From Sphingomonas sp. Ag1 (GTDB lineage Bacteria > Pseudomonadota > Alphaproteobacteria > Sphingomonadales > Sphingomonadaceae): a stretch of DNA of 64,000 nucleotides. The position numbers were made by a program, and so were the translations under genes. The notes beneath the pieces are model-generated. The model had not been told where the DNA came from, did not search any database, and saw only the letters and a program-made list of their open reading frames with translations. Shown here piece after piece: positions 1 through 64,000 of the stretch. Numbering within the stretch: position 1 is the stretch's first letter; every line of letters begins with the position of its first letter. The stretch covers positions 62,001-126,000 of the forward strand of contig NZ_LAZX01000093.1 of assembly GCF_000980895.1 (NCBI RefSeq), given 5' to 3'.

Positions 1-286
1 CATGGAGGAAGGATTCCACCGCCTGCCGCGTGCCCTGATCCTGCCCCAGCGCGCCGAGCACGGCGGCGGCGACGATGAAGAACGGGAACACCGTCATCAG
101 CGCCAGATAGGCAAGGTTACCAGCGTGGATGAACCCGTCATTGTAGACGCCCACGCAGGCGCGCTTCACCACTTCATAGGCGTAGCTGCCGGGCCGGACC
201 TTGGCGAGCTGATGGTCGAGCTTGGTGCGGGCGGCGCCGTGATGCTTGCGATCTTCCGGCGTCAGTGATCCCGCTTCCTCGCTCAA
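1..286 (-). CDS. YihY/BrkB family inner-membrane protein (partial, N-terminus)
   Basis: The first 95 residues of a protein reading leftwards off the window edge. A hydrophilic start of about 40 residues is followed by the family-typical stretch GVYNDGFIHAGNLAYLALM and then a hydrophobic helix (TVFPFFIVAAAVLGALG). This matches the N-terminus of the YihY/virulence factor BrkB family, polytopic inner-membrane proteins once misnamed RNase BN and of uncertain function. The start chosen is a TTG at 286 behind a purine-rich GGGGGCGATAGG. No upstream ATG is apparent in the short gap to dnaJ, which lies upstream on the same strand. The family call is from motif recognition; the rest of the gene is outside the window. 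Confidence 0.72.
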   Translation of the reverse strand, partial: MSEEAGSLTPEDRKHHGAARTKLDHQLAKVRPGSYAYEVVKRACVGVYNDGFIHAGNLAYLALMTVFPFFIVAAAVLGALGQDQGTRQAVESFLH

Positions 287-329
287 CCTATCGCCCCCGT
301 TGCTGCACGACCCGATCCTGTAGGAAAGG

Positions 330-1274
330 TCAGACGCCCATGTCGGCGCGCGGGTTCCCGCCGCCGGACCAGCCCTCGACGAAGCTCGCGAGCGCGGCAT
401 CGTCGGCCGGAATCTGGATCATCAGCGTGACGAGCTGATCGCCGCGCGTCCCGTCCTTGCGGTGGAAGCCCTTGCCCTTCAGCCGCAGCGTGCGGCCCGA
501 GGACGATCCCTTGGGCACGGTCAGCATCACCGGCTTCTGCACCGTCGGCACCTTGACCAGGCCGCCGTTCACCGCCTCCGCCAGGGTGATCGGCAGGTCG
601 AGGCGAACGTCGTCGCCATCGCGGGTGAAGAAGCGGTGCGGCTGGATGTCGATCGTGACGATCGCATCGCCGGCGCCGCCCGGACCCTGCTCACCCTTGC
701 CGGACAGGCGCATCTGCGTCCCCGTCTCGACGCCGGGCGGCAGTTTCAGGTCGATCGTCTTGCCATCGGCCAGCGTGATCCGCTGCGGCTCCAGCGCGGC
801 GGCATCGACGAAGGGGACGCGCAGCCGATAGGCGACATTCTCGCCACGCGGCGCGGCGCGCTGCCGCCGGCCGAAGCCGCTGGAAAAGCCGCCGCCAGCC
901 CCGCCGGCGCGGCCGCCGAACAGCCCTTCGAAGATGTCGGACATGTCGACGCCCTCGGCGCCGCCGAAATCCTCGCTGCGGAAACCGCCGCCGGCGGAGC
1001 GCCCGCCGGCAAAGCCGCCGCCGCCAAAGCCCGCCCCGAAGGGCGAGGTGGGATTGCCATCGGCATCGATCTCGCCGCGGTCGAACCGGGCGCGCTTGTC
1101 CTTGTCGCTCAGCAGGTCATAGGCATTGGTGACCTGGCTGAAGCGTTCCGCCGCCTTGGGATTGTCCTGATTACGGTCGGGATGCAGCTCCTTTGCGAGC
1201 TTGCGATATGCTTTCTTGATCTCGGCCTCGGAGGCGCCACGCGCTACGCCGAGCGTCGAATATGGATCAGCCAT
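330..1274 (-). CDS. DnaJ-type co-chaperone (class B Hsp40, CbpA-like)
   Basis: A 314-residue Hsp40. The J-domain occupies about residues 3-68 with the HPD motif at 31-33, which stimulates Hsp70 (DnaK) ATPase. A Gly/Phe-rich linker follows (about 75-150, GFGGGGFAGG-type), then the two beta-barrel substrate-binding domains of DnaJ_C. There are no CxxCxGxG zinc-finger repeats, so this is a class B protein like CbpA rather than canonical DnaJ. It should act in the cytoplasm in protein folding or the stress response. It sits alone between the YihY gene and small genes of the opposite strand, with no HrcA/CIRCE element or grpE/dnaK neighbour visible. Family assignment is firm; the specific role is not. 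Confidence 0.93.
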   Translation of the reverse strand: MADPYSTLGVARGASEAEIKKAYRKLAKELHPDRNQDNPKAAERFSQVTNAYDLLSDKDKRARFDRGEIDADGNPTSPFGAGFGGGGFAGGRSAGGGFRSEDFGGAEGVDMSDIFEGLFGGRAGGAGGGFSSGFGRRQRAAPRGENVAYRLRVPFVDAAALEPQRITLADGKTIDLKLPPGVETGTQMRLSGKGEQGPGGAGDAIVTIDIQPHRFFTRDGDDVRLDLPITLAEAVNGGLVKVPTVQKPVMLTVPKGSSSGRTLRLKGKGFHRKDGTRGDQLVTLMIQIPADDAALASFVEGWSGGGNPRADMGV

Positions 1275-1475
1275 TGTTGCCCCGTTGGTGTGTTACCCGG
1301 CTATGTGGGGCAGCGCCCGAGCGAGTGCAATGCAGGTTATCCGTCATCCGCATCCGTGAGGGGAGGGCTTTGCTGTGCGGGCGATCGAGCAGCCTGGCCG
1401 GTGGAACGTTCCGCCCGGCGGTATTTACCGCCCGCGGGGTTCCCGCGCCGTGCCGACGCGGCTAGGGCGCGCGCC

Positions 1476-1670
1476 ATGCAATCCGACCTGTGCTCCCCTG
1501 ACCTATATGCCGATGCCGGCCGGCCGTTGATCGATGTCATCCGCGAGGCGCTGCGCATGGCGGACATGCTGGGGCTGTCGACCACCAGCCTTCACCTGAA
1601 CGCCGCGCTGGTGACGCTGGACGGCGAGGGCGTGCCGCCGATGGCGAAACAGGTCTGCGCACGCTGCTGA
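1476..1670 (+). CDS. small conserved-looking protein, function unknown
   Basis: A 64-residue reading frame starting at an ATG and ending in TGA. Its core (IREALRMADMLGLSTTSLHL followed by NAALVTLDGEGVPP) reads like a compact helical protein, and I recall similar small proteins in sphingomonads, but this could not be checked. No signal peptide or membrane segment is present. The C-terminus has two cysteines (CARC). Overlapping frames on the other strand look like composition shadows. No functional call is possible. The roughly 200 bases upstream carry no other convincing gene, only short inverted repeats such as GCGGTA-TT-TACCGC near 1419-1432. Confidence 0.5.
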   Translation: MQSDLCSPDLYADAGRPLIDVIREALRMADMLGLSTTSLHLNAALVTLDGEGVPPMAKQVCARC

Positions 1671-1734
1671 TCGTGCCGCCGCCGGCCTGTCGATGGTCAG
1701 CGTGCGTTCAGCAAGCCGGGCGCAGCCTTCCCGC

Positions 1735-2136
1735 ATGAATATGTTTGCACCCGCCCTTCTCGCCGCGGCCGTGCTGGCCGCTCCCGCCACCGCAGCCCCG
1801 CGCGACACGCCGGACGTGCAATTGCAAAAGGCGCTCGCCGGGCGCGTCGCCGGGGAGCCGGTGCGCTGCATCAGCACCACCGCGATCACGTCAACGCAGA
1901 TCATCGACAAGAAAGCGATCATCTACCGCGTCGGCAGCACCCTGTATGTCAACGAGCCGCAGACCGGCGCTGACCAGCTCAACGATTTCGACGCGCTGCT
2001 GAACCGCTGGGCCGGCCCGCAATTGTGCCGGACCGATTCGCTCCAGCTGCTCGATCGTACGTCGCGCATCCCGCGCGGCTTCGTCGTGCTCGGCGATTTC
2101 GTGCCCTACAAGAAGGCGCCTGCCGCGGCGAAATGA
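1735..2136 (+). CDS. secreted hypothetical protein
   Basis: A 133-residue protein with a clear Sec signal peptide (FAPALLAAAVLAAPATAA, cleavage after about residue 20 at ATA-A). The mature part is small and mixed, with two cysteines (VRCISTT and QLCRTD) that may form a disulfide, and an Arg/Gly-rich end (RIPRGFVVLGDFVPYKK). The start is placed at the ATG at 1735, where the signal peptide begins, rather than 42 bases upstream at 1693, which would add a charged, non-signal-like stretch. No known domain was recognised. It precedes cobO by 43 bases and could share its transcript. Confidence 0.72.
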   Translation: MNMFAPALLAAAVLAAPATAAPRDTPDVQLQKALAGRVAGEPVRCISTTAITSTQIIDKKAIIYRVGSTLYVNEPQTGADQLNDFDALLNRWAGPQLCRTDSLQLLDRTSRIPRGFVVLGDFVPYKKAPAAAK

Positions 2137-2179
2137 GCCGCCGGTTGCCAGCCGCGCGGCACATGACGATAGCGCGCGG

Positions 2180-2794
2180 ATGACCGACGCACCCGACGAT
2201 CACGCCCGCCACAATGACCGGATGCGCCGCATGAAGGTGGCGCGCGACAAGATGCAGGCGCGCCGCACGCTCGAGCGCGGGCTGCTGATCGTCCACACCG
2301 GCAACGGCAAGGGGAAGTCCTCCGCCGCCTTCGGCATGGCGATCCGCTCGATCGGCTGGGGGATGCGCGTGGCGATCCTGCAGTTCGTGAAGGGCACGTG
2401 GGAAACCGGCGAGCGCAACTTCTTCACCGATCACCCGTCCGACCTCGTCAGCTTCGAAAGCATGGGGGAGGGGTTCACCTGGGACACGCAGGATCGCGCG
2501 CGTGACATCGCCGCCGCGCGCCGCGGCTGGGAGCGGGCGAAGGAACTGATCCTCGATTCCGAGATCGACTTCGTGATTCTCGACGAACTCAACATCGTGC
2601 TTGCCGACGATACGCTGCCGTCGGCGGAGGTGCTGGCGTTCCTGAAGGAGCGGCCGCTGACCAAGCATATCTGCATCACCGGGCGCGGCGCGCGGGCAGA
2701 GCTGGTCGAAATCGCCGATCTGGTGACCGAGTTCGGGGAGGTGAAGCACCCGTTCAACGCCGGCTTCAACGCGCAAAAGGGCGTCGAATATTGA
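2180..2794 (+). CDS. cobO: corrinoid adenosyltransferase (CobO/BtuR family)
   Basis: A 204-residue enzyme that transfers the adenosyl group of ATP to cob(I)alamin or cobyrinic acid a,c-diamide, giving the coenzyme form. The P-loop GNGKGKSS is at residues 41-48. The family segments IRSIGWGMRVAILQFVKG, FVILDELNIVL and ITGRGARAELVEIADLVTE are all present, and the length fits the CobO/BtuR (not PduO) type. The rest of the corrin pathway is absent nearby, and a B12 uptake system follows. That suggests salvage of imported corrinoids here rather than de novo synthesis, though biosynthetic genes could lie elsewhere. It lies upstream of the cobalamin riboswitch, so the aptamer does not obviously control it. 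Confidence 0.93.
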   Translation: MTDAPDDHARHNDRMRRMKVARDKMQARRTLERGLLIVHTGNGKGKSSAAFGMAIRSIGWGMRVAILQFVKGTWETGERNFFTDHPSDLVSFESMGEGFTWDTQDRARDIAAARRGWERAKELILDSEIDFVILDELNIVLADDTLPSAEVLAFLKERPLTKHICITGRGARAELVEIADLVTEFGEVKHPFNAGFNAQKGVEY

Positions 2795-2825
2795 CGCGCC
2801 CCGGCCGCTGATCCTAGGGGCGCGG

Positions 2826-3005
2826 CCGCGAACGGTTCCCGGAGACGGGATGAAAAGGGAAGTCGGGAAGGGCCAACAGCCTGATCCCGCGCTGCCCCCG
2901 CAACTGTGATCGGCGAGTGTCGCCCATCCGCGCCACTGGAGGCTTGAGGCTTCCGGGAAGGCCGGGCGGCACGGTGAACCGAGAGCCAGGAGACCTGCCG
3001 GTCGC
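2826..3005 (+). promoter_or_regulatory. cobalamin (AdoCbl) riboswitch upstream of btuB
   Basis: A classic B12 element in the btuB leader. Visible in order are the 5' box with GGTTCCCGGAGACGGGATG and AAAAGGGAA (about 2833-2860), the core GCCCCCGCAACTGTGA (about 2894-2909), the CCACTGG and CGGGAAGGCCGGG segments (about 2934-2966), and the conserved B12 box GCCAGGAGACCTGCC at 2985-2999. Layout and boxes match the known cobalamin riboswitch class. It lies between cobO and btuB. The prediction is that bound AdoCbl lowers expression of btuB and probably of the btuFCD-like genes behind it. The exact outer boundaries are approximate. Confidence 0.93.
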
Positions 3006-3080
3006 ACGTCGATCCATCGCGCGGACGGGGTGTGCCGGGCGGACGAGGCCGAAACCCTCGAGCGAACGACAAGAGGGATC

Positions 3081-3125
3081 GGCTGACCGGCGGCGCTGTG
3101 CAAGGCGCCGGCCGCAGCCCTTTTG
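3081..3125 (+). terminator. candidate riboswitch-controlled intrinsic terminator in the btuB leader
   Basis: A GC-rich imperfect hairpin: GGCTG and CCGGCGGCGC on the left arm, loop TGTGCAA, then GGCGCCGG and CAGCC on the right, followed directly by CTTTTG. It ends 15 bases before the btuB start codon. This is where an expression platform would sit, so transcriptional attenuation is plausible. The stem has bulges and the T-run is only four long. Confidence 0.5.
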
Positions 3126-3139
3126 TTGGGGCAAGAACA

Positions 3140-4999
3140 ATGAAGACCATGCATTGGCTGGCGGCATCCGCCACCCTGATCGCCGCACCTGCGTTGGCGC
3201 AGGAGGGGCCACAGGAAGCGCCGCCGCGCGGCGATATCGTGGTGACGGCCAGCGGCGTGCCGCAGGATGTCGACACCACCGGCCAGGCGGTGACGATCAT
3301 CGACCGCGAGACGATCGAACAGCGGCAGACAGTGATGCTGAGCGACCTGTTGCAGACGACGCCGGGCGTGACGATGACTCGCAACGGCGGGGTTGGCACG
3401 GTCAATTACGTGCGCATCCGCGGCGCGGAGGCCGACCAGACGCTGACGCTGATCGACGGCGTACGCGTCAACGACCCCTCCTCGCCCGGCGGTGCGTTCG
3501 ATTTCGCCAATCTGCTCACCGCCTCGGTCGAGCGGGTCGAGGTGGTGCGCGGGCCCAATTCGGTGCCCTGGGGCAGCCAGGCGATCGGCGGTGTCGTCAA
3601 CGTGATCACCCAGGCGCCGACGCAGCAGCTGCGCGCACGCGGCAATGTCGAATATGGCGCGATGGACACGCTGTTTGCCAGCGGCGGCATTTCGGGCGGC
3701 AGCGGGATCGTGACCGGTGCGCTCACCGGCGGGTACCTGCGCACCGATGGCATCTCCGCTTATGATCGCGGCACCGAGCGGGACGGTTATCGCCAATATG
3801 GCGCCAGCGGGCGGGTGGAAGTGGCGTTAGCGCCCAACATCCGGCTCGACCTGCGTGGGTATTGGGCGGACAGCCGTACCGACCTCGACGGCTTTCCCGC
3901 GCCCGCCTTCGCCTTTGCCGATACGCGCGAATATTCCACCGCGCAGGAATTGTACGGCTATGCCGGGCTGAACGCCGATTTCCTCGACGGCCGGTTCCGC
4001 AACGTGCTGGCGTTCCAGATCGCCGATATCGACCGCGACAATTACGATCCCGATGTCGGCGCCGCGCCATTGTTCCTGTCGCGCGGGCGCAGCGAACGCT
4101 ACACCTACAAGGGCGATCTACAGGCGACCGACCAGATCCGCGTCGTGCTCGGCGCGGAGCATGAGACGACCCGCCTTGCCGATGGCACCGACCGGTTCAG
4201 CCGCGGCACGACGAGCGTGTGGGGCGAGGTGATCCTGACGCCGGTCGCGGGACTCGCCATCACCGGGGGCGTGCGCCACGACGATGACGATGCCTTTGGC
4301 GGGCGCACCACCTTTGCCGCCAATGCCGCCTATACGCTGCCGACCGGCACGACGCTGCGCGCCAGCTATGCCGAGGGGTTCAAGGCGCCGACCTTGTACC
4401 AGCTGTATGCGCCCTTCTACGGCACGCCGACGCTCGACCCGGAAACCGCGAAGAGCTGGGACGCAGGGATCGAGCAGCGGCTGATCGACGACCGGCTGGT
4501 TGCCAGCGCGACCTATTTCAATCGCCACACGCGCAACCAGATCGATTTCGACGCGCTGACCTTCACCTACAGCAACATCGCGCGCACGCGCGCCAAGGGC
4601 GCCGAGTTCGCGCTGCTGATGCGCCCGGTCGATCGCTTCACCATCAACGCCGCCTATACCCATGTCGACAGCGAGAACCGCAGCGCCGGGCTGGTCGGCA
4701 ACGATCTGGCGCGCCGGCCGGCGGACAGCGTCAGCGTGTCGGCCGATTATCGTTTCCCCTTCGGGCTGGCGCTGGGCGCGACCGTGCTGACCGTAGGCGG
4801 CAGTTTCGACGATGCGGCCAACCGGGTGCGGCTCGACGGCTATACGCTGGCGAACCTGCGGGCCGAGCTGCCGCTGAACGACCGCCTGTCGATCTATGGC
4901 CGGGTCGAGAATGTGTTCGACGCCGATTACCGCGTGGTCGCCAATTACGGCACGATCGGGCGCGCGGCCTATGGCGGCCTTCGCGTGAAGCTGGACTGA
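3140..4999 (+). CDS. btuB: TonB-dependent vitamin B12 receptor BtuB
   Basis: A 619-residue outer-membrane receptor importing cobalamin with energy from TonB-ExbBD. It has a signal peptide (MKTMHWLAASATLIAAPALA), a TonB-box-like GDIVVTA just after it, a plug domain (about 45-150, with LSDLLQTTPGVTMTRNGG and VRIRGAEADQTLTLIDGVRV) and a 22-strand barrel. It ends in the aromatic-rich outer-membrane motif, here GGLRVKLD. Length matches E. coli BtuB (about 614). The start is the ATG at 3140: the frame stays open upstream, but that part is riboswitch RNA. The riboswitch and the downstream btuF/C/D-like genes fix the substrate as corrinoid. Confidence 0.93.
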   Translation: MKTMHWLAASATLIAAPALAQEGPQEAPPRGDIVVTASGVPQDVDTTGQAVTIIDRETIEQRQTVMLSDLLQTTPGVTMTRNGGVGTVNYVRIRGAEADQTLTLIDGVRVNDPSSPGGAFDFANLLTASVERVEVVRGPNSVPWGSQAIGGVVNVITQAPTQQLRARGNVEYGAMDTLFASGGISGGSGIVTGALTGGYLRTDGISAYDRGTERDGYRQYGASGRVEVALAPNIRLDLRGYWADSRTDLDGFPAPAFAFADTREYSTAQELYGYAGLNADFLDGRFRNVLAFQIADIDRDNYDPDVGAAPLFLSRGRSERYTYKGDLQATDQIRVVLGAEHETTRLADGTDRFSRGTTSVWGEVILTPVAGLAITGGVRHDDDDAFGGRTTFAANAAYTLPTGTTLRASYAEGFKAPTLYQLYAPFYGTPTLDPETAKSWDAGIEQRLIDDRLVASATYFNRHTRNQIDFDALTFTYSNIARTRAKGAEFALLMRPVDRFTINAAYTHVDSENRSAGLVGNDLARRPADSVSVSADYRFPFGLALGATVLTVGGSFDDAANRVRLDGYTLANLRAELPLNDRLSIYGRVENVFDADYRVVANYGTIGRAAYGGLRVKLD

Positions 5000-5081
5000 G
5001 GCGTCACCGCGCCCGCCGCCGCCCCCTCGCGTTCATTTTGATCGCGACGGGGCGGGGACGGGAGCGGTAGGCTGACGATCG

Positions 5082-5903
5082 ATGCGGCTGATCCTGCTCC
5101 TTGCGCTGTTGCTCGCCGGCTGTTCCGGCGCGGCGCCGGCGCGCGTCGGCGAGCGGGGTGGCGGGATCGTCTCGCTCAACCCGTGCGCGGACCAGTTGCT
5201 GCTCGCGCTGGTGCCGCCGCAGCGGATCGCCGCGATCAGCCATTATTCGCAGGATCCCCGCGCCACCTCGCTCCCGCTCGACGTGGCGCGCCAGTTTCGC
5301 GCCACCGCAGGAACGGCGGAGGAGGTGATCGCGCTCGCGCCCGATCTGGTGATCGCGAGCAGCTTCACGCCGCCCGCGACCCGCGCGGCGTTTGAGCGCG
5401 CGGGGCTGCGGACCCTGTACCTCGATTCCCCCACGACGATCGCCGCCAGCCGCGCGCAGATCGCCGAGGTCGCCGCCGCTGTCGGCGCAACGCGGCGGGG
5501 CGGAGCGCTCGACGCGCGAATCGCCGGCGCGCTGGCAGCGACACGTGGCGACGGGCCCGGCCCGTCCGCCTTGCTGTTCATCGGCGGCGACCTTGCCAAT
5601 GGTGACGGCACGCTGCTGCACGAGATGATGGGCCACGTCGGGCTGCGCGATGCCGCCGCCGATTACGGCCTCGCCATGACCGGGCGGTTGCCGGTGGAGA
5701 CGATCGTTGCCGATCCACCCGCGGCGATCCTGTCCTCCGACGCTGGCGGGCGCACCGCGACGATGCGCCGCCGGTTGCTCGCGGCGAGCGGCGCAGCGAC
5801 CCGCGAGGCGTCCTTTCCCCGCACGCTCGTCAATTGCGGCGGGCCGACGATCCCGCTCGCGCTGGAGCGGCTTGCCGCGATCCGCCGGAGCCTTGGCGCA
5901 TGA
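5082..5903 (+). CDS. btuF: periplasmic cobalamin-binding protein, BtuF-like
   Basis: A 273-residue ABC-transporter binding protein of the BtuF/FepB (helical-backbone) type. A lipoprotein-like signal (LILLLALLLAGC, lipobox LAGC) suggests anchoring to a membrane. Typical segments are IVSLNPCADQLLLALVPPQR, ISHYSQDP, APDLVIASSFTPP and the long domain-joining helix region AAFERAGLRTLYLDSPTT. It should take B12 from BtuB in the periplasm and deliver it to the BtuCD-like importer. Its stop overlaps the start of the permease gene (ATGA at 5900-5903), so the two are translationally coupled. Substrate is inferred from the riboswitch and btuB context; by sequence alone a siderophore binder is possible. 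Confidence 0.85.
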   Translation: MRLILLLALLLAGCSGAAPARVGERGGGIVSLNPCADQLLLALVPPQRIAAISHYSQDPRATSLPLDVARQFRATAGTAEEVIALAPDLVIASSFTPPATRAAFERAGLRTLYLDSPTTIAASRAQIAEVAAAVGATRRGGALDARIAGALAATRGDGPGPSALLFIGGDLANGDGTLLHEMMGHVGLRDAAADYGLAMTGRLPVETIVADPPAAILSSDAGGRTATMRRRLLAASGAATREASFPRTLVNCGGPTIPLALERLAAIRRSLGA

Positions 5904-6868
5904 GCCGCGTGCCGTTGAACGCCGCGCTGCTGCTGCTCGTCCTCCTGCTGTTCGCCGGCTCGCTGATGGCGGGCAAGGCGTGGGTGCCGCTGGACGCCTG
6001 GTGGTCGGGCGATCCGCGCTGGATGATCATCGCCGAACTGCGGCTGCCGCGCGCGTTGCTGGCGACGGTGCTTGGCGCGGTGCTTGGCCTGTCGGGCGCG
6101 GTGCTTCAGGGATGGCTGCGCAATCCGCTCGCCGACCCCGGCGTGCTGGGGGTTTCCTCCGCCGCGGCGCTAGGGGCGGTCGCCGCGCTGGTGCTGGGGG
6201 TGGCGAGCCAGTGGGGCGTGTTCGCTGCGGCGATGGCGGCGGCGATCGGGGCGATGGCGTTGCTCGCCGCGCTCACCTGGCGGGCGGAGAGCCCGGCCGC
6301 CTTCGTGCTGGCGGGATCGGTACTCGCCAGCCTTGCCGCGGCGCTCACCGCCTTCCTCATCTCGATCGCGCCCAATCCTTATGTCGTGGCCGAGGTGCTC
6401 GACTGGCTGATGGGCGCGCTGACCGATCGCAGCTTCGCCGATCTGGCCCATGCCGCGCCGTTCATGCTGGCGGGCGCGGTGTTGCTGCTCCTGACCGGGC
6501 GCAGCCTCGACGCGCTCACGCTGGGCAGCGACGCCGCGCGATCGCTGGGCGTGGACCTCAGGCGCTTGCAGGCGCTGGTCATCGCGGGAACGGGGCTGGC
6601 GGTGGGCGCGGGTGTCGCAGTGACTGGCGTGATCGGCTTCGTCGGGCTGGTCGTGCCGCATCTGCTGCGCCCGCTGGTCGGGGCGCGGCCTTCTGCGCTG
6701 CTGGTGCCGAGCGCATTGGGCGGCGCGGCACTGGTGCTCGGCGCAGACACGCTCTGCCGGCTGGTGCCCGGCGCGGGTGAGGTGCGGCTGGGCGTCGCCA
6801 TGGCGCTGATCGGCGCGCCTTTCTTCCTCGCCCTGCTGCTGGGCGAGCGGGGGCGGTCATGGGGCTGA
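5900..6868 (+). CDS. btuC: BtuC/FecCD-family ABC permease
   Basis: A 322-residue polytopic inner-membrane protein of the FecCD family, expected to have about 10 helices and to work as a homodimer. Family signatures are ELRLPRALLATVLGAVLGLS, GAVLQGWLRNPLADPGVLG (the conserved N-P-L-A-D-P-x-x-L-G loop) and GVIGFVGLVVPHLLRPLVG, the cytoplasmic coupling segment facing the ATPase. The start is set at the ATG at 5900, overlapping the btuF stop by four bases. The extra upstream frame would lie inside btuF. It overlaps the ATPase gene by 10 bases. Cobalamin transport is inferred from the locus. Confidence 0.9.
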   Translation: MSRVPLNAALLLLVLLLFAGSLMAGKAWVPLDAWWSGDPRWMIIAELRLPRALLATVLGAVLGLSGAVLQGWLRNPLADPGVLGVSSAAALGAVAALVLGVASQWGVFAAAMAAAIGAMALLAALTWRAESPAAFVLAGSVLASLAAALTAFLISIAPNPYVVAEVLDWLMGALTDRSFADLAHAAPFMLAGAVLLLLTGRSLDALTLGSDAARSLGVDLRRLQALVIAGTGLAVGAGVAVTGVIGFVGLVVPHLLRPLVGARPSALLVPSALGGAALVLGADTLCRLVPGAGEVRLGVAMALIGAPFFLALLLGERGRSWG

Positions 6869-7611
6869 TCGCCCGCGATCTGGCCGTCACGCTCGGGCAG
6901 CGGCGAATCCTCCACGGCGTCGACGCTGCCTTCGCGCCCGGCCGGGTGACGGTGGTGCTGGGCGCCAATGGCGCGGGCAAGAGCACGCTGCTGCGCGCCG
7001 CCGCCGGGCTGGTGCCGGTGGAGGGTGGCGCGGTCAGCATCGACGGCGCCGCTGTCGCCGCGCTGTCGCCGCGCGAGCGCGCCAAGGCGATCGGCTACCT
7101 GCCGCAGGATTCGGTGGTGCATTGGAACATGCGTGTGCGCGATCTGGTCGCGCTCGGCCGCCTGCCGCACGGCGACGGCGACGCGGCGGCCGTGGAGCGG
7201 GCGCTTGCGGCCACGCACACCATCGATCTGGCCGAGCGCGCGGTGCGCAGCCTGTCGGGTGGGGAACGCGCGCGTGTATTGCTCGCGCGGGTGCTGGCCG
7301 GCGAGCCGCGCTGGCTGCTCGCCGATGAGCCGCTCGCCAGCCTCGATCCGCTGCACCAACTCGAGACGCTGGCGCTGCTGCGGGATGCGGCGACGCGCGG
7401 GATGGGCGTCGTCGTCGTGCTGCACGACCTGACCCAGGCCGCCGCGATCGCCGACGAGGTGCTGCTGCTGAAGGACGGCCGCGTGCTCGCGCATGGCGCC
7501 ACCGACAGGGTGATGACGCATGCGCACCTCGCCGCGGCTTATGGGGTTGGGGTGGAGGTGCTCGCACGCGCCGACGGCCGCCGCGTGATCGTGCCTGATG
7601 AAAGGCTCTGA
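6859..7611 (+). CDS. btuD: ABC transporter ATPase, BtuD/HmuV-like
   Basis: A 250-residue ATPase driving the BtuC-like permease. Walker A is GANGAGKST at residues 35-43, the Q-loop is around YLPQDS, the signature is LSGGERARV, Walker B is WLLADEPLASLD, and the switch histidine is in VVVLHDLTQAA. Domain order and length are those of the FepC/BtuD/HmuV group. It overlaps the permease gene by 10 bases and closes the B12 uptake block. It ends 14 bases before the palindrome preceding metH, so read-through into metH is possible. Confidence 0.9.
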   Translation: MGLIARDLAVTLGQRRILHGVDAAFAPGRVTVVLGANGAGKSTLLRAAAGLVPVEGGAVSIDGAAVAALSPRERAKAIGYLPQDSVVHWNMRVRDLVALGRLPHGDGDAAAVERALAATHTIDLAERAVRSLSGGERARVLLARVLAGEPRWLLADEPLASLDPLHQLETLALLRDAATRGMGVVVVLHDLTQAAAIADEVLLLKDGRVLAHGATDRVMTHAHLAAAYGVGVEVLARADGRRVIVPDERL

Positions 7612-7625
7612 CCACCTGGCTTGAA

Positions 7626-7647
7626 CATATAAAGATATCTTTATATG
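7626..7647. promoter_or_regulatory. perfect 22-bp palindrome, likely operator of a methionine-cycle regulator
   Basis: Two exact 11-base half-sites, CATATAAAGAT and ATCTTTATATG, abut with no spacer and centre on GATATC. This AT-rich perfect palindrome stands out in GC-rich surroundings, 15 bases past the btuD-like stop and overlapping the first possible ATG of metH. Its form resembles operators described for ArsR-type SAM-cycle regulators (SahR group) in Proteobacteria, as far as I recall. Identity of the binding protein is inference. Confidence 0.7.
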
Positions 7648-7656
7648 CTGCGCTTC

Positions 7657-8730
7657 ATGCCCAGCCACGCCAGTCTTGCGCCCGAGGGCGCCCGCGAAGC
7701 CCTGCTCGATGCCGCGCGCGAGCGTATCCTCGTCACCGACGGGGCATTCGGCACCGAGATCCAGAACTGGAAGCTGTCGGAGGCGGATTATGCCGGCACG
7801 CTTGGCCTTGGCCATGACCAGAAGGGCAACAACGACATCCTCGCGCTGACCAAGCCGGAGGTGCCCGAATCGATCCACCGCGCCTATTTCGAGGCGGGGG
7901 CCGATATCGCGGAAACCAACACCTTCTCGGCCAATCGCATCAGCCAGGCCGATTATGGCGCCGAGAATCTGGTGCGCGAGATCAACGTCGAAAGCGCCGC
8001 CATGGCGCGCCGTATCGCTGACGAATATGCCGCGCGTGACGGCCGCCGCCGCTTCGTCGCCGGCGCGATCGGGCCGACCAACAAGACGCTGTCGCTGTCG
8101 CCCGACGTCAACGATCCCGGCTTTCGCGAGATCGACTTCGACTATCTGAAGCAGGTCTATCGCGAACAGGCGGATGCGCTGATCGAGGGCGGGGCGGACT
8201 TCGTCCTGATCGAGACGGTGTTCGACACGCTGAACGCCAAGGCCGGCGTGATGGCCGCGCAGGAGGCGGGCGCCGCGATCGGGCGCGACGTGCCGATCAT
8301 GCTGTCGATGACGCTGACCGATCTGTCGGGTCGCAATCTGTCGGGCCATACGGTGGAGGCGTTCTGGCACGCCGTGCGCCATGCGAAGCCAGTGACGATC
8401 GGGCTGAATTGCTCGTTCGGCGCGCAGCAGCTTCGCCCGCATGTGAAGACGCTGAGCGAGATCTGCGACACGCTGATCATGGTCTATCCCAACGCCGGCC
8501 TGCCCAACGAACTGGGCGCCTATGACGAGGCGCCGGAGACGACCGCCGGGCTGGTCCGGGAATGGGCCGACGCGGGGCAGGTCAACGTGCTGGGCGGCTG
8601 CTGCGGTTCGACGCCGGCGCATATCAAGGCGATTGCCGACGCCGTGCGCGGTCTGGCCCCGCGGGCGATCCCGGTGCCGCCGGTGCGCACGCGGCTCGCC
8701 GGGCTCGAACCGTTCACCATGGCCGCCTAG
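7657..8730 (+). CDS. metH: methionine synthase, homocysteine-binding module (split MetH, part 1)
   Basis: A 357-residue homocysteine S-methyltransferase module, equal to the first domain of MetH. It binds homocysteine through zinc held by three cysteines: the Cys of GLNCSFG and the pair in GGCCGSTP. Early motifs [15 protein letters not shown] and ETNTFSAN are typical. The remaining MetH domains are in the next gene, so this is a two-subunit enzyme. The ATG at 7657 is preferred because the earlier in-frame ATG at 7645 lies inside the palindrome. Neither has a good Shine-Dalgarno sequence, so a very short leader is possible. It precedes the second part by 80 bases. Confidence 0.92.
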
Positions 8731-8810
8731 GCGCGGCTTCCCTGTTGCCGGCCGCCCCCGCGCGGCCGTGTCGCGGGCACGCCCGGCACGCACGGAAAAT
8801 ACTGGATATC

Positions 8811-11519
<2,709 letters not shown>

Positions 11520-11541
11520 ACGTTCTGTTCGGGCGGGCGGG

Positions 11542-11721
11542 TCAGCAGCAGCGCCCGCCGCCGCTGCCGTACCGCGCCTGCTGCCGGTCGCGGAAGAATT
11601 CCGCGCGGGTCATCGGTGTGCGCTCCGGGTGGCGATCGGCCATGTGCCGGCAATAGGTGTCATAGTCGGGCAGGCCGACCATCAGCCGTGCGGTCTCGGC
11701 TACGCGCCCGAGGAAGCTCAT
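11542..11721 (-). CDS. ybdD: YbdD/YjiX family small protein (CstA partner)
   Basis: A 59-residue protein of the YbdD/YjiX (DUF466) family: LMVGLPDYDTYCRHMADRHP and MTRAEFFRDRQQARYG are the hallmark segments, and it ends in a Gly/Cys-rich GGGRCC. Homologues are encoded directly behind cstA/btsT transporters in many bacteria and are thought to assist them. Here the start codon overlaps the cstA stop (ATGA), giving translational coupling. The terminal Cys-Cys could bind metal, but that is only a guess. Confidence 0.88.
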   Translation of the reverse strand: MSFLGRVAETARLMVGLPDYDTYCRHMADRHPERTPMTRAEFFRDRQQARYGSGGGRCC

Positions 11722-13769
11722 CGTGCGATCTCCAGCGCGGGCGGGATTTCGCTCACGCTTGGGGAGGCGATGCGCCGCGCCGCCACGCAGGTGCGCACGG
11801 TGTAGAACAGGATCGCCGCCACCACGACGAGGAACAGCGCGCACAATGCCGCGTCGATCCGGTCGTTGAACACGATCCGCCCCATCTCCGCCATCGACGC
11901 CGCCGGCTTCAGCACCTCGCCGCGCGCGATCGCGTCCGAAAAGACCTGAGCGTGCGCGAGGAAGCCGATCTTGGGATCGGGGTGGAACAGCTTCATCAGC
12001 CCCGCCGTGCCGGTGCACAGCACCAGCCATCCGGCGGGAACGATCGTCACCCAGGCGAAGCGATCGCGCTTCATACGGAACAGCACCACCGTCGCCAGCA
12101 TCAGCGCAACGGCCGCCAGCATCTGGTTGGAGATACCGAACAGCGGCCAAAGCGTGTTCACCCCGCCCAGCGGGTCGGTGACCCCCTGATAGAGGAAGAA
12201 GCCCCAGGCACCGACGCACAGCAGGGTGGCGATAAGCCCGGGCAGGAAGCTAGAGGTTTCCTTGAAGCGCGGCGCGGCGAGGCCGAGCAGGTCCTGAAGC
12301 ATGAAGCGGCCGGCGCGCGTCCCCGCATCGACCGCGGTCAGGATGAACAGCGCCTCGAACAGGATGGCGAAATGGTACCAGAAGGCCTTCATGCCCGGCC
12401 CGCCGAGGATCGCGCTGAAGATTTCCGCCATCGCGACCGCCAGCGTCGGCGCGCCGCCCGCCCGGCTGACGATCGTCGTCTCGCCCACCTCGCGCGCGGT
12501 GTTCGCCAGCGTTTCCGCCGACACCGGGAAGCCCATCGCCGTTACCGCGGCGGCTGCGGTGACGGGGTCGCCGCCGGTGATCGCGGTCGGCGCGTTCATC
12601 GCGAAATAGATGCCGGGATCGAGGATCGACGCCGCGATCAGCGCCATGATCGCGACCGCGCTTTCCATCAGCATCGCACCATAGCCGATGAAGGGCGCAT
12701 CGCGCTCATTGGCGATCAGCTTGGGCGTGGTGCCGCTGGAAATCAGCGCGTGGAAGCCGGAGACGGCCCCGCAGGCGATGGTGATGAACAGGAACGGGAA
12801 CAGCGGCCCGGCCCAGACCGGGCCGGTCCCGGAGAAGGCGAACTCGGTCAGCGCCGGCATGCGCAGCGGCGGGGCGAGCACGACGATGCCGATCGCCAGC
12901 GCGGCGATCGCGCCGATTTTCAAAAAGGTCGACAGGTAGTCGCGCGGCGCGAGCAGCAGCCACACCGGCAGCAACGAGGCGATGGCGCCATAAGCGATGA
13001 GGCCGAAGCACAATTGCACCGGCGTCAGCGTGAAGATCGGGCCCCAGACGGCGCTTTCCGCGACCGACTGGCCGAGGATAATCGCCGCGATGAGGCCAAG
13101 GAGGCCGATCACCGATACCTCGCCGATCGCGCCGGGGCGGATCCAGCGGGTATAGGCGCCCATCAGCATCGCGAGCGGCACGGTGGCGACCACGGTGAAC
13201 AGCCCCCAGGGACTTTCGGCCAGCGCGCGCACCACGATCAATGCCAGCACGGCAAGGATGATGACCATGATCATGAAGGCGCCGACCAGCGCGATCGTGC
13301 CCGGAATCGCGCCCATCTCCATCCGCACCAGTTCGCCGAGCGAGCGGCCGTCGCGCCGCATGGAGATGAACAGGATCATGAAATCCTGCACCGCCCCGGC
13401 AATCACCACGCCAGCGAGGATCCACAAGGTGCCGGGCAGATAGCCCATCTGCGCCGCCAGCACCGGGCCGACCAATGGCCCTGCGCCGGCGATGGCCGCG
13501 AAATGATGGCCGAACAGGACGCGCCGGTCGGTGGGGATGAAATCCAGCCCGTCCGCGCGCCGCTCCGCCGGGGTCGGGCGCGACGGGTCGATCCCGACCA
13601 CCGCGCGCGCGATGAACAGCGCATAATAACGATAGGCGATGAGATAGACGGAAATCGCTGCCGCGACGATCCACAGCGCGTTGATCGGCTCGCCCCGGAC
13701 GGTGGCGACCACGCCCAGGCTGACGGCACCGACGATGGCCAGCGCAATCCAGGGAAGATGCCGCGTCAT
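11718..13769 (-). CDS. cstA: carbon starvation protein CstA family transporter
   Basis: A 683-residue inner-membrane carrier with many hydrophobic helices. Signatures include FGHHFAAIAGAGPLVGPVLA, MGYLPGTLWILAGVVIAGAV with QDFMILFISMRRDG, and GVTDPLGGVNTLWPLFGISN. CstA-family proteins take up peptides or pyruvate during carbon limitation (CstA and BtsT of E. coli). Length is close to E. coli CstA (701). The ATG at 13769 is preceded by a purine-rich stretch (AAGAGAGGATCG). ybdD follows with a 4-base overlap. No regulator or CRP-like site was identified in the 164-base gap upstream. The substrate is unresolved between peptides and pyruvate. Confidence 0.92.
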   Translation of the reverse strand: MTRHLPWIALAIVGAVSLGVVATVRGEPINALWIVAAAISVYLIAYRYYALFIARAVVGIDPSRPTPAERRADGLDFIPTDRRVLFGHHFAAIAGAGPLVGPVLAAQMGYLPGTLWILAGVVIAGAVQDFMILFISMRRDGRSLGELVRMEMGAIPGTIALVGAFMIMVIILAVLALIVVRALAESPWGLFTVVATVPLAMLMGAYTRWIRPGAIGEVSVIGLLGLIAAIILGQSVAESAVWGPIFTLTPVQLCFGLIAYGAIASLLPVWLLLAPRDYLSTFLKIGAIAALAIGIVVLAPPLRMPALTEFAFSGTGPVWAGPLFPFLFITIACGAVSGFHALISSGTTPKLIANERDAPFIGYGAMLMESAVAIMALIAASILDPGIYFAMNAPTAITGGDPVTAAAAVTAMGFPVSAETLANTAREVGETTIVSRAGGAPTLAVAMAEIFSAILGGPGMKAFWYHFAILFEALFILTAVDAGTRAGRFMLQDLLGLAAPRFKETSSFLPGLIATLLCVGAWGFFLYQGVTDPLGGVNTLWPLFGISNQMLAAVALMLATVVLFRMKRDRFAWVTIVPAGWLVLCTGTAGLMKLFHPDPKIGFLAHAQVFSDAIARGEVLKPAASMAEMGRIVFNDRIDAALCALFLVVVAAILFYTVRTCVAARRIASPSVSEIPPALEIAR

Positions 13770-13933
13770 GATCGATCCTCTCTTGCGCGCCTGACCGTCA
13801 ACGCCTGCCGGGCGGTTTCGATCGCGCCCTAGTCGATGCGCGTTGCCATCTCCAGTGCGACCGCGCGGGAACCGTGCCGCCGTCTCCGGCGATAAGGCAA
13901 TTGGAAAGAAACCGCAGCGAGCCGGAGACTGGA

Positions 13934-14203
13934 ATGGCCGAAGCAACCTGGGGCGAGGCGACCCCCCCGCCGATCGACTGGAAGATGAGCGCCTCGCTGG
14001 AAAATGTGCCGCGCGGCGACGCGGCGGTGCCCGAAGTCACCAGCCTCGAGACGGCGGTGCGTGCCTGGCAGGATCTCGACCCCGCGATGCGCGCCGACGC
14101 GGTGCTGAAGCTGGAGCGTCCGGTGTGGCTGATCCCCGAAATGCCGCTGGACAGGTTCGAAGGGGATGGCATCGGCGATCTGGTGCGGGTGCTGCCGGCC
14201 TGA
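13934..14203 (+). CDS. small uncharacterised protein
   Basis: An 89-residue acidic soluble protein starting at an ATG with a purine-rich leader (GGAGACTGGA). Recognisable features are a Pro/Trp patch (TPPPIDWKMS), a helical segment (TSLETAVRAWQDL) and a closing LIPEMPLDRFEGDGIGDLV. No known domain. It is followed after 51 bases by another small acidic gene on the same strand, and the two probably form a unit. Opposite-strand frames here are dense but lack any recognisable motif. I cannot assign a function. Confidence 0.55.
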   Translation: MAEATWGEATPPPIDWKMSASLENVPRGDAAVPEVTSLETAVRAWQDLDPAMRADAVLKLERPVWLIPEMPLDRFEGDGIGDLVRVLPA

Positions 14204-14254
14204 CCGCGTGCCCGCAACGGACATGGACATCGACCCACGGAAGGATGGACTAGG

Positions 14255-14527
14255 ATGGCGCAAGGCCAGATTGAAATCGACAACAACAGCATTCTCGACA
14301 ACATCGATGCCGAACTGGTGGAATTCACCGCGGAGGTCGACGGCGACGATTACGAGTTCGCCGTGCAATATGACCTGCTCGAGGCGCTGAGCGGCGACCG
14401 GCCCGATGGCGACGGGGTGGAAATGCTCAATCGCTTCATCGACCAGGTGAGCGACGCTGCGCTGTCGGCGCTGTCGCGCAATTCCGACGCCAACCCGATC
14501 GTCGTCAGCGAAGCGGACCTCGAATAG
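14255..14527 (+). CDS. small acidic protein, function unknown
   Basis: A 90-residue, strongly acidic protein (many Asp/Glu, few basic residues). The middle reads VEFTAEVDGDDYEFAVQYDLL, like a short beta-sheet protein, followed by a helix with RFIDQVSDAALSALSR. It faintly resembles DUF1488-type small proteins, but I would not rely on that. The start has a good Shine-Dalgarno-like AAGGATGGACTAGG. It lies between another small gene and a hairpin at 14540-14570 that probably ends the transcript. Confidence 0.6.
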   Translation: MAQGQIEIDNNSILDNIDAELVEFTAEVDGDDYEFAVQYDLLEALSGDRPDGDGVEMLNRFIDQVSDAALSALSRNSDANPIVVSEADLE

Positions 14528-14539
14528 CGCGGCGTCCCC

Positions 14540-14570
14540 GGCGGCGGCGCGGCTAGGCTGCGCCGCCGCC
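14540..14570 (+). terminator. GC-rich hairpin after the small-gene pair
   Basis: An 11-bp perfect stem, GGCGGCGGCGC and GCGCCGCCGCC, around a 9-base loop (GGCTAGGCT), 12 bases after the preceding stop codon. No T-run follows, so it is a structural candidate rather than a canonical intrinsic terminator. Confidence 0.45.
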
Positions 14571-14635
14571 TCGCTGTACGGTCGTGCGATGCCCCTCCGC
14601 CCCGAGCACCTGCCCGCGCACGATGCAATCCAGCC

Positions 14636-14890
14636 ATGACCAATATCAACGCGCCGGCAGGGGGCTTCGCGGGCCCGGTCAAGCGATCGATCACCATCGC
14701 CGGCCACGCCACGTCGATTAGCCTCGAACCGATGTTCTGGCAGGCGCTGGAGCGCGCCGCCGTCCGCCGCGCGTTGCCCTTGTCGGCACTCGTGGCGCAG
14801 GTCGATGCGTTGCGCATCGCGGCCGACGACCCCCCCAACCTAGCGAGCGCGCTGCGGAGCTGGATCCTGTCGGAAGCGGACAATAAGTAA
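14636..14890 (+). CDS. ribbon-helix-helix domain protein
   Basis: An 84-residue protein matching the RHH_4 type: PVKRSITIAGHATSISLEPM is the beta-strand and first turn, FWQALERAAVRRALPLSALV the following helices, and NLASALRSWIL the C-terminal helix. Such proteins are dimeric DNA binders or small regulators. This alphaproteobacterial subgroup usually stands alone rather than with a toxin, and none is adjacent here. Targets are unknown. It is the last gene before the Fur-like site and siderophore receptor, so a role in their control is conceivable but unsupported. Confidence 0.85.
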   Translation: MTNINAPAGGFAGPVKRSITIAGHATSISLEPMFWQALERAAVRRALPLSALVAQVDALRIAADDPPNLASALRSWILSEADNK

Positions 14891-14908
14891 TAATCAGTCG
14901 CATTATCG

Positions 14909-14937
14909 TTGACAGTGCGAACGACTCTCAATAGCTG
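14909..14937 (+). promoter_or_regulatory. probable Fur-type box and promoter of the siderophore receptor
   Basis: TGCGAACGACTCTCA at 14916-14930 resembles the alphaproteobacterial iron box (TGCGAA-N3-TTCGCA) with mismatches in the right half. A perfect -35 TTGACA lies directly upstream at 14909-14914, so a bound repressor would cover the spacer. The -10 (around TAGCTG, 14932) is weak. Iron control fits the receptor-piuC genes that follow. Confidence 0.5.
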
Positions 14938-14976
14938 CCCGGACACAATTTGATACAGTTCAGGGGGGCATGAGAG

Positions 14977-17379
14977 ATGATGGAACGGGTGGGTTCGGCG
15001 GGGGCGCCGTCATTCCTCGCATTGGCAGCGGTCGGCTTCATTGCCAGCGCGCCGGCGCAGGCGGCAGCGGGCACGGCAGCACCAGGCGCAGGCACGCCCG
15101 CGCCGCAGCAGGTGACGACCGAGGATCGCCGCCGCGACGACATCATCGTCACCGGGCAGCAGGTGACCTCCGAACAGGCCAGCGCCAAGGCGACGCGCCC
15201 GGTGCGCGACACGCCGCAGACGGTCACCATCCTCACCAACAAGACGATCGAGGAGCAGAACCTGCTCACCCTGCGCGACGTGTTGTCGACCGTGCCGGGG
15301 ATCACCTTTGGCGCGGCGGAAGGCGGCGTGGCGCCGTCCGACCAGATCACGCTGCGCGGCTATTCGGCGTCGAGCGACATCACCGTCGATAACGTGCGCG
15401 ACAGCGGGCAATATACCCGCGGCGACCCGTTCGTGATCGAACAGGTGGAGGTCGTGAACGGCGCCAATTCCGTCTATTCGGGCGCCGGTTCGGTCGGCGG
15501 CTCGATCAACCTCGTCACGAAGCTGCCGCAGGCGGAGACCGCGACCCGCGTCGATGGAGGGATCGGCACCGACGATTATTACCGCACCACGATCGACGCG
15601 AACGTGCGCGCCACCGATACGCTGGCGTTGCGGTTGAACGCCATGGCACATCGCAATGACGTGCCGGGCCGCGATGTCGAGTATAACAAGCGCTGGGGCA
15701 TCGCGCCGTCCGCCACGCTCGGCCTGGGCGGGCCGACGCGGCTGACGCTGCATTACTTCCACGAGGAAGACGACAATATCCCGCAATATGGCGTTCCTTA
15801 TTACAAGAACGCCTTCAACAACGGGCCTTTGCCCGGCGTCGATCGCAGCGACTATTTCGGCTATCGCAACGTCGACACGCAGGACATCACGATCGACCGT
15901 GCGACGCTGATCTTCGAACATGAGTTCAGCGACCGGGTCTCGCTGCGCAATCTCGCGCGCTGGCAGAATGTGCAGCAGCTCTCGATCGTCGGCCCGCCGC
16001 AGGGCACCTATTGCCTGCCGGGCAACGTCCAGCCGACCGGCGCGGCCTGCCCGACGACGACACCCGTCGGCTATTATCTGATCGGCGGCCCGCGCGGCAA
16101 TTACCGCGATGTCACCAACCTGTTGATGTATGACCAGCTCGATCTGCGCGCGACGGTCAGCACCGGCGCGATCGAACATACGCTGGTGCTCGGCGGATCG
16201 TACAGCTGGGAGGAGTTCACGCTGTCGACCGGCAACGTGTACCGCAATCCGAACGGCACCGCGGCCTATGCCTCCTTCCCGCTGATCAACTACACCAATC
16301 CAAATGTCGTGGTGCCCGGTCCCGCCGGCCGCGTATACGGCAGCAACGTCTATACCGGTCCGATCAATCGGCTGGAATCGGGCCGCCAGCGGGGTGAGCT
16401 CAGCAACTGGGCGGTCTACCTCTTCGACACGATGAAGCTCGGCAAGGTCGAGCTGAACGGCGGGCTGCGGCTGGAGGACAATCGCGGCAATTACCGGACC
16501 GACGCGCTGGCCGCGAACACCGGCGCAACGGCGACGACACCGCAAGGGCCGATCATCCCCGGCCCGCGCCTCACCAACAATGCGACCTTGTTCTCCTATC
16601 GCGTCGGGCTGGTGTACAAGCCGGTCGAGGCGGTCAGCCTCTACGCCGCTTATGGCAATGCGATGACGCCGTCGCAGAACGCCGTGAACGGTGCCTGCAC
16701 CGTCGCCACCTGCAACGTCGATCCCGAAACCGCCAAGAATTACGAGATCGGTGCCAAGGCGGAGCTGTTCGGCGGCCGGCTGCTGCTGACCGCGGCGGCG
16801 TTCCGCAACGAACGCGACAAATATCGTGTCGCCTCCAACGATCCGACCGTGCCCGATCAGGCGCTGGACGGCCGCTCACGTGTCGATGGCATTTCGCTGG
16901 GTGCGACCGGCAAGATCACGCCCGCCTGGGATATCACCGCCAATTACACCTATCTGAAGCCCAAGCTGCTCCAGTCGGTGTCCGATTACTGCCTCGCCAA
17001 TCCCGGCGCGGCATGCGGCAACACGCCCGCCAATCCCGATCCTGCGCGCGGTGCGCCGCTGCAGAACACGCCCGATCATTCGGGCAGCCTGTTCACCACC
17101 TATCGCCTGCCGTTCGGGCTGACGATCGGCTATGGCGTCACCTATCAGGGGATGTTTGCCTTCAACCTGCCGACCGCGACCGCGCCGACGATCTATCGCT
17201 CGGACGATTATTGGGTGCACAACGGCTATCTGGCCTATGACATCTCGCCCAACCTGACCGCGCAGCTGAACGTGAAGAACATCGGCGACGAACTGTATTT
17301 CACGCGGATCCGCAACAATGGCTGGGCGACGCCGGGCGACGCGCGCTCGGCGGTGCTGACCGTCGCCTACCGCTATTGA
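14977..17379 (+). CDS. TonB-dependent siderophore receptor (catecholate type)
   Basis: An 800-residue outer-membrane receptor. An N-terminal signal peptide (GFIASAPAQAAAGTAAPG region) is followed by DDIIVTGQ (TonB box), then a plug domain (about 65-180) with VRDTPQTVTILTNKTIEEQN, LRDVLSTVPGITFG and LRGYSASSDITVDNVRDSGQ. A large barrel ends with the aromatic VLTVAYRY. The plug motif and length fit the FhuA/Fiu/PiuA ferric-siderophore group. The adjacent piuC supports a catecholate xenosiderophore receptor such as Fiu or PiuA. Two consecutive ATGs at 14977 and 14980 are possible starts. The exact siderophore is unknown. Confidence 0.9.
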   Translation: MMERVGSAGAPSFLALAAVGFIASAPAQAAAGTAAPGAGTPAPQQVTTEDRRRDDIIVTGQQVTSEQASAKATRPVRDTPQTVTILTNKTIEEQNLLTLRDVLSTVPGITFGAAEGGVAPSDQITLRGYSASSDITVDNVRDSGQYTRGDPFVIEQVEVVNGANSVYSGAGSVGGSINLVTKLPQAETATRVDGGIGTDDYYRTTIDANVRATDTLALRLNAMAHRNDVPGRDVEYNKRWGIAPSATLGLGGPTRLTLHYFHEEDDNIPQYGVPYYKNAFNNGPLPGVDRSDYFGYRNVDTQDITIDRATLIFEHEFSDRVSLRNLARWQNVQQLSIVGPPQGTYCLPGNVQPTGAACPTTTPVGYYLIGGPRGNYRDVTNLLMYDQLDLRATVSTGAIEHTLVLGGSYSWEEFTLSTGNVYRNPNGTAAYASFPLINYTNPNVVVPGPAGRVYGSNVYTGPINRLESGRQRGELSNWAVYLFDTMKLGKVELNGGLRLEDNRGNYRTDALAANTGATATTPQGPIIPGPRLTNNATLFSYRVGLVYKPVEAVSLYAAYGNAMTPSQNAVNGACTVATCNVDPETAKNYEIGAKAELFGGRLLLTAAAFRNERDKYRVASNDPTVPDQALDGRSRVDGISLGATGKITPAWDITANYTYLKPKLLQSVSDYCLANPGAACGNTPANPDPARGAPLQNTPDHSGSLFTTYRLPFGLTIGYGVTYQGMFAFNLPTATAPTIYRSDDYWVHNGYLAYDISPNLTAQLNVKNIGDELYFTRIRNNGWATPGDARSAVLTVAYRY

Positions 17380-17383
17380 TCGC

Positions 17384-17420
17384 GCGGGCGGGGGGAGGGC
17401 GCGTCCTTCCTCCGCCCGCC
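17384..17420 (+). terminator. hairpin between siderophore receptor and piuC
   Basis: A GC-rich inverted repeat just past the receptor stop: GCGGGCGGGGGGAGG on the left and CCTCCGCCCGC on the right, with a short intervening loop. No T-run. It may attenuate rather than end transcription, since piuC follows only 66 bases after the receptor. Confidence 0.35.
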
Positions 17421-17445
17421 GACCGCCAAGGATGAACGCCACGCC

Positions 17446-18129
17446 ATGCTGATCGCGATCCCCGACCTGCTCGATGCCGCCGCGGTCGCGCGGCTGCGCG
17501 GCATCATCGACGCCGCGCAATGGGTCGATGGCAATGTGACGTCAGGCCATCAGTCGGCGCTGGCCAAGCGCAACGAGCAATTGCCCGAGGACAGCGCGGC
17601 GGCGCGCGAGGCGGGGCAGATGGTGCTCGACGCGCTCGGCCGCTCGCCCTTGTTCTTCGCGGCGACGCTGCCGCTGAAGGTATTTCCGCCGCTGTTCAAC
17701 CGCTACGGCATTGGCCAGACGTTCGGCACGCATGTCGACAATGCGATCCGTATCCAGCGCGGCACCGATTTCCGCATCCGCGCCGACATTTCCTGCACCC
17801 TCTTCCTGGCGGATCCGGCCGACTATGACGGCGGCGAGCTGGTGATCGAGGATCTGTTCGGGGTGCAGCGGGTGAAGCTGCCCGCCGGCCATGCGGTGGT
17901 CTATCCCTCGTCCAGCCTCCATCACGTGACGCCGGTCACGCGCGGCACGCGGGTCGCGTCCTTCTTCTGGCTGCAATCCATGGTGCGCGACGATGGCGAC
18001 CGGCGGATCCTGTTCGATCTCGACCGCGCGGTGCAGACGATCGGCGCCGACCGGGGGCAGGGCGATCCGGCAGTGATTCAGCTGACCGGCGTCTATCACA
18101 ACCTGCTGCGCCGCTGGGCCGACGCCTGA
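17446..18129 (+). CDS. piuC: Fe(II)/2-oxoglutarate-dependent PKHD-type hydroxylase PiuC
   Basis: A 227-residue dioxygenase of the PiuC/YbiX family. The iron triad is His96-x-Asp98 (GTHVDNAI) and a His at 159-160 ([10 protein letters not shown]); the 2-oxoglutarate-binding Arg lies in TRGTRVASF. The conserved opening ([20 protein letters not shown] with GNVTSGHQS) and length are standard. PiuC genes accompany catecholate-siderophore receptors of the PiuA/Fiu type and are iron-repressed in pseudomonads; the natural substrate is not established. Immediate linkage to the receptor fits co-regulation by iron. Confidence 0.93.
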
Positions 18130-18322
18130 TCGCGCCATCTGGCCAGCCGTAGCGGGCGCGCGGACGCGCCCGGTCGATGCGTAAGTCATTCCCCTCCGCC
18201 GCGTTTCCCGCTAGCGATACAGGATAAGCTGTCGATCCGTTCAGGAACCCGACAGCGAACGAAGTTACGCACCGGCGGTGACGCGCCTGCCGGTGCGCGC
18301 GCACAGGAAGAAGGAAGCCGCG

Positions 18323-19333
18323 ATGTCGCAGACCGATCCGTTGATTGAGGCGCCGCAGGCGTCCGGCGCTGCGGGGGTGCACCGCCGCGGTTTCTTCACT
18401 GCCGTGGCCGGCGCCGCTGCGGTCGGGGCGGGCGCGCTGGCGCTCGGCACCAAGGCGAGCGCCCAGTCGCTGGGAGAGGTCGATCCGATCAACTTTGCGC
18501 TGAACCTCGAATATCTGCAGGCCAATTTCCTGTCCGTCGCCACCACCGGCAAGACGCTGGTGGCGGCCGATACCTCGGGCACCGGCACGGCGGGCGCTGC
18601 GAACGGCGGCCGGCAGAAGACCTTTGCCGATCCCGCGCTCGCCTCCATCGCGCAGGAAATGGCTGCCGATGCGCTGGCGCATGTGAAGTTCCTGCGCGCG
18701 CAGGCCAGCACGGTCTATGCCGTCGCGCAGCCGGCGATCGACCTTGGCACCGGGGCGACCAGCGCGTTCAGCACGCTCGCGCGCGCGGCCGGCCTCGTCG
18801 GCGCCGGGGCAGGCTTCGATCCCTATGGCACCGACAATGATTTCCTGCTCGGCCTCTACATGCTGAAGGACGTCAGCGTCACCGCTTATGCCGGCGTGCT
18901 CGGCTTCCTCGGCACCCCGACCACGGCGGAGGCAGTGGCCGGCATCCTGCAGGTGGAGGCGGAACATGCCGCCACCGTGCGCCTCGCCCTTTATCGTCGC
19001 GGGCTGACGCTGCCGTCGCTGATCGACGCGACGGAGGCGATCTCCAATTATCGCGACACGCTGGACGGCACGACCAGCGATTTCGACCAGGGGGTCCGAC
19101 CGACCACCAACGCCTCGGGCGCGACGGTCGCCAATGTGGCGCCGCTCAACGGCAAGGGGCAGGTGTTTGTGCGCACCCCGTCGCAGGTGCTCAACATCCT
19201 GTATCTCAACGCCGCCACGTCGATCTCCACCGGCGGGTTCTTCCCGGCCGGGCTGAACGGCACGATCAAGACGACGGCCGCGCCGACCCCGACCCCGACC
19301 CCGACGCCCTCGGCCTCGCCGACCGCCGGCTGA
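18323..19333 (+). CDS. Tat-exported ferritin-like domain protein (paralogue 1)
   Basis: A 336-residue protein with a twin-arginine signal (HRRGFFTAVAGAAAVGAGAL, cleavage near ASA-Q at about 51). The mature part is a helical ferritin-like (Ferritin_2-type) domain, with helix motifs INFALNLEYLQANFLS, DPALASIAQEMAADALAHVK and VEAEHAATVRLALYRRG carrying the Glu/His expected at a di-iron site. It then has SNYRDTLDG and a conserved end (VLNILYLNAATSISTGGFFP). A tail of repeated Pro-Thr follows. The start at 18323 has AAGGAAG just upstream. A homologue follows directly. Folded export through Tat fits a cofactor-bearing protein; activity is unknown. Confidence 0.88.
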   Translation: MSQTDPLIEAPQASGAAGVHRRGFFTAVAGAAAVGAGALALGTKASAQSLGEVDPINFALNLEYLQANFLSVATTGKTLVAADTSGTGTAGAANGGRQKTFADPALASIAQEMAADALAHVKFLRAQASTVYAVAQPAIDLGTGATSAFSTLARAAGLVGAGAGFDPYGTDNDFLLGLYMLKDVSVTAYAGVLGFLGTPTTAEAVAGILQVEAEHAATVRLALYRRGLTLPSLIDATEAISNYRDTLDGTTSDFDQGVRPTTNASGATVANVAPLNGKGQVFVRTPSQVLNILYLNAATSISTGGFFPAGLNGTIKTTAAPTPTPTPTPSASPTAG

Positions 19334-19382
19334 GGCCGCGCGCGCCGCGCCCGTCTGTATTCGATTCCAGGATCCCATCGCC

Positions 19383-20375
19383 ATGACCGATCAGGACACC
19401 ATTCCCCCGATGCTCGACGCTGCCGCCGCGCGCCGCGCCGAACGCCGCCGTTTCCTCCAGCTTGCCGGGGGCGCCTCGATCGCCGCCGGGGGCCTTGCGC
19501 TGCTGTCGGCCTGCGGCGGCGATGACGACGACGACAACGGCCCCGCGCCCAATCCGTCGCCCAGCCCGACGCCGACCCCGACGTCGACCAGCAACGCCGA
19601 TCGCGCGGCGCTGAACTTCGCGCTGCAGCTCGAATATCTCCAGGCGCAATATTTCTCCTATGCGACCACCGGCGCGGGCCTTGATGCGGCGCTGCTGACC
19701 GGCACGGGCACGCCGGGCGCCGTCACCGGTGGGTCGACCGTGCCCTTCACCGATGCCGTGATCGCCGCCTGCGCGCGCGAGATCGCGCAGGATGCCCGCG
19801 CCCGCGTCGTGGCGCTGCGCACCCTGATCGCGGCGGAGGGGGTCGCGCAGCCGGCGATCAACATTTCCGGCGCTGCCGACGGCGCCTTCACCACCGCGGC
19901 GCGCAATGCCACCACGGTCGGCGCAGGGGAGTTGTTCAACCCTTATGCCAATGAGGACAATTTCCTCCTCGGCGCCTTCTTCCTGCAGGACGTGATCGTC
20001 ACCGCCTACAAGGGGCTGGTCGCGCTCGCCAACCTCAACGCCACGCGTGAGGCGTTCACGGGAATCGCCGGCGCGCAGGCCTATCATGCCGGCTTCATCC
20101 GCACCGCGATCTACGAACGGCCCGCGATCCGCGCGCAGACCGTGACGCTCAGCAACTATCGCGACTCGCTCGATGGCGGGGCCGATCTCGACCAGGGCGT
20201 GGTCGGCGCGAACGGCGCGGCGAACATCACGCCGGCGGACGGCAACGGCATCACCTTCAGCCGCTCGGCGCCGCAGGTGCTGAACGTGCTCTACCTCAAC
20301 AAGGCCGCGGTCTCGTCGGGCGGCTTCTTCCCCGCCGGGCTGAACGGCGACGTGAAGACCAGCGCGGCCAATTGA
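19383..20375 (+). CDS. Tat-exported ferritin-like lipoprotein (paralogue 2)
   Basis: A 330-residue paralogue of the preceding gene. It carries a Tat motif (ERRRFLQLAGGASIAAGG) ending in a lipobox (LLSAC), so it is probably anchored to a membrane. An Asp-rich, then Pro-Ser/Thr-rich, tether (GGDDDDDNG, PSPSPTPTPTSTS) links to the ferritin-like domain: LNFALQLEYLQAQYFSYATT, ACAREIAQDARARVVALRTL, AQAYHAGFIRTAIYERP and VLNVLYLNKAAVSSGGFFPA. Compared with paralogue 1, the Pro-Thr linker is at the N- rather than the C-terminus. The 49-base gap contains a plausible ribosome site. Function unknown; an oxidative-stress or desiccation role is only a guess. Confidence 0.88.
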   Translation: MTDQDTIPPMLDAAAARRAERRRFLQLAGGASIAAGGLALLSACGGDDDDDNGPAPNPSPSPTPTPTSTSNADRAALNFALQLEYLQAQYFSYATTGAGLDAALLTGTGTPGAVTGGSTVPFTDAVIAACAREIAQDARARVVALRTLIAAEGVAQPAINISGAADGAFTTAARNATTVGAGELFNPYANEDNFLLGAFFLQDVIVTAYKGLVALANLNATREAFTGIAGAQAYHAGFIRTAIYERPAIRAQTVTLSNYRDSLDGGADLDQGVVGANGAANITPADGNGITFSRSAPQVLNVLYLNKAAVSSGGFFPAGLNGDVKTSAAN

Positions 20376-20384
20376 CCTGCTCCC

Positions 20385-20421
20385 GGACGCGGTACCGATC
20401 GCGCCCGGCTTTACCGCGTCC
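20385..20421 (+). terminator. hairpin after the ferritin-like pair
   Basis: A 10-bp perfect stem, GGACGCGGTA and TACCGCGTCC, around a 17-base loop, starting 10 bases past the stop codon. No T-run. It probably separates the ferritin-like transcript from the thiC leader. Confidence 0.45.
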
Positions 20422-20447
20422 CGCAAGGCGCGTAGAACGGCCATATC

Positions 20448-20535
20448 CCCGGGGGACCGCTGACGGCGGTTGAGAGGGGGGCACGAGCCCCCGACCCGCT
20501 GAACCTGATCCGGTTGACACCGGCGGAGGGAGGGA
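20448..20535 (+). promoter_or_regulatory. TPP riboswitch (THI element) upstream of thiC
   Basis: A textbook thi-box. The 5' part is CCGGGGGACCGCTGACGGC with GGTTGAGAGG, then a variable P3-like arm (GGGGGCACGAGCCCCC). The highly conserved 3' part has ACCCGCTGAACCTGATCCGG and TTGACACCGGCGGAGGGA. It lies about 60 bases before the thiC start, so thiamine pyrophosphate should repress thiC. Proteobacterial elements usually act on translation, which fits the short distance to the start codon. Confidence 0.95.
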
Positions 20536-20589
20536 GCGGCGCGCCACCACCGGCAATCCGTCTTTCGCTCTTCGGCTATTGGAGAGTGA

Positions 20590-22482
<1,893 letters not shown>

Positions 22483-22493
22483 CACCGCACGCG

Positions 22494-22546
22494 CGATTGT
22501 TTCTCCCGTACCCGCGGCCCACCAGCCGCGGGTACAATCGTTTTGG
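22494..22546 (+). terminator. strong intrinsic terminator of thiC
   Basis: An 11-bp perfect stem, GTACCCGCGGC and GCCGCGGGTAC, with loop CCACCA (core 22508-22535). It is flanked by a second, outer complement, CGATTGT and ACAATCG, and then TTTT at 22541-22544. It starts shortly after the thiC stop. Confidence 0.85.
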
Positions 22547-22612
22547 GGGTCACGCTTGCCGGTCGCTCCGCTAGCCTCAGTGTCAGGATCAGGTGGGACA
22601 GCGTGAGGTTTG

Positions 22613-23365
22613 ATGGCTCCCGGAGTTGAGGCGCTGACGGAAAAGGAGAAGGAGACGCTTCGCCTGCTCCTCGTCGGGCACGACGCCAAGTCGATGGCGC
22701 GGCACTTCGATCTATCGGTCCATACGATCAACGAGCGGTTGCGCGACGCACGCCGAAAGCTCGCCGTCTCCAGCAGCAAGGAAGCCGCACGGCTGCTCCG
22801 CGAGGCGGAAGGCACGACCCCCGAAATCCTCGGGGACACCGGATTACGGGGTGCGCAGCCCGGCCACGATCAACACCATGAGCCTCTATCCCCACCAACG
22901 CCGCGATCGTCGCGAGCGACTGGCTGGGCGATCGGAGGAGTTGCCATGATCACCATCGCCGCTGCCCTGCTGGCCTTGACCAGTCCCATCACCCAGCCCG
23001 CCGACCAATCCCCGTCAGCCGCCACCGTGCCCCTGACCGAAAGCGAGGGCGCGAAGGCCGCACGGGAATGGCTGGAGCTTGGTGACGCTGCCAACTGGCG
23101 GGACAGCTATGCCGCCACCGCCCAGTCCTTCCGCACCGCCAGCACACTCGAAAACTGGCAATCCGCCGCGCAGAAGGTGCGCCTGCCGCTCGGCAAGGTC
23201 GTGTCCCGCACCTTGATCAGCGATATCGACACGCCCGCGCCGCCCAATGGCAATCGCACCGTCCAGTTCCGCACCGATTTCGCCAACAGGAAAGGCGCCA
23301 TCGAAACGGTTGCGCTCAATCGCGAAGGCGGGACCTGGAAGGTCGCCGGCATCTACGTCGAATAA
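22613..23365 (+). CDS. membrane-anchored LuxR-type HTH protein with DUF4019-like domain
   Basis: A 250-residue protein in three parts. Residues about 5-70 form a LuxR/GerE-type helix-turn-helix (LTEKEKETLRLLLVGHDAKS then FDLSVHTINERLRDARRKL). A single transmembrane helix lies near 105-125 (WAIGGVAMITIAAALLAL). The extracytoplasmic C-terminal domain has AREWLELGDAANWRDSYAAT and VALNREGGTWKVAGIYV, typical of DUF4019. The order, cytoplasmic DNA-binding head and periplasmic sensor-like domain, resembles ToxR-like one-component regulators. The ATG at 22613 is preferred over a TTG one codon upstream. Targets are unknown, and no partner gene is adjacent. Confidence 0.8.
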   Translation: MAPGVEALTEKEKETLRLLLVGHDAKSMARHFDLSVHTINERLRDARRKLAVSSSKEAARLLREAEGTTPEILGDTGLRGAQPGHDQHHEPLSPPTPRSSRATGWAIGGVAMITIAAALLALTSPITQPADQSPSAATVPLTESEGAKAAREWLELGDAANWRDSYAATAQSFRTASTLENWQSAAQKVRLPLGKVVSRTLISDIDTPAPPNGNRTVQFRTDFANRKGAIETVALNREGGTWKVAGIYVE

Positions 23366-23432
23366 GACGCCAGCTGTCTGCCGATCGGAGGTGCAGAAGG
23401 GCCGCTGCCCGCGCCGCGGCCCCGCGCCATCC

Positions 23433-23682
23433 TCAATAATGATACCGGCACTGCGCGATCTCCAGCGTCTGCGCGTCGCCACTGCCGCTCACCCGGTACA
23501 CCAGCCGATGTTCGCGATTGATCCGGCGGGACCACCAGCCGGTCAGGTTCCCGCCGAGCGGCTCGGGCTTCCCGGTGCCGCGAAACGCGTCACGCTGGCA
23601 TTCCTTGATCAGCACATTGACGCGTCCCAGCCCCCGCCGATCGTCGCCGTTTCAGCAGATACATCAAATCTCGCAGAATGGC
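23433..23682 (-). pseudogene. yoeB-like toxin gene broken by a frameshift
   Basis: The last 60 codons (23615 down to 23433) encode the C-terminal two thirds of a YoeB/Txe RNase toxin: LIKECQRDAFRGTGKPEPL, WWSRRINREHRLVYRV and the terminal CRYHY. All three catalytic positions known from E. coli YoeB (Glu in KPEP, Arg in EHRLVY, penultimate His) are present. Upstream the same frame continues as DDRRGLGRVN and then hits a stop. The adjoining helix (RDLMYLLK, about 23670-23647) is in a different frame, so a single-base indel lies near 23640-23655. No recognisable N-terminus or YefM antitoxin follows. It sits 28 bases past relE and is probably a decayed second toxin; a truncated product from the GTG at 23615 cannot be excluded. 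Confidence 0.75.
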
Positions 23683-23710
23683 TCGACCGTCGCAGGCGGG
23701 GTCACTTGCC

Positions 23711-23977
23711 TCACCGATAAACCTCCCGGCGATGCGCCACCCGCACGACGAGGATCGTCACCCGCTCATCCTCGATCTGCGCGATCACGCGATAGTCACC
23801 GACCCGCCACCGCCAGTAGCCCGCGTGCTCCCCAACCAATGCGCTGCCGATCGTGCGGGGATCGTCGGCGGCCGCGATCCGCTCTTCCAGCGTTTTGACA
23901 ATCCGCCGGGCGGCCTGCCGGTCGAGCGCCTTGAGTTCCTTTGCCGCGGCCGGAACGAACTCAATCGTCCAGGCCAA
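23711..23977 (-). CDS. relE: RelE/ParE-family toxin (mRNA interferase type)
   Basis: An 88-residue type II toxin. The RelE fold is visible in [40 protein letters not shown], then [20 protein letters not shown] and [12 protein letters not shown]; the basic, aromatic-rich end is where RelE-type catalytic residues lie. RelE-type toxins cleave mRNA on the ribosome. Its start overlaps the relB stop region by 17 bases, the usual antitoxin-first coupling. The gene appears intact. It could act as a stress or persistence module; chromosomal location and lack of mobility genes say nothing more specific. Confidence 0.9.
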
Positions 23978-24179
23978 GCTCGGCCTTCAGCGCAGCGAGC
24001 GGAATCGCGTCGGCAGAACGGAAATCCTTCATCCGCTCCTCGGCGAGGTAGAAATCCTCGAGGTCATCCAGGTGCGCCTCGATCGCCTCGCGCGCATAGA
24101 AGGTCTTGGTTCGGCCAGTCCGCCGCGCCAGCGCTTCGAGCCGCCGTTCAGTTTCGTCGGGCAATCGTACTGCCAGCAT
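23961..24179 (-). CDS. relB: RelB-type antitoxin (ribbon-helix-helix)
   Basis: A 72-residue antitoxin. The N-terminal half is a ribbon-helix-helix DNA-binding fold ([20 protein letters not shown], then [20 protein letters not shown]). The acidic C-terminal tail ([14 protein letters not shown]) should wrap the RelE toxin. It has a strong ribosome site, AGGAGG, seven bases upstream. Upstream again, an inverted repeat overlaps the -10 element, fitting autorepression by the RelBE complex. It is first in the two-gene unit. Confidence 0.9.
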
Positions 24180-24189
24180 CTGAGCCTCC

Positions 24190-24227
24190 TGCTATACCAA
24201 TATAGCAACACGCCGCCCAAGGCTCAA
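24190..24227 (-). promoter_or_regulatory. relBE promoter with autorepression operator
   Basis: On the minus strand, a -35 TTGAGC (24227-24222) is followed after 17 bases by a -10 TATATT (24204-24199). The -10 lies inside an inverted repeat, TGCTATA-TTGG-TATAGCA (24207-24190), just before the AGGAGG of relB. A bound antitoxin would block RNA polymerase. Positions are read directly; the binding is inference. Confidence 0.7.
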
Positions 24228-24296
24228 CGACCCGCCGCCGCCCGCCCCCCTAACAAGGGGACTGCGCACCCGCCTTTCCCTGCTACACCCCCCGGC

Positions 24297-25031
24297 ATGG
24301 CTCCCGAATCCCCGCTCGCGCATCTTGCCGACACGCCCGCCACGCCGGATCAGACCGCGCCGCAGGGGATCACCCATCCACCCTATGCCTTTATCGCGCT
24401 TGCGGCGCTGGCGGGGGCGGTGCTGATCGTCGCGCTGCTCGGCGGGACGATCGCGCGCGGCACGCAGTTCGATTTCGACCATGCGATCATGCTCGCGCTG
24501 CGTACCGCGGGCGACCAGTCAATTCCGATCGGCCCGTCGTGGCTGCAGGGGTCGATGATCGACATCACGGCGCTGGGCGGCGGCACGGTGCTGACGTTGC
24601 TTGTAGCGCTCACCATCGGCTTGCTCCTCGCCTGCCGCCATTTCCTCACCGCCGCGCTCGTCCTGGGCGGCACCATCTCGGGCTCGCTCGCCATCTCGCT
24701 CGGTAAGGCAGTGGTCGGGCGCGACCGGCCGGCGCTGGTCGATCATCTGGTGGAGGTCGCCTCCGCCAGCTTCCCCAGCGGCCATGCCGGGAACAGCGCG
24801 ATCGTCTATTTCACCATTGCGCTGATGGTGATGCAGATCGTCTCGCGCCCTGCCGCGCGCTGGTACATCTTTGGCGCCGCGATCCTGCTCGTCGGCCTGA
24901 TCGGGTTCAGCCGCGTCTATCTGGGGGTGCACTGGCCCAGCGACGTGCTGGCCGGATGGAGCGCGGGCGCGCTGTGGGCGCTCGCCTGGTGGGCGCTGGG
25001 TTCCTGGCTGCGGCTGCGCCCCCACGCCTGA
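24297..25031 (+). CDS. PAP2-family membrane phosphatase
   Basis: A 244-residue integral membrane phosphatase of the type 2 phosphatidic-acid phosphatase family. The three catalytic motifs are intact: KAVVGRDRP (K-x6-RP), FPSGH (PSGH) and SRVYLGVHWPSD (SR-x5-H-x3-D). About five or six hydrophobic helices surround them. Such enzymes dephosphorylate phosphatidate, phosphatidylglycerophosphate or undecaprenyl pyrophosphate on the periplasmic face; which one applies cannot be told. The ATG at 24297 avoids a long low-complexity upstream extension. The next gene begins 102 bases later. Confidence 0.92.
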   Translation: MAPESPLAHLADTPATPDQTAPQGITHPPYAFIALAALAGAVLIVALLGGTIARGTQFDFDHAIMLALRTAGDQSIPIGPSWLQGSMIDITALGGGTVLTLLVALTIGLLLACRHFLTAALVLGGTISGSLAISLGKAVVGRDRPALVDHLVEVASASFPSGHAGNSAIVYFTIALMVMQIVSRPAARWYIFGAAILLVGLIGFSRVYLGVHWPSDVLAGWSAGALWALAWWALGSWLRLRPHA

Positions 25032-25132
25032 CGCCGTTCCCGGCGTATAGCGCGTGCGCCGATCGTCTCCGCTGTCCTACAGGCGCCGCCCCGTGGCAGG
25101 AGCTTGTGCGGAACACAAGGAGAACATTGCCG

Positions 25133-25594
25133 ATGCGGATGCTGGAGGAGCGCGGGATCGCGCCGGACGGGCGGCTGTTGGCGCGGCGCCGCGGCGGGCG
25201 AAGCGTCACCGTCAATGTCGCCGAATCGCCGCTGTCCTGGCTCAGCGCGCGCGGCCTCGTCGATGCGCGGCAGGTGGAGGCGGGGGAGCGGTTGCGCACT
25301 GATTATGAGCGGGCTGCGATCGCGCCATCGGTCACCATGCGCTGGTCCGCGCGCGTCGATGGCGGGGCAGGGACGGGCCTCGATCCGACCAGCGCGCATC
25401 TCGCCGCGCGCGGGCGGTTCGATGCGGCGATGGCCGGCGTCGGACGCGGCCTCTCCGACGTGCTGTGGCGGGTGGTGTGCGCAGGCGAGGGGCTGCCGGT
25501 CGCCGAAAAGGCGCTCGGCTGGCCGGCGCGCTCGGGCCGGCTGGTGTTCACCATGGCGCTCGATCGCCTCGCCGATCATTATCGGCTGCCATAG
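25133..25594 (+). CDS. DUF6456 domain protein
   Basis: A 153-residue soluble protein. The core has the family pattern: SPLSWLSARGLVDARQVEAG, ERLRTDYERAAIAPSVTMRW, then LGWPARSGRLVFTMALDRL with ADHYRLP at the C-terminus. These are typical of DUF6456, found widely in alphaproteobacteria and without a defined role. The Arg-rich LLARRRGGRSVTV near residue 20 and the GWPARSGR segment suggest possible nucleic-acid binding, but that is speculation. The start has a clear AAGGAG ribosome site. Confidence 0.82.
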   Translation: MRMLEERGIAPDGRLLARRRGGRSVTVNVAESPLSWLSARGLVDARQVEAGERLRTDYERAAIAPSVTMRWSARVDGGAGTGLDPTSAHLAARGRFDAAMAGVGRGLSDVLWRVVCAGEGLPVAEKALGWPARSGRLVFTMALDRLADHYRLP

Positions 25595-25671
25595 TCGCAG
25601 CGCCCGGCACCTGCGGTGTGTCCCCCGCCGCTGCTTGCGTACCGGAAGCAGGCGGCCGATATGCCGCCGCC

Positions 25672-26595
25672 ATGCGCTTCGACATCATCAAATGCCACGG
25701 CTCGGGTAACGATTTCGCGTTGATCGACGCGCGTGGCTTGGACCTCCCCGACACCGCCTGGGCGGATGTCGCCCGTGCGCTCGCCGATCGCGCGGGGCCG
25801 GTCGGCGGCGACGGTATCCTCCTGCTGACCGACGGCGCCGGCGCGGCTGCCTTCGGCATGCGGATCTTCAACGCTGACGGGTCGGAGCCCGAAACCTGCC
25901 TCAACGGCCTGCGCTGCGTCGCGCGTGCGGGGCTGGAAGCGCTTGGGCTGGATACGGCGACCGTCCGTCTGAAGACCAGCGAGGCCGAGGTCGCGCGCGA
26001 CGCCGATCTGGCGCCCGGCGTCTATACCGTGCGCGAAACCGCCGGCCCCGCGACGCTCGCCGTGGCGGATTGGCCGCTTCATGGCGAGGGGGAACAGATC
26101 ATCGACCGCCCGATCGCGCGCCTGTCCCCGACGCTCGCGTTCACCGCGGTCGCCATCCCCAATCCGCACCTCATCGCCTTCGTCGACGAGGTGGACGAGG
26201 CGGAGCTGGTCCGTATCGGCGCGATCTGCGAGGCCGCGCCCGACTGGCTCCCCAACCGCGCGAACGTGTCATTCGTTCACATGCGCAATGATCGAGAAGT
26301 TTACGTCCGCACCTTCGAACGCGGCGTCGGCCTCACCAACGCCTGCGGCAGCGCGATGGGCGCGTCGATCTTCGTCGCGGGGCTGACCGGGCGGCTGCCG
26401 TTCGACCAGCCGATCACCGTGCGCAACCGCGGCGGGCTGGTCCGCGCCTCCGCCTCGGCGGACGGCATGGTCACGCTCAGCGGCAATGCGACCTTCGAAT
26501 GGTCGGGGTCGGTGACGGTAGAGGACGGCCGCGCACGCGACCTGATCGTCACGGAGCGCCGGGCGGACGAGATCGACGCCTGGGCGCGCATCTGA
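25672..26595 (+). CDS. dapF: diaminopimelate epimerase-family protein
   Basis: A 307-residue protein with the duplicated DapF fold. Catalytic cysteines are Cys76 (PETCLNGLRCVAR) and Cys225 (TNACGSAMGAS), with GSGNDFALID at the N-terminus and FERGVGLTNACG in the second half. DapF interconverts LL- and meso-diaminopimelate for lysine and peptidoglycan. It differs from the consensus at both active-site loops: CLNG instead of CGNG and ACGSAMGA instead of ACGTGACA. It is also longer than E. coli DapF (274). The ATG at 25672 starts the conserved domain. It could be the sole DapF of this organism or a paralogue with another proline/amino-acid racemase-like activity. Confidence 0.82.
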   Translation: MRFDIIKCHGSGNDFALIDARGLDLPDTAWADVARALADRAGPVGGDGILLLTDGAGAAAFGMRIFNADGSEPETCLNGLRCVARAGLEALGLDTATVRLKTSEAEVARDADLAPGVYTVRETAGPATLAVADWPLHGEGEQIIDRPIARLSPTLAFTAVAIPNPHLIAFVDEVDEAELVRIGAICEAAPDWLPNRANVSFVHMRNDREVYVRTFERGVGLTNACGSAMGASIFVAGLTGRLPFDQPITVRNRGGLVRASASADGMVTLSGNATFEWSGSVTVEDGRARDLIVTERRADEIDAWARI

Positions 26596-26626
26596 TCCCG
26601 CCGCCGCCCCGCGGGCGGCAGCGGGA
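26596..26626. terminator. bidirectional hairpin between dapF and the DsbA-like lipoprotein gene
   Basis: A near-perfect stem (TCCCGC-CGCCGCC against GGGCGGCA-GCGGGA, loop CCGC) begins at the base after the dapF stop. It ends 12 bases before the stop of the convergent gene. No T-run; probably serves both strands. Confidence 0.45.
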
Positions 26627-26637
26627 GCGATGATGGG

Positions 26638-27381
26638 TTAAGCGCCGGCGGCCTTCAGCGCCTGCTCGACCTGCGGCCAGGACGCGCCGTCGATCTTCTC
26701 GCCGTTCAGGAAGAAGGTGGGCGTGCCGGTGACCTGCTTGTCACGCATGGCGACTTCGGAAACCTTGGCCAGATCCTCGATCCCCTTGGTGTCGGCTAGG
26801 CACTGGCGCGCCTGCGCCTCGGTCAGCCCGCGCTGCTTCACGAAATCGAGATAGCCGAGATGCTCGACCCAGGCCGCTGCCTGCTGCGCCGGCGTCATGC
26901 TCTGCAGGCGCTGCTGGAAGTCCTGCGGCACGCTTTCCAGCTTGGACAGGAACTGGTCCTGGTCGACGAACATCTGCTCCAGCATGCCGAAGAACGGTGC
27001 CGGGCCGGCGCACTGGCCGAGCAGCGCGACGCCAAGGTCCGGCGCATGGACCAGGAAGTCGCGGAACTCGTACGAAACCTTGCCGCTCTTGATGTAATTG
27101 TCTTCCAGCGGGCGCGTCGCGGTCCGGCCGAAATTGCCGCAGGTGGGGCAGGTGCGCGAACCATATTCGACCAGCTTCAGCGGCGCGTTGGGATTGCCCA
27201 TCACATAGCCGCCGTCCGCCGTCTTCGACACCGTCTGGGTCCAGTCCTGCCCGGCCGGCGCCGGCGCGGCGGCGATCGAATTGGGCGCTGCGGTGTTGGT
27301 GGTGTTGCCGTCGCCACAAGCAGCGAGCAGCGCCAGCATGGCGCCCATGATCGGCGCGGTGGCGGCAAGACGCAGGTTCAT
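26638..27381 (-). CDS. DsbA-like thioredoxin-fold lipoprotein
   Basis: A 247-residue periplasmic thioredoxin of the DsbA/BdbD group. A lipoprotein signal (APIMGAMLALLAAC, lipobox LAAC) is followed by a flexible Asn/Ala/Pro linker. The thioredoxin fold has active site CPTC (SRTCPTCGNFG) and the cis-Pro loop VTGTPTFFLNGEKI. An inserted helical region in between is typical of DsbA. It likely oxidises or reduces cysteines of exported proteins; the partner DsbB is not nearby. It is last in the dciA operon and is a paralogue of the upstream gene. Confidence 0.88.
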   Translation of the reverse strand: MNLRLAATAPIMGAMLALLAACGDGNTTNTAAPNSIAAAPAPAGQDWTQTVSKTADGGYVMGNPNAPLKLVEYGSRTCPTCGNFGRTATRPLEDNYIKSGKVSYEFRDFLVHAPDLGVALLGQCAGPAPFFGMLEQMFVDQDQFLSKLESVPQDFQQRLQSMTPAQQAAAWVEHLGYLDFVKQRGLTEAQARQCLADTKGIEDLAKVSEVAMRDKQVTGTPTFFLNGEKIDGASWPQVEQALKAAGA

Positions 27382-27420
27382 GCTTTTACTCCGTTGAACA
27401 GATGGTTCGGGTGTCGGGCG

Positions 27421-28092
27421 TCACTTGGCGCCCGCTTTGCGCAGCATCGGTTCGAGCGCCGCCCAATCGGCGTTCTCGATCAGCTTGCCGTTCAGTTCAA
27501 AGGTCGGCGTGCCCTTGATCTTGCCCTGCATCGCCTGCGCCACCTTCAGCGTGGCGTTGACGTTCGCCTCGTTGCTGAAACAGGCGTTGATCGCAGGATC
27601 GGTCATGCCGGCCGCCTTGGCGATGTCGATCAGCCCGGCGCCCTTGGCCAGCGTGCGCATCTTTTCGCCCTGGTTGTTGCCAGCCGGATTCTGCCCACCG
27701 ACCGGATCGAAGGCGACGGCCTTGTTCAGCCATTCCTCCTGCCGGTCGAACAGCATCTCGTGCATCTTGGGGAACAGCCGGGGGCCGGAACAGCGCGCCA
27801 GCGTCGCGGCGACCAGATCGTAGCGATCATGCACCGAACTGCGGATCTCCACGCTGGTGGAGCCCGACGCGATCATCTGCCCCTTCAGCACCTTGGCCGA
27901 ATCGCGGGTGAAATGGCCGCAATGCGGGCAGGTGTAGCTGACATATTCGACCAGCTTCACCTTCGCGGCGGGATTGCCGATGACATAGCTTCCCTGCGGT
28001 GCAGGGGTGGCGACATCGGCCCAGGGGCGCTGCGTAGCGGCAGACAGGGGCGCCGTGACGGCGATGGCGGCGAGCAGGGCAAGCTTCTTCAT
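27421..28092 (-). CDS. DsbA-like periplasmic thiol oxidoreductase
   Basis: A 223-residue thioredoxin-fold protein with a Sec signal peptide (LALLAAIAVTAPLSAATQ) and active site CPHC (YTCPHCGHFT), identical to E. coli DsbA. The cis-Pro loop is IKGTPTFELNGKLI. It should introduce disulfides in the periplasm. Its ATG overlaps the dciA stop by four bases (ATGA at 28092-28089), so it is coupled to dciA. The lipoprotein paralogue follows 39 bases later. Having two differently tethered forms side by side suggests a soluble and a membrane-bound version. Confidence 0.88.
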   Translation of the reverse strand: MKKLALLAAIAVTAPLSAATQRPWADVATPAPQGSYVIGNPAAKVKLVEYVSYTCPHCGHFTRDSAKVLKGQMIASGSTSVEIRSSVHDRYDLVAATLARCSGPRLFPKMHEMLFDRQEEWLNKAVAFDPVGGQNPAGNNQGEKMRTLAKGAGLIDIAKAAGMTDPAINACFSNEANVNATLKVAQAMQGKIKGTPTFELNGKLIENADWAALEPMLRKAGAK

Positions 28093-28601
28093 CTGATGCT
28101 GGGCAATCCACTGGTGGCGCCGATCCCGGCGGCAAGCGCCTCCAGTACGGCCTTCAATTCAGGATCTTCGATCGTCTTCAGGCTGTTGCCCAGTTCCGCC
28201 GGCACCGGCCGCGGTTCGGGCACCGCGCGCGGCTTCGGCCGGGCGGCCACGTCGCCCTGGCGGATCGCGACCTTGGCAACGGCGGGATAGCCGAAGAATA
28301 GGTTCACCCGCTCCATGATCTCGGGGGTCACGTGCTGGATCATCACCGCATGGGCGCTGCGCGCCACCAGCGTCAGTGTGCCGTCCTGCTTCTTGCCGAC
28401 GGGGAATTTGATCGATTCGGGGGCGCTTGCCGCGGCCAGCTTCTCGCCGACGATTTCCGGCCACCGCGTGACGATCGACGACTGGACGAAGCCGAAGCGA
28501 CGGAACGCCGCGCCGCCGACGGCGGGCAGCAGTTCGGAAACCTGGCGCGAACGGTTGGATCGTGCCGGTTCGGCTTCGGAGGCGCGGACCCGCTTGCTCA
28601 T
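28089..28601 (-). CDS. dciA: DciA-like DUF721 protein (helicase-loading factor family)
   Basis: A 170-residue DUF721 protein. The conserved domain (about 25-120) reads FRRFGFVQSSIVTRWPEIVG, then ESIKFPVGKKQDGTLTLVAR and VNLFFGYPAVAKVAI, followed by a Pro/Arg-rich linker and a short helix. DciA proteins recruit and load the replicative helicase DnaB in bacteria lacking DnaC. The start could also be four codons upstream at 28613. It diverges from mutY with only about 26 bases between start codons, and overlaps the downstream DsbA-like gene. Assignment is to the family; the replication role is from other species. Confidence 0.85.
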   Translation of the reverse strand: MSKRVRASEAEPARSNRSRQVSELLPAVGGAAFRRFGFVQSSIVTRWPEIVGEKLAAASAPESIKFPVGKKQDGTLTLVARSAHAVMIQHVTPEIMERVNLFFGYPAVAKVAIRQGDVAARPKPRAVPEPRPVPAELGNSLKTIEDPELKAVLEALAAGIGATSGLPSIR

Positions 28602-28627
28602 CCCGCGTCCCATGCCATAGCCGGTAC

Positions 28628-29665
28628 GTGGACGCCAAGCGCTCGATCGCCGACAAGTTGCTCGATTGGTACGATCGTCATCGCCGCACGCTGCCGTGGC
28701 GCGCGGCGCCGGGCGAGCGGCCCGACCCTTATCGCGTGTGGCTGTCCGAAGTGATGCTGCAGCAGACGACGGTGGCGACGGTGCGTCCGCGATTCGAGGC
28801 GTGGGTGGCGCGCTGGCCCGACGCGGCGAGCTTGGCCGCGGCCGACGAGGCGGAGGTGATGGCCGCCTGGGCAGGGCTCGGCTATTATGCCCGCGCCCGC
28901 AACCTGGTACGTGCGGCCCGCGCGATCGCGACCGATCATGGCGGCGCGCTGCCCGATACCGAGGAGGCGCTGCGCGCGCTGCCGGGGCTGGGCGATTATA
29001 CCGCGGCGGCGGTGGCGGCGATCGCCTTTGGCCGCCGCGCGGTCGTGGTGGACGCCAATGTCGAACGGGTGGTGGCGCGGCTGTTCCGGGCAGCCGGGAA
29101 GCCCGCCGTGCGCGCCGCGGCGGATACGGTGACGCCTGACAGGCGCGCGGGCGATTTCGCGCAGGCCATGATGGACCTCGGCTCGGCAATCTGCACCCCC
29201 ACGCGCCCGAAGTGCCTGCTCTGCCCGCTGGCGAGGGATTGCGCCGCGCATGCCGCGGGCGAGGAAGAAGCGTACCCGGTGAAGCCGGCGAAGAAGCCGC
29301 GACCGGCGCGGTTCGGCACGATCTTCTGGCTGGAGCGCGAGCAGGCCGACGGCGCACGCGAGGTACTGCTGGTCCGCCGCCCGGCCAAGGGCCTGCTCGG
29401 CGGCATGCGCGCGCTGCCGACCGGGCCGTGGGAGGACAGCCAGCCCGGGCTCAGCGGTGCGCCCGTAGCGGCCGACTGGCTGATGCTGAACCAAAGTGTC
29501 GCCCATGGATTCACCCACTTCACATTGGAACTCGCGCTTGCCGTCGCGCGGCTGGACGCGCATTCAGCGTCGGCCGATGGCGAATGGTGGCCGGTGGATG
29601 AACTCGCCGGCGCTGGATTGCCGACGGTGTTCGCCAAAGCGGCGGCGGCGATAGGGAGGGAATGA
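28628..29665 (+). CDS. mutY: A/G-specific adenine DNA glycosylase MutY
   Basis: A 345-residue base-excision repair enzyme removing adenine mispaired with 8-oxoguanine. Catalytic residues are Glu41 (SEVMLQQTTVATV) and Asp142 (VVVDANVERV). The helix-hairpin-helix is LPGLGDYTAAAVAAIAF, the [4Fe-4S] cysteines are C189-x6-C196-x2-C199-x5-C205, and a C-terminal Nudix-like domain carries LLGGMRALPTGPWED. A GTG at 28628 is the start; no ATG in frame gives a better fit. The stop overlaps the following start (ATGATGA), so mutY and the serine hydrolase are coupled. Confidence 0.95.
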   Translation: MDAKRSIADKLLDWYDRHRRTLPWRAAPGERPDPYRVWLSEVMLQQTTVATVRPRFEAWVARWPDAASLAAADEAEVMAAWAGLGYYARARNLVRAARAIATDHGGALPDTEEALRALPGLGDYTAAAVAAIAFGRRAVVVDANVERVVARLFRAAGKPAVRAAADTVTPDRRAGDFAQAMMDLGSAICTPTRPKCLLCPLARDCAAHAAGEEEAYPVKPAKKPRPARFGTIFWLEREQADGAREVLLVRRPAKGLLGGMRALPTGPWEDSQPGLSGAPVAADWLMLNQSVAHGFTHFTLELALAVARLDAHSASADGEWWPVDELAGAGLPTVFAKAAAAIGRE

Positions 29666-31020
29666 TGAGGGGCAAGTGGCTGTTCGGTACAGTGGCGGCA
29701 GTGGCGCTGGCGGCGGGAGTCGGCTCCGCCCGGCAAGCCCAGCCTGCCCCGCAGCCCAGCCCGCAACCCGCACCCGCAACCGGCGCACAGCGCGGCAATC
29801 CGCTGCTGACCGAAACGCAGGCGCTGTTCGATGGCCTGGTCCAATCGAACAAGATGCCCGGCATCGTCGGCGCGTTCGGCATTGGTGATTTCCCCACGCA
29901 GTTCGTCTCAGCCGGGAAGATCGCGGACGGCGCCAATGCGCCCGCCGCCGGCCCGGACAGCCTGTGGCGCATCTATTCGATGACCAAGCCGATCACCGGC
30001 ATCGCGGCGATGCTGCTGGTGGAGGACGGCAAGATCAGCCTCGACGATCCGGTCAGCAAATACATTCCCGGCTTTGCCAACATGCGGGTGCTGACCAGCC
30101 CCGACACGTCGCTGGACAGCGTGCCGGCAAAGAACCCGATCCTGATCCGCAACCTCCTCACCCACACGGCGGGCCTCGGCTACAACATCTCGGCCAAGGG
30201 GCCACTGCTGAAGGAATATGAGCGGCTGGGCATCCTGCCGGCGCAGGTGAACACGCAGCTGGAGGCAAAGGCACGCACGACGCGCCCCGCCACGCTGGCG
30301 GAGTTCGCGAACCGCGTCGCCAGCACGCCGCTGATCGCGGAGCCCGGCACCAAATGGGTCTATTCGATCGGCCTCGACGTGATGGGCGCGGTGATCGAGA
30401 AGGCGAGCGGCATGCCGTTCGACCGGTTCGTCCAGACACGGCTGCTCGATCCGCTGGGCATGACATCGACCTATTGGAGCGTGCCGGCGAGCGAGGCCGG
30501 GCGGCTGTCGACCAATTACGTGTTCGTGGGCGACAATCGCACCCCGATCGACCCGGGAGCGACCTCCGTCTACCTCCAGCCGCCGAGCTTCCCTTATGGT
30601 GGCGCAGGCCTCGTCTCGAGCGCGCGCGACTACGACCGGTTCCTCCACATGCTGAGCAACGGCGGGACGCTGGACGGCAAGCAGGTGATGAAGCCGGAGA
30701 CGGCGGCGCTGGCGATGTCCAACCTGTTGCCGCCGGGCGTTGCCTTTGGTGGCATCGGCGGCGGCACTGGCGGCGCGATGTCAGCCAAGATGGGGTTCGG
30801 CGCGGGCGGATCGGTCTATCTGGAGGATGCCCCCAACGGTGGACCGTCGAAGGGCACGTACGGCTGGGGCGGCGCGGCGGGGACGATCGCCTGGGTTGAT
30901 CCCGCGCGAAAGATGCGCGGCACGGTGATGGTGCAATATTTTCCGGCCGAGAAATGGGGCCTGCGGCAGAGCATCCCTGCGGCGCTTGCCCGCGACACGA
31001 TGCGGATGCGCGCGAAGTGA
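29662..31020 (+). CDS. serine hydrolase of the beta-lactamase/EstB family
   Basis: A 452-residue exported enzyme. A signal peptide (LFGTVAAVALAAGVGSA) is followed by a Pro/Gln-rich spacer, then the class C beta-lactamase-like fold. The nucleophile motif SMTK (Ser106-x-x-Lys109) is in LWRIYSMTKPITGIAAMLLV, the tyrosine region is KWVYSIGLDVMG, and a late GWGGAAGTIAWVDP carries the GxG-type third motif. Family members are esterases or peptidases far more often than true beta-lactamases, so no resistance should be read into this. Translationally coupled to mutY; followed 14 bases later by nudC. Confidence 0.9.
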   Translation: MMRGKWLFGTVAAVALAAGVGSARQAQPAPQPSPQPAPATGAQRGNPLLTETQALFDGLVQSNKMPGIVGAFGIGDFPTQFVSAGKIADGANAPAAGPDSLWRIYSMTKPITGIAAMLLVEDGKISLDDPVSKYIPGFANMRVLTSPDTSLDSVPAKNPILIRNLLTHTAGLGYNISAKGPLLKEYERLGILPAQVNTQLEAKARTTRPATLAEFANRVASTPLIAEPGTKWVYSIGLDVMGAVIEKASGMPFDRFVQTRLLDPLGMTSTYWSVPASEAGRLSTNYVFVGDNRTPIDPGATSVYLQPPSFPYGGAGLVSSARDYDRFLHMLSNGGTLDGKQVMKPETAALAMSNLLPPGVAFGGIGGGTGGAMSAKMGFGAGGSVYLEDAPNGGPSKGTYGWGGAAGTIAWVDPARKMRGTVMVQYFPAEKWGLRQSIPAALARDTMRMRAK

Positions 31021-31034
31021 GCGGGGCACAGGCA

Positions 31035-31889
31035 ATGCCGGGCTTTACCGGCGGCACGCTGAGCCGAGTCGCCGACCATCGCAACGACGCCGAGGCATTC
31101 GCCGCCGCGATGGGCGACTGGCGCGCGCGGCTGCTGAAGCTCGATGGTTACGACCCGGAGATCACCGAGGATGGCCGCCTCGGCTGGACGATGGTGACCG
31201 AGGCGCCCGACGACGCCCATATCGTGCTTCTCGGCTTCGACGAGGGACGGCCGCGCTTCGCCGCCGCGCCCGAAGGGGTGCCAGCGCCACCGCTCCGCTC
31301 GCCCGCGCTGTTCCGGGCGCTGGACCAGCTGGAGGCGGGTGAGGCGGCGACCTATGCCATGGCGCGTTCGGTGCTCGACTGGAACGCGCGGCATCGCTTC
31401 TGCGCGAACTGCGGCACACTGACCGAATCCTTCCGCGCCGGCTGGGGGCGCAAGTGCGGCAATTGCGCGACCGAGCATTTCCCGCGCGTAGACCCGGTGG
31501 TGATCATGATCGCCGAACATGACGGCCGGGCGCTGCTGGGCCGCCAGCCGAGCTGGCCGGCAGGGCGCTATTCGGCGCTGGCGGGCTTTCTCGAACCGGG
31601 CGAATCGATCGAGGAAGCGGTCGCGCGCGAGATTCAGGAGGAGGCCGGCGTCAGCGTCTCCGGCGTGCGCTATGTCGCCAGCCAGCCCTGGCCCTTCCCC
31701 TCACAGCTGATGATCGCCTGCATCGGGATCGCCGACGATGACGCGATCACGCTGGACGACAATGAGCTGGAAACAGCGGGATGGTTCACCCGTGACGAGG
31801 TGCGCGCCGCGCTTGCCGGCGACGGACCGTTCGTGGCGCCGCCGAACTACGCCATCGCCCATACGCTGCTGACCCGCTGGGCAGCGTAG
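31035..31889 (+). CDS. nudC: NAD(H)/decapping Nudix hydrolase NudC
   Basis: A 284-residue Nudix enzyme that splits NADH (and removes NAD caps from RNA in E. coli). The zinc ribbon has Cys123, Cys126, Cys141 and Cys144. The Nudix box is at 184-206 (GFLEPGESIEEAVAREIQEE then AGV), followed immediately by the NudC-specific signature SQPWPFPS. All elements look functional. The ATG at 31035 is chosen; a GTG at 31017 overlapping the previous stop would add six residues. It ends a three-gene unit starting at mutY, a grouping of nucleotide and DNA sanitation functions. Confidence 0.94.
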   Translation: MPGFTGGTLSRVADHRNDAEAFAAAMGDWRARLLKLDGYDPEITEDGRLGWTMVTEAPDDAHIVLLGFDEGRPRFAAAPEGVPAPPLRSPALFRALDQLEAGEAATYAMARSVLDWNARHRFCANCGTLTESFRAGWGRKCGNCATEHFPRVDPVVIMIAEHDGRALLGRQPSWPAGRYSALAGFLEPGESIEEAVAREIQEEAGVSVSGVRYVASQPWPFPSQLMIACIGIADDDAITLDDNELETAGWFTRDEVRAALAGDGPFVAPPNYAIAHTLLTRWAA

Positions 31890-31902
31890 GGATGATGCCC
31901 GG

Positions 31903-31933
31903 CCATCACCCCGGGGCTGGCCCGGGATGATGG
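31903..31933. repeat. inverted repeat between convergent nudC and S9 peptidase (terminator or REP-like)
   Basis: Arms CCATCACCCCGGG and CCCGGGATGATGG pair over 13 positions with one mismatch around loop GCTGG. It lies in the 58-base convergent gap. It may be a bidirectional terminator; the CATCACCCCGGG-type sequence also resembles short dispersed repeats, which only a genome search can show. Confidence 0.55.
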
Positions 31934-31947
31934 CAGGAACGGCGCCG

Positions 31948-34062
31948 TTATTCCGCGGCGCCCAGCTGCTGCAGCACGAACGCGCCCCATTCGGCGTTCT
32001 GGCGATAGCGTTCGAAGCGGCCGGACTTGCCGCCGTGGCCCGCCTCCATGTTGACGCGGAACAGCAACGGATTGCTGTCGGTCTTCTTCTCGCGCAGGCG
32101 GGCGACCCATTTGGCCGGCTCGTAATATTGCACCTGGCTGTCCCACAGGCCGGTGCCGACGTACATCGACGGATAATTCTTCGCCGCCATCTGATCATAG
32201 GGCGAATAGCTCAGCATATAATCGTAATATTGCTTCTGCGCCGGATTGCCCCATTCGTCATATTCGAAGGTGGTGAGCGGGATCGAGGCGTCGAGCATCG
32301 TCGTCACCACGTCGACGAACGGCACCTGAGCGACGATCACCTTGTAATCCTCGGGCGCCATGTTCGCGACCGCGCCCATCAGCAGGCCGCCGGCCGAACC
32401 ACCCATCGCCGCGACACGGTCCTTGGCGGCATATTTCTGCGCGACGAGATGGCGCGTCACGTCGATGAAGTCGGTGAAGCTGTTCTTTTTCTTCAGCAGA
32501 TGGCCGTCGTCATACCATTGGCGGCCCATTTCCTGCCCGCCGCGGATGTGCGCGATGGCATAGACGACACCGCGATCGAGCAGGCCGATGCGGCCCGGAT
32601 CGACCGACGGATCGGTCGAGGATCCGTAGCTGCCATAGGCATATTGGAAGAGCGGGGCGGTGCCGTCGCGCTTCACGCCCTTCTTGTACACCAGGCTGAC
32701 CGGGATCTTGGTGCCGTCCCGCGCCGTCGCCCAGACCCGCTCGGTGACATAATTGGCCGGATCATAGCCGGGAACGGGCGCTACCTTCAGCACGCGGCGC
32801 TCGCCCGTCTTCGCATTCACCTCATAGGTGGTCGTCGGTGTGACGAGCGATCCGTAGGTGTAGCGCACCCACGGCGTGTCCGGCTCCTCATTGACGTCCA
32901 GCGTCATGCGATAGGCTGGTTCGTCCGCCTTGACCGGGATGGACGTGCCCGCGGCATCGAGCAGGCGGATCATGCGGTTCCCGCCCTCGCGCTGGTCGAT
33001 CGCGATGAAGCCGGCGAACGGCTTGAAATCCTCGATGAAGACGGTGTCGCTGGCCGGCGTCAGCGCCTTCCACGCCGCCGTTCCGCCGGCGACCGCATCG
33101 TCCGCCACCGTCATCAGCGTATAATTTTTGTGATTGAGGTTGGTGCGGATGATCCAGCGGCCGTCCATGTGATCGGCCGAATAGCGCAGATCGCGTTTGC
33201 GCGGCGCGATCGTCTGGAAGCTGGCCGGCGCGGTCGCAGCGGGCGCGCAACGCTGCTCGTTGCTGACGGTCGACTGGACGAAGACGCAGATGAAGCGATC
33301 GTCCGTGGTGCGGCCGATGCCCATCTGGAACGTGTCGTCCTTCTCCTCATAGAGCAGTCTGTCCTGCGCCACCGGCGTGCCCAGAACGTGCGCCATCACC
33401 TTGTAGCCGCGCAGCGTGGTCGGATCCTTGGCGACATACAGGATCGTGCGATTGTCACCGGCCCAGACGATGTTGGGCTCCGCGTTGGTGATCGTGTCGC
33501 TGAGCAATTGCCCGGTGGCGAGGTCCTTCACCTTCAGCGTGTACTGACGGCGGCCGACGGTATCTTCGGCATAGGCGACCAGGCGATTGTCCGGGCTGAC
33601 CTGCCAGTCGCTCAGCGCGAAGAAGCTGCGGTCCTTCGCCATCGCCGGCTGGTCGAACAGGATCTCGGCCGGCGCCGTCTTCTCGCCCTTGCGGCGCTCG
33701 ATGATCGGGTAATTGGCACCGGTCTCGAACCGCGTCTGATACCAATAGCCGTTCTTGCGATAGGGGACGCTGCTGTCGTCCTGTTTGATGTGGCTGACCG
33801 TCTCCTGGTACAACCGGTCCTGCAGCGGCTTCAGCGACGCGAGCGCGGCATCGGTGTAGCCGTTTTCCGCGTTCAGATAGGCGAGCATTTCCGGGTTCTT
33901 CCGGGTGTCGTCGCGCAGCCAGTAATATTCGTCGGTCCGCGTGCCATTGGGCGAGGTGACCTGATGCGGCTTCTTCGCCGGCCGCGGCGGGGCCGGCATC
34001 TGCGCAGCGGCGCTGGCCGCCACAGTGAAGGCCACGCCAGCAAGCAACATCTTCCGCATCAT
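31948..34062 (-). CDS. S9-family prolyl oligopeptidase (oligopeptidase B-like)
   Basis: A 704-residue serine peptidase. A signal peptide (MLLAGVAFTVAASAAA) indicates export. A seven-bladed propeller (about 70-420) starts with TSPNGTRTDEYYWLRDDTRK. The alpha/beta-hydrolase domain carries the nucleophile in AMGGSAGGLLMGAVANMAPE and the catalytic His in NMEAGHGGKSGRFERYR. YDDGHLLKKKNSFTDFID is typical of oligopeptidase B. It cleaves short peptides after basic residues or proline. The start is the double ATG at 34062/34059 with GTGGGGG upstream; an ATG 15 bases earlier (34077) is less likely. Periplasmic location suggests peptide nutrition. Confidence 0.92.
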   Translation of the reverse strand: MMRKMLLAGVAFTVAASAAAQMPAPPRPAKKPHQVTSPNGTRTDEYYWLRDDTRKNPEMLAYLNAENGYTDAALASLKPLQDRLYQETVSHIKQDDSSVPYRKNGYWYQTRFETGANYPIIERRKGEKTAPAEILFDQPAMAKDRSFFALSDWQVSPDNRLVAYAEDTVGRRQYTLKVKDLATGQLLSDTITNAEPNIVWAGDNRTILYVAKDPTTLRGYKVMAHVLGTPVAQDRLLYEEKDDTFQMGIGRTTDDRFICVFVQSTVSNEQRCAPAATAPASFQTIAPRKRDLRYSADHMDGRWIIRTNLNHKNYTLMTVADDAVAGGTAAWKALTPASDTVFIEDFKPFAGFIAIDQREGGNRMIRLLDAAGTSIPVKADEPAYRMTLDVNEEPDTPWVRYTYGSLVTPTTTYEVNAKTGERRVLKVAPVPGYDPANYVTERVWATARDGTKIPVSLVYKKGVKRDGTAPLFQYAYGSYGSSTDPSVDPGRIGLLDRGVVYAIAHIRGGQEMGRQWYDDGHLLKKKNSFTDFIDVTRHLVAQKYAAKDRVAAMGGSAGGLLMGAVANMAPEDYKVIVAQVPFVDVVTTMLDASIPLTTFEYDEWGNPAQKQYYDYMLSYSPYDQMAAKNYPSMYVGTGLWDSQVQYYEPAKWVARLREKKTDSNPLLFRVNMEAGHGGKSGRFERYRQNAEWGAFVLQQLGAAE

Positions 34063-34125
34063 CAACCCCCACGCCATGTCGTTGCTTGTGATACGACAGG
34101 CGCGGCAGGACGCAAGCCGCCCGGC

Positions 34126-35016
34126 TCAGCCGCGCTTGCGCGCCTGCCGATAGGTGCCCAGCACGCGCATCCATTTGGTGTGGAAGCCCAGTTCCTCCAT
34201 CGCGCGGTCGAAGTTCAGGTCACCGGGCTTCCCTTCCACATCGGCGTAGAAATCCGACGCGGCAAAGGTCCCGCCGCGCTGGTAGCTTTCCAGCTTGGTC
34301 ATGTTGACGCCGTTGGTGGCAAAGCCGCCCAGCGCCTTGTAGAGCGCGGCAGGCACGTTCTTCACCTCGAAGATGAACGTCGTCATCCACGGCCCGTCGC
34401 CGACCGGCGGCTTGCCGCCACGCGCCAGCACCACGAAACGGGTCATGTTGTGATCCGCGTCGGCAATGTCGGTGGCGAGGAGGTTCAGCCCGTAGATGTC
34501 GGCGGCCGCGGGCGGGGCGAGCGCGGCGATCGACGGCACGTTGCGCTCCGCCACCTCGGCGGCGGCGCCCGCCGTATCCGGATAGGCCACGGGGCGGATA
34601 TCATGCGCCTTCAGCCAGTGGCGGCATTGCCCCAGCGCCTGCGGATGGCTCATCGCCTCGCGCACATCGGCCCGCTCGCCCACCCCCATCAGCGCGTGGC
34701 GAATCGGCAGGAAATGCTCGCCAGTGATGACCAGCCCGGATTCGGGCAGCAGGAAGTGGATGTCCGCGACGCGCCCGTGCAGCGAATTCTCGATCGGGAT
34801 CATCGCGCGATCGGCGATCCCGCGCTTCACCGCGTCGATCGCATCCTCGAACGAAAAGCACGGCAGCGGCAGCGCGTCGGGAAAGGCTTCGCGCACCGCG
34901 ACATGGCTGTTTGCGCCCGGAGCTCCCTGAAAAGCCACCGTTCGTTCGGGCGCGTTTTCGGCGGCCGCGATCATGCTGGCGACGATCGGACGGGCTGGCG
35001 CTGCGAAGTTTTCCAT
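34126..35016 (-). CDS. pheA: prephenate dehydratase PheA
   Basis: A 296-residue monofunctional prephenate dehydratase forming phenylpyruvate for phenylalanine synthesis. The catalytic domain (about 25-205) has VAFQGAPGANSHVAVREAFP, IPIENSLHGRVADIHFLLPE and the Thr-Arg-Phe active-site motif in DHNMTRFVVLAR. The ACT regulatory domain follows: NVPAALYKALGGFATNGVNM with ESYQRGG. The ESYQ replaces the ESRP common in other bacteria, as often in alphaproteobacteria. There is no chorismate mutase domain. It stands alone, upstream of the S9 peptidase gene on the same strand, and divergent from the cytochrome. Confidence 0.94.
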   Translation of the reverse strand: MENFAAPARPIVASMIAAAENAPERTVAFQGAPGANSHVAVREAFPDALPLPCFSFEDAIDAVKRGIADRAMIPIENSLHGRVADIHFLLPESGLVITGEHFLPIRHALMGVGERADVREAMSHPQALGQCRHWLKAHDIRPVAYPDTAGAAAEVAERNVPSIAALAPPAAADIYGLNLLATDIADADHNMTRFVVLARGGKPPVGDGPWMTTFIFEVKNVPAALYKALGGFATNGVNMTKLESYQRGGTFAASDFYADVEGKPGDLNFDRAMEELGFHTKWMRVLGTYRQARKRG

Positions 35017-35116
35017 CGTTCTGACCGCTAAGCGACGATCTTGTTCGTCTCAAGCGCTTGCCGTTCGCCAAGGGCTTTTCTATGGACGCACGACTTTGGA
35101 GGGGTGACCTTAGACA

Positions 35117-35830
35117 ATGGATGATCGCACCAACACGATTGCAGGCTGGGTTCTTGCTGCCTGTGGCGCCGCGCTGGGGCTGTCGATCGCCGGTGGCATG
35201 ATCTTCCATTCGGGCGAAGTGGAGAAGCAGGGCTACCCGATCGAAGCAGCCGAGGAGGCTGGCGGCGGCGGCGCGGCCGAGGTTCCGATTGCGACCCTGC
35301 TGGCGAGCGCGGATGCCGCCAAGGGCGCCGACGTTTTCAAGAAGTGCGCTGCCTGCCACACCATCAATCAGGGTGGCGCCAACGGCATCGGGCCGAACCT
35401 GTACGCCATCATGGGCGATCCGGTCGCGCATGGCCGCGGCGGCTTTGCCTTCACCGATGCGCTGAAGAAGGTCGGCGGCAATTGGGATTTCGACAAGATG
35501 AACGCGTGGCTCACCAGCCCGCGTAAGTTCGCGCCGGGCACCAAGATGACCTTTGCCGGCCTGTCGAACCCGCAGGATCGCGCCAATCTGATCCTGTACA
35601 TGAACCAGCAGGGCTCGAACCTGCCGCTGCCGGCAGCACCGGCGGCGGGTGAGGCACCGGCCACCGACGGCGGCAATGCGGTCGAGGGCGCTGCGCCGGA
35701 AGCGGCCAATGCGGTCGACGCGGTCGCCACCGACGTGCGCGGCGAAACCGGTGACATCGCCAATGCCGCGACGCCGGCAAGCGGCGCGCCGTCGGTCGAT
35801 CCGGCTGCGCAGAAGCAGACCGGCCGATAA
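35117..35830 (+). CDS. membrane-anchored c-type cytochrome (CycM/c552-like)
   Basis: A 237-residue cytochrome. An uncleaved N-terminal anchor (about 8-30, IAGWVLAACGAALGLSIAGG) is followed by an Ala/Gly/Glu tether. The class I heme domain (about 60-170) binds heme at CAACH (Cys77, Cys80, His81), with the Met ligand in APGTKMTFAGL. An Ala-rich low-complexity tail of about 65 residues closes the protein. Such anchored cytochromes carry electrons from the bc1 complex to terminal oxidase in alphaproteobacteria. GGAGGGG lies 14 bases before the ATG. No bc1 or oxidase genes are adjacent. Confidence 0.92.
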   Translation: MDDRTNTIAGWVLAACGAALGLSIAGGMIFHSGEVEKQGYPIEAAEEAGGGGAAEVPIATLLASADAAKGADVFKKCAACHTINQGGANGIGPNLYAIMGDPVAHGRGGFAFTDALKKVGGNWDFDKMNAWLTSPRKFAPGTKMTFAGLSNPQDRANLILYMNQQGSNLPLPAAPAAGEAPATDGGNAVEGAAPEAANAVDAVATDVRGETGDIANAATPASGAPSVDPAAQKQTGR

Positions 35831-35867
35831 GGGAAGGGCCGGCGTGCAGGTCGCGCCGGACACCCCC

Positions 35868-35902
35868 GCCGGGCGGCATAGCGAAATGCCCGCCCGCCCG
35901 GC
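35868..35902 (+). terminator. hairpin after the cytochrome gene
   Basis: GCCGGGCGGCAT pairs with ATGCC and CCCGGC of the right arm (ATGCCCGCCCGCCCGGC, a few extra bases bulged) around loop AGCGAA. It starts 37 bases past the stop. No T-run. Confidence 0.45.
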
Positions 35903-36010
35903 CCCCATGTGGCGCGCCTTGACGTCGGCGCGCCGGAACGTGCCCAATCTTGGGACCGTCCGTGGCGACGGGCCATGGCGGTCCGGGTCGCCCCTCTCTA
36001 GGCTGGCGCG

Positions 36011-37378
36011 ATGAACCATCGCCTGTGCCCCTCCATCCTGCGGGAATATGACATCCGGGGCACGGTCGGCCGCAATCTCGGCGCCGACGATGCAGCCGCG
36101 ATCGGCCGGGCGTTCGGAACGATCGTCGCCCAGCGCGGCGGCACCCGCATCGCGGTCGGGCGCGACGGCCGATTGTCCTCCCCCATGCTCGAGGAGGCCC
36201 TGGTCCGTGGCCTGACGCAAAGCGGCATCCATGTGCTGCGCATCGGCATCGGCCCGTCACCGATGCTCTATCATGCAGAGCGTCACGCCGCGGTCGACGG
36301 CGGCATTCAGGTGACGGGCAGCCACAATCCCGGCGACGACAATGGTTTCAAGATGGTCCTCGGCCATCGCCCCTTTTTCGGCCGCGATATCGAGGCGCTG
36401 GCGCTTCTGTCGGCGGAGGGTGACTTGGCGAGCGGCAGCGGCACGGTCGATGAGGCCGACGTGCTGGACGATTATGTCGCGATCCTGCTGGCCCGCGGCC
36501 GCGACCTGCCGTCGTTCCGCATCGGCTGGGACGCGGGCAATGGCGCGGCCGGGCCGGCGATCGAGCGGCTGACGGCGGCACTGCCGGGCGAGCATCATCT
36601 GCTGTTCACCGCCGTCGATGGCCGCTTCCCCCATCATCATCCCGACCCGACGGAGGAGGAAAACCTCGCCGCCCTGCGCGCGCTGGTGGCGGACAAGGGC
36701 CTCGACGTCGGCCTCGCCTTTGATGGCGACGGTGATCGCATCGGCGTGGTGGACGGGCACGGGCGGGTGATCGCGGGCGACCAATTGCTGTCGATCCTGG
36801 CGGAATCGGTACTGCGCACCGCGCCCGGCGCGCCGATCGTCGCCGATGTAAAGGCCAGTGCGACGGTGTTCGACCGGATTGCCGAACTCGGTGGCCGGCC
36901 GGTGATGTGGAAAAGCGGCCACAGCAACATCAAGACCATGATGCATGAGGTCGGCGCCCCGCTCGCCGGGGAGATGAGCGGGCATATCTTCTTCGCCGAA
37001 CTGGGCGGGCATGACGATGCGCTCTACGCGGCAGTCGCGCTGATCGGCGCCGTCGCCGAAAGCGGCGTGTCGCTCAGTGCGATGCGCGATGCCTTGCCCG
37101 ATCTTGTCTCCACCCCGGAACTGCGCTTCCCGGTGGCGGAGGATCGCCGCGAGGCGGTCGTCGAGGAGGTACTTGCCCGGCTCGCCGCCGCAGGCGCGCA
37201 GGTCGACCGCACCGATGGCGCACGCGTGACGACGCCGGACGGATGGTGGCTGCTGCGTGCCTCCAACACCCAGGCGATGCTGACCGCGCGGGCCGAGGCA
37301 CGCGACGAGGAGGCGCTCGGCCGACTGATCGCGGCGATCGACGCGCAACTGGCGCAAAGCGGCGTGTCGCGCGCCTGA
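36011..37378 (+). CDS. phosphomannomutase/phosphoglucomutase
   Basis: A 455-residue alpha-D-phosphohexomutase. The phosphoserine loop is TGSHNP with Ser104, the metal-binding loop is DGDGDR at 238-243, and the sugar-specificity loop is GEMSGHIFF. The phosphate-binding end has RASNTQAMLTARAEA. This is the PMM/PGM (AlgC-like) type: it makes mannose-1-P or glucose-1-P for exopolysaccharide and lipopolysaccharide precursors. The N-terminus LREYDIRGTVG is standard. It is a single gene with a 180-base leader and a 107-base gap to the exonuclease behind it. Confidence 0.93.
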   Translation: MNHRLCPSILREYDIRGTVGRNLGADDAAAIGRAFGTIVAQRGGTRIAVGRDGRLSSPMLEEALVRGLTQSGIHVLRIGIGPSPMLYHAERHAAVDGGIQVTGSHNPGDDNGFKMVLGHRPFFGRDIEALALLSAEGDLASGSGTVDEADVLDDYVAILLARGRDLPSFRIGWDAGNGAAGPAIERLTAALPGEHHLLFTAVDGRFPHHHPDPTEEENLAALRALVADKGLDVGLAFDGDGDRIGVVDGHGRVIAGDQLLSILAESVLRTAPGAPIVADVKASATVFDRIAELGGRPVMWKSGHSNIKTMMHEVGAPLAGEMSGHIFFAELGGHDDALYAAVALIGAVAESGVSLSAMRDALPDLVSTPELRFPVAEDRREAVVEEVLARLAAAGAQVDRTDGARVTTPDGWWLLRASNTQAMLTARAEARDEEALGRLIAAIDAQLAQSGVSRA

Positions 37379-37485
37379 GTTCAGCCCCGCACCGCCTCAC
37401 AGCGTGACGCCGCAGGGCGCGCCGCCCGGCCCGGCGTCGGCGCGGCTGACACGCAGGTGATGACAGGAACCCTCGCAATCTCCAC

Positions 37486-38253
37486 ATGGGGTCCATGCGT
37501 CAGCAACCCAGCATCATTCGCGTCATCGACCTGGAGACCACCGGCAACGCCCCACCCACCCATGGCGTGTGCGAGATCGGCTGGCAGGATGTCGCGCTGG
37601 GCGCCGACGGCCGCTGGGAATTGTACGGGGAGGGCGGCAGCCGGCTGGTCAATCCGGGCCGCTCGATGCCCCCGATCACCCAGGCGATCCACCATATCCG
37701 TGACGAGGATGTCGCCGACGCGCCCTGGTGGCACGATGTCGCGCGCGCGGTGCTTGATCCCTATCCCCGGCGCGTCGCGCTGGCGGCGCACCGGGCGGAT
37801 TTCGAACAGCAATTCTGCACCCCGGCGATGACTCACGGCGCACAATGGATCTGCACCTGGAAATGCGCGCTGCGTCTGTGGCCCGACAGCCCCAGTTTCT
37901 CCAACCAGGTGCTGCGCTATTGGCGCAAGCCCGACGGGCTGGAGCATGAACGCGGGCTGCCGGCGCACCGTGCCTTTCCCGACGCCTATGTCACCGCCCA
38001 TCATCTGCGCGATCAGCTGAACGAGGCGAGCGTTGCCCAGCTGATCGAATGGTCGAGCATCCCCGCGCTCCTGCCGCGCGTTCGCTTCGGTGCCGATCGC
38101 GGCAAGCCGTGGAACGAGATCGAGGAGGAAAGCCTCGTGAAGTTCCTCACCGATCGCGATCCCGATGTCCGCTTCACCGCGGAAACCGAACTGGCGCGGC
38201 GCCGGGGCGGCGGGATGGTCGGTCGGATGAGCGCGCAGGACCTCCTTCTTTGA
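37486..38253 (+). CDS. ExoX-like DEDD 3'-5' exonuclease
   Basis: A 255-residue DnaQ-fold nuclease. Exo I motif is VIDLETTGNAP (Asp and Glu ligands), Exo II is around LAAHRADFEQQF, and Exo III is LPAHRAFPDAYVTAHHL, giving an H-x4-D arrangement. A C-terminal extension (about 190-255) has VRFGADRGKPWNEIEEESLV with KFLTDRDPDVRFTAETELAR, matching the ExoX-type tail domain. It degrades DNA from 3' ends in repair or proofreading-like roles. The ATG at 37486 is the first start; an alternative is the Met at residue 4. Not a polymerase epsilon subunit, judging by the tail. Confidence 0.88.
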   Translation: MGSMRQQPSIIRVIDLETTGNAPPTHGVCEIGWQDVALGADGRWELYGEGGSRLVNPGRSMPPITQAIHHIRDEDVADAPWWHDVARAVLDPYPRRVALAAHRADFEQQFCTPAMTHGAQWICTWKCALRLWPDSPSFSNQVLRYWRKPDGLEHERGLPAHRAFPDAYVTAHHLRDQLNEASVAQLIEWSSIPALLPRVRFGADRGKPWNEIEEESLVKFLTDRDPDVRFTAETELARRRGGGMVGRMSAQDLLL

Positions 38254-38311
38254 TCCATCATAGGGCAGCGGCTCTGGTGTTCCTGGCGGCACGTCCCTAG
38301 ACGCATCAACG

Positions 38312-39823
38312 ATGGTAGCGGAAAAGGGGCAAGGCTTCGCCGTTGGCGAAGGGCGGATCGGACGCGTGCTCATCGCCTTCATGGCGGTGGGCTTCGTTGC
38401 GCTGATCGCCGCGGGCATTGCCGCCGCCTGGATGACGCGCGAATTCTCCCGGCACAGCGCGGCCGTGTCGCACACCTATGAGGTGGAACTGGCGATCGCT
38501 GACATGCGGCGGCTGATCGAGCAGGGGGAAACCACCCGTCGCGGCTATATCCTGGCGCCCGAGACCCCCGGCTTCCTGCAGGCCTATCGCGAGGCTGCCA
38601 ATGCGCTGCCGAGATCCGCGAAGCGGCTGCGCCAGTTGACCTATGACAATCCCAAACAGCAGGCGAACATCACGCGCCTGGAAGGCGAGTTGTCGCAGCT
38701 GCTCGATCTGCGCGCACGCTCGGTCGATCTGGTCGCCAATGGCGAGGTCGCGCAGGCGAACGCGGAATTCCGCGAGGAGATGGGCGCGGCACGGCTGCGC
38801 GAAATCCGCGACATCTTCGACACCATGTCGAAGGAGGAACGCGTCCTGCTGATTGAGCGCGATCGCCAGCAGGAACGCGGCATCAACCTGTTCTACTCGG
38901 TGCTCACCGTCGCCGGGTTGCTGTTGCTCGCCGTGGCAATCGCCTCGCTGCTGGTCGTCGTCCGCTATACCAGTGATCTGACGCAGTCGCGCGAACAGCT
39001 TCAGCAGCTGAACGAAAGCCTGGAGGCGATCGTGGTCGATCGCACGGCGGACCTTTCGCGCGCGAACGACGAGATTCAGCGGTTCGCCTATATCGTCAGC
39101 CACGACCTGCGCTCGCCGTTGGTCAACGTCATGGGCTTCACCTCGGAGCTGGAGGCGGCCACCACTGCGCTGGGCGCGTTGGTCGACAGCGTGGAGGCCG
39201 AGGCGCCCGAGCTTCTGACCGAGGACGCAAGGCTCGCCGCGCGCGAGGATCTGCCGGAATCGATCAACTTCATCCGCACCTCGACGCAGAAGATGGATCG
39301 CCTGATCAATGCGATCCTCGCGCTGTCGCGTCAGGGGCGCCGCGTTCTCGCGCCCGAGCCGCTCGATCTGACGCGGCTGGTGGACAGCATCCGCGATTCG
39401 ATGGCGCACAAGCTGGATGAAACCGGTGCGACGCTGACGATCCGCGGCACCTTGCCCAGCATCGTCTGCGACCGGGTGGCGGTGGAGCAGATCCTGTCCA
39501 ACCTGATCGAAAACGCCGTGAAGTACCGCAGCCCCGATCGACCCGTTGAGGTCGACGTCAGCGGCGGGACGGTTGGCGACCGGATCTGGATCGAGGTCGC
39601 GGACAATGGCCGCGGCATCGACCCGCGCGACCATGAACGCGTGTTCGATCTCTTCCGGCGCTCCGGCACCCAGGATCAGCCCGGCGAGGGCATTGGTCTG
39701 GCACATGTCCGCGCCCTGGCCTATCGCCTGGGCGGCACGATCACCTTGCGGTCCGCGCTTGGCGAAGGGGCCACCTTCCGCGTATCGCTTCCAAAGACGC
39801 TGACCCTGCAGGAAAAACCATGA
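38312..39823 (+). CDS. CHASE3-domain sensor histidine kinase
   Basis: A 503-residue membrane kinase. Transmembrane helices at about 20-42 and 195-218 bracket a helical CHASE3 sensor (about 45-190, with EQGETTRRGYILAPETPGF). A short coiled coil follows, then HisKA with phospho-acceptor His264 (IVSHDLRSPLVNVMGF). The ATPase domain has N, G1 and G2 boxes (NLIENAVKYRS, VADNGRGID, GEGIGLAHVRAL). It resembles the phytochrome-like HisKA kinases that pair with Rcp1-type regulators. Its stop overlaps the next start (ATGA), where the partner regulator is encoded. The signal is unknown. Confidence 0.92.
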   Translation: MVAEKGQGFAVGEGRIGRVLIAFMAVGFVALIAAGIAAAWMTREFSRHSAAVSHTYEVELAIADMRRLIEQGETTRRGYILAPETPGFLQAYREAANALPRSAKRLRQLTYDNPKQQANITRLEGELSQLLDLRARSVDLVANGEVAQANAEFREEMGAARLREIRDIFDTMSKEERVLLIERDRQQERGINLFYSVLTVAGLLLLAVAIASLLVVVRYTSDLTQSREQLQQLNESLEAIVVDRTADLSRANDEIQRFAYIVSHDLRSPLVNVMGFTSELEAATTALGALVDSVEAEAPELLTEDARLAAREDLPESINFIRTSTQKMDRLINAILALSRQGRRVLAPEPLDLTRLVDSIRDSMAHKLDETGATLTIRGTLPSIVCDRVAVEQILSNLIENAVKYRSPDRPVEVDVSGGTVGDRIWIEVADNGRGIDPRDHERVFDLFRRSGTQDQPGEGIGLAHVRALAYRLGGTITLRSALGEGATFRVSLPKTLTLQEKP

Positions 39824-40263
39824 ACGCACATCAATCCGTCAGCATCGTGATGATCGAGGACGATGAGGGTCACGCCCGGCTGATCGAAAAGAACATCCGT
39901 CGTGCCGGCATCCTCAATGACATCAAGCATTTCCTCGATGGCACGTCGGCGCTCGACTATCTGTTCAACTCGCCCGAGGGGCCGATGCGGAACGGCCCGG
40001 CGCTGGTGCTGCTCGATCTCAACCTGCCCGACATGAGCGGGACGGACATCCTGGCGAAGATCAAGGGCTCCGACGGCCCGGTGAAGCGCACGCCGGTGGT
40101 GGTGCTGACCACCACGGACGACAGCCGCGAGATCCAGCGCTGCTACGACCTGGGCGCGAACGTCTATATCACCAAGCCGGTGAACTATGAGAGCTTCGCG
40201 CAGGCGATCCGTCAGCTCGGCCTGTTCCTGTCGGTGATCCAGGTTCCCGACGTCGCCGACTGA
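39820..40263 (+). CDS. stand-alone response regulator (Rcp1-like)
   Basis: A 147-residue receiver-only protein. It has the acidic pair in MIEDDEGHARL, phospho-acceptor Asp66 (LVLLDLNLPDMSG), the Thr of VVLTTTDD and the Lys of ITKPVNYESF. The spacing and the DYLFN insertion are those of Rcp1-type single-domain regulators partnered with HisKA kinases. Without an output domain it should pass phosphate onward or act by protein contact. It is sandwiched with overlaps of 4 and 1 bases between two kinase genes, so it is an obvious candidate to link them. Confidence 0.92.
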   Translation: MNAHQSVSIVMIEDDEGHARLIEKNIRRAGILNDIKHFLDGTSALDYLFNSPEGPMRNGPALVLLDLNLPDMSGTDILAKIKGSDGPVKRTPVVVLTTTDDSREIQRCYDLGANVYITKPVNYESFAQAIRQLGLFLSVIQVPDVAD

Positions 40264-41288
40264 TGAACCGGATTCTCTACATCGACGATGACGAGGGCAT
40301 TCGGCGGCTGGCGTCGCGTGCCCTTGCGCGTCGTGGATGGGACGTGACGACCGCCGATGGCGGCGAGCTCGGCGTCCGGCTGGCGGCCGAGCAGAAGTTC
40401 AATCTCGTCGCCGTCGATCACTACATGCCCGGCATCGACGGGCTGGAAACGCTCGCCCGTCTGCGCGAGCTGCCCGACCCGCCCAGCGTCGTCTATGTGA
40501 CCGGCTCGGAGGAACAGCGCGTTGCCGTCGCCGCGCTGCGCGCCGGCGCGTCGGAATATGTCGTGAAGTCGGTCGGCGACGATTTCTTCGATCTGCTCGA
40601 CGCGTCGTTCAAGGCGGTGGTCGCCCGCGCGCAGCTCGAACGGCAGAAGGCGGCGGCCGAAGAGGAGCTGCGCCTGTCCAATCGCCGGCTCGAGGCGTTG
40701 CTGGCCGAGGTCAATCACCGCGTGGCCAATTCTCTCCAGCTGGTCTCCGCCATGGTCCGGTTGCAGGCCGGCGCGCTCTCCGATCCGGCCGCCCGCGCGG
40801 CCCTCGAAGACACGCAGCGGCGAATCAGCGCGATCGCCCAGGTCCACCGACGCCTCTATACCGGCGGCGATGTCGAGCATGTCGACATGCGCGAATATCT
40901 CGGCGCGCTGGTCGACGAACTGGGCCAGACCTGGTCAACCGCGGAACAGCCGCGCGCGCTGCGCCTCGTCGCTGATCCGATCCAGCTGCCCACCGATCGC
41001 GCGGTATCGCTCGGTGTGATCGTGACCGAATTGGTCAGCAACGCCTGCAAATATGCCTATCCCAGCGGCAGCGGCGAGGTGCGCGTGGCGCTCCATCGTG
41101 ACGGCGACGACGTATTTCTGCTGGCGGTGGAGGATGACGGCGTCGGCATGTCGGGCGGGATTTCGCCGGGCGGCACGGGCGTTGGCACCAAGCTGATCCG
41201 CGCGATGGCGCAGAGCCTGCAGACGACGGTGGAATATGACGTCGCCCATCGCGGCACCCGCGCCGTCCTTCGCGCGGCGCTCGCCTGA
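40263..41288 (+). CDS. receiver-HisKA_2 hybrid histidine kinase
   Basis: A 341-residue soluble protein. The receiver domain (about 1-120) has Asp52 (VAVDHYMPGIDG). A coiled linker follows, then a HisKA_2 dimerisation domain with His152 (LLAEVNHRVANSLQLVSAM), and an HATPase domain (VTELVSNACKYAYPSG, VEDDGVGM, GVGTKLIRAMA). HisKA_2/HWE kinases with N-terminal receivers occur in alphaproteobacterial stress signalling, often upstream of PhyR, but no PhyR/EcfG/NepR genes are here. Its start overlaps the previous stop (TGATG). The likely order is kinase, receiver protein, receiver-kinase. Confidence 0.92.
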   Translation: MNRILYIDDDEGIRRLASRALARRGWDVTTADGGELGVRLAAEQKFNLVAVDHYMPGIDGLETLARLRELPDPPSVVYVTGSEEQRVAVAALRAGASEYVVKSVGDDFFDLLDASFKAVVARAQLERQKAAAEEELRLSNRRLEALLAEVNHRVANSLQLVSAMVRLQAGALSDPAARAALEDTQRRISAIAQVHRRLYTGGDVEHVDMREYLGALVDELGQTWSTAEQPRALRLVADPIQLPTDRAVSLGVIVTELVSNACKYAYPSGSGEVRVALHRDGDDVFLLAVEDDGVGMSGGISPGGTGVGTKLIRAMAQSLQTTVEYDVAHRGTRAVLRAALA

Positions 41289-41372
41289 TCGTACATTGGA
41301 TTGCGGCTGTCGCGGGGTGACGGGGGCTAGGGCTTTTCTCTAAAGGGCGGCGCATCAGCAAAGGAGCGCTCC

Positions 41373-42479
41373 ATGAAGACCCGTGCCGCCGTCGCGTTCG
41401 AGGCGAAGAAACCGCTGGAGATCGTCGAGCTCGATCTCGAAGGGCCCAAGGCCGGCGAAGTCCTGGTCGAGATCATGGCGACCGGCATCTGCCATACCGA
41501 CGCCTATACACTGGACGGCCTGGACAGTGAGGGCATCTTCCCCTCGATCCTCGGCCACGAGGGCTGCGGCATCGTGCGCGAGGTCGGCCCCGGCGTCACC
41601 AGCGTCGCGCCCGACGATCACGTCATCCCGCTGTACACGCCGGAATGCCGCCAGTGTAAGTCGTGCCTCAGCCAGAAGACCAACCTGTGCACCGCGATCC
41701 GCGCAACGCAGGGCAAGGGGCTGATGCCCGACGGTACCAGCCGCTTCAGCTACAAGGGCCAGCAGATCTTCCATTACATGGGGTGCTCGACCTTCTCGAA
41801 CTTCACCGTCCTGCCGGAAATTGCGGTCGCCAAGATCCGTCCCGATGCGCCGTTCGACACCAGCTGCTACATCGGTTGCGGCGTCACTACCGGCGTTGGC
41901 GCGGTGGTGAACACCGCGAAGGTGGAGCCGGGCGCGACGGTGATCGTATTCGGCCTGGGCGGCATCGGCCTCAACGTGATCCAGGGTGCGAAATTCGCTG
42001 GCGCCGCGCGTATCGTCGGCGTCGACATCAACCCCGATCGTGAGGAATGGGGCCGCAAGTTCGGCATGACCGACTTCGTGAACCCGAAGGACGTCGGCGA
42101 TATCGTCCAGCACCTGATCGCCATGACCGATGGTGGCGGCGACTATACGTTCGACTGCACCGGCAACACGGTGGTGATGCGCCAGGCGCTGGAGGCGGCG
42201 CACCGCGGCTGGGGCGAATCGATCATCATCGGCGTCGCCGAGGCCGGTAAGGAGATCGCGACGCGGCCGTTCCAGCTTGTCACCGGACGCGTCTGGAAGG
42301 GCACGGCATTCGGCGGCGCACGCGGCCGTACCGACGTGCCGAAGATCGTCGACTGGTATATGAATGGCCTGATCGAGATCGATCCGATGATCACGCACCG
42401 CCTGACGCTGGACGAGATCAACAAGGGCTTCGACCTGATGCATGCGGGCGAGAGCATCCGCAGCGTCGTGGTTTACTGA
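41373..42479 (+). CDS. frmA: S-(hydroxymethyl)glutathione dehydrogenase (class III ADH)
   Basis: A 368-residue zinc alcohol dehydrogenase for glutathione-dependent formaldehyde oxidation, also active as GSNO reductase. Catalytic zinc ligands include Cys40 ([13 protein letters not shown]) and His62/Glu63 (GHEGCG). Structural zinc cysteines are in [15 protein letters not shown]. The NAD-binding motif is [15 protein letters not shown]. Near-invariant class III stretches such as [20 protein letters not shown] are present. The start has CAAAGGAG upstream. The usual partner, S-formylglutathione hydrolase, does not follow; a VOC protein does. Confidence 0.96.
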
Positions 42480-42556
42480 GCCGGGATGACGCTGGCGCCG
42501 GCGCGGACTATGGGGTTCGTGCCGGCGCATGACCGGCGTTCTAGGGGAGAGGGTGA

Positions 42557-42940
42557 ATGTACAGCCACATGATGGTGGGATCGAACGACATTGATCGGTC
42601 GAAAAAATTCTATGACGCGCTGTTCGGCGCGGTCGGCGGCAAGCCGGCGATGCAGGACGACAAGGGCCGCCTGATCTACATGCACAATGGCGGCCTGTTC
42701 CTGGTCACCAAGCCGATCGATGGGCAGCCCGCGACGCACGCCAATGGCGGCACGATCGGGTTCGCGATGGAATCGCCGGAGCAGGCGAACGCATGGCACC
42801 AGGCGGGTGTCGAAAATGGTGGCACCGCGATCGAGGACGCACCCGGCGTTCGCGAGGGTGGCTTTGCCAACCTCTACCTTGCCTATCTGCGCGATCCGGA
42901 CGGCAACAAGCTGTGTGCGATGCACCGCATGGCGGGATAA
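42557..42940 (+). CDS. VOC (glyoxalase/bleomycin resistance-like) family protein
   Basis: A 127-residue single-domain VOC protein: YSHMMVGSNDIDRSKKFYDA at the N-terminus, GGTIGFAMESPEQANAWHQA, and YLAYLRDPDGNKLCAMHRM at the end, where His/Glu-type metal ligands lie. It follows frmA by 77 bases and, from position, may handle a glutathione adduct. Homologues are often encoded beside class III ADH in alphaproteobacteria. Substrate not determined. The leader contains GGGGAGAGGG just before the ATG. Confidence 0.88.
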   Translation: MYSHMMVGSNDIDRSKKFYDALFGAVGGKPAMQDDKGRLIYMHNGGLFLVTKPIDGQPATHANGGTIGFAMESPEQANAWHQAGVENGGTAIEDAPGVREGGFANLYLAYLRDPDGNKLCAMHRMAG

Positions 42941-42949
42941 TCGCTACTT

Positions 42950-42976
42950 CCCTCTCCCCGCGCCGCGGGGAGAGGG
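42950..42976. terminator. perfect hairpin between convergent VOC and GH3 genes
   Basis: A 12-bp perfect stem, CCCTCTCCCCGC and GCGGGGAGAGGG, around loop GCC, in the 47-base convergent gap. Likely a bidirectional terminator. Confidence 0.7.
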
Positions 42977-42987
42977 AGGGCAGCTGA

Positions 42988-45252
42988 TCAGGGCCGCATC
43001 GTACGGGCGTTCAGCGTGGTGGTGCGGACCAGCGTGCGATCGGTCGCGTCGCGTGCGATCGCCACGCGATAGGTGCCGGCAGCGATGCGCCAGCCCGGCA
43101 ACTTGGTGTCATAATCGGCCACCACGCGCGGCTCCGCCGTCAGGGTGACTCGACGCATCTCACCAGGCTTCAGCTCGACCCGCTGGAACGCGGCGAGGCG
43201 CATCGGCCCCGCACCTTCGCGCGCGACGTACAGTTGCGGCACGTCGGCGCCGGCGTGCTTGCCGGTGTTCACGACGTCGACGGTCACGCGCAACGTGTCA
43301 CCACCGCTGACCACCGGGTTGCGATAGGCAAAGCTGGTGTAGCTGAGCCCGTGTCCGAACGGGAAGAGCGGCTTCAATCCCTTCTTCTCGTACCAGCGGT
43401 AGCCGACGTCTGCGCCTTCCTGATAATCGACCGGGAAGCTCTTTGGCGCCGGCACCGGCGTCGCTGCTGAATTGGCCGCGGCGGCAAGCTCCGCCGCATT
43501 GAACATGTCGAGGCCCACCGGCGCGGGCCGCGGCGGCTGGCCGATCGAGTCCGGGAAGGTGATGGGCAGGCGCCCGGACGGGTTAACGGCTCCCGTCAGG
43601 ATGGCAGCAATCGCCTCGCCGCCGCGCTGGCCCGGGTACCAGGCCTCGACGACGGCGGGCACCTTGTCGATCCACGGCATCAGCACCGGGCCGCCTGTTT
43701 CGAGCACCACCACCGTGTTCGGGTTCGCGTCGGCAACGGTGGCGATCAGCGCGTCCTGATTGTCGGGCAGCTTGATGTTGGGCACGTCCTCCGCCTCGGT
43801 TGTCCATTGGGTGGCGAACACGATGGCGAGGTCGGCCTGCTTTGCCGCAGCAATGTTGGCATTGTGGTTACGGCCGTCGAGGAACGAGATCTGCGCCCCC
43901 GGCAGCGCCTTGCGCAGCGCCGCCAGCGGTGAGGACGCATGGTAGGTGATGCGGACGAACGACGAAGCAGGTCCTTCGGATAGCGGGATTTCGATCGGTG
44001 CACCGCCGACGGAGCGCACCTGACTGGACCCCCCGCCCGACAGGACGCCGAGATCAGCCGCCCCGCCGATGACGACGATTTTCTTCGCAGTCCGGGCAAT
44101 CGGCAGGACGTCGCGGTCGTTCTTCAGCAGGACGATCCCCGCCTCGGCAGTGCGCTGCGCCACGTCCGCGTTGCGGCTGTACGGCGGCGTCTGTGCGGTC
44201 GCAGGCATCGGTGCATCATAGGTGCCGGTTTCGATCAGGCCGGTCAGGTACCGGACGACCATGTCGTCGACGCGCGCCTGCGACACGGCGTTCTCCTGCA
44301 CCGCTTCCTTCAGCGGCTCCCCGAAGAAGATCGCCTTGTCGAGTTCCTGGCCCGATTGCTGGTCGAGGCCGGCGTTGGCCGCCTTCACGGTCGAGTGTAC
44401 GCCGCCCCAGTCGCTCATCACCCAGCCACGATAGCCCCAGTCCTGCTTCAGCACCTTGTTGAGCAGGAAGTCGTTCTCGCACGCCCAGTCGCCATTGACC
44501 TTGTTATAGGCGCACATGACGGAGCCCGGCTTGCCCTGTTCGATGGCGATCTGGAAGGCGAGGAGGTCGCTCATGCGCAGCGGGGCCTCCGCGATCCGCG
44601 CGTCGAGGATCATGCGCCCGGTTTCCTGCGAGTTGAGCGCGAAATGCTTCACCGTCGACACGATCTTGTTCGACTGGACGCCAGCAATATGCGCGCCGCC
44701 CAGCAGGCCCGACACGAGGGGGTCCTCACCGAGATATTCGAAGTTCCGGCCGCTCCACGGATCGCGCGTCAAATTGACGCCACCGGCGAGAAGGACGTTG
44801 AACCGCTTCGCCCGCGCCTCGGCGCCGATCATCGCGCCGCCCGCCCGCGCAATATCGGTTGAAAAGCTGGCGGCGGTGGCGAGTGCGGAGGGAAGGGCGG
44901 TGGCGACATCGCCCTTGCGCTGTTCGACCTGATTGGCGACGCCGAGCGACGCATCGCTTCCACGAACCAGCGGCACGCCGAGGCGCGGAATGCCATCGAT
45001 ATGGCCGGCTGACGGGATCAGTTCGTTGGTGGTCTTGCCCCCGGCCATCGGCGGGAACAGGCTGTGCAGCAGCTGGATCTTCTCATCGAGCGTCATGCGA
45101 TCAACGATCGACTGCGCTCGCTGCCGCGCATCGGCAGTGCTCGTGGATCGCGCACTGCCCGCCCTGGGCGTTCCGCTCTGCGCGGCAAGCGGCTGAAGAG
45201 CCAGCATCACGATAGCGGAGGCGCCGAGCCAAGTACGCTTGTTCCTGAACAT
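42988..45252 (-). CDS. exported glycoside hydrolase family 3 beta-glucosidase
   Basis: A 754-residue GH3 enzyme. After a signal peptide (ASAIVMLALQPLAAQ) comes the TIM barrel with GVNLTRDPWSGRNFEYLGED, VKHFALNSQETGR and nucleophile Asp281 (YRGWVMSDWGGVHS). The alpha/beta sandwich has DLAIVFATQWTTEAEDVPNI, and a C-terminal fibronectin-like domain has GADVPQLYVAREGAGPMRLA. It removes terminal beta-glucosyl or beta-xylosyl units from oligosaccharides in the periplasm. It starts at the ATG at 45252 and diverges from the TonB receptor across a 184-base region with two palindromic operators, so both are probably under the locus LacI regulator. Confidence 0.93.
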   Translation of the reverse strand: MFRNKRTWLGASAIVMLALQPLAAQSGTPRAGSARSTSTADARQRAQSIVDRMTLDEKIQLLHSLFPPMAGGKTTNELIPSAGHIDGIPRLGVPLVRGSDASLGVANQVEQRKGDVATALPSALATAASFSTDIARAGGAMIGAEARAKRFNVLLAGGVNLTRDPWSGRNFEYLGEDPLVSGLLGGAHIAGVQSNKIVSTVKHFALNSQETGRMILDARIAEAPLRMSDLLAFQIAIEQGKPGSVMCAYNKVNGDWACENDFLLNKVLKQDWGYRGWVMSDWGGVHSTVKAANAGLDQQSGQELDKAIFFGEPLKEAVQENAVSQARVDDMVVRYLTGLIETGTYDAPMPATAQTPPYSRNADVAQRTAEAGIVLLKNDRDVLPIARTAKKIVVIGGAADLGVLSGGGSSQVRSVGGAPIEIPLSEGPASSFVRITYHASSPLAALRKALPGAQISFLDGRNHNANIAAAKQADLAIVFATQWTTEAEDVPNIKLPDNQDALIATVADANPNTVVVLETGGPVLMPWIDKVPAVVEAWYPGQRGGEAIAAILTGAVNPSGRLPITFPDSIGQPPRPAPVGLDMFNAAELAAAANSAATPVPAPKSFPVDYQEGADVGYRWYEKKGLKPLFPFGHGLSYTSFAYRNPVVSGGDTLRVTVDVVNTGKHAGADVPQLYVAREGAGPMRLAAFQRVELKPGEMRRVTLTAEPRVVADYDTKLPGWRIAAGTYRVAIARDATDRTLVRTTTLNARTMRP

Positions 45253-45312
45253 GTCGATATCCCCCTGATGCTGTCCGGAAAGGCCCATTGTGGCACGCCA
45301 ACAACACAATTT

Positions 45313-45324
45313 GGGAACGTTCAC
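45313..45324. promoter_or_regulatory. LacI-type operator half of pair (GH3-proximal)
   Basis: GGGAACGTTCAC, an imperfect palindrome around GAACGTTC, 61 bases upstream of the GH3 start. It repeats the perfect site at 45370-45381; their centres are 57 bases apart. The two sites in one divergent region suggest cooperative binding by the LacI protein encoded at 53.4 kb. Confidence 0.65.
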
Positions 45325-45343
45325 AAGTTTCGGCCGCGACTTC

Positions 45344-45381
45344 TTGACACCGCATGGAGCGCGGTAGAAGTGAACGTTCAC
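45344..45381 (+). promoter_or_regulatory. TonB-receptor promoter with LacI-type operator
   Basis: A consensus -35 TTGACA (45344-45349), a weak -10 around TAGAAG (45365-45370), and the perfect 12-bp palindrome GTGAACGTTCAC at 45370-45381 overlapping the expected start of transcription. A bound repressor would block the receptor operon. CG-centred palindromes of this kind are typical LacI-family operators. Confidence 0.7.
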
Positions 45382-45436
45382 AGTCCGCATTTTGCGGACC
45401 GTTCGACGTACGCAGGGTACAGGGGAGGACTTTCTG

Positions 45437-48400
45437 ATGGGGAGCTTTGCGGCTCGCTCGCTTTCGCGCCTGGTGATTGGCGCATCGGTTGCGGCACTGG
45501 CGACCGCCCCGGGCATGGCCTGGGCGCAGGACGCGGCAGCAACGGTCGGCAGCACCGGCCCTGCCGAAACGCCCGCCACGGCTTCCGAGCCGACGCAGGG
45601 CGAGGACGATATCGTCGTCACCGGCATCCGTGCCTCGCTGCGCCAGGCGATCGACATCAAGCGCGACGCACAGGGCGTCGTTGATGCGATCTCGGCCGAG
45701 GACATCGGCAAGTTCCCGGACACCAACCTCGCCGAGTCGCTTCAGCGCATCACCGGCGTGTCGATCGATCGGTCGAACGGTGAAGGTTCGTTCGTCACCG
45801 TCCGTGGCTTCGGCCCGGAATATAATCTCGTCACGCTGAACGGCCGTCAGATGCCGACGTCGACGCTGGGTGATGGTGCCAGCGCGCCGGCTTCGCGTTC
45901 GTTCGACTTTGCGAACCTCGCCTCCGAGGGCATCGCTGGCGTCGAGGTGTACAAGACCGGCCGCGCGGCTGTTCCGTCGGGCGGCATCGGTTCGTCGATC
46001 AACATCCGCACCCCGCGCCCGCTCGACAAGCCGGGCATGCGTGGCAGCATTGCCGCGCGCGGCGTTCTAGACTCCTCGCAGAACGGCAAGAACCAGATCC
46101 TGCCGGAAGTTTCCGGCATCTTCTCCACCACCTTCGCTGACGATCGCATCGGCATCATGGTCAACGGCGTGTACCAGCGCCGCAAGGCGAGCGCGAACGA
46201 GGCGTTCGTCGGCTTCCGCGACGGCTTCCTCGGCTCGCAGGACGACTGGGGCTCGCTGCCGCGTAATCCGGCGCAGGTGAACCGCCCCTCCGGCAATGAC
46301 GTCTACGAGATTCCCCAGGAAGCATCGTACAACGTCCGCGACATCGACCGTGAGCGTATCAACGGCCAGGCCGTCTTGCAGATCAAGCCGACCGACACGC
46401 TGACCGCGACGGCCGACTTCACCTATTCGCGCAACAAGGTTGAAGTGCGCTCCAACAGCGTTGGCGTGTGGTTCAACTTCGGCGACGTGTCGAGCGAGTG
46501 GACCGACGGCCCGGTCGCCGGTCCGGTGTTCTACAGCGAGGCTTTCGGCCCGGGTAAGGACCTGTCGTACAGCGGCGCGCTGAGCGCCAATGTCAGCGAG
46601 AACAAGTCGCTCGGCTTCAACCTGAACTGGGAAGCGCCGGGTGGCGTCACCGTGTCGTTCGACGCGCATCACTCGACCGCGGAATCGCGCCCGACGAACG
46701 ATTATGGCACCAGCACCAACATTGGCAGCGCCGTGTTCGGTGTGGCGCGCCAGACGATCGATTTCCGCAACGCGCTGCCGATCATTTCCTATTCGATGCA
46801 GCCCGGCATCGACCCGCTGAACGCATCTTTGGTCACGCCGACCGGCAATTCGTTCCGCAACGCGTATTTCCGTGACGAGATCAACCAGTTCCAGCTGAAG
46901 GGCCGGTACGAGCATGAGGGCGCGTTCCTCGACTCGATCGACTTCGGCTTCTCGTACATCGATAACGAAGTGCGGTCGGCCTATGGCTTCATCCAGAACG
47001 ACACCTGGGGCGGCATCGACCCGCGCGGCGCCAGCTTCGGTGCGGCAGCGACGCCGGACGATCTGTTCAGCCTGATCAGCCTGCCGGACAAGTTCCGCGG
47101 CGTGCCGGGCGCCGGCGACGCGGCGCTGCCGCAGCAAATCCTGGGCTTCAACTTCGAACGCATGGCAGAGCTGCTGCGTGGCCAGTACAACATCTGTGGT
47201 GCGCCGCAGGTTGGTACGGCCCAGCCGGGTACCTGCCTTGCCGACTTCACCACCGACCGTCGCCTGCGCGAAAAGACGATCTCGCCATACGTCCAGGTGA
47301 ACTCGAGCTTCGACCTCCTGGCCGGCGCGGCGCACATCATCGCTGGTGTCCGCTACGACCAGACCACCGTTACCTCCAACGCGCTGGTACAGGTGCCGAC
47401 GGGAACCCGCTGGACGGCAGCGAACGAATTCGCGCTGGTCTATGCGCCGGAGCGCTCGTTCATCACGTCCAAGGGCAGCTACCAGAACTGGTTGCCAGCG
47501 ATCGACTTCGACATGGAGCCGATCCGCAACGTGAAGCTGCGTGCGTCGTACAGCCACACCATCACGCGCCCCGACTATGGCGTGCTGCAGGGCGGGCTTG
47601 AACTGGCGTCGAACCCGCGCATCGGCGGCGGCACCGGCACCAATGGCAACCCGAACCTGATCCCGTTCAAGTCGAAGAATATCGATGTGTCGGCCGAGTG
47701 GTATTACAACCGCGAAAGCTACATCTCGGTCGGCTTCTTCAACAAGGACGTGCAGAACTTCATCGGCACCACGCAGATCGACCAGTCGGCGTTCGGCCTG
47801 CGCAACCCTGCTGACGGCCCGCGGTATCGCGCCGCACAGGCGGCTCTGGGCGGCACGACGGATGCGATCCAGATCCGCGACTACATTCTGCGCAACTTCC
47901 CGGGATCCTCGCAGGTCACCGGCCAGGTTGAAGCAGGCGGGGTGACCTATCTGAACGGCAACATCTTCGGCCTGCCCGAGGACAATCTGTTCAACTTCCA
48001 GATCAACCAGCCGTTCAACAGCGACCAGACCGCCAATATCAACGGCTGGGAATTCGCGATACAGCACCGGTTCTGGGACACGGGCTTCGGCACGATCCTG
48101 AACTACACGATCGTGAACGGCGACGCGAAGTTCAACAACGCGCTGAACCCGAACACCAGCCAGTTCGCGCTCGTGGGTCTGAGCGACAGTGCGAACGCCG
48201 TGCTGTTCTTTGACAAGTTCGGGCTGCAGGCACGTGCTGCGTACAATTGGCGCGCGTCGTTCCTGAACAGCAGCAACGGCTTCGATCCGACCTATGTCGA
48301 ATCCTACGGCCAGCTGGACGCGAGCGTCGCCTATGAGTTCATCCCTGGACTCACCGTGTTCGGGGAGGCGATCAACCTGACCGGCGAAGCGCGCCGTGGG

Positions 48401-48481
48401 CATCGTCGATCGGACCGGATGGTCACCTTCTCGCAGCCGGGCTTTGCCCGCTACAGCGCAGGCGTCCGCTTCAACTTCTGA
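45437..48481 (+). CDS. TonB-dependent receptor, carbohydrate-locus type
   Basis: A 1014-residue outer-membrane receptor of the large alphaproteobacterial class. It has a signal peptide ([16 protein letters not shown]) and TonB box [17 protein letters not shown]. The plug contains [20 protein letters not shown], then [20 protein letters not shown] and [12 protein letters not shown] large barrel ends in [12 protein letters not shown]. Receptors of this kind are typically encoded with glycosidases and halogenase/SapC genes and import oligosaccharides. Here GH3 is divergent and GH130 lies beyond. The ATG at 45437 follows GGGGAGGAC; the open frame upstream covers the operator and is not coding. 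The sugar is unknown. Confidence 0.94.
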
Positions 48482-48493
48482 TCGGACGCCCGG

Positions 48494-48526
48494 AGAGCCG
48501 CCCTTCCGCGATGGACGGGCGGCTCT
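48494..48526 (+). terminator. hairpin between TonB receptor and halogenase 1
   Basis: A 10-bp perfect stem, AGAGCCGCCC and GGGCGGCTCT, with a 13-base loop, starting 12 bases after the receptor stop and followed by TATGGG. It could attenuate rather than end transcription, giving high receptor and lower halogenase expression. An in-frame ATG at 48511 lies in its loop, which argues against that start for the next gene. Confidence 0.55.
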
Positions 48527-48567
48527 TATGGGTGAAACGGCGCGTTGGTGCGCCGACAGAGGTGAGC

Positions 48568-50127
48568 GTGGGCGTGAAACGGCAGGTCGCCAACATCGTG
48601 ATCGTCGGCGGGGGCACCGCCGGATGGCTCGCGGCCGCCACGATCGCGGCGTGCGCCGATCCTACTGCGCAACCTCCCGTGCAGGTCACGCTGATCGAAT
48701 CCCCTGACGTGCCGACGATCGGTGTCGGGGAGGGGACCTGGCCGACAATCCGCCGTACGCTCGCCCGCATCGGGATCAGCGAGGCGGAATTTCTGCTCGC
48801 CTGCGACGCTTCGTTCAAACAGGGGTCGCGCTTTGACAGCTGGCGCAATGGGGCGCCGGATGATTCCTACCTTCACCCCTTTTCAGCCCCGGTCGAGGCC
48901 GATCCGCGGGCGCTCGTCGCCGCGTGGCAGGCCGGCGAAGAGGAAGGCTTTGCGGCGGCCGTCACGCCGCAGGCGCGGGCCTGCGCACTGGATCTCGCAC
49001 CAAGGCAGCGGGCAATGCCGGACTATGCCGGTGCGCTGAACTACGCCTATCATCTCGACGCGGTGAAGCTGGCTGCGCTGCTTCGTCGCCATGCGACCCA
49101 GCGGCTTGGCGTGCGCCATGTCCGCGATCATGTACTGTCGGTCGACCGCCGCCACGACGGGGACATCGCCGCCGTTCGCTGCCGCGATCATGGCGCGATG
49201 GAGGGCGATCTGTTTATCGATTGCACCGGTCATGCCGCGCTGTTGATTGGCGGCGCGCTCGGCGTGCACTTCATCGACCGTGGCCACGAACTATTCAACG
49301 ACCGCGCCTTGGCCGTGCAGGTGCCGGTGGCGGCGGGAAGTGCCATCGCGTCAACCACCAATGCCACCGCGCATGAGGCAGGCTGGATCTGGGACATCGG
49401 CCTGCCGACGCGGCGTGGCGTCGGATGCGTCTATTCGTCGGCGCACCTCACCGATGACGCGGCAGAGGGAATCTTGCGCGCGTATCTCGGGCGGACCACG
49501 CCCGCTGCCAATCTGGACGCACTTGCCCCGCGAAAGCTGACGTTCCGTTCGGGACATCGCACGCGGTTCTGGGAGCGCAATTGCCTCGCCATCGGCCTGT
49601 CGAGCGGCTTTCTGGAACCGCTGGAGGCGTCGGCGATCGTGACGATCGAACTGGCGCTGGATGCGCTTGTGGCGAACTTTCCCGCAACCCGCGCGAGCAT
49701 GGATGCGCATGCCGACCGGTTCAACGCACTGTTCCGCTATCGCTGGGACCGCATCGTCGACTTCCTGAAACTTCACTACGTGCTCAGCGACCGCGGCCAG
49801 CCCTATTGGCGTGACAATCGCGATCGCTCGTCGATTCCGCATAGCCTTGCCGGCCTGCTGGCGATCTGGCGTGAGCAACCACCCAGCGGGCACGACCTTG
49901 GCATGGTGGACGAGGTGTTTCCCGCGGCCAGCTATCAATATGTGCTGTACGGCATGGGCATGGCGCCGCCCCCGCCCGGTCCCATGCGGATCGAGGGCGT
50001 GCCCCCCGCGAGCGCTGCACTCCGGCAGGCGGCGCAGCGCGCGCGCGCGCTTGCGGCCAGCCTTCCCACCAATCGTGCCTATCTCGACGTCCTGCGCGCA
50101 GATCGGCAGAACGAGATCATCGCATGA
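48568..50127 (+). CDS. flavin-dependent tryptophan halogenase-family protein (1)
   Basis: A 519-residue FAD enzyme. The dinucleotide motif is [12 protein letters not shown]. The expected catalytic Lys is Lys84 ([14 protein letters not shown]), and the Glu pair is at 350/353 ([13 protein letters not shown]). The halogenase motif W-x-W-x-I-P is altered: W273-I-W275-D-I-G278. The family includes PrnA and RebH, but the many paralogues beside TonB receptors and SapC have no proven substrate. A GTG at 48568 is chosen because AGAGG precedes it; an ATG at 48511 would add 19 unlike residues. The stop overlaps the SapC start by four bases. Confidence 0.85.
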
Positions 50128-50840
50128 ACCCCCATCACGCCATTCTGACCCCCGAGGCCCATCGCGACCTGCGCGTCCGCATCGATCGCGACGTAGCACT
50201 GGGTGACGGCGTGATGACCAGCGTCGTCATGCCGGCGGAGTTCCGCGATGCGCAGCAGCATTACCCAATTCTCTTCCGGCTGAATGCGGAGCGTGACGAT
50301 TTCACCGCGCACGCAATCTTCGGCTTTGAGACCGCAGAAAATCTGTTCCTGGAGGGCGCGCGCTGGGACGCCGATTACGTGCCGCTCGCGCTGGATGTGC
50401 AGCCCTTCCTGATCGGTGGCCCCGACGCGTCCGGAGCGCGACAGGTCCATATCGACCTCGGCAGCCCGCGCATTGCTGGCGAAGAGGGCGTGCGCGTGTT
50501 CGAGCCGGAAGGTACGCCGACGCCATTTCTCGAAACGATTGCCGACCGGCTCGGTGCGCTGCATACCGGTTTTGAGGAGTCGGCGGCATTTTTCGCCGCG
50601 CTTCGCTGGCATGATCTTCTCGAGCCGCTGACCCTTGAAGTGACGCTGAACGATGGTTCGACGCACCGACTGGTCGGCTTTCACGTGATCGACGAAGGCC
50701 GGTTGCGCGCACTCGACGGCGCGGCGCTGACCGAGCTTCATGGAGAGGGCCATCTGATGCCAATCTTCATGGCCCTCGCCTCGCTCGGCAACCTGCGGGC
50801 GCTCGTCGCGCGCAAGAACAAGCGCGACGGCCATGGCTGA
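50124..50840 (+). CDS. SapC-family protein
   Basis: A 238-residue protein of the SapC family (named after a Campylobacter S-layer gene). Typical segments are [20 protein letters not shown] then [40 protein letters not shown] and the C-terminal [20 protein letters not shown]. It has no signal peptide or membrane helix, so it is probably cytoplasmic. The family is common beside TonB receptors and tryptophan halogenases in Caulobacter, xanthomonads and sphingomonads; its biochemical role is unknown. It overlaps the halogenase gene before it (4 bases) and the cupin gene after it (8 bases). Confidence 0.9.
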
Positions 50841-51870
50841 TCCGGCCGCATCGCCCGGCATCTTTGCGCGCATGGCGGCGGTGCCCGAACGCTCGGTTGC
50901 TGATGCGGCCGCGCTAGATGCGGCATTGCGGGATGCCACCGCCCCCTTCGTCGTGCGCGGCCTGGTGCGTGACTGGCCGCTGGTGCAGGCGGGGCAGCAA
51001 TCCGCACAGGCCGCGCGCGACTATATCGCGGCACGCGCCAAGGACGTCGCGTTCACCGTCTCCGTGGGCCAGCCGGGCAGCGGAGGGCGGCTGTTCTACG
51101 ACGACACGATGGCGATGAACTTTCGCGTCGGGCGGGGCAAGCTGCACGACATCTTCCGCCACATCGCCAGCGTCGAGGACCAGCCGGACGCCCCGCCGAT
51201 CTACCTTGCGTCGATCGACATGAAGGCTTTCTTCTCTGGCCTGACCAGCGACAATCCGCTCGCGCTCGGTGATCGCGATCTGCTGAAGAGCATCTGGATC
51301 GGCACCAGAACGCGCATCGCCGCGCACAACGATTTTCCGCACAATCTGGCCTGCGTGGCAGTGGGACGGCGGCGCTTCACGCTGTTTTCGCGTGAGCAGT
51401 TCCGCAATTTGTATCTGGGACCGATCGACAACACGCCGGCCGGCCGCGCGGTCAGCATGGTCGATTTCCACAATCCCGACCTCGCCGCGCATCCGCGTTT
51501 CGCGCAGGCGGCGGAAGCGGCGCAGACCGTGGTGCTGGAGCCGGGCGACGCGCTCTACATACCGTCGCTCTGGTGGCATCACGTGGAGGGCCTCGACCCC
51601 TTCAATGTGCTGGTAAATTATTGGTGGCGGGAAACGCCGCGCTGGTTGGGGCAACCGCAGGACGCGCTGAACCACGCGATCATGTCCATTCGCGAGTTGC
51701 CGGTGGACGAACGGGCGTATTGGCGCGACATGTTCGATTATTACGTGTTCGGTGACCCCGATCTTCCGCGTGCGCACATCCCGGCGCAGGCACAAAGCGT
51801 GCTCGGCCCGCTTGATCCTGAAACGGCCGGGCGGATCCGCGGCTTCCTGTTGCGGCAGCTCAGCAAGTGA
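50833..51870 (+). CDS. cupin-like (JmjC-type) Fe(II)/2-oxoglutarate oxygenase
   Basis: A 345-residue protein of the Cupin_8/JmjC-like group. The iron facial triad is visible as His165-x-Asp167 (RIAAHNDFPHNLACVAVG) and His249 or His250 (PSLWWHHVEGLDPF). The opening PFVVRGLVRDWPLVQAG is typical. Relatives hydroxylate proteins, and the group also includes asparaginyl and lysyl hydroxylases. Here it is wedged between SapC and a halogenase with overlaps on both sides (8 and 4 bases), which ties it to one pathway with them. Target unknown; a peptide or protein side chain is the reasonable guess. Confidence 0.88.
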   Translation: MADPAASPGIFARMAAVPERSVADAAALDAALRDATAPFVVRGLVRDWPLVQAGQQSAQAARDYIAARAKDVAFTVSVGQPGSGGRLFYDDTMAMNFRVGRGKLHDIFRHIASVEDQPDAPPIYLASIDMKAFFSGLTSDNPLALGDRDLLKSIWIGTRTRIAAHNDFPHNLACVAVGRRRFTLFSREQFRNLYLGPIDNTPAGRAVSMVDFHNPDLAAHPRFAQAAEAAQTVVLEPGDALYIPSLWWHHVEGLDPFNVLVNYWWRETPRWLGQPQDALNHAIMSIRELPVDERAYWRDMFDYYVFGDPDLPRAHIPAQAQSVLGPLDPETAGRIRGFLLRQLSK

Positions 51871-53360
51871 CGCCGCGCCGGATCGTCATTGCGGGCGGAG
51901 GCACCGCCGGCTGGATGGCCGCGGCGGCGATCGCGCGCACCATGGGCCGCGCGGCACAAGTGACGCTGGTCGAATCTGAGGCGATCGGAACGATCGGCGT
52001 CGGCGAAAGCACGATCCCGCCGATCGTCGGCTTCAATCGCTTGCTCGGCATCAACGAAGCCGAGTTCATGGCGGCGACCAATGCCACCTTCAAACTTGGT
52101 ATCGTGTTCGATGGCTGGCGCAATGGCACCGATCGCTACGTTCACGCCTTTGGCCTGACCGGCAAGGATCATTGGGCAGCGGGATTTCAGCATTTCTGGC
52201 TCGCTGGGCGCGCCAAGGGGCATCAGGCGCCATTTGGCGATTATTCGGTTGAGCTCCAGGCGGCGCTGGCGGGGAAGTTCGCGCATCTGCCTGACGATCG
52301 CCTGAACTATGCCTACCAGCTCGATTCCGGCCTCTATGCGAAGTTCCTGCGCGGGATGGCGGAGCGCGACGGGGCGGTACGGATCGAGGGCAAGATCGCC
52401 ACGGTACAGCTGGATGGCGACAGCGGAGACATCGCGGCGCTGGTGCTGGAGGATGGCACCGCGATCGCCGGCGACCTGTTCCTCGACTGCACAGGATTTC
52501 GCGCCCTGCTGATCGAGGGCGCGCTGCACGCCGGCTTCGATGACTGGACCCATTGGCTGCCGTGCGATTCCGCGATCGCGGTGCAAACGGCGAGCGTGGG
52601 GCCGGCGGTGCCCTACACCCGCGCCATGGCCCATGATGCCGGATGGCAGTGGCGCATCCCCCTGCAGCACCGGGTCGGAAACGGCATCGTGTGGTGCAGT
52701 CGCTATCTGTCACGCGAAGACGCGCTGGAACGGCTGCTCGGCAACGTCGAGGGTGAGGTGCTGACGCAGCCCAATCACCTGCGCTTCACCACAGGGGTGC
52801 GGCGTCGCCAATGGCATCGCAATTGCGTTGCCGTCGGCCTGTCGGGCGGGTTCATGGAGCCACTGGAGTCCACCAGCATCCACCTGATCCAGCGCGCCGT
52901 CCTGCGGTTGATCCGGATGATGCCGGCAGCCGGACCGATCAGCCCGCGCGACATTGCCGAGTTCAATGATCAGCAGCACGCCGACATGGTGCAGGTCCGC
53001 GACTTCCTGATCCTGCATTACAAGGCCACCGACCGGCGCGACAGCGCGTTCTGGCGGCAATGCGCCGCAATGCCGATCCCCGACAGTCTCGAACAGAAGA
53101 TCGAGCTGTTCCGCGACACGGCGCGTGTGTTCCGCCGCAACGAGGAATTGTTCGCGGAGCATAGCTGGCTGCAGGTGCTGCTGGGGCAGGGGATCGAGCC
53201 GCATGCCTGGCATCCGATCACCGGCAAGCTGACCGACGAGGAACTGGCGCGGCTGCTTCAGACGCTGCGTGCCCAGGTGACGCGCACGGTCAATGGGTTG
53301 CCGGCCCATGCCGATTATGTCGCCCGCTATTGCGCCGGCGCGCGCCAGAGCGCTGCCTGA
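51867..53360 (+). CDS. flavin-dependent tryptophan halogenase-family protein (2)
   Basis: A 497-residue FAD enzyme with all halogenase hallmarks: IAGGGTAGW near the N-terminus, catalytic Lys76 (ATFKLGIVFDGWRNG), the intact W260-x-W262-R-I-P265 motif (AGWQWRIPLQHRVGNG) and Glu331/Glu334 (SGGFMEPLESTSIHLI). It starts with a GTG overlapping the cupin stop. It is a divergent paralogue of the gene at 48.6 kb. Proven members chlorinate or brominate free tryptophan or related substrates with FADH2 from a separate reductase; no reductase gene is here. Confidence 0.9.
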   Translation: MTPRRIVIAGGGTAGWMAAAAIARTMGRAAQVTLVESEAIGTIGVGESTIPPIVGFNRLLGINEAEFMAATNATFKLGIVFDGWRNGTDRYVHAFGLTGKDHWAAGFQHFWLAGRAKGHQAPFGDYSVELQAALAGKFAHLPDDRLNYAYQLDSGLYAKFLRGMAERDGAVRIEGKIATVQLDGDSGDIAALVLEDGTAIAGDLFLDCTGFRALLIEGALHAGFDDWTHWLPCDSAIAVQTASVGPAVPYTRAMAHDAGWQWRIPLQHRVGNGIVWCSRYLSREDALERLLGNVEGEVLTQPNHLRFTTGVRRRQWHRNCVAVGLSGGFMEPLESTSIHLIQRAVLRLIRMMPAAGPISPRDIAEFNDQQHADMVQVRDFLILHYKATDRRDSAFWRQCAAMPIPDSLEQKIELFRDTARVFRRNEELFAEHSWLQVLLGQGIEPHAWHPITGKLTDEELARLLQTLRAQVTRTVNGLPAHADYVARYCAGARQSAA

Positions 53361-53368
53361 GGATCGTC

Positions 53369-54418
53369 ATGGGGCGTCGCCGGCAGTCGGTCACCATCAA
53401 GCATGTCGCCGCCCATGCGGGGGTGTCGTTGCAGACGGTCAGCCGTGTCATCAACAAGGAGCCCAATGTCCGGCCCGAGATGATGCAACGCGTGCAGGAA
53501 TCGATCGCGGCGCTTGGTTATGTGCCGTCAATCGCGGCGCAGCGGATGGGCGGTTCGCGATCCTATCTTCTGCTGGCTCTGAACGATCGCGACCGCACGA
53601 TTGCGGACTGGCGCAAGCGCGAGGGGTCCGACTGGATCGACCAGATGCTGCTCGGTGGGATGCTGACCTGCGCGCAGCATGGCTATCGCATGATCTTTGA
53701 GCTGGTCGACACGCACAGTGACCATATCGAGCGGGAGTTGTCGGCCGCGCTCGCCGCGCTGCAACCCGATGGCGTGATCCTGACGCCGCCGCATTCGCAC
53801 AACCCCATGATCACAGACCTGCTGGAAAAGGCGGGGATCGCCTTTGCGCGTATCGGGTCGCTGCGTGACGGGGGCGGGTTCCGGCTGACGATGGGTGACG
53901 AGGTGGCGGCGCGCGATGCGACGATGCACCTCGTCGGGTTGGGGCACCGGCGTATCGGTTTCATCGCAGGACCCACCGACTATGAGCTAAGCCATTGGCG
54001 GGTCGAGGGCTGGCGCTGGACGATGGAGACGGCGGGGCTTTCCGCCGATGGCCTGCTGGCGAACGGCGATTTCAGCTATGCCTCGGGCATTGCGGCGGCG
54101 AAGCAACTGATTGAGGCCGGTGCCACGGCCATCGTCGCGAGTAACGATCAGATGGCGCTCGCCGCGATTGCCGAGGCGCGTGATTGCGGCATGGACGTAC
54201 CGCGCGACCTGTCCGTGGTCAGCTTCGACGACACGCCCGTCGTCCGCTTCCATCATCCGCCGCTCACCGCCATCGCGCAGCCGATCGCCGAGGTGACGGC
54301 GCGTGCCGCCGAATTGCTGATCACCACCGCCGCGGACGCCCGCGACCGTGCGCCGGTGGAGGTGTCGGCGCGGCTCGTGGTGCGGGAATCCACCGCAGCG
54401 GTGCCGACCAACCTCTGA
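53369..54418 (+). CDS. LacI-family transcriptional regulator
   Basis: A 349-residue repressor. The N-terminal HTH is VTIKHVAAHAGVSLQTVSRV with the hinge INKEPNVRPEMMQRVQESIA. The periplasmic-binding-protein-like effector domain follows, with GLGHRRIGFIAGPTDYELSH, ATAIVASNDQMALAAIAEAR and LSVVSFDDTPVVRFHHPPLT. It is last in the receptor-halogenase operon, 8 bases behind halogenase 2. The likely targets are the two GAACGTTC palindromes at 45.3 kb. The effector should be a sugar released by the locus, perhaps a beta-glucoside or beta-mannoside. Confidence 0.93.
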   Translation: MGRRRQSVTIKHVAAHAGVSLQTVSRVINKEPNVRPEMMQRVQESIAALGYVPSIAAQRMGGSRSYLLLALNDRDRTIADWRKREGSDWIDQMLLGGMLTCAQHGYRMIFELVDTHSDHIERELSAALAALQPDGVILTPPHSHNPMITDLLEKAGIAFARIGSLRDGGGFRLTMGDEVAARDATMHLVGLGHRRIGFIAGPTDYELSHWRVEGWRWTMETAGLSADGLLANGDFSYASGIAAAKQLIEAGATAIVASNDQMALAAIAEARDCGMDVPRDLSVVSFDDTPVVRFHHPPLTAIAQPIAEVTARAAELLITTAADARDRAPVEVSARLVVRESTAAVPTNL

Positions 54419-54425
54419 TCGCGCG

Positions 54426-55712
54426 TCAGGCCTTGACCATAACCGATAGCAGGTCGTCGACGTTGCCGATGGCGAAGGCGCTATATTCGTCACCGATCGC
54501 GTAGGGCAGCAGGATGCGCCGTTTGTGGAGCAGCGCGCCGCAGCTATAGGTGATGTTGGGCACATAGCCACCGCGCTGCTCCGCGCTCGGGAACAGCAGC
54601 GGCGATGCCGTGCGCAGCAGCACCTGCGATGGATCCGCCTTGTCCAGCAGGCACGCGCCGATGCTGTAGCCGCGCACCAGCCCGACGCCATGGGTGAATA
54701 CCAGCCAGCCCTCGTCAATCTCGATCGGGGAGCCGCAATTCCCCATCTGGACGAACTCCCACGGGTATTTCGGTCCCATGATCTGCTGCCCCTCGTCCCA
54801 ATGGTCGAGCCGGTCAGAGCGCAGCAACCAGATATTCTCATTGTCCTGGCGACCCAGCATGACGAACTTGCCATCGATCCGCCGCGGGAACAGCGCCATT
54901 CCCTTGTATGGGGCCAAGCGGCCGGTCAGCGCGCGCATCTCCACCGTGCGCAGGTCAACCCCGCGCAGCAACTCGGCGCGGGCGTGCATGCCGTCATAAG
55001 CGGTATAGGTGCCGATGACGCTTCGGGCACCATCATCATCGGTGAAGTTCACCATTCGGAGATCCTCGATCCCGGAACGCTGGCTCGGCAGCACCGGGAA
55101 CAGCACGGTCTCGGACACGTCGTCGCTGTCGCTGCACAACAGACGCGTCCAGCCATCATGCTCATGATCGATGCGGGGCGGGATGCCGTGTTGGCTGGCC
55201 GGATTGACCTCGATGCGGTCGCTGCCGTCCCAGGTGCCGGTTCGGAACGTCACGGAGGAGATATGACCTTCGCCGATCCCGCGCAGCGACAGGAGGAAGG
55301 GCATCGCCTCATCATCGGGGCTGGCGTCGGGGACTCGGATGATGCTGGGATTGAACAATGCGGCGGATTCGAAGGCATATTCCTGGCTGAAATATGCTCC
55401 GATCAGAAGTCGGTCCGTGCTGTCGATGGTACCGTTGAGATCAAGGGAGGCGGCAACCTCGTCATAGCGGCGCAGGAAGGTTTCGTCGGCGTTGCGATGG
55501 CGTTCGTGCATCGGCACGGCCAGCAGCATGCGCATCCGGGCGCGCAGTGCTGGCGGCAGCGACAGCAGCCGCTGCGCAACCTGTTTCATGCGGGCGGGGC
55601 GCCCGTCCGCCATGTCGTCGGGATAGTCGAAGCTGAACGGGCGGATCACGGTGCGGGAGGGATCGGGTTTCAGCTCGATATCCAGCGTGGTGAAGACGTC
55701 CGCTGCTTTCAT
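54426..55712 (-). CDS. glycoside hydrolase/phosphorylase family 130
   Basis: A 428-residue GH130 protein. Family marks are FNPSIIRVPDA (first blade), SGIEDLRMVNFTDDDGAR with the likely catalytic Asp, GNCGSPIEIDEGWLVFTHGV and GYVPNITYSCGALLHKRRIL. GH130 enzymes phosphorolyse beta-1,4- or beta-1,2-mannosides, so mannose-containing glycans are a candidate substrate of this locus. No signal peptide: cytoplasmic, as expected for a phosphate-using enzyme. Its start overlaps the stop of the MscS gene (ATGA), so the two are coupled. Its end lies 7 bases from the convergent LacI gene. Confidence 0.9.
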   Translation of the reverse strand: MKAADVFTTLDIELKPDPSRTVIRPFSFDYPDDMADGRPARMKQVAQRLLSLPPALRARMRMLLAVPMHERHRNADETFLRRYDEVAASLDLNGTIDSTDRLLIGAYFSQEYAFESAALFNPSIIRVPDASPDDEAMPFLLSLRGIGEGHISSVTFRTGTWDGSDRIEVNPASQHGIPPRIDHEHDGWTRLLCSDSDDVSETVLFPVLPSQRSGIEDLRMVNFTDDDGARSVIGTYTAYDGMHARAELLRGVDLRTVEMRALTGRLAPYKGMALFPRRIDGKFVMLGRQDNENIWLLRSDRLDHWDEGQQIMGPKYPWEFVQMGNCGSPIEIDEGWLVFTHGVGLVRGYSIGACLLDKADPSQVLLRTASPLLFPSAEQRGGYVPNITYSCGALLHKRRILLPYAIGDEYSAFAIGNVDDLLSVMVKA

Positions 55713-57382
55713 CAGGTCACCCCATTCCGAGTAGAAGATGATGAAGAACGGTCGAGATCGCCTGATGGTGCCTCGCCGGCATCATCGCTGGCCTCTGCGC
55801 GATCATCATTGGCGAAAAACAGCCGCCGCGCGGGTACCGCCAGCCGGATGGAGGCATCGTTCAGCCCCTCATAGATCGACAGCAAAAGGTCCTGCCGGAT
55901 GACGGTGCTTTCGCCAAAGTCGCTGACCGCGATATAGGCGAAGATCTCCACCTCCAGCGCGTTCTCGCCGAAATTGGTGAACCTGGCGCGCGGGCCGTCC
56001 TGCAGCACCTTGTGGTGGCCTTTCAGCGCCCCCTCGATCAGGTCGACGGCTGCGCGAATCTTGTCGGGCGGGGTGTCGTAATCGAGCCGGATCACCGGAT
56101 TGAACAGGAAGCGGTCGCGCTTGGCAAAGTTCTCGATCTGGCGGGACGAGAAATCGCCGTTGGGGATGGTGACGATCGTGCGATCGTTGGTGCGGATGCG
56201 GGTGGAACGGATCCCCACGTCTTCAACGGTCCCGACGACATCGCCGACGCGGCAGAAATCACCGACCTGCACCGGACGATCCGCAATGACCGTGACGCTG
56301 CCCACAAGATTTTCGACCGTCTTCTGCGCGCCGAGCGCAAGCGCGATACCGCCGATACCCAAAGCAGCAATGCCGGTGGTCACATCGATCCCGAACGTGT
56401 CGAGCACCGCGACGATGCTGAACACCAGCAGCAGGATCTTGGCCGCGCGGCGCAGCAGGGTGACGACCGACACCGCCTGGCGTCGTGCGCGCCGTGTCAT
56501 GCGCGCGATCGTGACGTCGGCGATTGCGTCGACCAGTCGCAGCCCGAACCATACCAAGGCAATCGCCGCGACACCGCCGGCGTAACGAAGCAGCGTCTGC
56601 CGGGCGACGATCGCCACCTCCAGCCGCTCCGCCCAGCCGTAAAAGGCGATGACCGCGATGAACAGGCTCAAGGGCGGCAGCGCGGCGTGGAAGAAACGGT
56701 ACACGCCGCTGGAATCAGGATCGGTGATGCCGCGCCGCATCAGCGTCAGCGCCAGCGTGGCGAGCAACCGAAGAACAACAAAGCTGAGCGCCGCGATGCC
56801 GACGAGCAGCCCCCAATCCTCCGCCGGCGCACCCGCCACGGTGACGCTTGGCACGGCGGTCGGCTGAAGCGGCACGACCTGCGCGGCTGGGACCGTCATC
56901 AACCGGCGAATCGTGTCGTGTGAAATTTGCCAGACGCGCCGCCCGTCGGCCTCGCGCTGGACCAGGAAGATCGGCGCCTCGCCCTCACCGATCCGCAGGT
57001 CGCCGACCAGTTCACGGTCGACCGGCAGATTGTCGTCGATCCTGCCGCCGGGTTCGTTGGACAGGCCGGCAAAGGGCGTCAGCGACCCGCCGCTATCGAG
57101 CAGCCGCTGCAGACGACGCGCAAGCTCCGACGCGCCGTCCAGAACGCGCGGATCCTGCTGCACCGGCAGGTCGAAATAATTGGCCGCCCGCGCGTAATCG
57201 CGTTTGGCCAGCGCCTCGATCAGGCCAGTGACCGCGGCGCGCGGTGTTTCACGACCGAAAGGATCGGCCGGTACTGCAGGCGCGGTGCTGTTCGATGGGG
57301 CGGTTTCCTGCGCGGGTGCGACGGCCGGGGCCCCCGCGACAATCAGCAGCAGCAGAAGAATTTGCCGGAAGGTACGAACCAC
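55712..57382 (-). CDS. MscS-family mechanosensitive channel
   Basis: A 556-residue channel. A signal peptide (ILLLLLIVAGAPAVAPAQ), a periplasmic domain (about 30-185) and several helices precede the MscS core. That core has the pore helix (GIAALGIGGIALALGAQKTV), then the beta-domain start GSVTVIADRPVQVGDFCRVG with VVGTVEDVGIRSTRIRTNDR and TIVTIPNGDFSSR. It opens on membrane tension or may transport small solutes. The start is a GTG at 57382, where the signal peptide begins; the longer open frame is not signal-like. It is translationally coupled to the GH130 gene, an unusual pairing. Confidence 0.9.
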   Translation of the reverse strand: MVRTFRQILLLLLIVAGAPAVAPAQETAPSNSTAPAVPADPFGRETPRAAVTGLIEALAKRDYARAANYFDLPVQQDPRVLDGASELARRLQRLLDSGGSLTPFAGLSNEPGGRIDDNLPVDRELVGDLRIGEGEAPIFLVQREADGRRVWQISHDTIRRLMTVPAAQVVPLQPTAVPSVTVAGAPAEDWGLLVGIAALSFVVLRLLATLALTLMRRGITDPDSSGVYRFFHAALPPLSLFIAVIAFYGWAERLEVAIVARQTLLRYAGGVAAIALVWFGLRLVDAIADVTIARMTRRARRQAVSVVTLLRRAAKILLLVFSIVAVLDTFGIDVTTGIAALGIGGIALALGAQKTVENLVGSVTVIADRPVQVGDFCRVGDVVGTVEDVGIRSTRIRTNDRTIVTIPNGDFSSRQIENFAKRDRFLFNPVIRLDYDTPPDKIRAAVDLIEGALKGHHKVLQDGPRARFTNFGENALEVEIFAYIAVSDFGESTVIRQDLLLSIYEGLNDASIRLAVPARRLFFANDDRAEASDDAGEAPSGDLDRSSSSSTRNGVT

Positions 57383-57514
57383 GAAAACCTGCTTGATCGA
57401 GGGAGCTGCCCAAAGAACGCGTCTATCGCGCTTACGGTCACACGGGTCATGGCGACTGGGGAACAACTGACCGTGGCGAGCAAACCATGTTGGGTGATGT
57501 TGCCGCGTGGCGGG

Positions 57515-57543
57515 TTGATAGCGGACAGAATGTCCGCTTATAG
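57515..57543 (+). promoter_or_regulatory. efflux-operon promoter with TetR-type operator in the spacer
   Basis: A -35 TTGATA (57515-57520) and -10 TTATAG (57538-57543) are separated by 17 bases. An 8-bp inverted repeat with 3-base gap, AGCGGACA-GAA-TGTCCGCT (57520-57538), fills the spacer. This is the usual geometry for TetR repression; the convergent tetR gene at the far end of the operon is the likely source. Confidence 0.75.
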
Positions 57544-57574
57544 CGCCGCGGCATCGGCAGCATGAAAAGGCCTC

Positions 57575-58753
57575 ATGAGCGACCAACCGCATCAGACCGC
57601 CGGCGACACGTCGATCATCGAGACGCCGGAGGCACAGGGTGAGACAACGCCGCGCCGTCGCCTCAGCGGACGCGCCCGCCTGATTCTTCTTCTAGTGCTG
57701 TTGGCAGCGATACTCGGCGGCGCGCTGTGGCTGGTGCGGTATCAGACCAGCGGCAAATTCATGCAGGAGACCAATGACGCCTACATCCGGGCCGATCTGG
57801 TCACCATCGCGCCCAAGGTGAGCGGCTATGTCGCCGAGGTGCTCGTTGCCGACAATCAGGACGTGACTGCGGGGCAGCCGCTCGTCCGGATCGATCCGCG
57901 ATCCTACCGCGCGCAGGCGGCGCAAGCCGAAGCGCAGATCGCGCAGGCGGAGGCGAGTGCCAACGCCAGCCGTGCCCAGATTGCGCAGCAGCGCGCGGCG
58001 ATTGAGCAGGCGCAGGCCCAGTTCGCCGCGGCGCAGGCCAAGGCACGCTACGATGCGGACGAGGTGCGCCGCTATACGCCGCTCGCCGAGTCGGGCGCCG
58101 AGAGCCGGCAGCAACTCGCCCAGCTGCGCGCTGCGGCCGATCAGTCGGCGGCGAATGCACGCGCGCAGGCCGCGGCGCTTGCCGCGCAGCAGCGCCAGGT
58201 CGCGACACTGGAGGCGCAGATCGGCCAGTCCCGCGCCCAGCGGCAGGGTGCCGCGGCACAATTGGCGGCGGCGAACGTGGACGTGTCGTCGACGGTCATC
58301 CGGTCGCCCGTGGCAGGTCGCATCGGCGACAAGACCGCGACGGTCGGCCAGTTCGCCACGGCCGGGACGCGATTGATGTCGGTGGTGCCGCTGCGCCAGA
58401 TTTATGTGACCGCCAATTTCAAGGAAACGCAGCTCGCCCTGATGCGTCCCGGCCAGCCGGCGACGATCAAGGTTGACGCCCTTGACGGTACTGAGCTGCG
58501 CGGACGCGTCGCCAGCCTGTCGCCAGGAACGGGTGCGCAATTCTCCTTGCTGCCGCCACAAAATGCGACCGGCAATTTCACCAAGATCGTGCAGCGGGTG
58601 CCGGTGCGGATCGCGCTTGAGGCGAGCCCCGCCGCGCGTCGCCTGCTGGTGCCGGGCCTGTCGGTAACGGTGACGGTCGACACGCGCAGCGCCAAGGGAC
58701 AGTTGGATCAGATCCGGTCGGAGCAGAAGCGGCTGTCGGAACGGAGCCGCTGA
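57575..58753 (+). CDS. emrA: HlyD/EmrA-type membrane fusion protein
   Basis: A 392-residue periplasmic adaptor. One membrane helix near 32-50 (LILLLVLLAAILGGALWL) anchors it. The lipoyl halves (VSGYVAEVLVADNQDVTAGQ and VRSPVAGRIG-type STVIRSPVAGRIGDKTATVG) flank a long Ala/Gln-rich coiled coil (about 115-240). A beta-barrel domain with YVTANFKETQLALMRPGQPA follows. EmrA proteins connect the EmrB carrier to an outer-membrane channel. AAAAGG precedes the ATG. It is first in a three-gene operon, with 2 bases to emrB. Confidence 0.92.
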   Translation: MSDQPHQTAGDTSIIETPEAQGETTPRRRLSGRARLILLLVLLAAILGGALWLVRYQTSGKFMQETNDAYIRADLVTIAPKVSGYVAEVLVADNQDVTAGQPLVRIDPRSYRAQAAQAEAQIAQAEASANASRAQIAQQRAAIEQAQAQFAAAQAKARYDADEVRRYTPLAESGAESRQQLAQLRAAADQSAANARAQAAALAAQQRQVATLEAQIGQSRAQRQGAAAQLAAANVDVSSTVIRSPVAGRIGDKTATVGQFATAGTRLMSVVPLRQIYVTANFKETQLALMRPGQPATIKVDALDGTELRGRVASLSPGTGAQFSLLPPQNATGNFTKIVQRVPVRIALEASPAARRLLVPGLSVTVTVDTRSAKGQLDQIRSEQKRLSERSR

Positions 58754-58755
58754 GC

Positions 58756-60315
58756 ATGGCGAGCGCGGCGATCTCGCCAGCGGCGGCGCCACCTGAACGC
58801 GCCGATGTGTCGGCGTGGGTGGCGGTCGCGGCCGGCACGTTAGGCGCGCTGATGGCGACGCTCGATATCTCCATCGTCAATTCCGCGCTGCCCGTCATCC
58901 AGGGCGAGATCGGCGCCAGCGGCACCGAAGGGACATGGGTCGCCACCGCCTATCTCGTGGCGGAGATCGTCGTCATCCCGATGGCAGCATGGCTACAGCG
59001 GCTGCTGGGGCTTCGCACGTTCCTATTGACCGCGGCGGGGCTGTTCACGCTGTTTTCGGTCGTATGCGGTACTGCCACGACGCTGACGATGATGATCATC
59101 GGGCGGGTGGGGCAGGGCTTCACTGGCGGCGCGATGATCCCGACGGCGCAGACGATCATCGCGCAGCGCCTGCCGCCGCGCCAGCAGCCGATCGGCATCG
59201 CCTTGTTCGGGGTGACCGCGATCCTCGGCCCGGTGGTGGGTCCGCTGGTCGGCGGGTGGCTGACCGAGAATATCAGCTGGCACTATGCCTTCTTCATCAA
59301 CGTGCCGATCTGCGCCGTGCTGGTGACCATGCTGCTCGTCGGGCTGAAGCATGAAAAGGCAGACATGACCGAGCTGGGCAATGCCGACTGGCTGGGCATT
59401 GCGGGCCTCACCCTCGGGCTGGGCGGCCTCACCGTCTTCCTGGAAGACGGGCAGCGCGAACAATGGTTCGATTCCGGCCTGATCCGGCTGATGACTTTGA
59501 TATCATTGGTCGGCTTCGTGCTGCTGTTCATCGGGCAGCGCACGGCAACCCGGCCGATCATCAAGCTCAGCCTGCTGCTCGACCGTCAGTTCGGCTCGGT
59601 CGCGTTGATGGGACTGGTGCTCGGCATGGTGCTGTACGGCACATCCTACGTCATCCCGCAGTTCCTCGCTGCACTGGCAGATTACAATGCCCTGCAATCG
59701 GGGAAGGTCGTGCTGCTGTCGGGCCTGCCCAGCCTGGTCATGATGGCGATCGTGCCGTTCCTGCTGCGCAGCGTCGATATCCGGCTGGCGGTGGGCGCGG
59801 GACTGCTGATCATGGCGGGATCTGCCTTTCTCGACTCCGGCCTCACCACCGAGACGAGCGGCAGCGACTTCACCGTGTCGCAGCTGATGCGCGGCGTGGG
59901 GCAGATACTGGGCATGTTGTTCCTGAGCCAGGCAGTGGTGCGATCCGTGCCCGCGGCCGACGCCGGCGATGCATCGGGATTGTTCAACGCGGTGCGCAAC
60001 CTGGGCGGCAGTTTCGCGCTGGCCGGCATCTCGATCCTGCAGGAGCAGCGGCTGTGGCTGCACTCGCGCCGGATGGAAGAAACGCTGAACGCCAATTCGC
60101 CGATGGTGCAGGATTATGTCGGCGGGCTCAGCCAGTCGCTCGGCAGCACCCCCGCAGCACTCGGCATGATCGCGCAGCAGGTTCAGGCGCAGGCGCTGGT
60201 CATCGCCTATAACGATATCTTCTGGATCATGGGGGTGGGTACGTTGATCGTGCTGCCGCTGGTCCTGTTCCTTCGTCCACTGCCCAAGGACGCCGCGCCA
60301 GCGGCGATGCACTGA
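58756..60315 (+). CDS. emrB: DHA2-family MFS drug efflux carrier, EmrB-like
   Basis: A 519-residue, 14-helix major-facilitator antiporter. The DHA2 marks are GALMATLDISIVNSALPVIQ in helix 1, GTEGTWVATAYLVAEIVVIP, RVGQGFTGGAMIPTAQTIIA and the antiporter motif C-like AILGPVVGPLVGGWLTENIS. It exports hydrophobic toxic compounds in exchange for protons, working with the EmrA-like adaptor and the NodT-type channel. Its stop overlaps the start of the channel gene (TGATG). Specific substrates cannot be predicted. Confidence 0.93.
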   Translation: MASAAISPAAAPPERADVSAWVAVAAGTLGALMATLDISIVNSALPVIQGEIGASGTEGTWVATAYLVAEIVVIPMAAWLQRLLGLRTFLLTAAGLFTLFSVVCGTATTLTMMIIGRVGQGFTGGAMIPTAQTIIAQRLPPRQQPIGIALFGVTAILGPVVGPLVGGWLTENISWHYAFFINVPICAVLVTMLLVGLKHEKADMTELGNADWLGIAGLTLGLGGLTVFLEDGQREQWFDSGLIRLMTLISLVGFVLLFIGQRTATRPIIKLSLLLDRQFGSVALMGLVLGMVLYGTSYVIPQFLAALADYNALQSGKVVLLSGLPSLVMMAIVPFLLRSVDIRLAVGAGLLIMAGSAFLDSGLTTETSGSDFTVSQLMRGVGQILGMLFLSQAVVRSVPAADAGDASGLFNAVRNLGGSFALAGISILQEQRLWLHSRRMEETLNANSPMVQDYVGGLSQSLGSTPAALGMIAQQVQAQALVIAYNDIFWIMGVGTLIVLPLVLFLRPLPKDAAPAAMH

Positions 60316-61775
60316 TGCGTACATCTGCTTTGCTCTGCCTCCTGCTGCTCGGCGCCTGTACGGTCGGGCCGGACTATAAGGGGCCGCCGGCGGTCGGGGC
60401 CGATGCGGCGGCGCGGGGGCAGTTCGTCCGCGGCAACGAGGCGGCGGTGCGGTCGCCGGGCGTGGCGCGGTGGTGGGAGACGCTGGGCGATGCGACGCTC
60501 GACCGGCTGGTCGATGACGCGCTGGCGTACAGCCCGAGCATCGCTGCGGCAGAGGCGCGGATCCGGCAGGCGCAGGCGCAGGCGCGGCAGCAACGCGCCA
60601 ATCAGGCGCCGAGCATCAGCGCCAATGGCACCTATCTGCGCGCCCAATTGCCCGGCATCGATCTGGCCGACGACAGCGGGGGATCGGGCGGTGGCGGGTC
60701 AGGATCGGAGTCAAATGGCCTCGATTTCTACAACCTTGGCCTGAATGCCTCGTGGGAGCCCGATCTGGTCGGCGGCGTGCGCCGGGGGATCGAACAATCG
60801 CGCGCCGCGGTCGGGCAGCGTTACGCCGATCTGGCGGATGCACAGGTGAGCCTGACCGCGCAGGTGGCGCAGGCGTACGTCAATTATCGCGATGCGCAGG
60901 AGCGTATCGCGCTGAACGCCCGCTCGTCCGAGCTCCAGCGCCAGTCGCTGGCGCTGATGGAGCAAAGGCTGGCGGCGGGCACGGTGTCGGCCCTGCAGGT
61001 CGAACGGCTGAAGACCGACCTGGAAAGCACGGAGGCGCAGGCGATCCCGCTCACCGCGCAGGCGGACGAATATCGCGACGTGCTGGCGTTGCTGACCGGC
61101 CGTACGCCCGGCGCGCTGGATGCGACGCTCGCCGCGCCGGTGCCGGTGCCGCTGCCCCCGGCCAAGGTGGCGGTGGGCGATCCCGCCGCGCTGATCGCCA
61201 GTCGGCCCGACATCCGTGCCGCCGAACGAGCACTTGCCGCCAGCACCGCCGCAATCGGGGTGAACGAGGCGAAACGCTATCCCGCGATCCGGTTCATGGG
61301 GATCCTGGGCATGGGTGGTACGTCGCCCGGCGATGTGCTGGACCCGGGCAATCTGACGACGCTGCTGGCGCCGCAGATCAGCTGGTCGTTCCTCGATCTC
61401 GGGCGCACCGCCGCCGCCGTCCGCCAGTCCGAAGCACAGCGCGACGAGGCAGAGGCCAATTACCGCCAGACCGTTCTGACCGCCTTGCAGGATGCGGAGA
61501 CGAGCCTGTCGCGTTTCGCCGCCACCCGGCGGCAGCTCGCCCGGCTGGCGAGCGCCGAGCAATCGGCATCGCGCGCCGCCGCGCTGAACCGGCAGCGGGT
61601 GGAGGCGGGCACCAGCACGCTGATCGACCAGCTCGATGTCGAGCGGCAGCGACTGTCCGCAGCGATGGCGGTGGCGCAGGCCAAGGCACAGCTGACCAAC
61701 AGCTTCGTCGCGGTGAACAAGGCGCTGGGGCTGGGATGGGCGCCGGTGGCAGGCGGGGAGCAGCCCGGCGGGTAG
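60315..61775 (+). CDS. NodT-family outer-membrane efflux lipoprotein (TolC-like)
   Basis: A 486-residue outer-membrane factor. The lipobox LLLGAC and CTVGPDYKGP are the standard NodT/OprM start. Duplicated TolC-type coiled-coil halves are visible in LAYSPSIAAAEARIRQAQAQ, YVNYRDAQERIALNARSSEL, then APQISWSFLDLGRTAAAVRQ and QRVEAGTSTLIDQLDVERQR. A short Ser/Gly stretch (DDSGGSGGGGSGSE, about residue 119) is an insertion in a loop. It completes the tripartite EmrAB-type pump as the outer-membrane exit duct. Confidence 0.92.
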   Translation: MRTSALLCLLLLGACTVGPDYKGPPAVGADAAARGQFVRGNEAAVRSPGVARWWETLGDATLDRLVDDALAYSPSIAAAEARIRQAQAQARQQRANQAPSISANGTYLRAQLPGIDLADDSGGSGGGGSGSESNGLDFYNLGLNASWEPDLVGGVRRGIEQSRAAVGQRYADLADAQVSLTAQVAQAYVNYRDAQERIALNARSSELQRQSLALMEQRLAAGTVSALQVERLKTDLESTEAQAIPLTAQADEYRDVLALLTGRTPGALDATLAAPVPVPLPPAKVAVGDPAALIASRPDIRAAERALAASTAAIGVNEAKRYPAIRFMGILGMGGTSPGDVLDPGNLTTLLAPQISWSFLDLGRTAAAVRQSEAQRDEAEANYRQTVLTALQDAETSLSRFAATRRQLARLASAEQSASRAAALNRQRVEAGTSTLIDQLDVERQRLSAAMAVAQAKAQLTNSFVAVNKALGLGWAPVAGGEQPGG

Positions 61776-61786
61776 CTGATCCCCCG

Positions 61787-62332
61787 CTAGCGCGGGGCGA
61801 GCCCGCGCAGCAGGAGATCGAGCGCCTCGGCAATTTCCGCCTCCACCGCGTCATTCACCTGCTTGTCGACGATGAAGCCCGACATCATCCGCATCGCGGT
61901 GACGAGGTGGCGCGCGGTGACGTCGGGCCTGAGCTCCCCCGCCGCGATGGCACGTTCCACCGCCGTGGCGAACAGCCGTTCCAGCCGGTCGCCGAGCGCG
62001 GCAAAGGCGGCGAGATTGTCGCGCGACAGCTGCATGTCGAGCCGGAGGCGGGTGAACAGCTGCCAGGAGAACAGCCCGTCGCGCACCAGCAGCGGCAACA
62101 GCTGCGCGATCGGCTTGGTGGGATCGAACCGTTCCTCGAACGCGGACACCTGCCGTTCGAAGATGGCGAAGGCGAGGTCGAGCCGATCCTTGAAATTGCG
62201 ATACAGGGTGCCGCGCCCGACGCCGGCGCGCGCAGCGATATCCTCCAGCGGGACACCGAAGCCGTCGGCGTCGAAACACGCCGCGGCGGCCTCCAGCAGC
62301 GCTTCCCGCCGGGCGCGTGCATCACGGCGCAT
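61787..62332 (-). CDS. TetR/AcrR-family transcriptional regulator
   Basis: A 181-residue repressor. The HTH (about 8-55) reads ARREALLEAAAACFDADGFG, VPLEDIAARAGVGRGTLYRN and FKDRLDLAFAIFER. The helical ligand-binding part follows and ends LDLLLRGLAPR. It converges on the efflux operon with 11 bases between stops, and is the likely regulator of that operon through the spacer operator at 57.52 kb. No matching repeat was found in front of its own gene, so autoregulation is not evident. Confidence 0.92.
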   Translation of the reverse strand: MRRDARARREALLEAAAACFDADGFGVPLEDIAARAGVGRGTLYRNFKDRLDLAFAIFERQVSAFEERFDPTKPIAQLLPLLVRDGLFSWQLFTRLRLDMQLSRDNLAAFAALGDRLERLFATAVERAIAAGELRPDVTARHLVTAMRMMSGFIVDKQVNDAVEAEIAEALDLLLRGLAPR

Positions 62333-62410
62333 GGCGGCATGGTCCGGTGTCGCGCGCGATCATGGCCACTGATTAGGCGGGCGTTCGCGCGGAAGGCAAC
62401 CCGCAGGCGG

Positions 62411-62443
62411 CACAGGAGCAGCGCAGGAGCGGCGCAGGAGGAG
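62411..62443 (+). repeat. three tandem 11-bp repeats in the tetR-cutC gap
   Basis: CACAGGAGCAG, CGCAGGAGCGG and CGCAGGAGGAG lie head to tail. They are in the 266-base non-coding gap between tetR and the CutC-SIS gene, upstream of both start codons. No other clear signal was seen in this gap. Significance unknown. Confidence 0.5.
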
Positions 62444-62598
62444 GGTGCCTGGAGTCATAACTCGGCGGCATGAACGCCCGAAGCCTAAGCAGCGCTGCGG
62501 ATGCGCATATCCGCTATTACGGCGGGGACGCTTATCGGGCAGGTGGCGCCGCCATACGCTGCGCGGCGTTCCGGCGCAGCGGACGGAAGGCTGAGGGC

Positions 62599-64000
62599 AT
62601 GAGTAACGTCCTGATCGAAATCCGCGTCGACGATGCGTCAGGGCTGGCCGCGGCCATCGCCGGCGGCGCCGACCGCATCGCGCTATGTTCGTCGCTGGCG
62701 CTGGGCGGGCTGACGCCGACGCCAGGCCTGCTGCGGCAAGCCGCACAATCGCCGGTCCCGGTGCGCGCGATGATCCGGCCGCGCGAGGGCAATTTTTCCT
62801 ATGATGCGGCGGAGCGTGCCGCGATGCTGCACGATATCGATGTCGCGCGTGCCGAGGGCCTGAGCGGCGTGGTAATTGGCGCGCTGACCCCCGACGGCGA
62901 GCTGGACGTGGCGTTGCTGGAGGAGATGGTCGCCCGGGCGGTCGGCATGGACGTGACGCTGCATCGCGCGGTCGACCTGCTGCCCGACCCGGTGGCTGCG
63001 GTGGAGATCGCCGCCGAGCTTGGCATCGCCACCATCCTGACGTCCGGTGGCGCCCGCACCGCGGCGGCAGGGGCGGCCACCATTGGCCGGATGCGCGCGC
63101 AGGCGGGCGACCGGGTGGAGATCATGGCGGGCGGTACGATCCGGGCGACAGACGTCGCCGCGCTGGTCGAGGAGACCGGCGTTCGCGCGGTTCATGCCGC
63201 CGCATCCCGCCCGCGTGTCGCCTGGGCCCCGGCGCTGCGGCTGGGGTTTGAAAGCGAGCTTGCCCGCACCACCGACTGGGAGGAAGTGGCGCGGCTGCGC
63301 GCCGCGCTGCGCCGACCTGCCACCATGCGCCCGGTGCCGATCGCCGCCCCGCCGGCCAAGCCCGATCCGGCGGGCACGTTGATGCACAACGAGGCGGGTG
63401 AGGCGCCCGAAGCCGCCGCCCGCTTCCTGGCGCGCAACAGCGCAACGATCGCGCGGCTGGCGGCGCGATTGCGGCGCGACCCGCCGCCGTTCATCGTCAC
63501 CTGCGCGCGCGGATCATCCGATCATGCGGCGACGTACGGCAAATATCTGTTCGAGACCAAGACGGGGATCACCGTCGCCTCCGCCGCGCCGTCGATCGCG
63601 TCGCTATATCGCGCGCCGCTGGAGGCCAAGGGCGCCTTGTGCCTGGCGATTTCGCAATCGGGCCGCAGCCCCGACCTGCTGGCGACGGCGGCGGCCTACA
63701 AGGCCGGTGGCGCCTTGGTCGTCGCGATGGTCAATGACGAGGAATCGCCACTGGCGGCGTGCGCCGACGAGGTGCTGCCGCTGTGCGCCGGGCCGGAGCG
63801 ATCGATCGCGGCGACCAAATCCTATATCACGACGCTGGTCGCGCAGGCCGCGCTGGCAGCAGCATGGGCGAGCGACGCAGCGTTGCAGGAGCGGCTGGCG
63901 GCGCTACCCGATGCGCTGTCGCGCGCCTTTGCGCTACGCTGGGGCGCGGCGATCCCGCCGCTGGTCGGCGCGCGTGACCTGTTCGTGCTGGGGCGCGGCT
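62599..64000 (+). CDS. CutC-SIS fusion protein (partial, C-terminus beyond window)
   Basis: One open frame of 467 codons to the window edge joins two families. Residues about 1-228 are a CutC-type TIM barrel: GGADRIALCSSLALGGLTPT, RAMIRPREGNFSYDAAERAA, VVIGALTPDGELD and ILTSGGARTAAAGAATIGRM. A Pro-rich linker (about 243-260) leads to a SIS domain from Met262: FIVTCARGSSDHAATYGKYL, CLAISQSGRSPDLLA and SIAATKSYITTLVAQ, as in NagB-II/AgaS-type amino-sugar phosphate deaminase-isomerases. No glutamine amidotransferase domain is present. The ATG at 62599 follows GGAAGG; an in-frame ATG at 62470 adds 43 unlike residues. The SIS half might also be translated separately from Met243 or Met262. Confidence 0.88.
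   Translation, partial: MSNVLIEIRVDDASGLAAAIAGGADRIALCSSLALGGLTPTPGLLRQAAQSPVPVRAMIRPREGNFSYDAAERAAMLHDIDVARAEGLSGVVIGALTPDGELDVALLEEMVARAVGMDVTLHRAVDLLPDPVAAVEIAAELGIATILTSGGARTAAAGAATIGRMRAQAGDRVEIMAGGTIRATDVAALVEETGVRAVHAAASRPRVAWAPALRLGFESELARTTDWEEVARLRAALRRPATMRPVPIAAPPAKPDPAGTLMHNEAGEAPEAAARFLARNSATIARLAARLRRDPPPFIVTCARGSSDHAATYGKYLFETKTGITVASAAPSIASLYRAPLEAKGALCLAISQSGRSPDLLATAAAYKAGGALVVAMVNDEESPLAACADEVLPLCAGPERSIAATKSYITTLVAQAALAAAWASDAALQERLAALPDALSRAFALRWGAAIPPLVGARDLFVLGRG

Follow-up and report, generated by a model that had tools for sequence, protein, structure and literature searches.

What does CutC do in the cell? The protein occurs in E. coli and in people, and its family name assigns it to copper homeostasis. 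The question is raised here by a gene at the end of a 64,000-nucleotide stretch of Sphingomonas sp. Ag1 DNA (the window), where a CutC barrel is followed in the same frame by a SIS domain. A reading made from the sequence alone (the sequence-only reading) had claimed that the two domains form one protein and that CutC acts on amino sugars and not on copper. The best overall explanation, and one that we consider likely, is a genuine fusion with a NagB-II half, in which CutC serves N-acetylhexosamine catabolism and the barrel of the window copy is non-catalytic.

The fused cutC-nagB gene, recognised by its ORF, its Pfam matches and its recurrence, lies on the forward strand, and the first 467 of its 594 codons occupy 62599..64000. 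As the sequence-only reading had stated, there are zero stops from 62599 to 63999. In the parent contig the frame stays open for 383 more bases beyond the window, up to a stop at L002:6384, giving a full protein of 594 aa. Residues 5-202 (62611..63204, + strand) are a CutC (PF03932) barrel of the phosphate-binding (beta-alpha)8 type. The Pfam match (213.9 bits, where 23.3 is the cut-off) covers positions 2-200 of the 202 in the profile, solved homologues include 3iwp and 1twd (human CUTC, 3iwp, at E 2.8e-38 in the search of solved structures), and the AlphaFold model agrees. A variable inter-domain segment follows (residues 206-258; 63214..63372, + strand), with 40-71% identity among the fused copies. 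The SIS domain, which we assign to the NagB-II type from its profile, structure relatives and conserved positions, spans residues 260-467 in the window (63376..64000, + strand) and 260-594 in full. It matches PF01380 with 105 bits against a cut-off of 25, the best SIS stretch being residues 299-421. Thus, the proposed union of CutC with an amino-sugar type of SIS domain is borne out by PF03932, PF01380 and the NagB-II matches. In the AlphaFold model (mean pLDDT 94.3) both domains are confident, and the confidence drops to 64 near residues 241-250 of the inter-domain segment. The domain arrangement is less certain, with a pTM of 0.73.

The same single-ORF fusion was sought elsewhere, as the sequence-only reading had proposed, and it recurs in seven genes in 6 of 295 genomes of the genus, with two copies in S. 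dokdonensis. Were the frame an assembly or sequencing artefact that erased a stop codon between two genes, neither this recurrence nor a junction region that is alignable among the fused copies would be expected, and we give that explanation practically no credence. Since the uninterrupted ORF is found in seven genes of six genomes, it is no sequencing error peculiar to the window. The CutC-NagB fusion is real, and it combines two known families in a new domain architecture. An internal start at Met243, which would make the SIS half a separate gene, is disfavored, because this Met is private to the window among the seven fused copies. Met262 is present in 7/7 and is part of a TLM motif also found in the solved homologue 7kqa, a pattern that fits with or without an internal start at that codon.

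Separate, adjacent cutC and nagB genes with nagA next to them are found in at least 12 of the 295 genus genomes. This count rests on pairs similar enough to join, so that more diverged pairs would escape it, and it leaves out G813 (CutC not found beside nagB) and G939 (802 bp between the genes). Fused and separate states therefore both exist, and the homologues are not always encoded as two genes. No full-length match to the fusion was found outside the genus in the 298 family genomes that were sampled, and in the species collection the full-length matches among the best 80 of 568 confirmed loci are all from Sphingomonas. In a tree of 95 CutCs, the seven fused domains form one clade (support 100/100) and 14 of the 15 operon rows, G939 being among the 15, form another (100/98). 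The fused clade branches outside the operon clade, so that the tree gives no support to a fusion derived directly from the operon form of today. Most simply, the fusion arose once, within Sphingomonas, and it would have arisen where cutC, nagB and nagA are neighbors in other species.

The identity of the partner enzyme is indicated by several comparisons. Of the NCBIfam models, NagB-II NF046059 describes the C-terminal part best (residues 260-593, 329.7 bits), and the strict equivalog cut-off of 430 is not reached. An AgaS/isomerase identity was rejected, as TIGR02815 gives 19.5 bits against 329.7 for NagB-II. Among solved structures, 7kqa aligns over the full length of residues 260-594 with 58% identity (E 7e-115); it is titled glucosamine-6-phosphate deaminase of Stenotrophomonas maltophilia and is elsewhere labelled an iron dicitrate regulator. 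The NagB-II of Shewanella denitrificans (8eol) matches at E 4e-72. The claim that the SIS partner is an amino-sugar-phosphate enzyme thus agrees with the titles of its best solved relatives, glucosamine-6-phosphate deaminase or NagB-II. The SIS half resembles these proteins (8eol/8eym, 7kqa) over its full length, and nagA adjoins it, whereas the N-terminal CutC barrel and the sub-cut-off NF046059 score set the window protein apart from them. Of 119 positions that are invariant in 36 unfused NagB-II proteins, the window copy keeps 115, the changes being K356R, V403I, V537T and N588R; across the seven fused copies 112-116 are kept.

The downstream nagA that the sequence-only reading had suggested looking for is present (TIGR00221, 294.9 bits, above cut-off), and its ATG at L002:6381 falls within the last codons of the fusion. 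The window genome has one CutC and no NagB-I above the cut-off, the best score being 34.9 bits. Because of the NagB-II relatives, the adjoining nagA and the lack of a NagB-I above cut-off, the fused gene probably supplies the catabolic deaminase of this genome, and its C-terminal half is probably the glucosamine-6-phosphate deaminase of the cell, of the NagB-II type. Judging from family membership, the deaminase and NagA would convert N-acetylglucosamine-6-phosphate to fructose-6-phosphate, acetate and ammonia. The window genome has neither a glycosylasparaginase-type gene nor a GH20. One ROK gene and one BadF-type gene are found on another contig, with a putative identity as GlcNAc kinases, and no amino-sugar genes were recognized near them by eye in the ORF lists.

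A nagA gene adjoins all seven fusions, and two of these stand in a complete operon. At G736 and at one of the S. dokdonensis fusions, the order is MFS transporter, fusion, nagA and ROK kinase; the opposite strand encodes a ROK-type regulator and a TonB receptor. The G736 transporter scores above the gluP cut-off; its NagP score is strong yet below the cut-off. Near the other five fusions, the search at E 1e-8 found nagA only and no transporter, kinase or regulator of that operon, in fetched flanks that reach at most about 8 kb to either side and, for the window gene, in 12.6 kb downstream plus the whole window.

To what extent does the association hold where CutC is not fused? In a sample of the phylum, CutC is present in 69 of 398 genomes, the 69th being that of the window. 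We fetched 68 cutC genes with about 8 kb on each side (shorter at contig ends), together with five from Sphingomonadaceae. At 21 of these 68 loci, spread over 9 of 16 GTDB families, an amino-sugar or N-glycan gene lies within 500 bp of cutC, a count that is not blind since the families were picked after the neighbors had been viewed and several queries came from these loci. The genes counted were glycosylasparaginase, ROK or BadF-type, nagA, NagB-like SIS, GH92, GH85, GH2 mannosidase and GH20. The number of loci with such a gene stays at 21 from 0.5 to 5 kb and reaches 24 at 8 kb (n=68), and the zero gain between 0.5 and 5 kb serves as an internal control. None of these genes was found within 8 kb at 44 of the 68 loci, including 14/14 of family f49 and 9/9 of f53.

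A more pointed control is offered by the Asparaginase_2 family of Pfam, which has members of two kinds. The 69 cutC genomes hold 59 Asparaginase_2 rows, which we labelled by where the match starts: 18 start at profile position 28-33 (glycosylasparaginase type), 39 at 1-3 (isoaspartyl-peptidase type), and two are fragments. Two of the glycosylasparaginase-type genes were tested and gave Flavobacterium-type glycosylasparaginase structures as their best match (E 6e-108 and 3e-93); for the others, the label comes from the profile start only. Of the 18 genes of the glycosylasparaginase type, 10 lie within 2 kb of cutC, versus 0 of the 39 of the other type, and the chance expectation is about 0.02. 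The richest locus (L210) has a BadF/NagK-type kinase (274.5 bits to the NagK model, below the cut-off of 370), a glycosylasparaginase, GH85, cutC, a GH2 mannosidase, a sugar symporter and GH92. The co-location of cutC with N-glycan genes is itself not new, because the part of PMC6718126 on the nix N-glycan cluster of Xanthomonas already places cutC (XAC3091) inside it, filed under copper metabolism. The context there is alike, and cutC is a separate gene, unlike in the window fusion. A passage of PMC5700972 gives CutC and the asparaginase XAC3092 as predicted VirK partners. We found no published assignment of CutC to amino-sugar metabolism in a search that largely left out subscription papers and preprints.

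Plasmids give a similar picture. CutC is found in 67 plasmid records; 12 of the 40 matches listed were inspected for organism spread and 10 were annotated. Four of these 10 have a clear amino-sugar or N-glycan context, three are suggestive and three are without it. The clear cases are Kozakia (nagA-gluP-ROK / ROK regulator-cutC-GH20-nagB), Hymenobacter of the Bacteroidota (GH92-ROK / glycosylasparaginase-cutC-GH2), Paracoccus (hexosaminidase, amidohydrolase, tagatose-bisphosphate aldolase subunit, ROK and SIS, with cutC on the opposite strand) and S. parapaucimobilis (cutC, GntR, SIS, nagA), the last of which was picked after its neighbors were already visible. The suggestive ones are Pseudoalteromonas (cutC beside a BadF/BadG family gene), Alkalihalophilus of the Bacillota (aminopeptidase, cutC, fucosidase, ROK) and Palleronia (ROK 3.4 kb from cutC). 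No amino-sugar or N-glycan neighbors were found at the plasmid cutC loci of Parabacteroides, Entomospira and Enterococcus.

At the level of whole genomes, nagA is found in 69/69 cutC genomes at E 1e-3, the weakest best match being 3.5e-56. It is above the cut-off in 64 of the 69, compared with 16 of 80 genomes without cutC. This comparison set is every third handle from G300 to G576 of the same sample; it is not matched by family and contains many incomplete genomes, and the absence of cutC is inferred from the lack of a match in the phylum-sample CutC search. When the set is restricted to genomes with a completeness of 90% or more and no more than 5% contamination, nagA is above cut-off in 16 of 56. 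Fisher tests that ignore kinship give 1e-20 for all 80 and 3e-14 for the good genomes.

Outside its own family, the fold of CutC is nearest to barrels of the phosphosugar type. With a model of an unfused CutC (pLDDT 95.5), solved CutCs match first. The first non-CutC fold is MJ1099 of methanofuran biosynthesis (Z 21.0, 206 aligned, 2.6 A), and HPS-PHI 9lj9 is also found (Z 19.8, 188 aligned, 2.4 A), with thiamine-phosphate synthase (ThiE), PdxJ, TrpF and DERA listed further. Rows within one Z unit are ties, a family missing from the list may still be related, and a shared fold alone indicates no function. An hhalign comparison of unfused CutC with TrpF matches beta7-beta8 only (probability 84.8, P 6.5e-6, 66 columns); this is the sole sequence-level support for a phosphorylated ligand, which it would suggest, and no bound phosphate was observed. 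From the fold and profile comparisons together, CutC appears to be a member of the phosphate-binding TIM barrels. TrpF has a catalytic Cys and Asp. We claim neither TrpF-like catalytic residues in CutC nor catalytic homology, because the profile match is limited to beta7-beta8. HPS-PHI (3-hexulose-6-phosphate synthase / 6-phospho-3-hexuloisomerase) is a telling analogue because it also joins a sugar-phosphate barrel to a SIS isomerase. Its N-terminal barrel aligns over residues 1-210 of 362, and its C-terminal SIS isomerase agrees with the NF041755 match. However, the window fusion scores 20.9 bits against the NF041755 cut-off of 500 and is not a member, so that the comparison concerns only how such a protein works.

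The barrel of the window copy matches the CutC family (human CUTC 3iwp, Shigella 1twd/1x7i), and differs in being fused and in lacking the invariant Glu28 and the common Cys9. The sequence-only reading had pointed to the Ala of IALC and an early Arg, and both are confirmed at the codon level. Codon 9 (62623..62625, + strand) is CGC for Arg, where 64/73 unfused CutCs, 8/8 operon copies and the other six fused copies have Cys. Codon 28 (62680..62682, + strand) is GCG for Ala, where 73/73 unfused CutCs and 8/8 Sphingomonas operon copies have Glu. We also find codon 180 in the beta-7 loop region (63136..63138, + strand) to be ACG for Thr, where the other six fused and 67/73 unfused CutCs have Gly. 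The nearest relative, G908 (84% overall), has TGC (Cys) at 9, GAG (Glu) at 28 and Gly at 180, and is itself without His199. Among the fused copies, C9R and T180 are private to the window, as is A at 28, a position that reads A (window), E, E, E, K, Q and K across the seven. His199, present in 73/73 unfused and 8/8 operon CutCs, is Q in two of the seven. The window retains the beta-5 His/Arg/Asp and the beta-8 His (H122, R123, D126 and H199). In total, 5/7 fused barrels, the window included, are without a residue that is invariant in unfused CutCs, and a subclade of three has K/Q at 28 and A at 30. The only two copies that keep every invariant residue are the two in the complete operon, a pairing that is suggestive and comes from seven related sequences only. 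Despite these losses, the dN/dS of the barrel is 0.15-0.42, versus 0.10-0.29 for the deaminase half; it is higher for the barrel in 21/21 pairs and still well below 1, the ratios being rough because synonymous distances are often near 1.

By these ratios, the barrel is under purifying selection. Since invariant residues are lost while this selection persists, we suggest that the barrel of the window copy is probably non-catalytic, and that it and four others are probably tethered domains without catalysis, which would be kept for folding, oligomerization or ligand sensing. In the two complete-operon fusions, the barrel is probably active. A related proposal is that the barrel is no enzyme in the fusion and is an allosteric or oligomerizing domain, which would adjust the deaminase on sensing an amino-sugar phosphate. 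The loss of E28 and/or H199 in five copies with the fold retained and dN/dS below 0.45, and the substitutions shared by the three-copy subclade, fit this proposal; since two copies retain all invariant residues and the arrangement of the domains in the model is uncertain, we hold it only as a serious but tentative possibility. The residue losses could also mean that CutC is decaying in 5/7 copies, so that the fusion is uninformative on function. They are likewise what would be expected if CutC were a copper-homeostasis protein whose joining to the deaminase was incidental, the stop in the operon having been lost and the barrel hitchhiking as a passenger. The purifying selection counts against this explanation. 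Beyond the family name, which speaks for copper, the passages of PMC11083455, a C. elegans review, report that human CUTC binds Cu(I) weakly, in the micromolar range, and that knock-down in HepG2 cells and in the worm brings copper sensitivity. They conclude that CUTC is involved in copper homeostasis, yet they also argue that it is neither an importer or exporter, nor a classic chaperone, nor a buffer. A passage of PMC6538781 on copper sensitivity in E. coli (citing Guo et al. 2014, MicL) counts against a copper role; by that passage, E. coli genetics no longer backs the label. RND efflux genes do recur near cutC, on the other strand and 1.9-7 kb away at four of 73 loci (L149, L155, L198 and L201), and also in Parabacteroides. 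However, the best match of each of the five permeases is of the multidrug RND type; three give 363-398 bits to CusA/CzcA TIGR00914 against a cut-off of 701, and the other two are unlisted at E 1e-100. No copper family was recognized among the annotated part of the cutC neighbors, and for that part a copper reading is rejected. We regard the copper explanation as a whole as improbable.

A rival, more specific proposal is that CutC acts on glycosylamine or anomeric forms. Glycosylasparaginase releases a glycosylamine, and TrpF, which is among the close folds, rearranges a phosphorylated glycosylamine. CutC might then hydrolyze or mutarotate the 1-amino-GlcNAc or beta-GlcNAc that glycosylasparaginase and hexosaminidases produce, for use by a kinase. 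Glycosylasparaginase is the commonest immediate neighbor of cutC, and kinase-like genes of two families (ROK and BadF/NagK) adjoin it. This specific reaction seems doubtful to us, because cutC is also found in nagA-kinase operons without glycosylasparaginase, and because the phosphate-type loop suggests a phosphorylated ligand whereas 1-amino-GlcNAc carries no phosphate. In general, from its gene context, CutC would handle an N-acetylhexosamine or its 6-phosphate near the kinase/NagA step. An isomerase-, epimerase- or mutarotase-like reaction would be the most plausible, on a substrate from N-glycans or hexosaminides, and this is a guess.

The claim that CutC acts on amino sugars rather than copper therefore stands in part. 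The partner enzyme, nagA, the recurrence and the context of unfused cutC (21/68 loci and 4/10 plasmids) favor it. The window barrel, in contrast, speaks only weakly for CutC catalysis, since residues that are invariant in unfused CutCs have been lost from it and from four of the other six fused copies. Thus, CutC is supported as an amino-sugar-pathway protein rather than a copper protein, mainly by evidence from outside the window. We lean towards the view that CutC, in bacteria and in humans, is an enzyme of N-acetylhexosamine or its phosphate that has gone unrecognized and takes part in breaking down N-glycans and GlcNAc/GalNAc. In Sphingomonas, on this view, it was linked covalently to an enzyme that acts later in the pathway, and in some lineages it then became a pseudoenzyme domain of the deaminase. 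The fusion, the distance-limited linkage and the co-occurrence with nagA narrow the function of CutC to a short list of substrates for assay. In addition, the fused barrels range from intact ones to ones that have lost residues, and this is a natural test of which residues matter. Elsewhere in the window, a glycan locus, which we do not link to the fusion, is found at 45-56 kb, and an efflux operon stands between the two.

The genome of S. dokdonensis carries two fused cutC-nagB genes, at two separate loci (L247 and L248), and each of them is followed by nagA. The barrel residues of the two fusions differ, with one copy intact and the other carrying the K28/A30 substitutions. These two fusions are a natural paralogue pair.

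A gene for an M81 (MlrC-type) metallopeptidase adjoins the complete transporter-fusion-nagA-kinase operon at two loci. At L246 it occupies positions 15047-16591, and here the protein itself was scanned; at the S. dokdonensis locus L247 it occupies 15009-16547 and was assigned from the ORF list, by a start that resembles the one at L246. An M81 gene was also found in Palleronia, upstream of cutC.

In the window, the stretch immediately upstream of the fusion (57575-62332) holds genes for HlyD, MFS and outer-membrane efflux proteins and for a TetR regulator. Judging from the ORF list of G908, the nearest relative of this fusion, the neighborhood appears to be common to both. RND efflux genes of the multidrug type were found repeatedly at a distance of no more than a few kb from cutC, at the proteobacterial loci L149, L155, L198 and L201 and at a further cutC locus, L267. 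In the four proteobacterial loci they are on the strand opposite cutC. Elsewhere in the window, a TonB receptor, two tryptophan-halogenase-family proteins, a Cupin_8 protein, a LacI regulator and, on the opposite strand, a GH130 mannoside phosphorylase are encoded at 45392-55712, and this group is likely a glycan-utilization locus.

Other genes adjoin cutC in two GTDB families. In several genomes of f11 (L186, L189-L194), cutC is overlapped or abutted at its end by an ORF on the same strand, some 162-169 aa long, and the single f11 copy scanned, that of L189, is a GNAT acetyltransferase. In f49, a YecM-family gene adjoins cutC at L143. Upstream of cutC at L148, L150, L152 and L153 there are ORFs comparable in size to this YecM-family gene.
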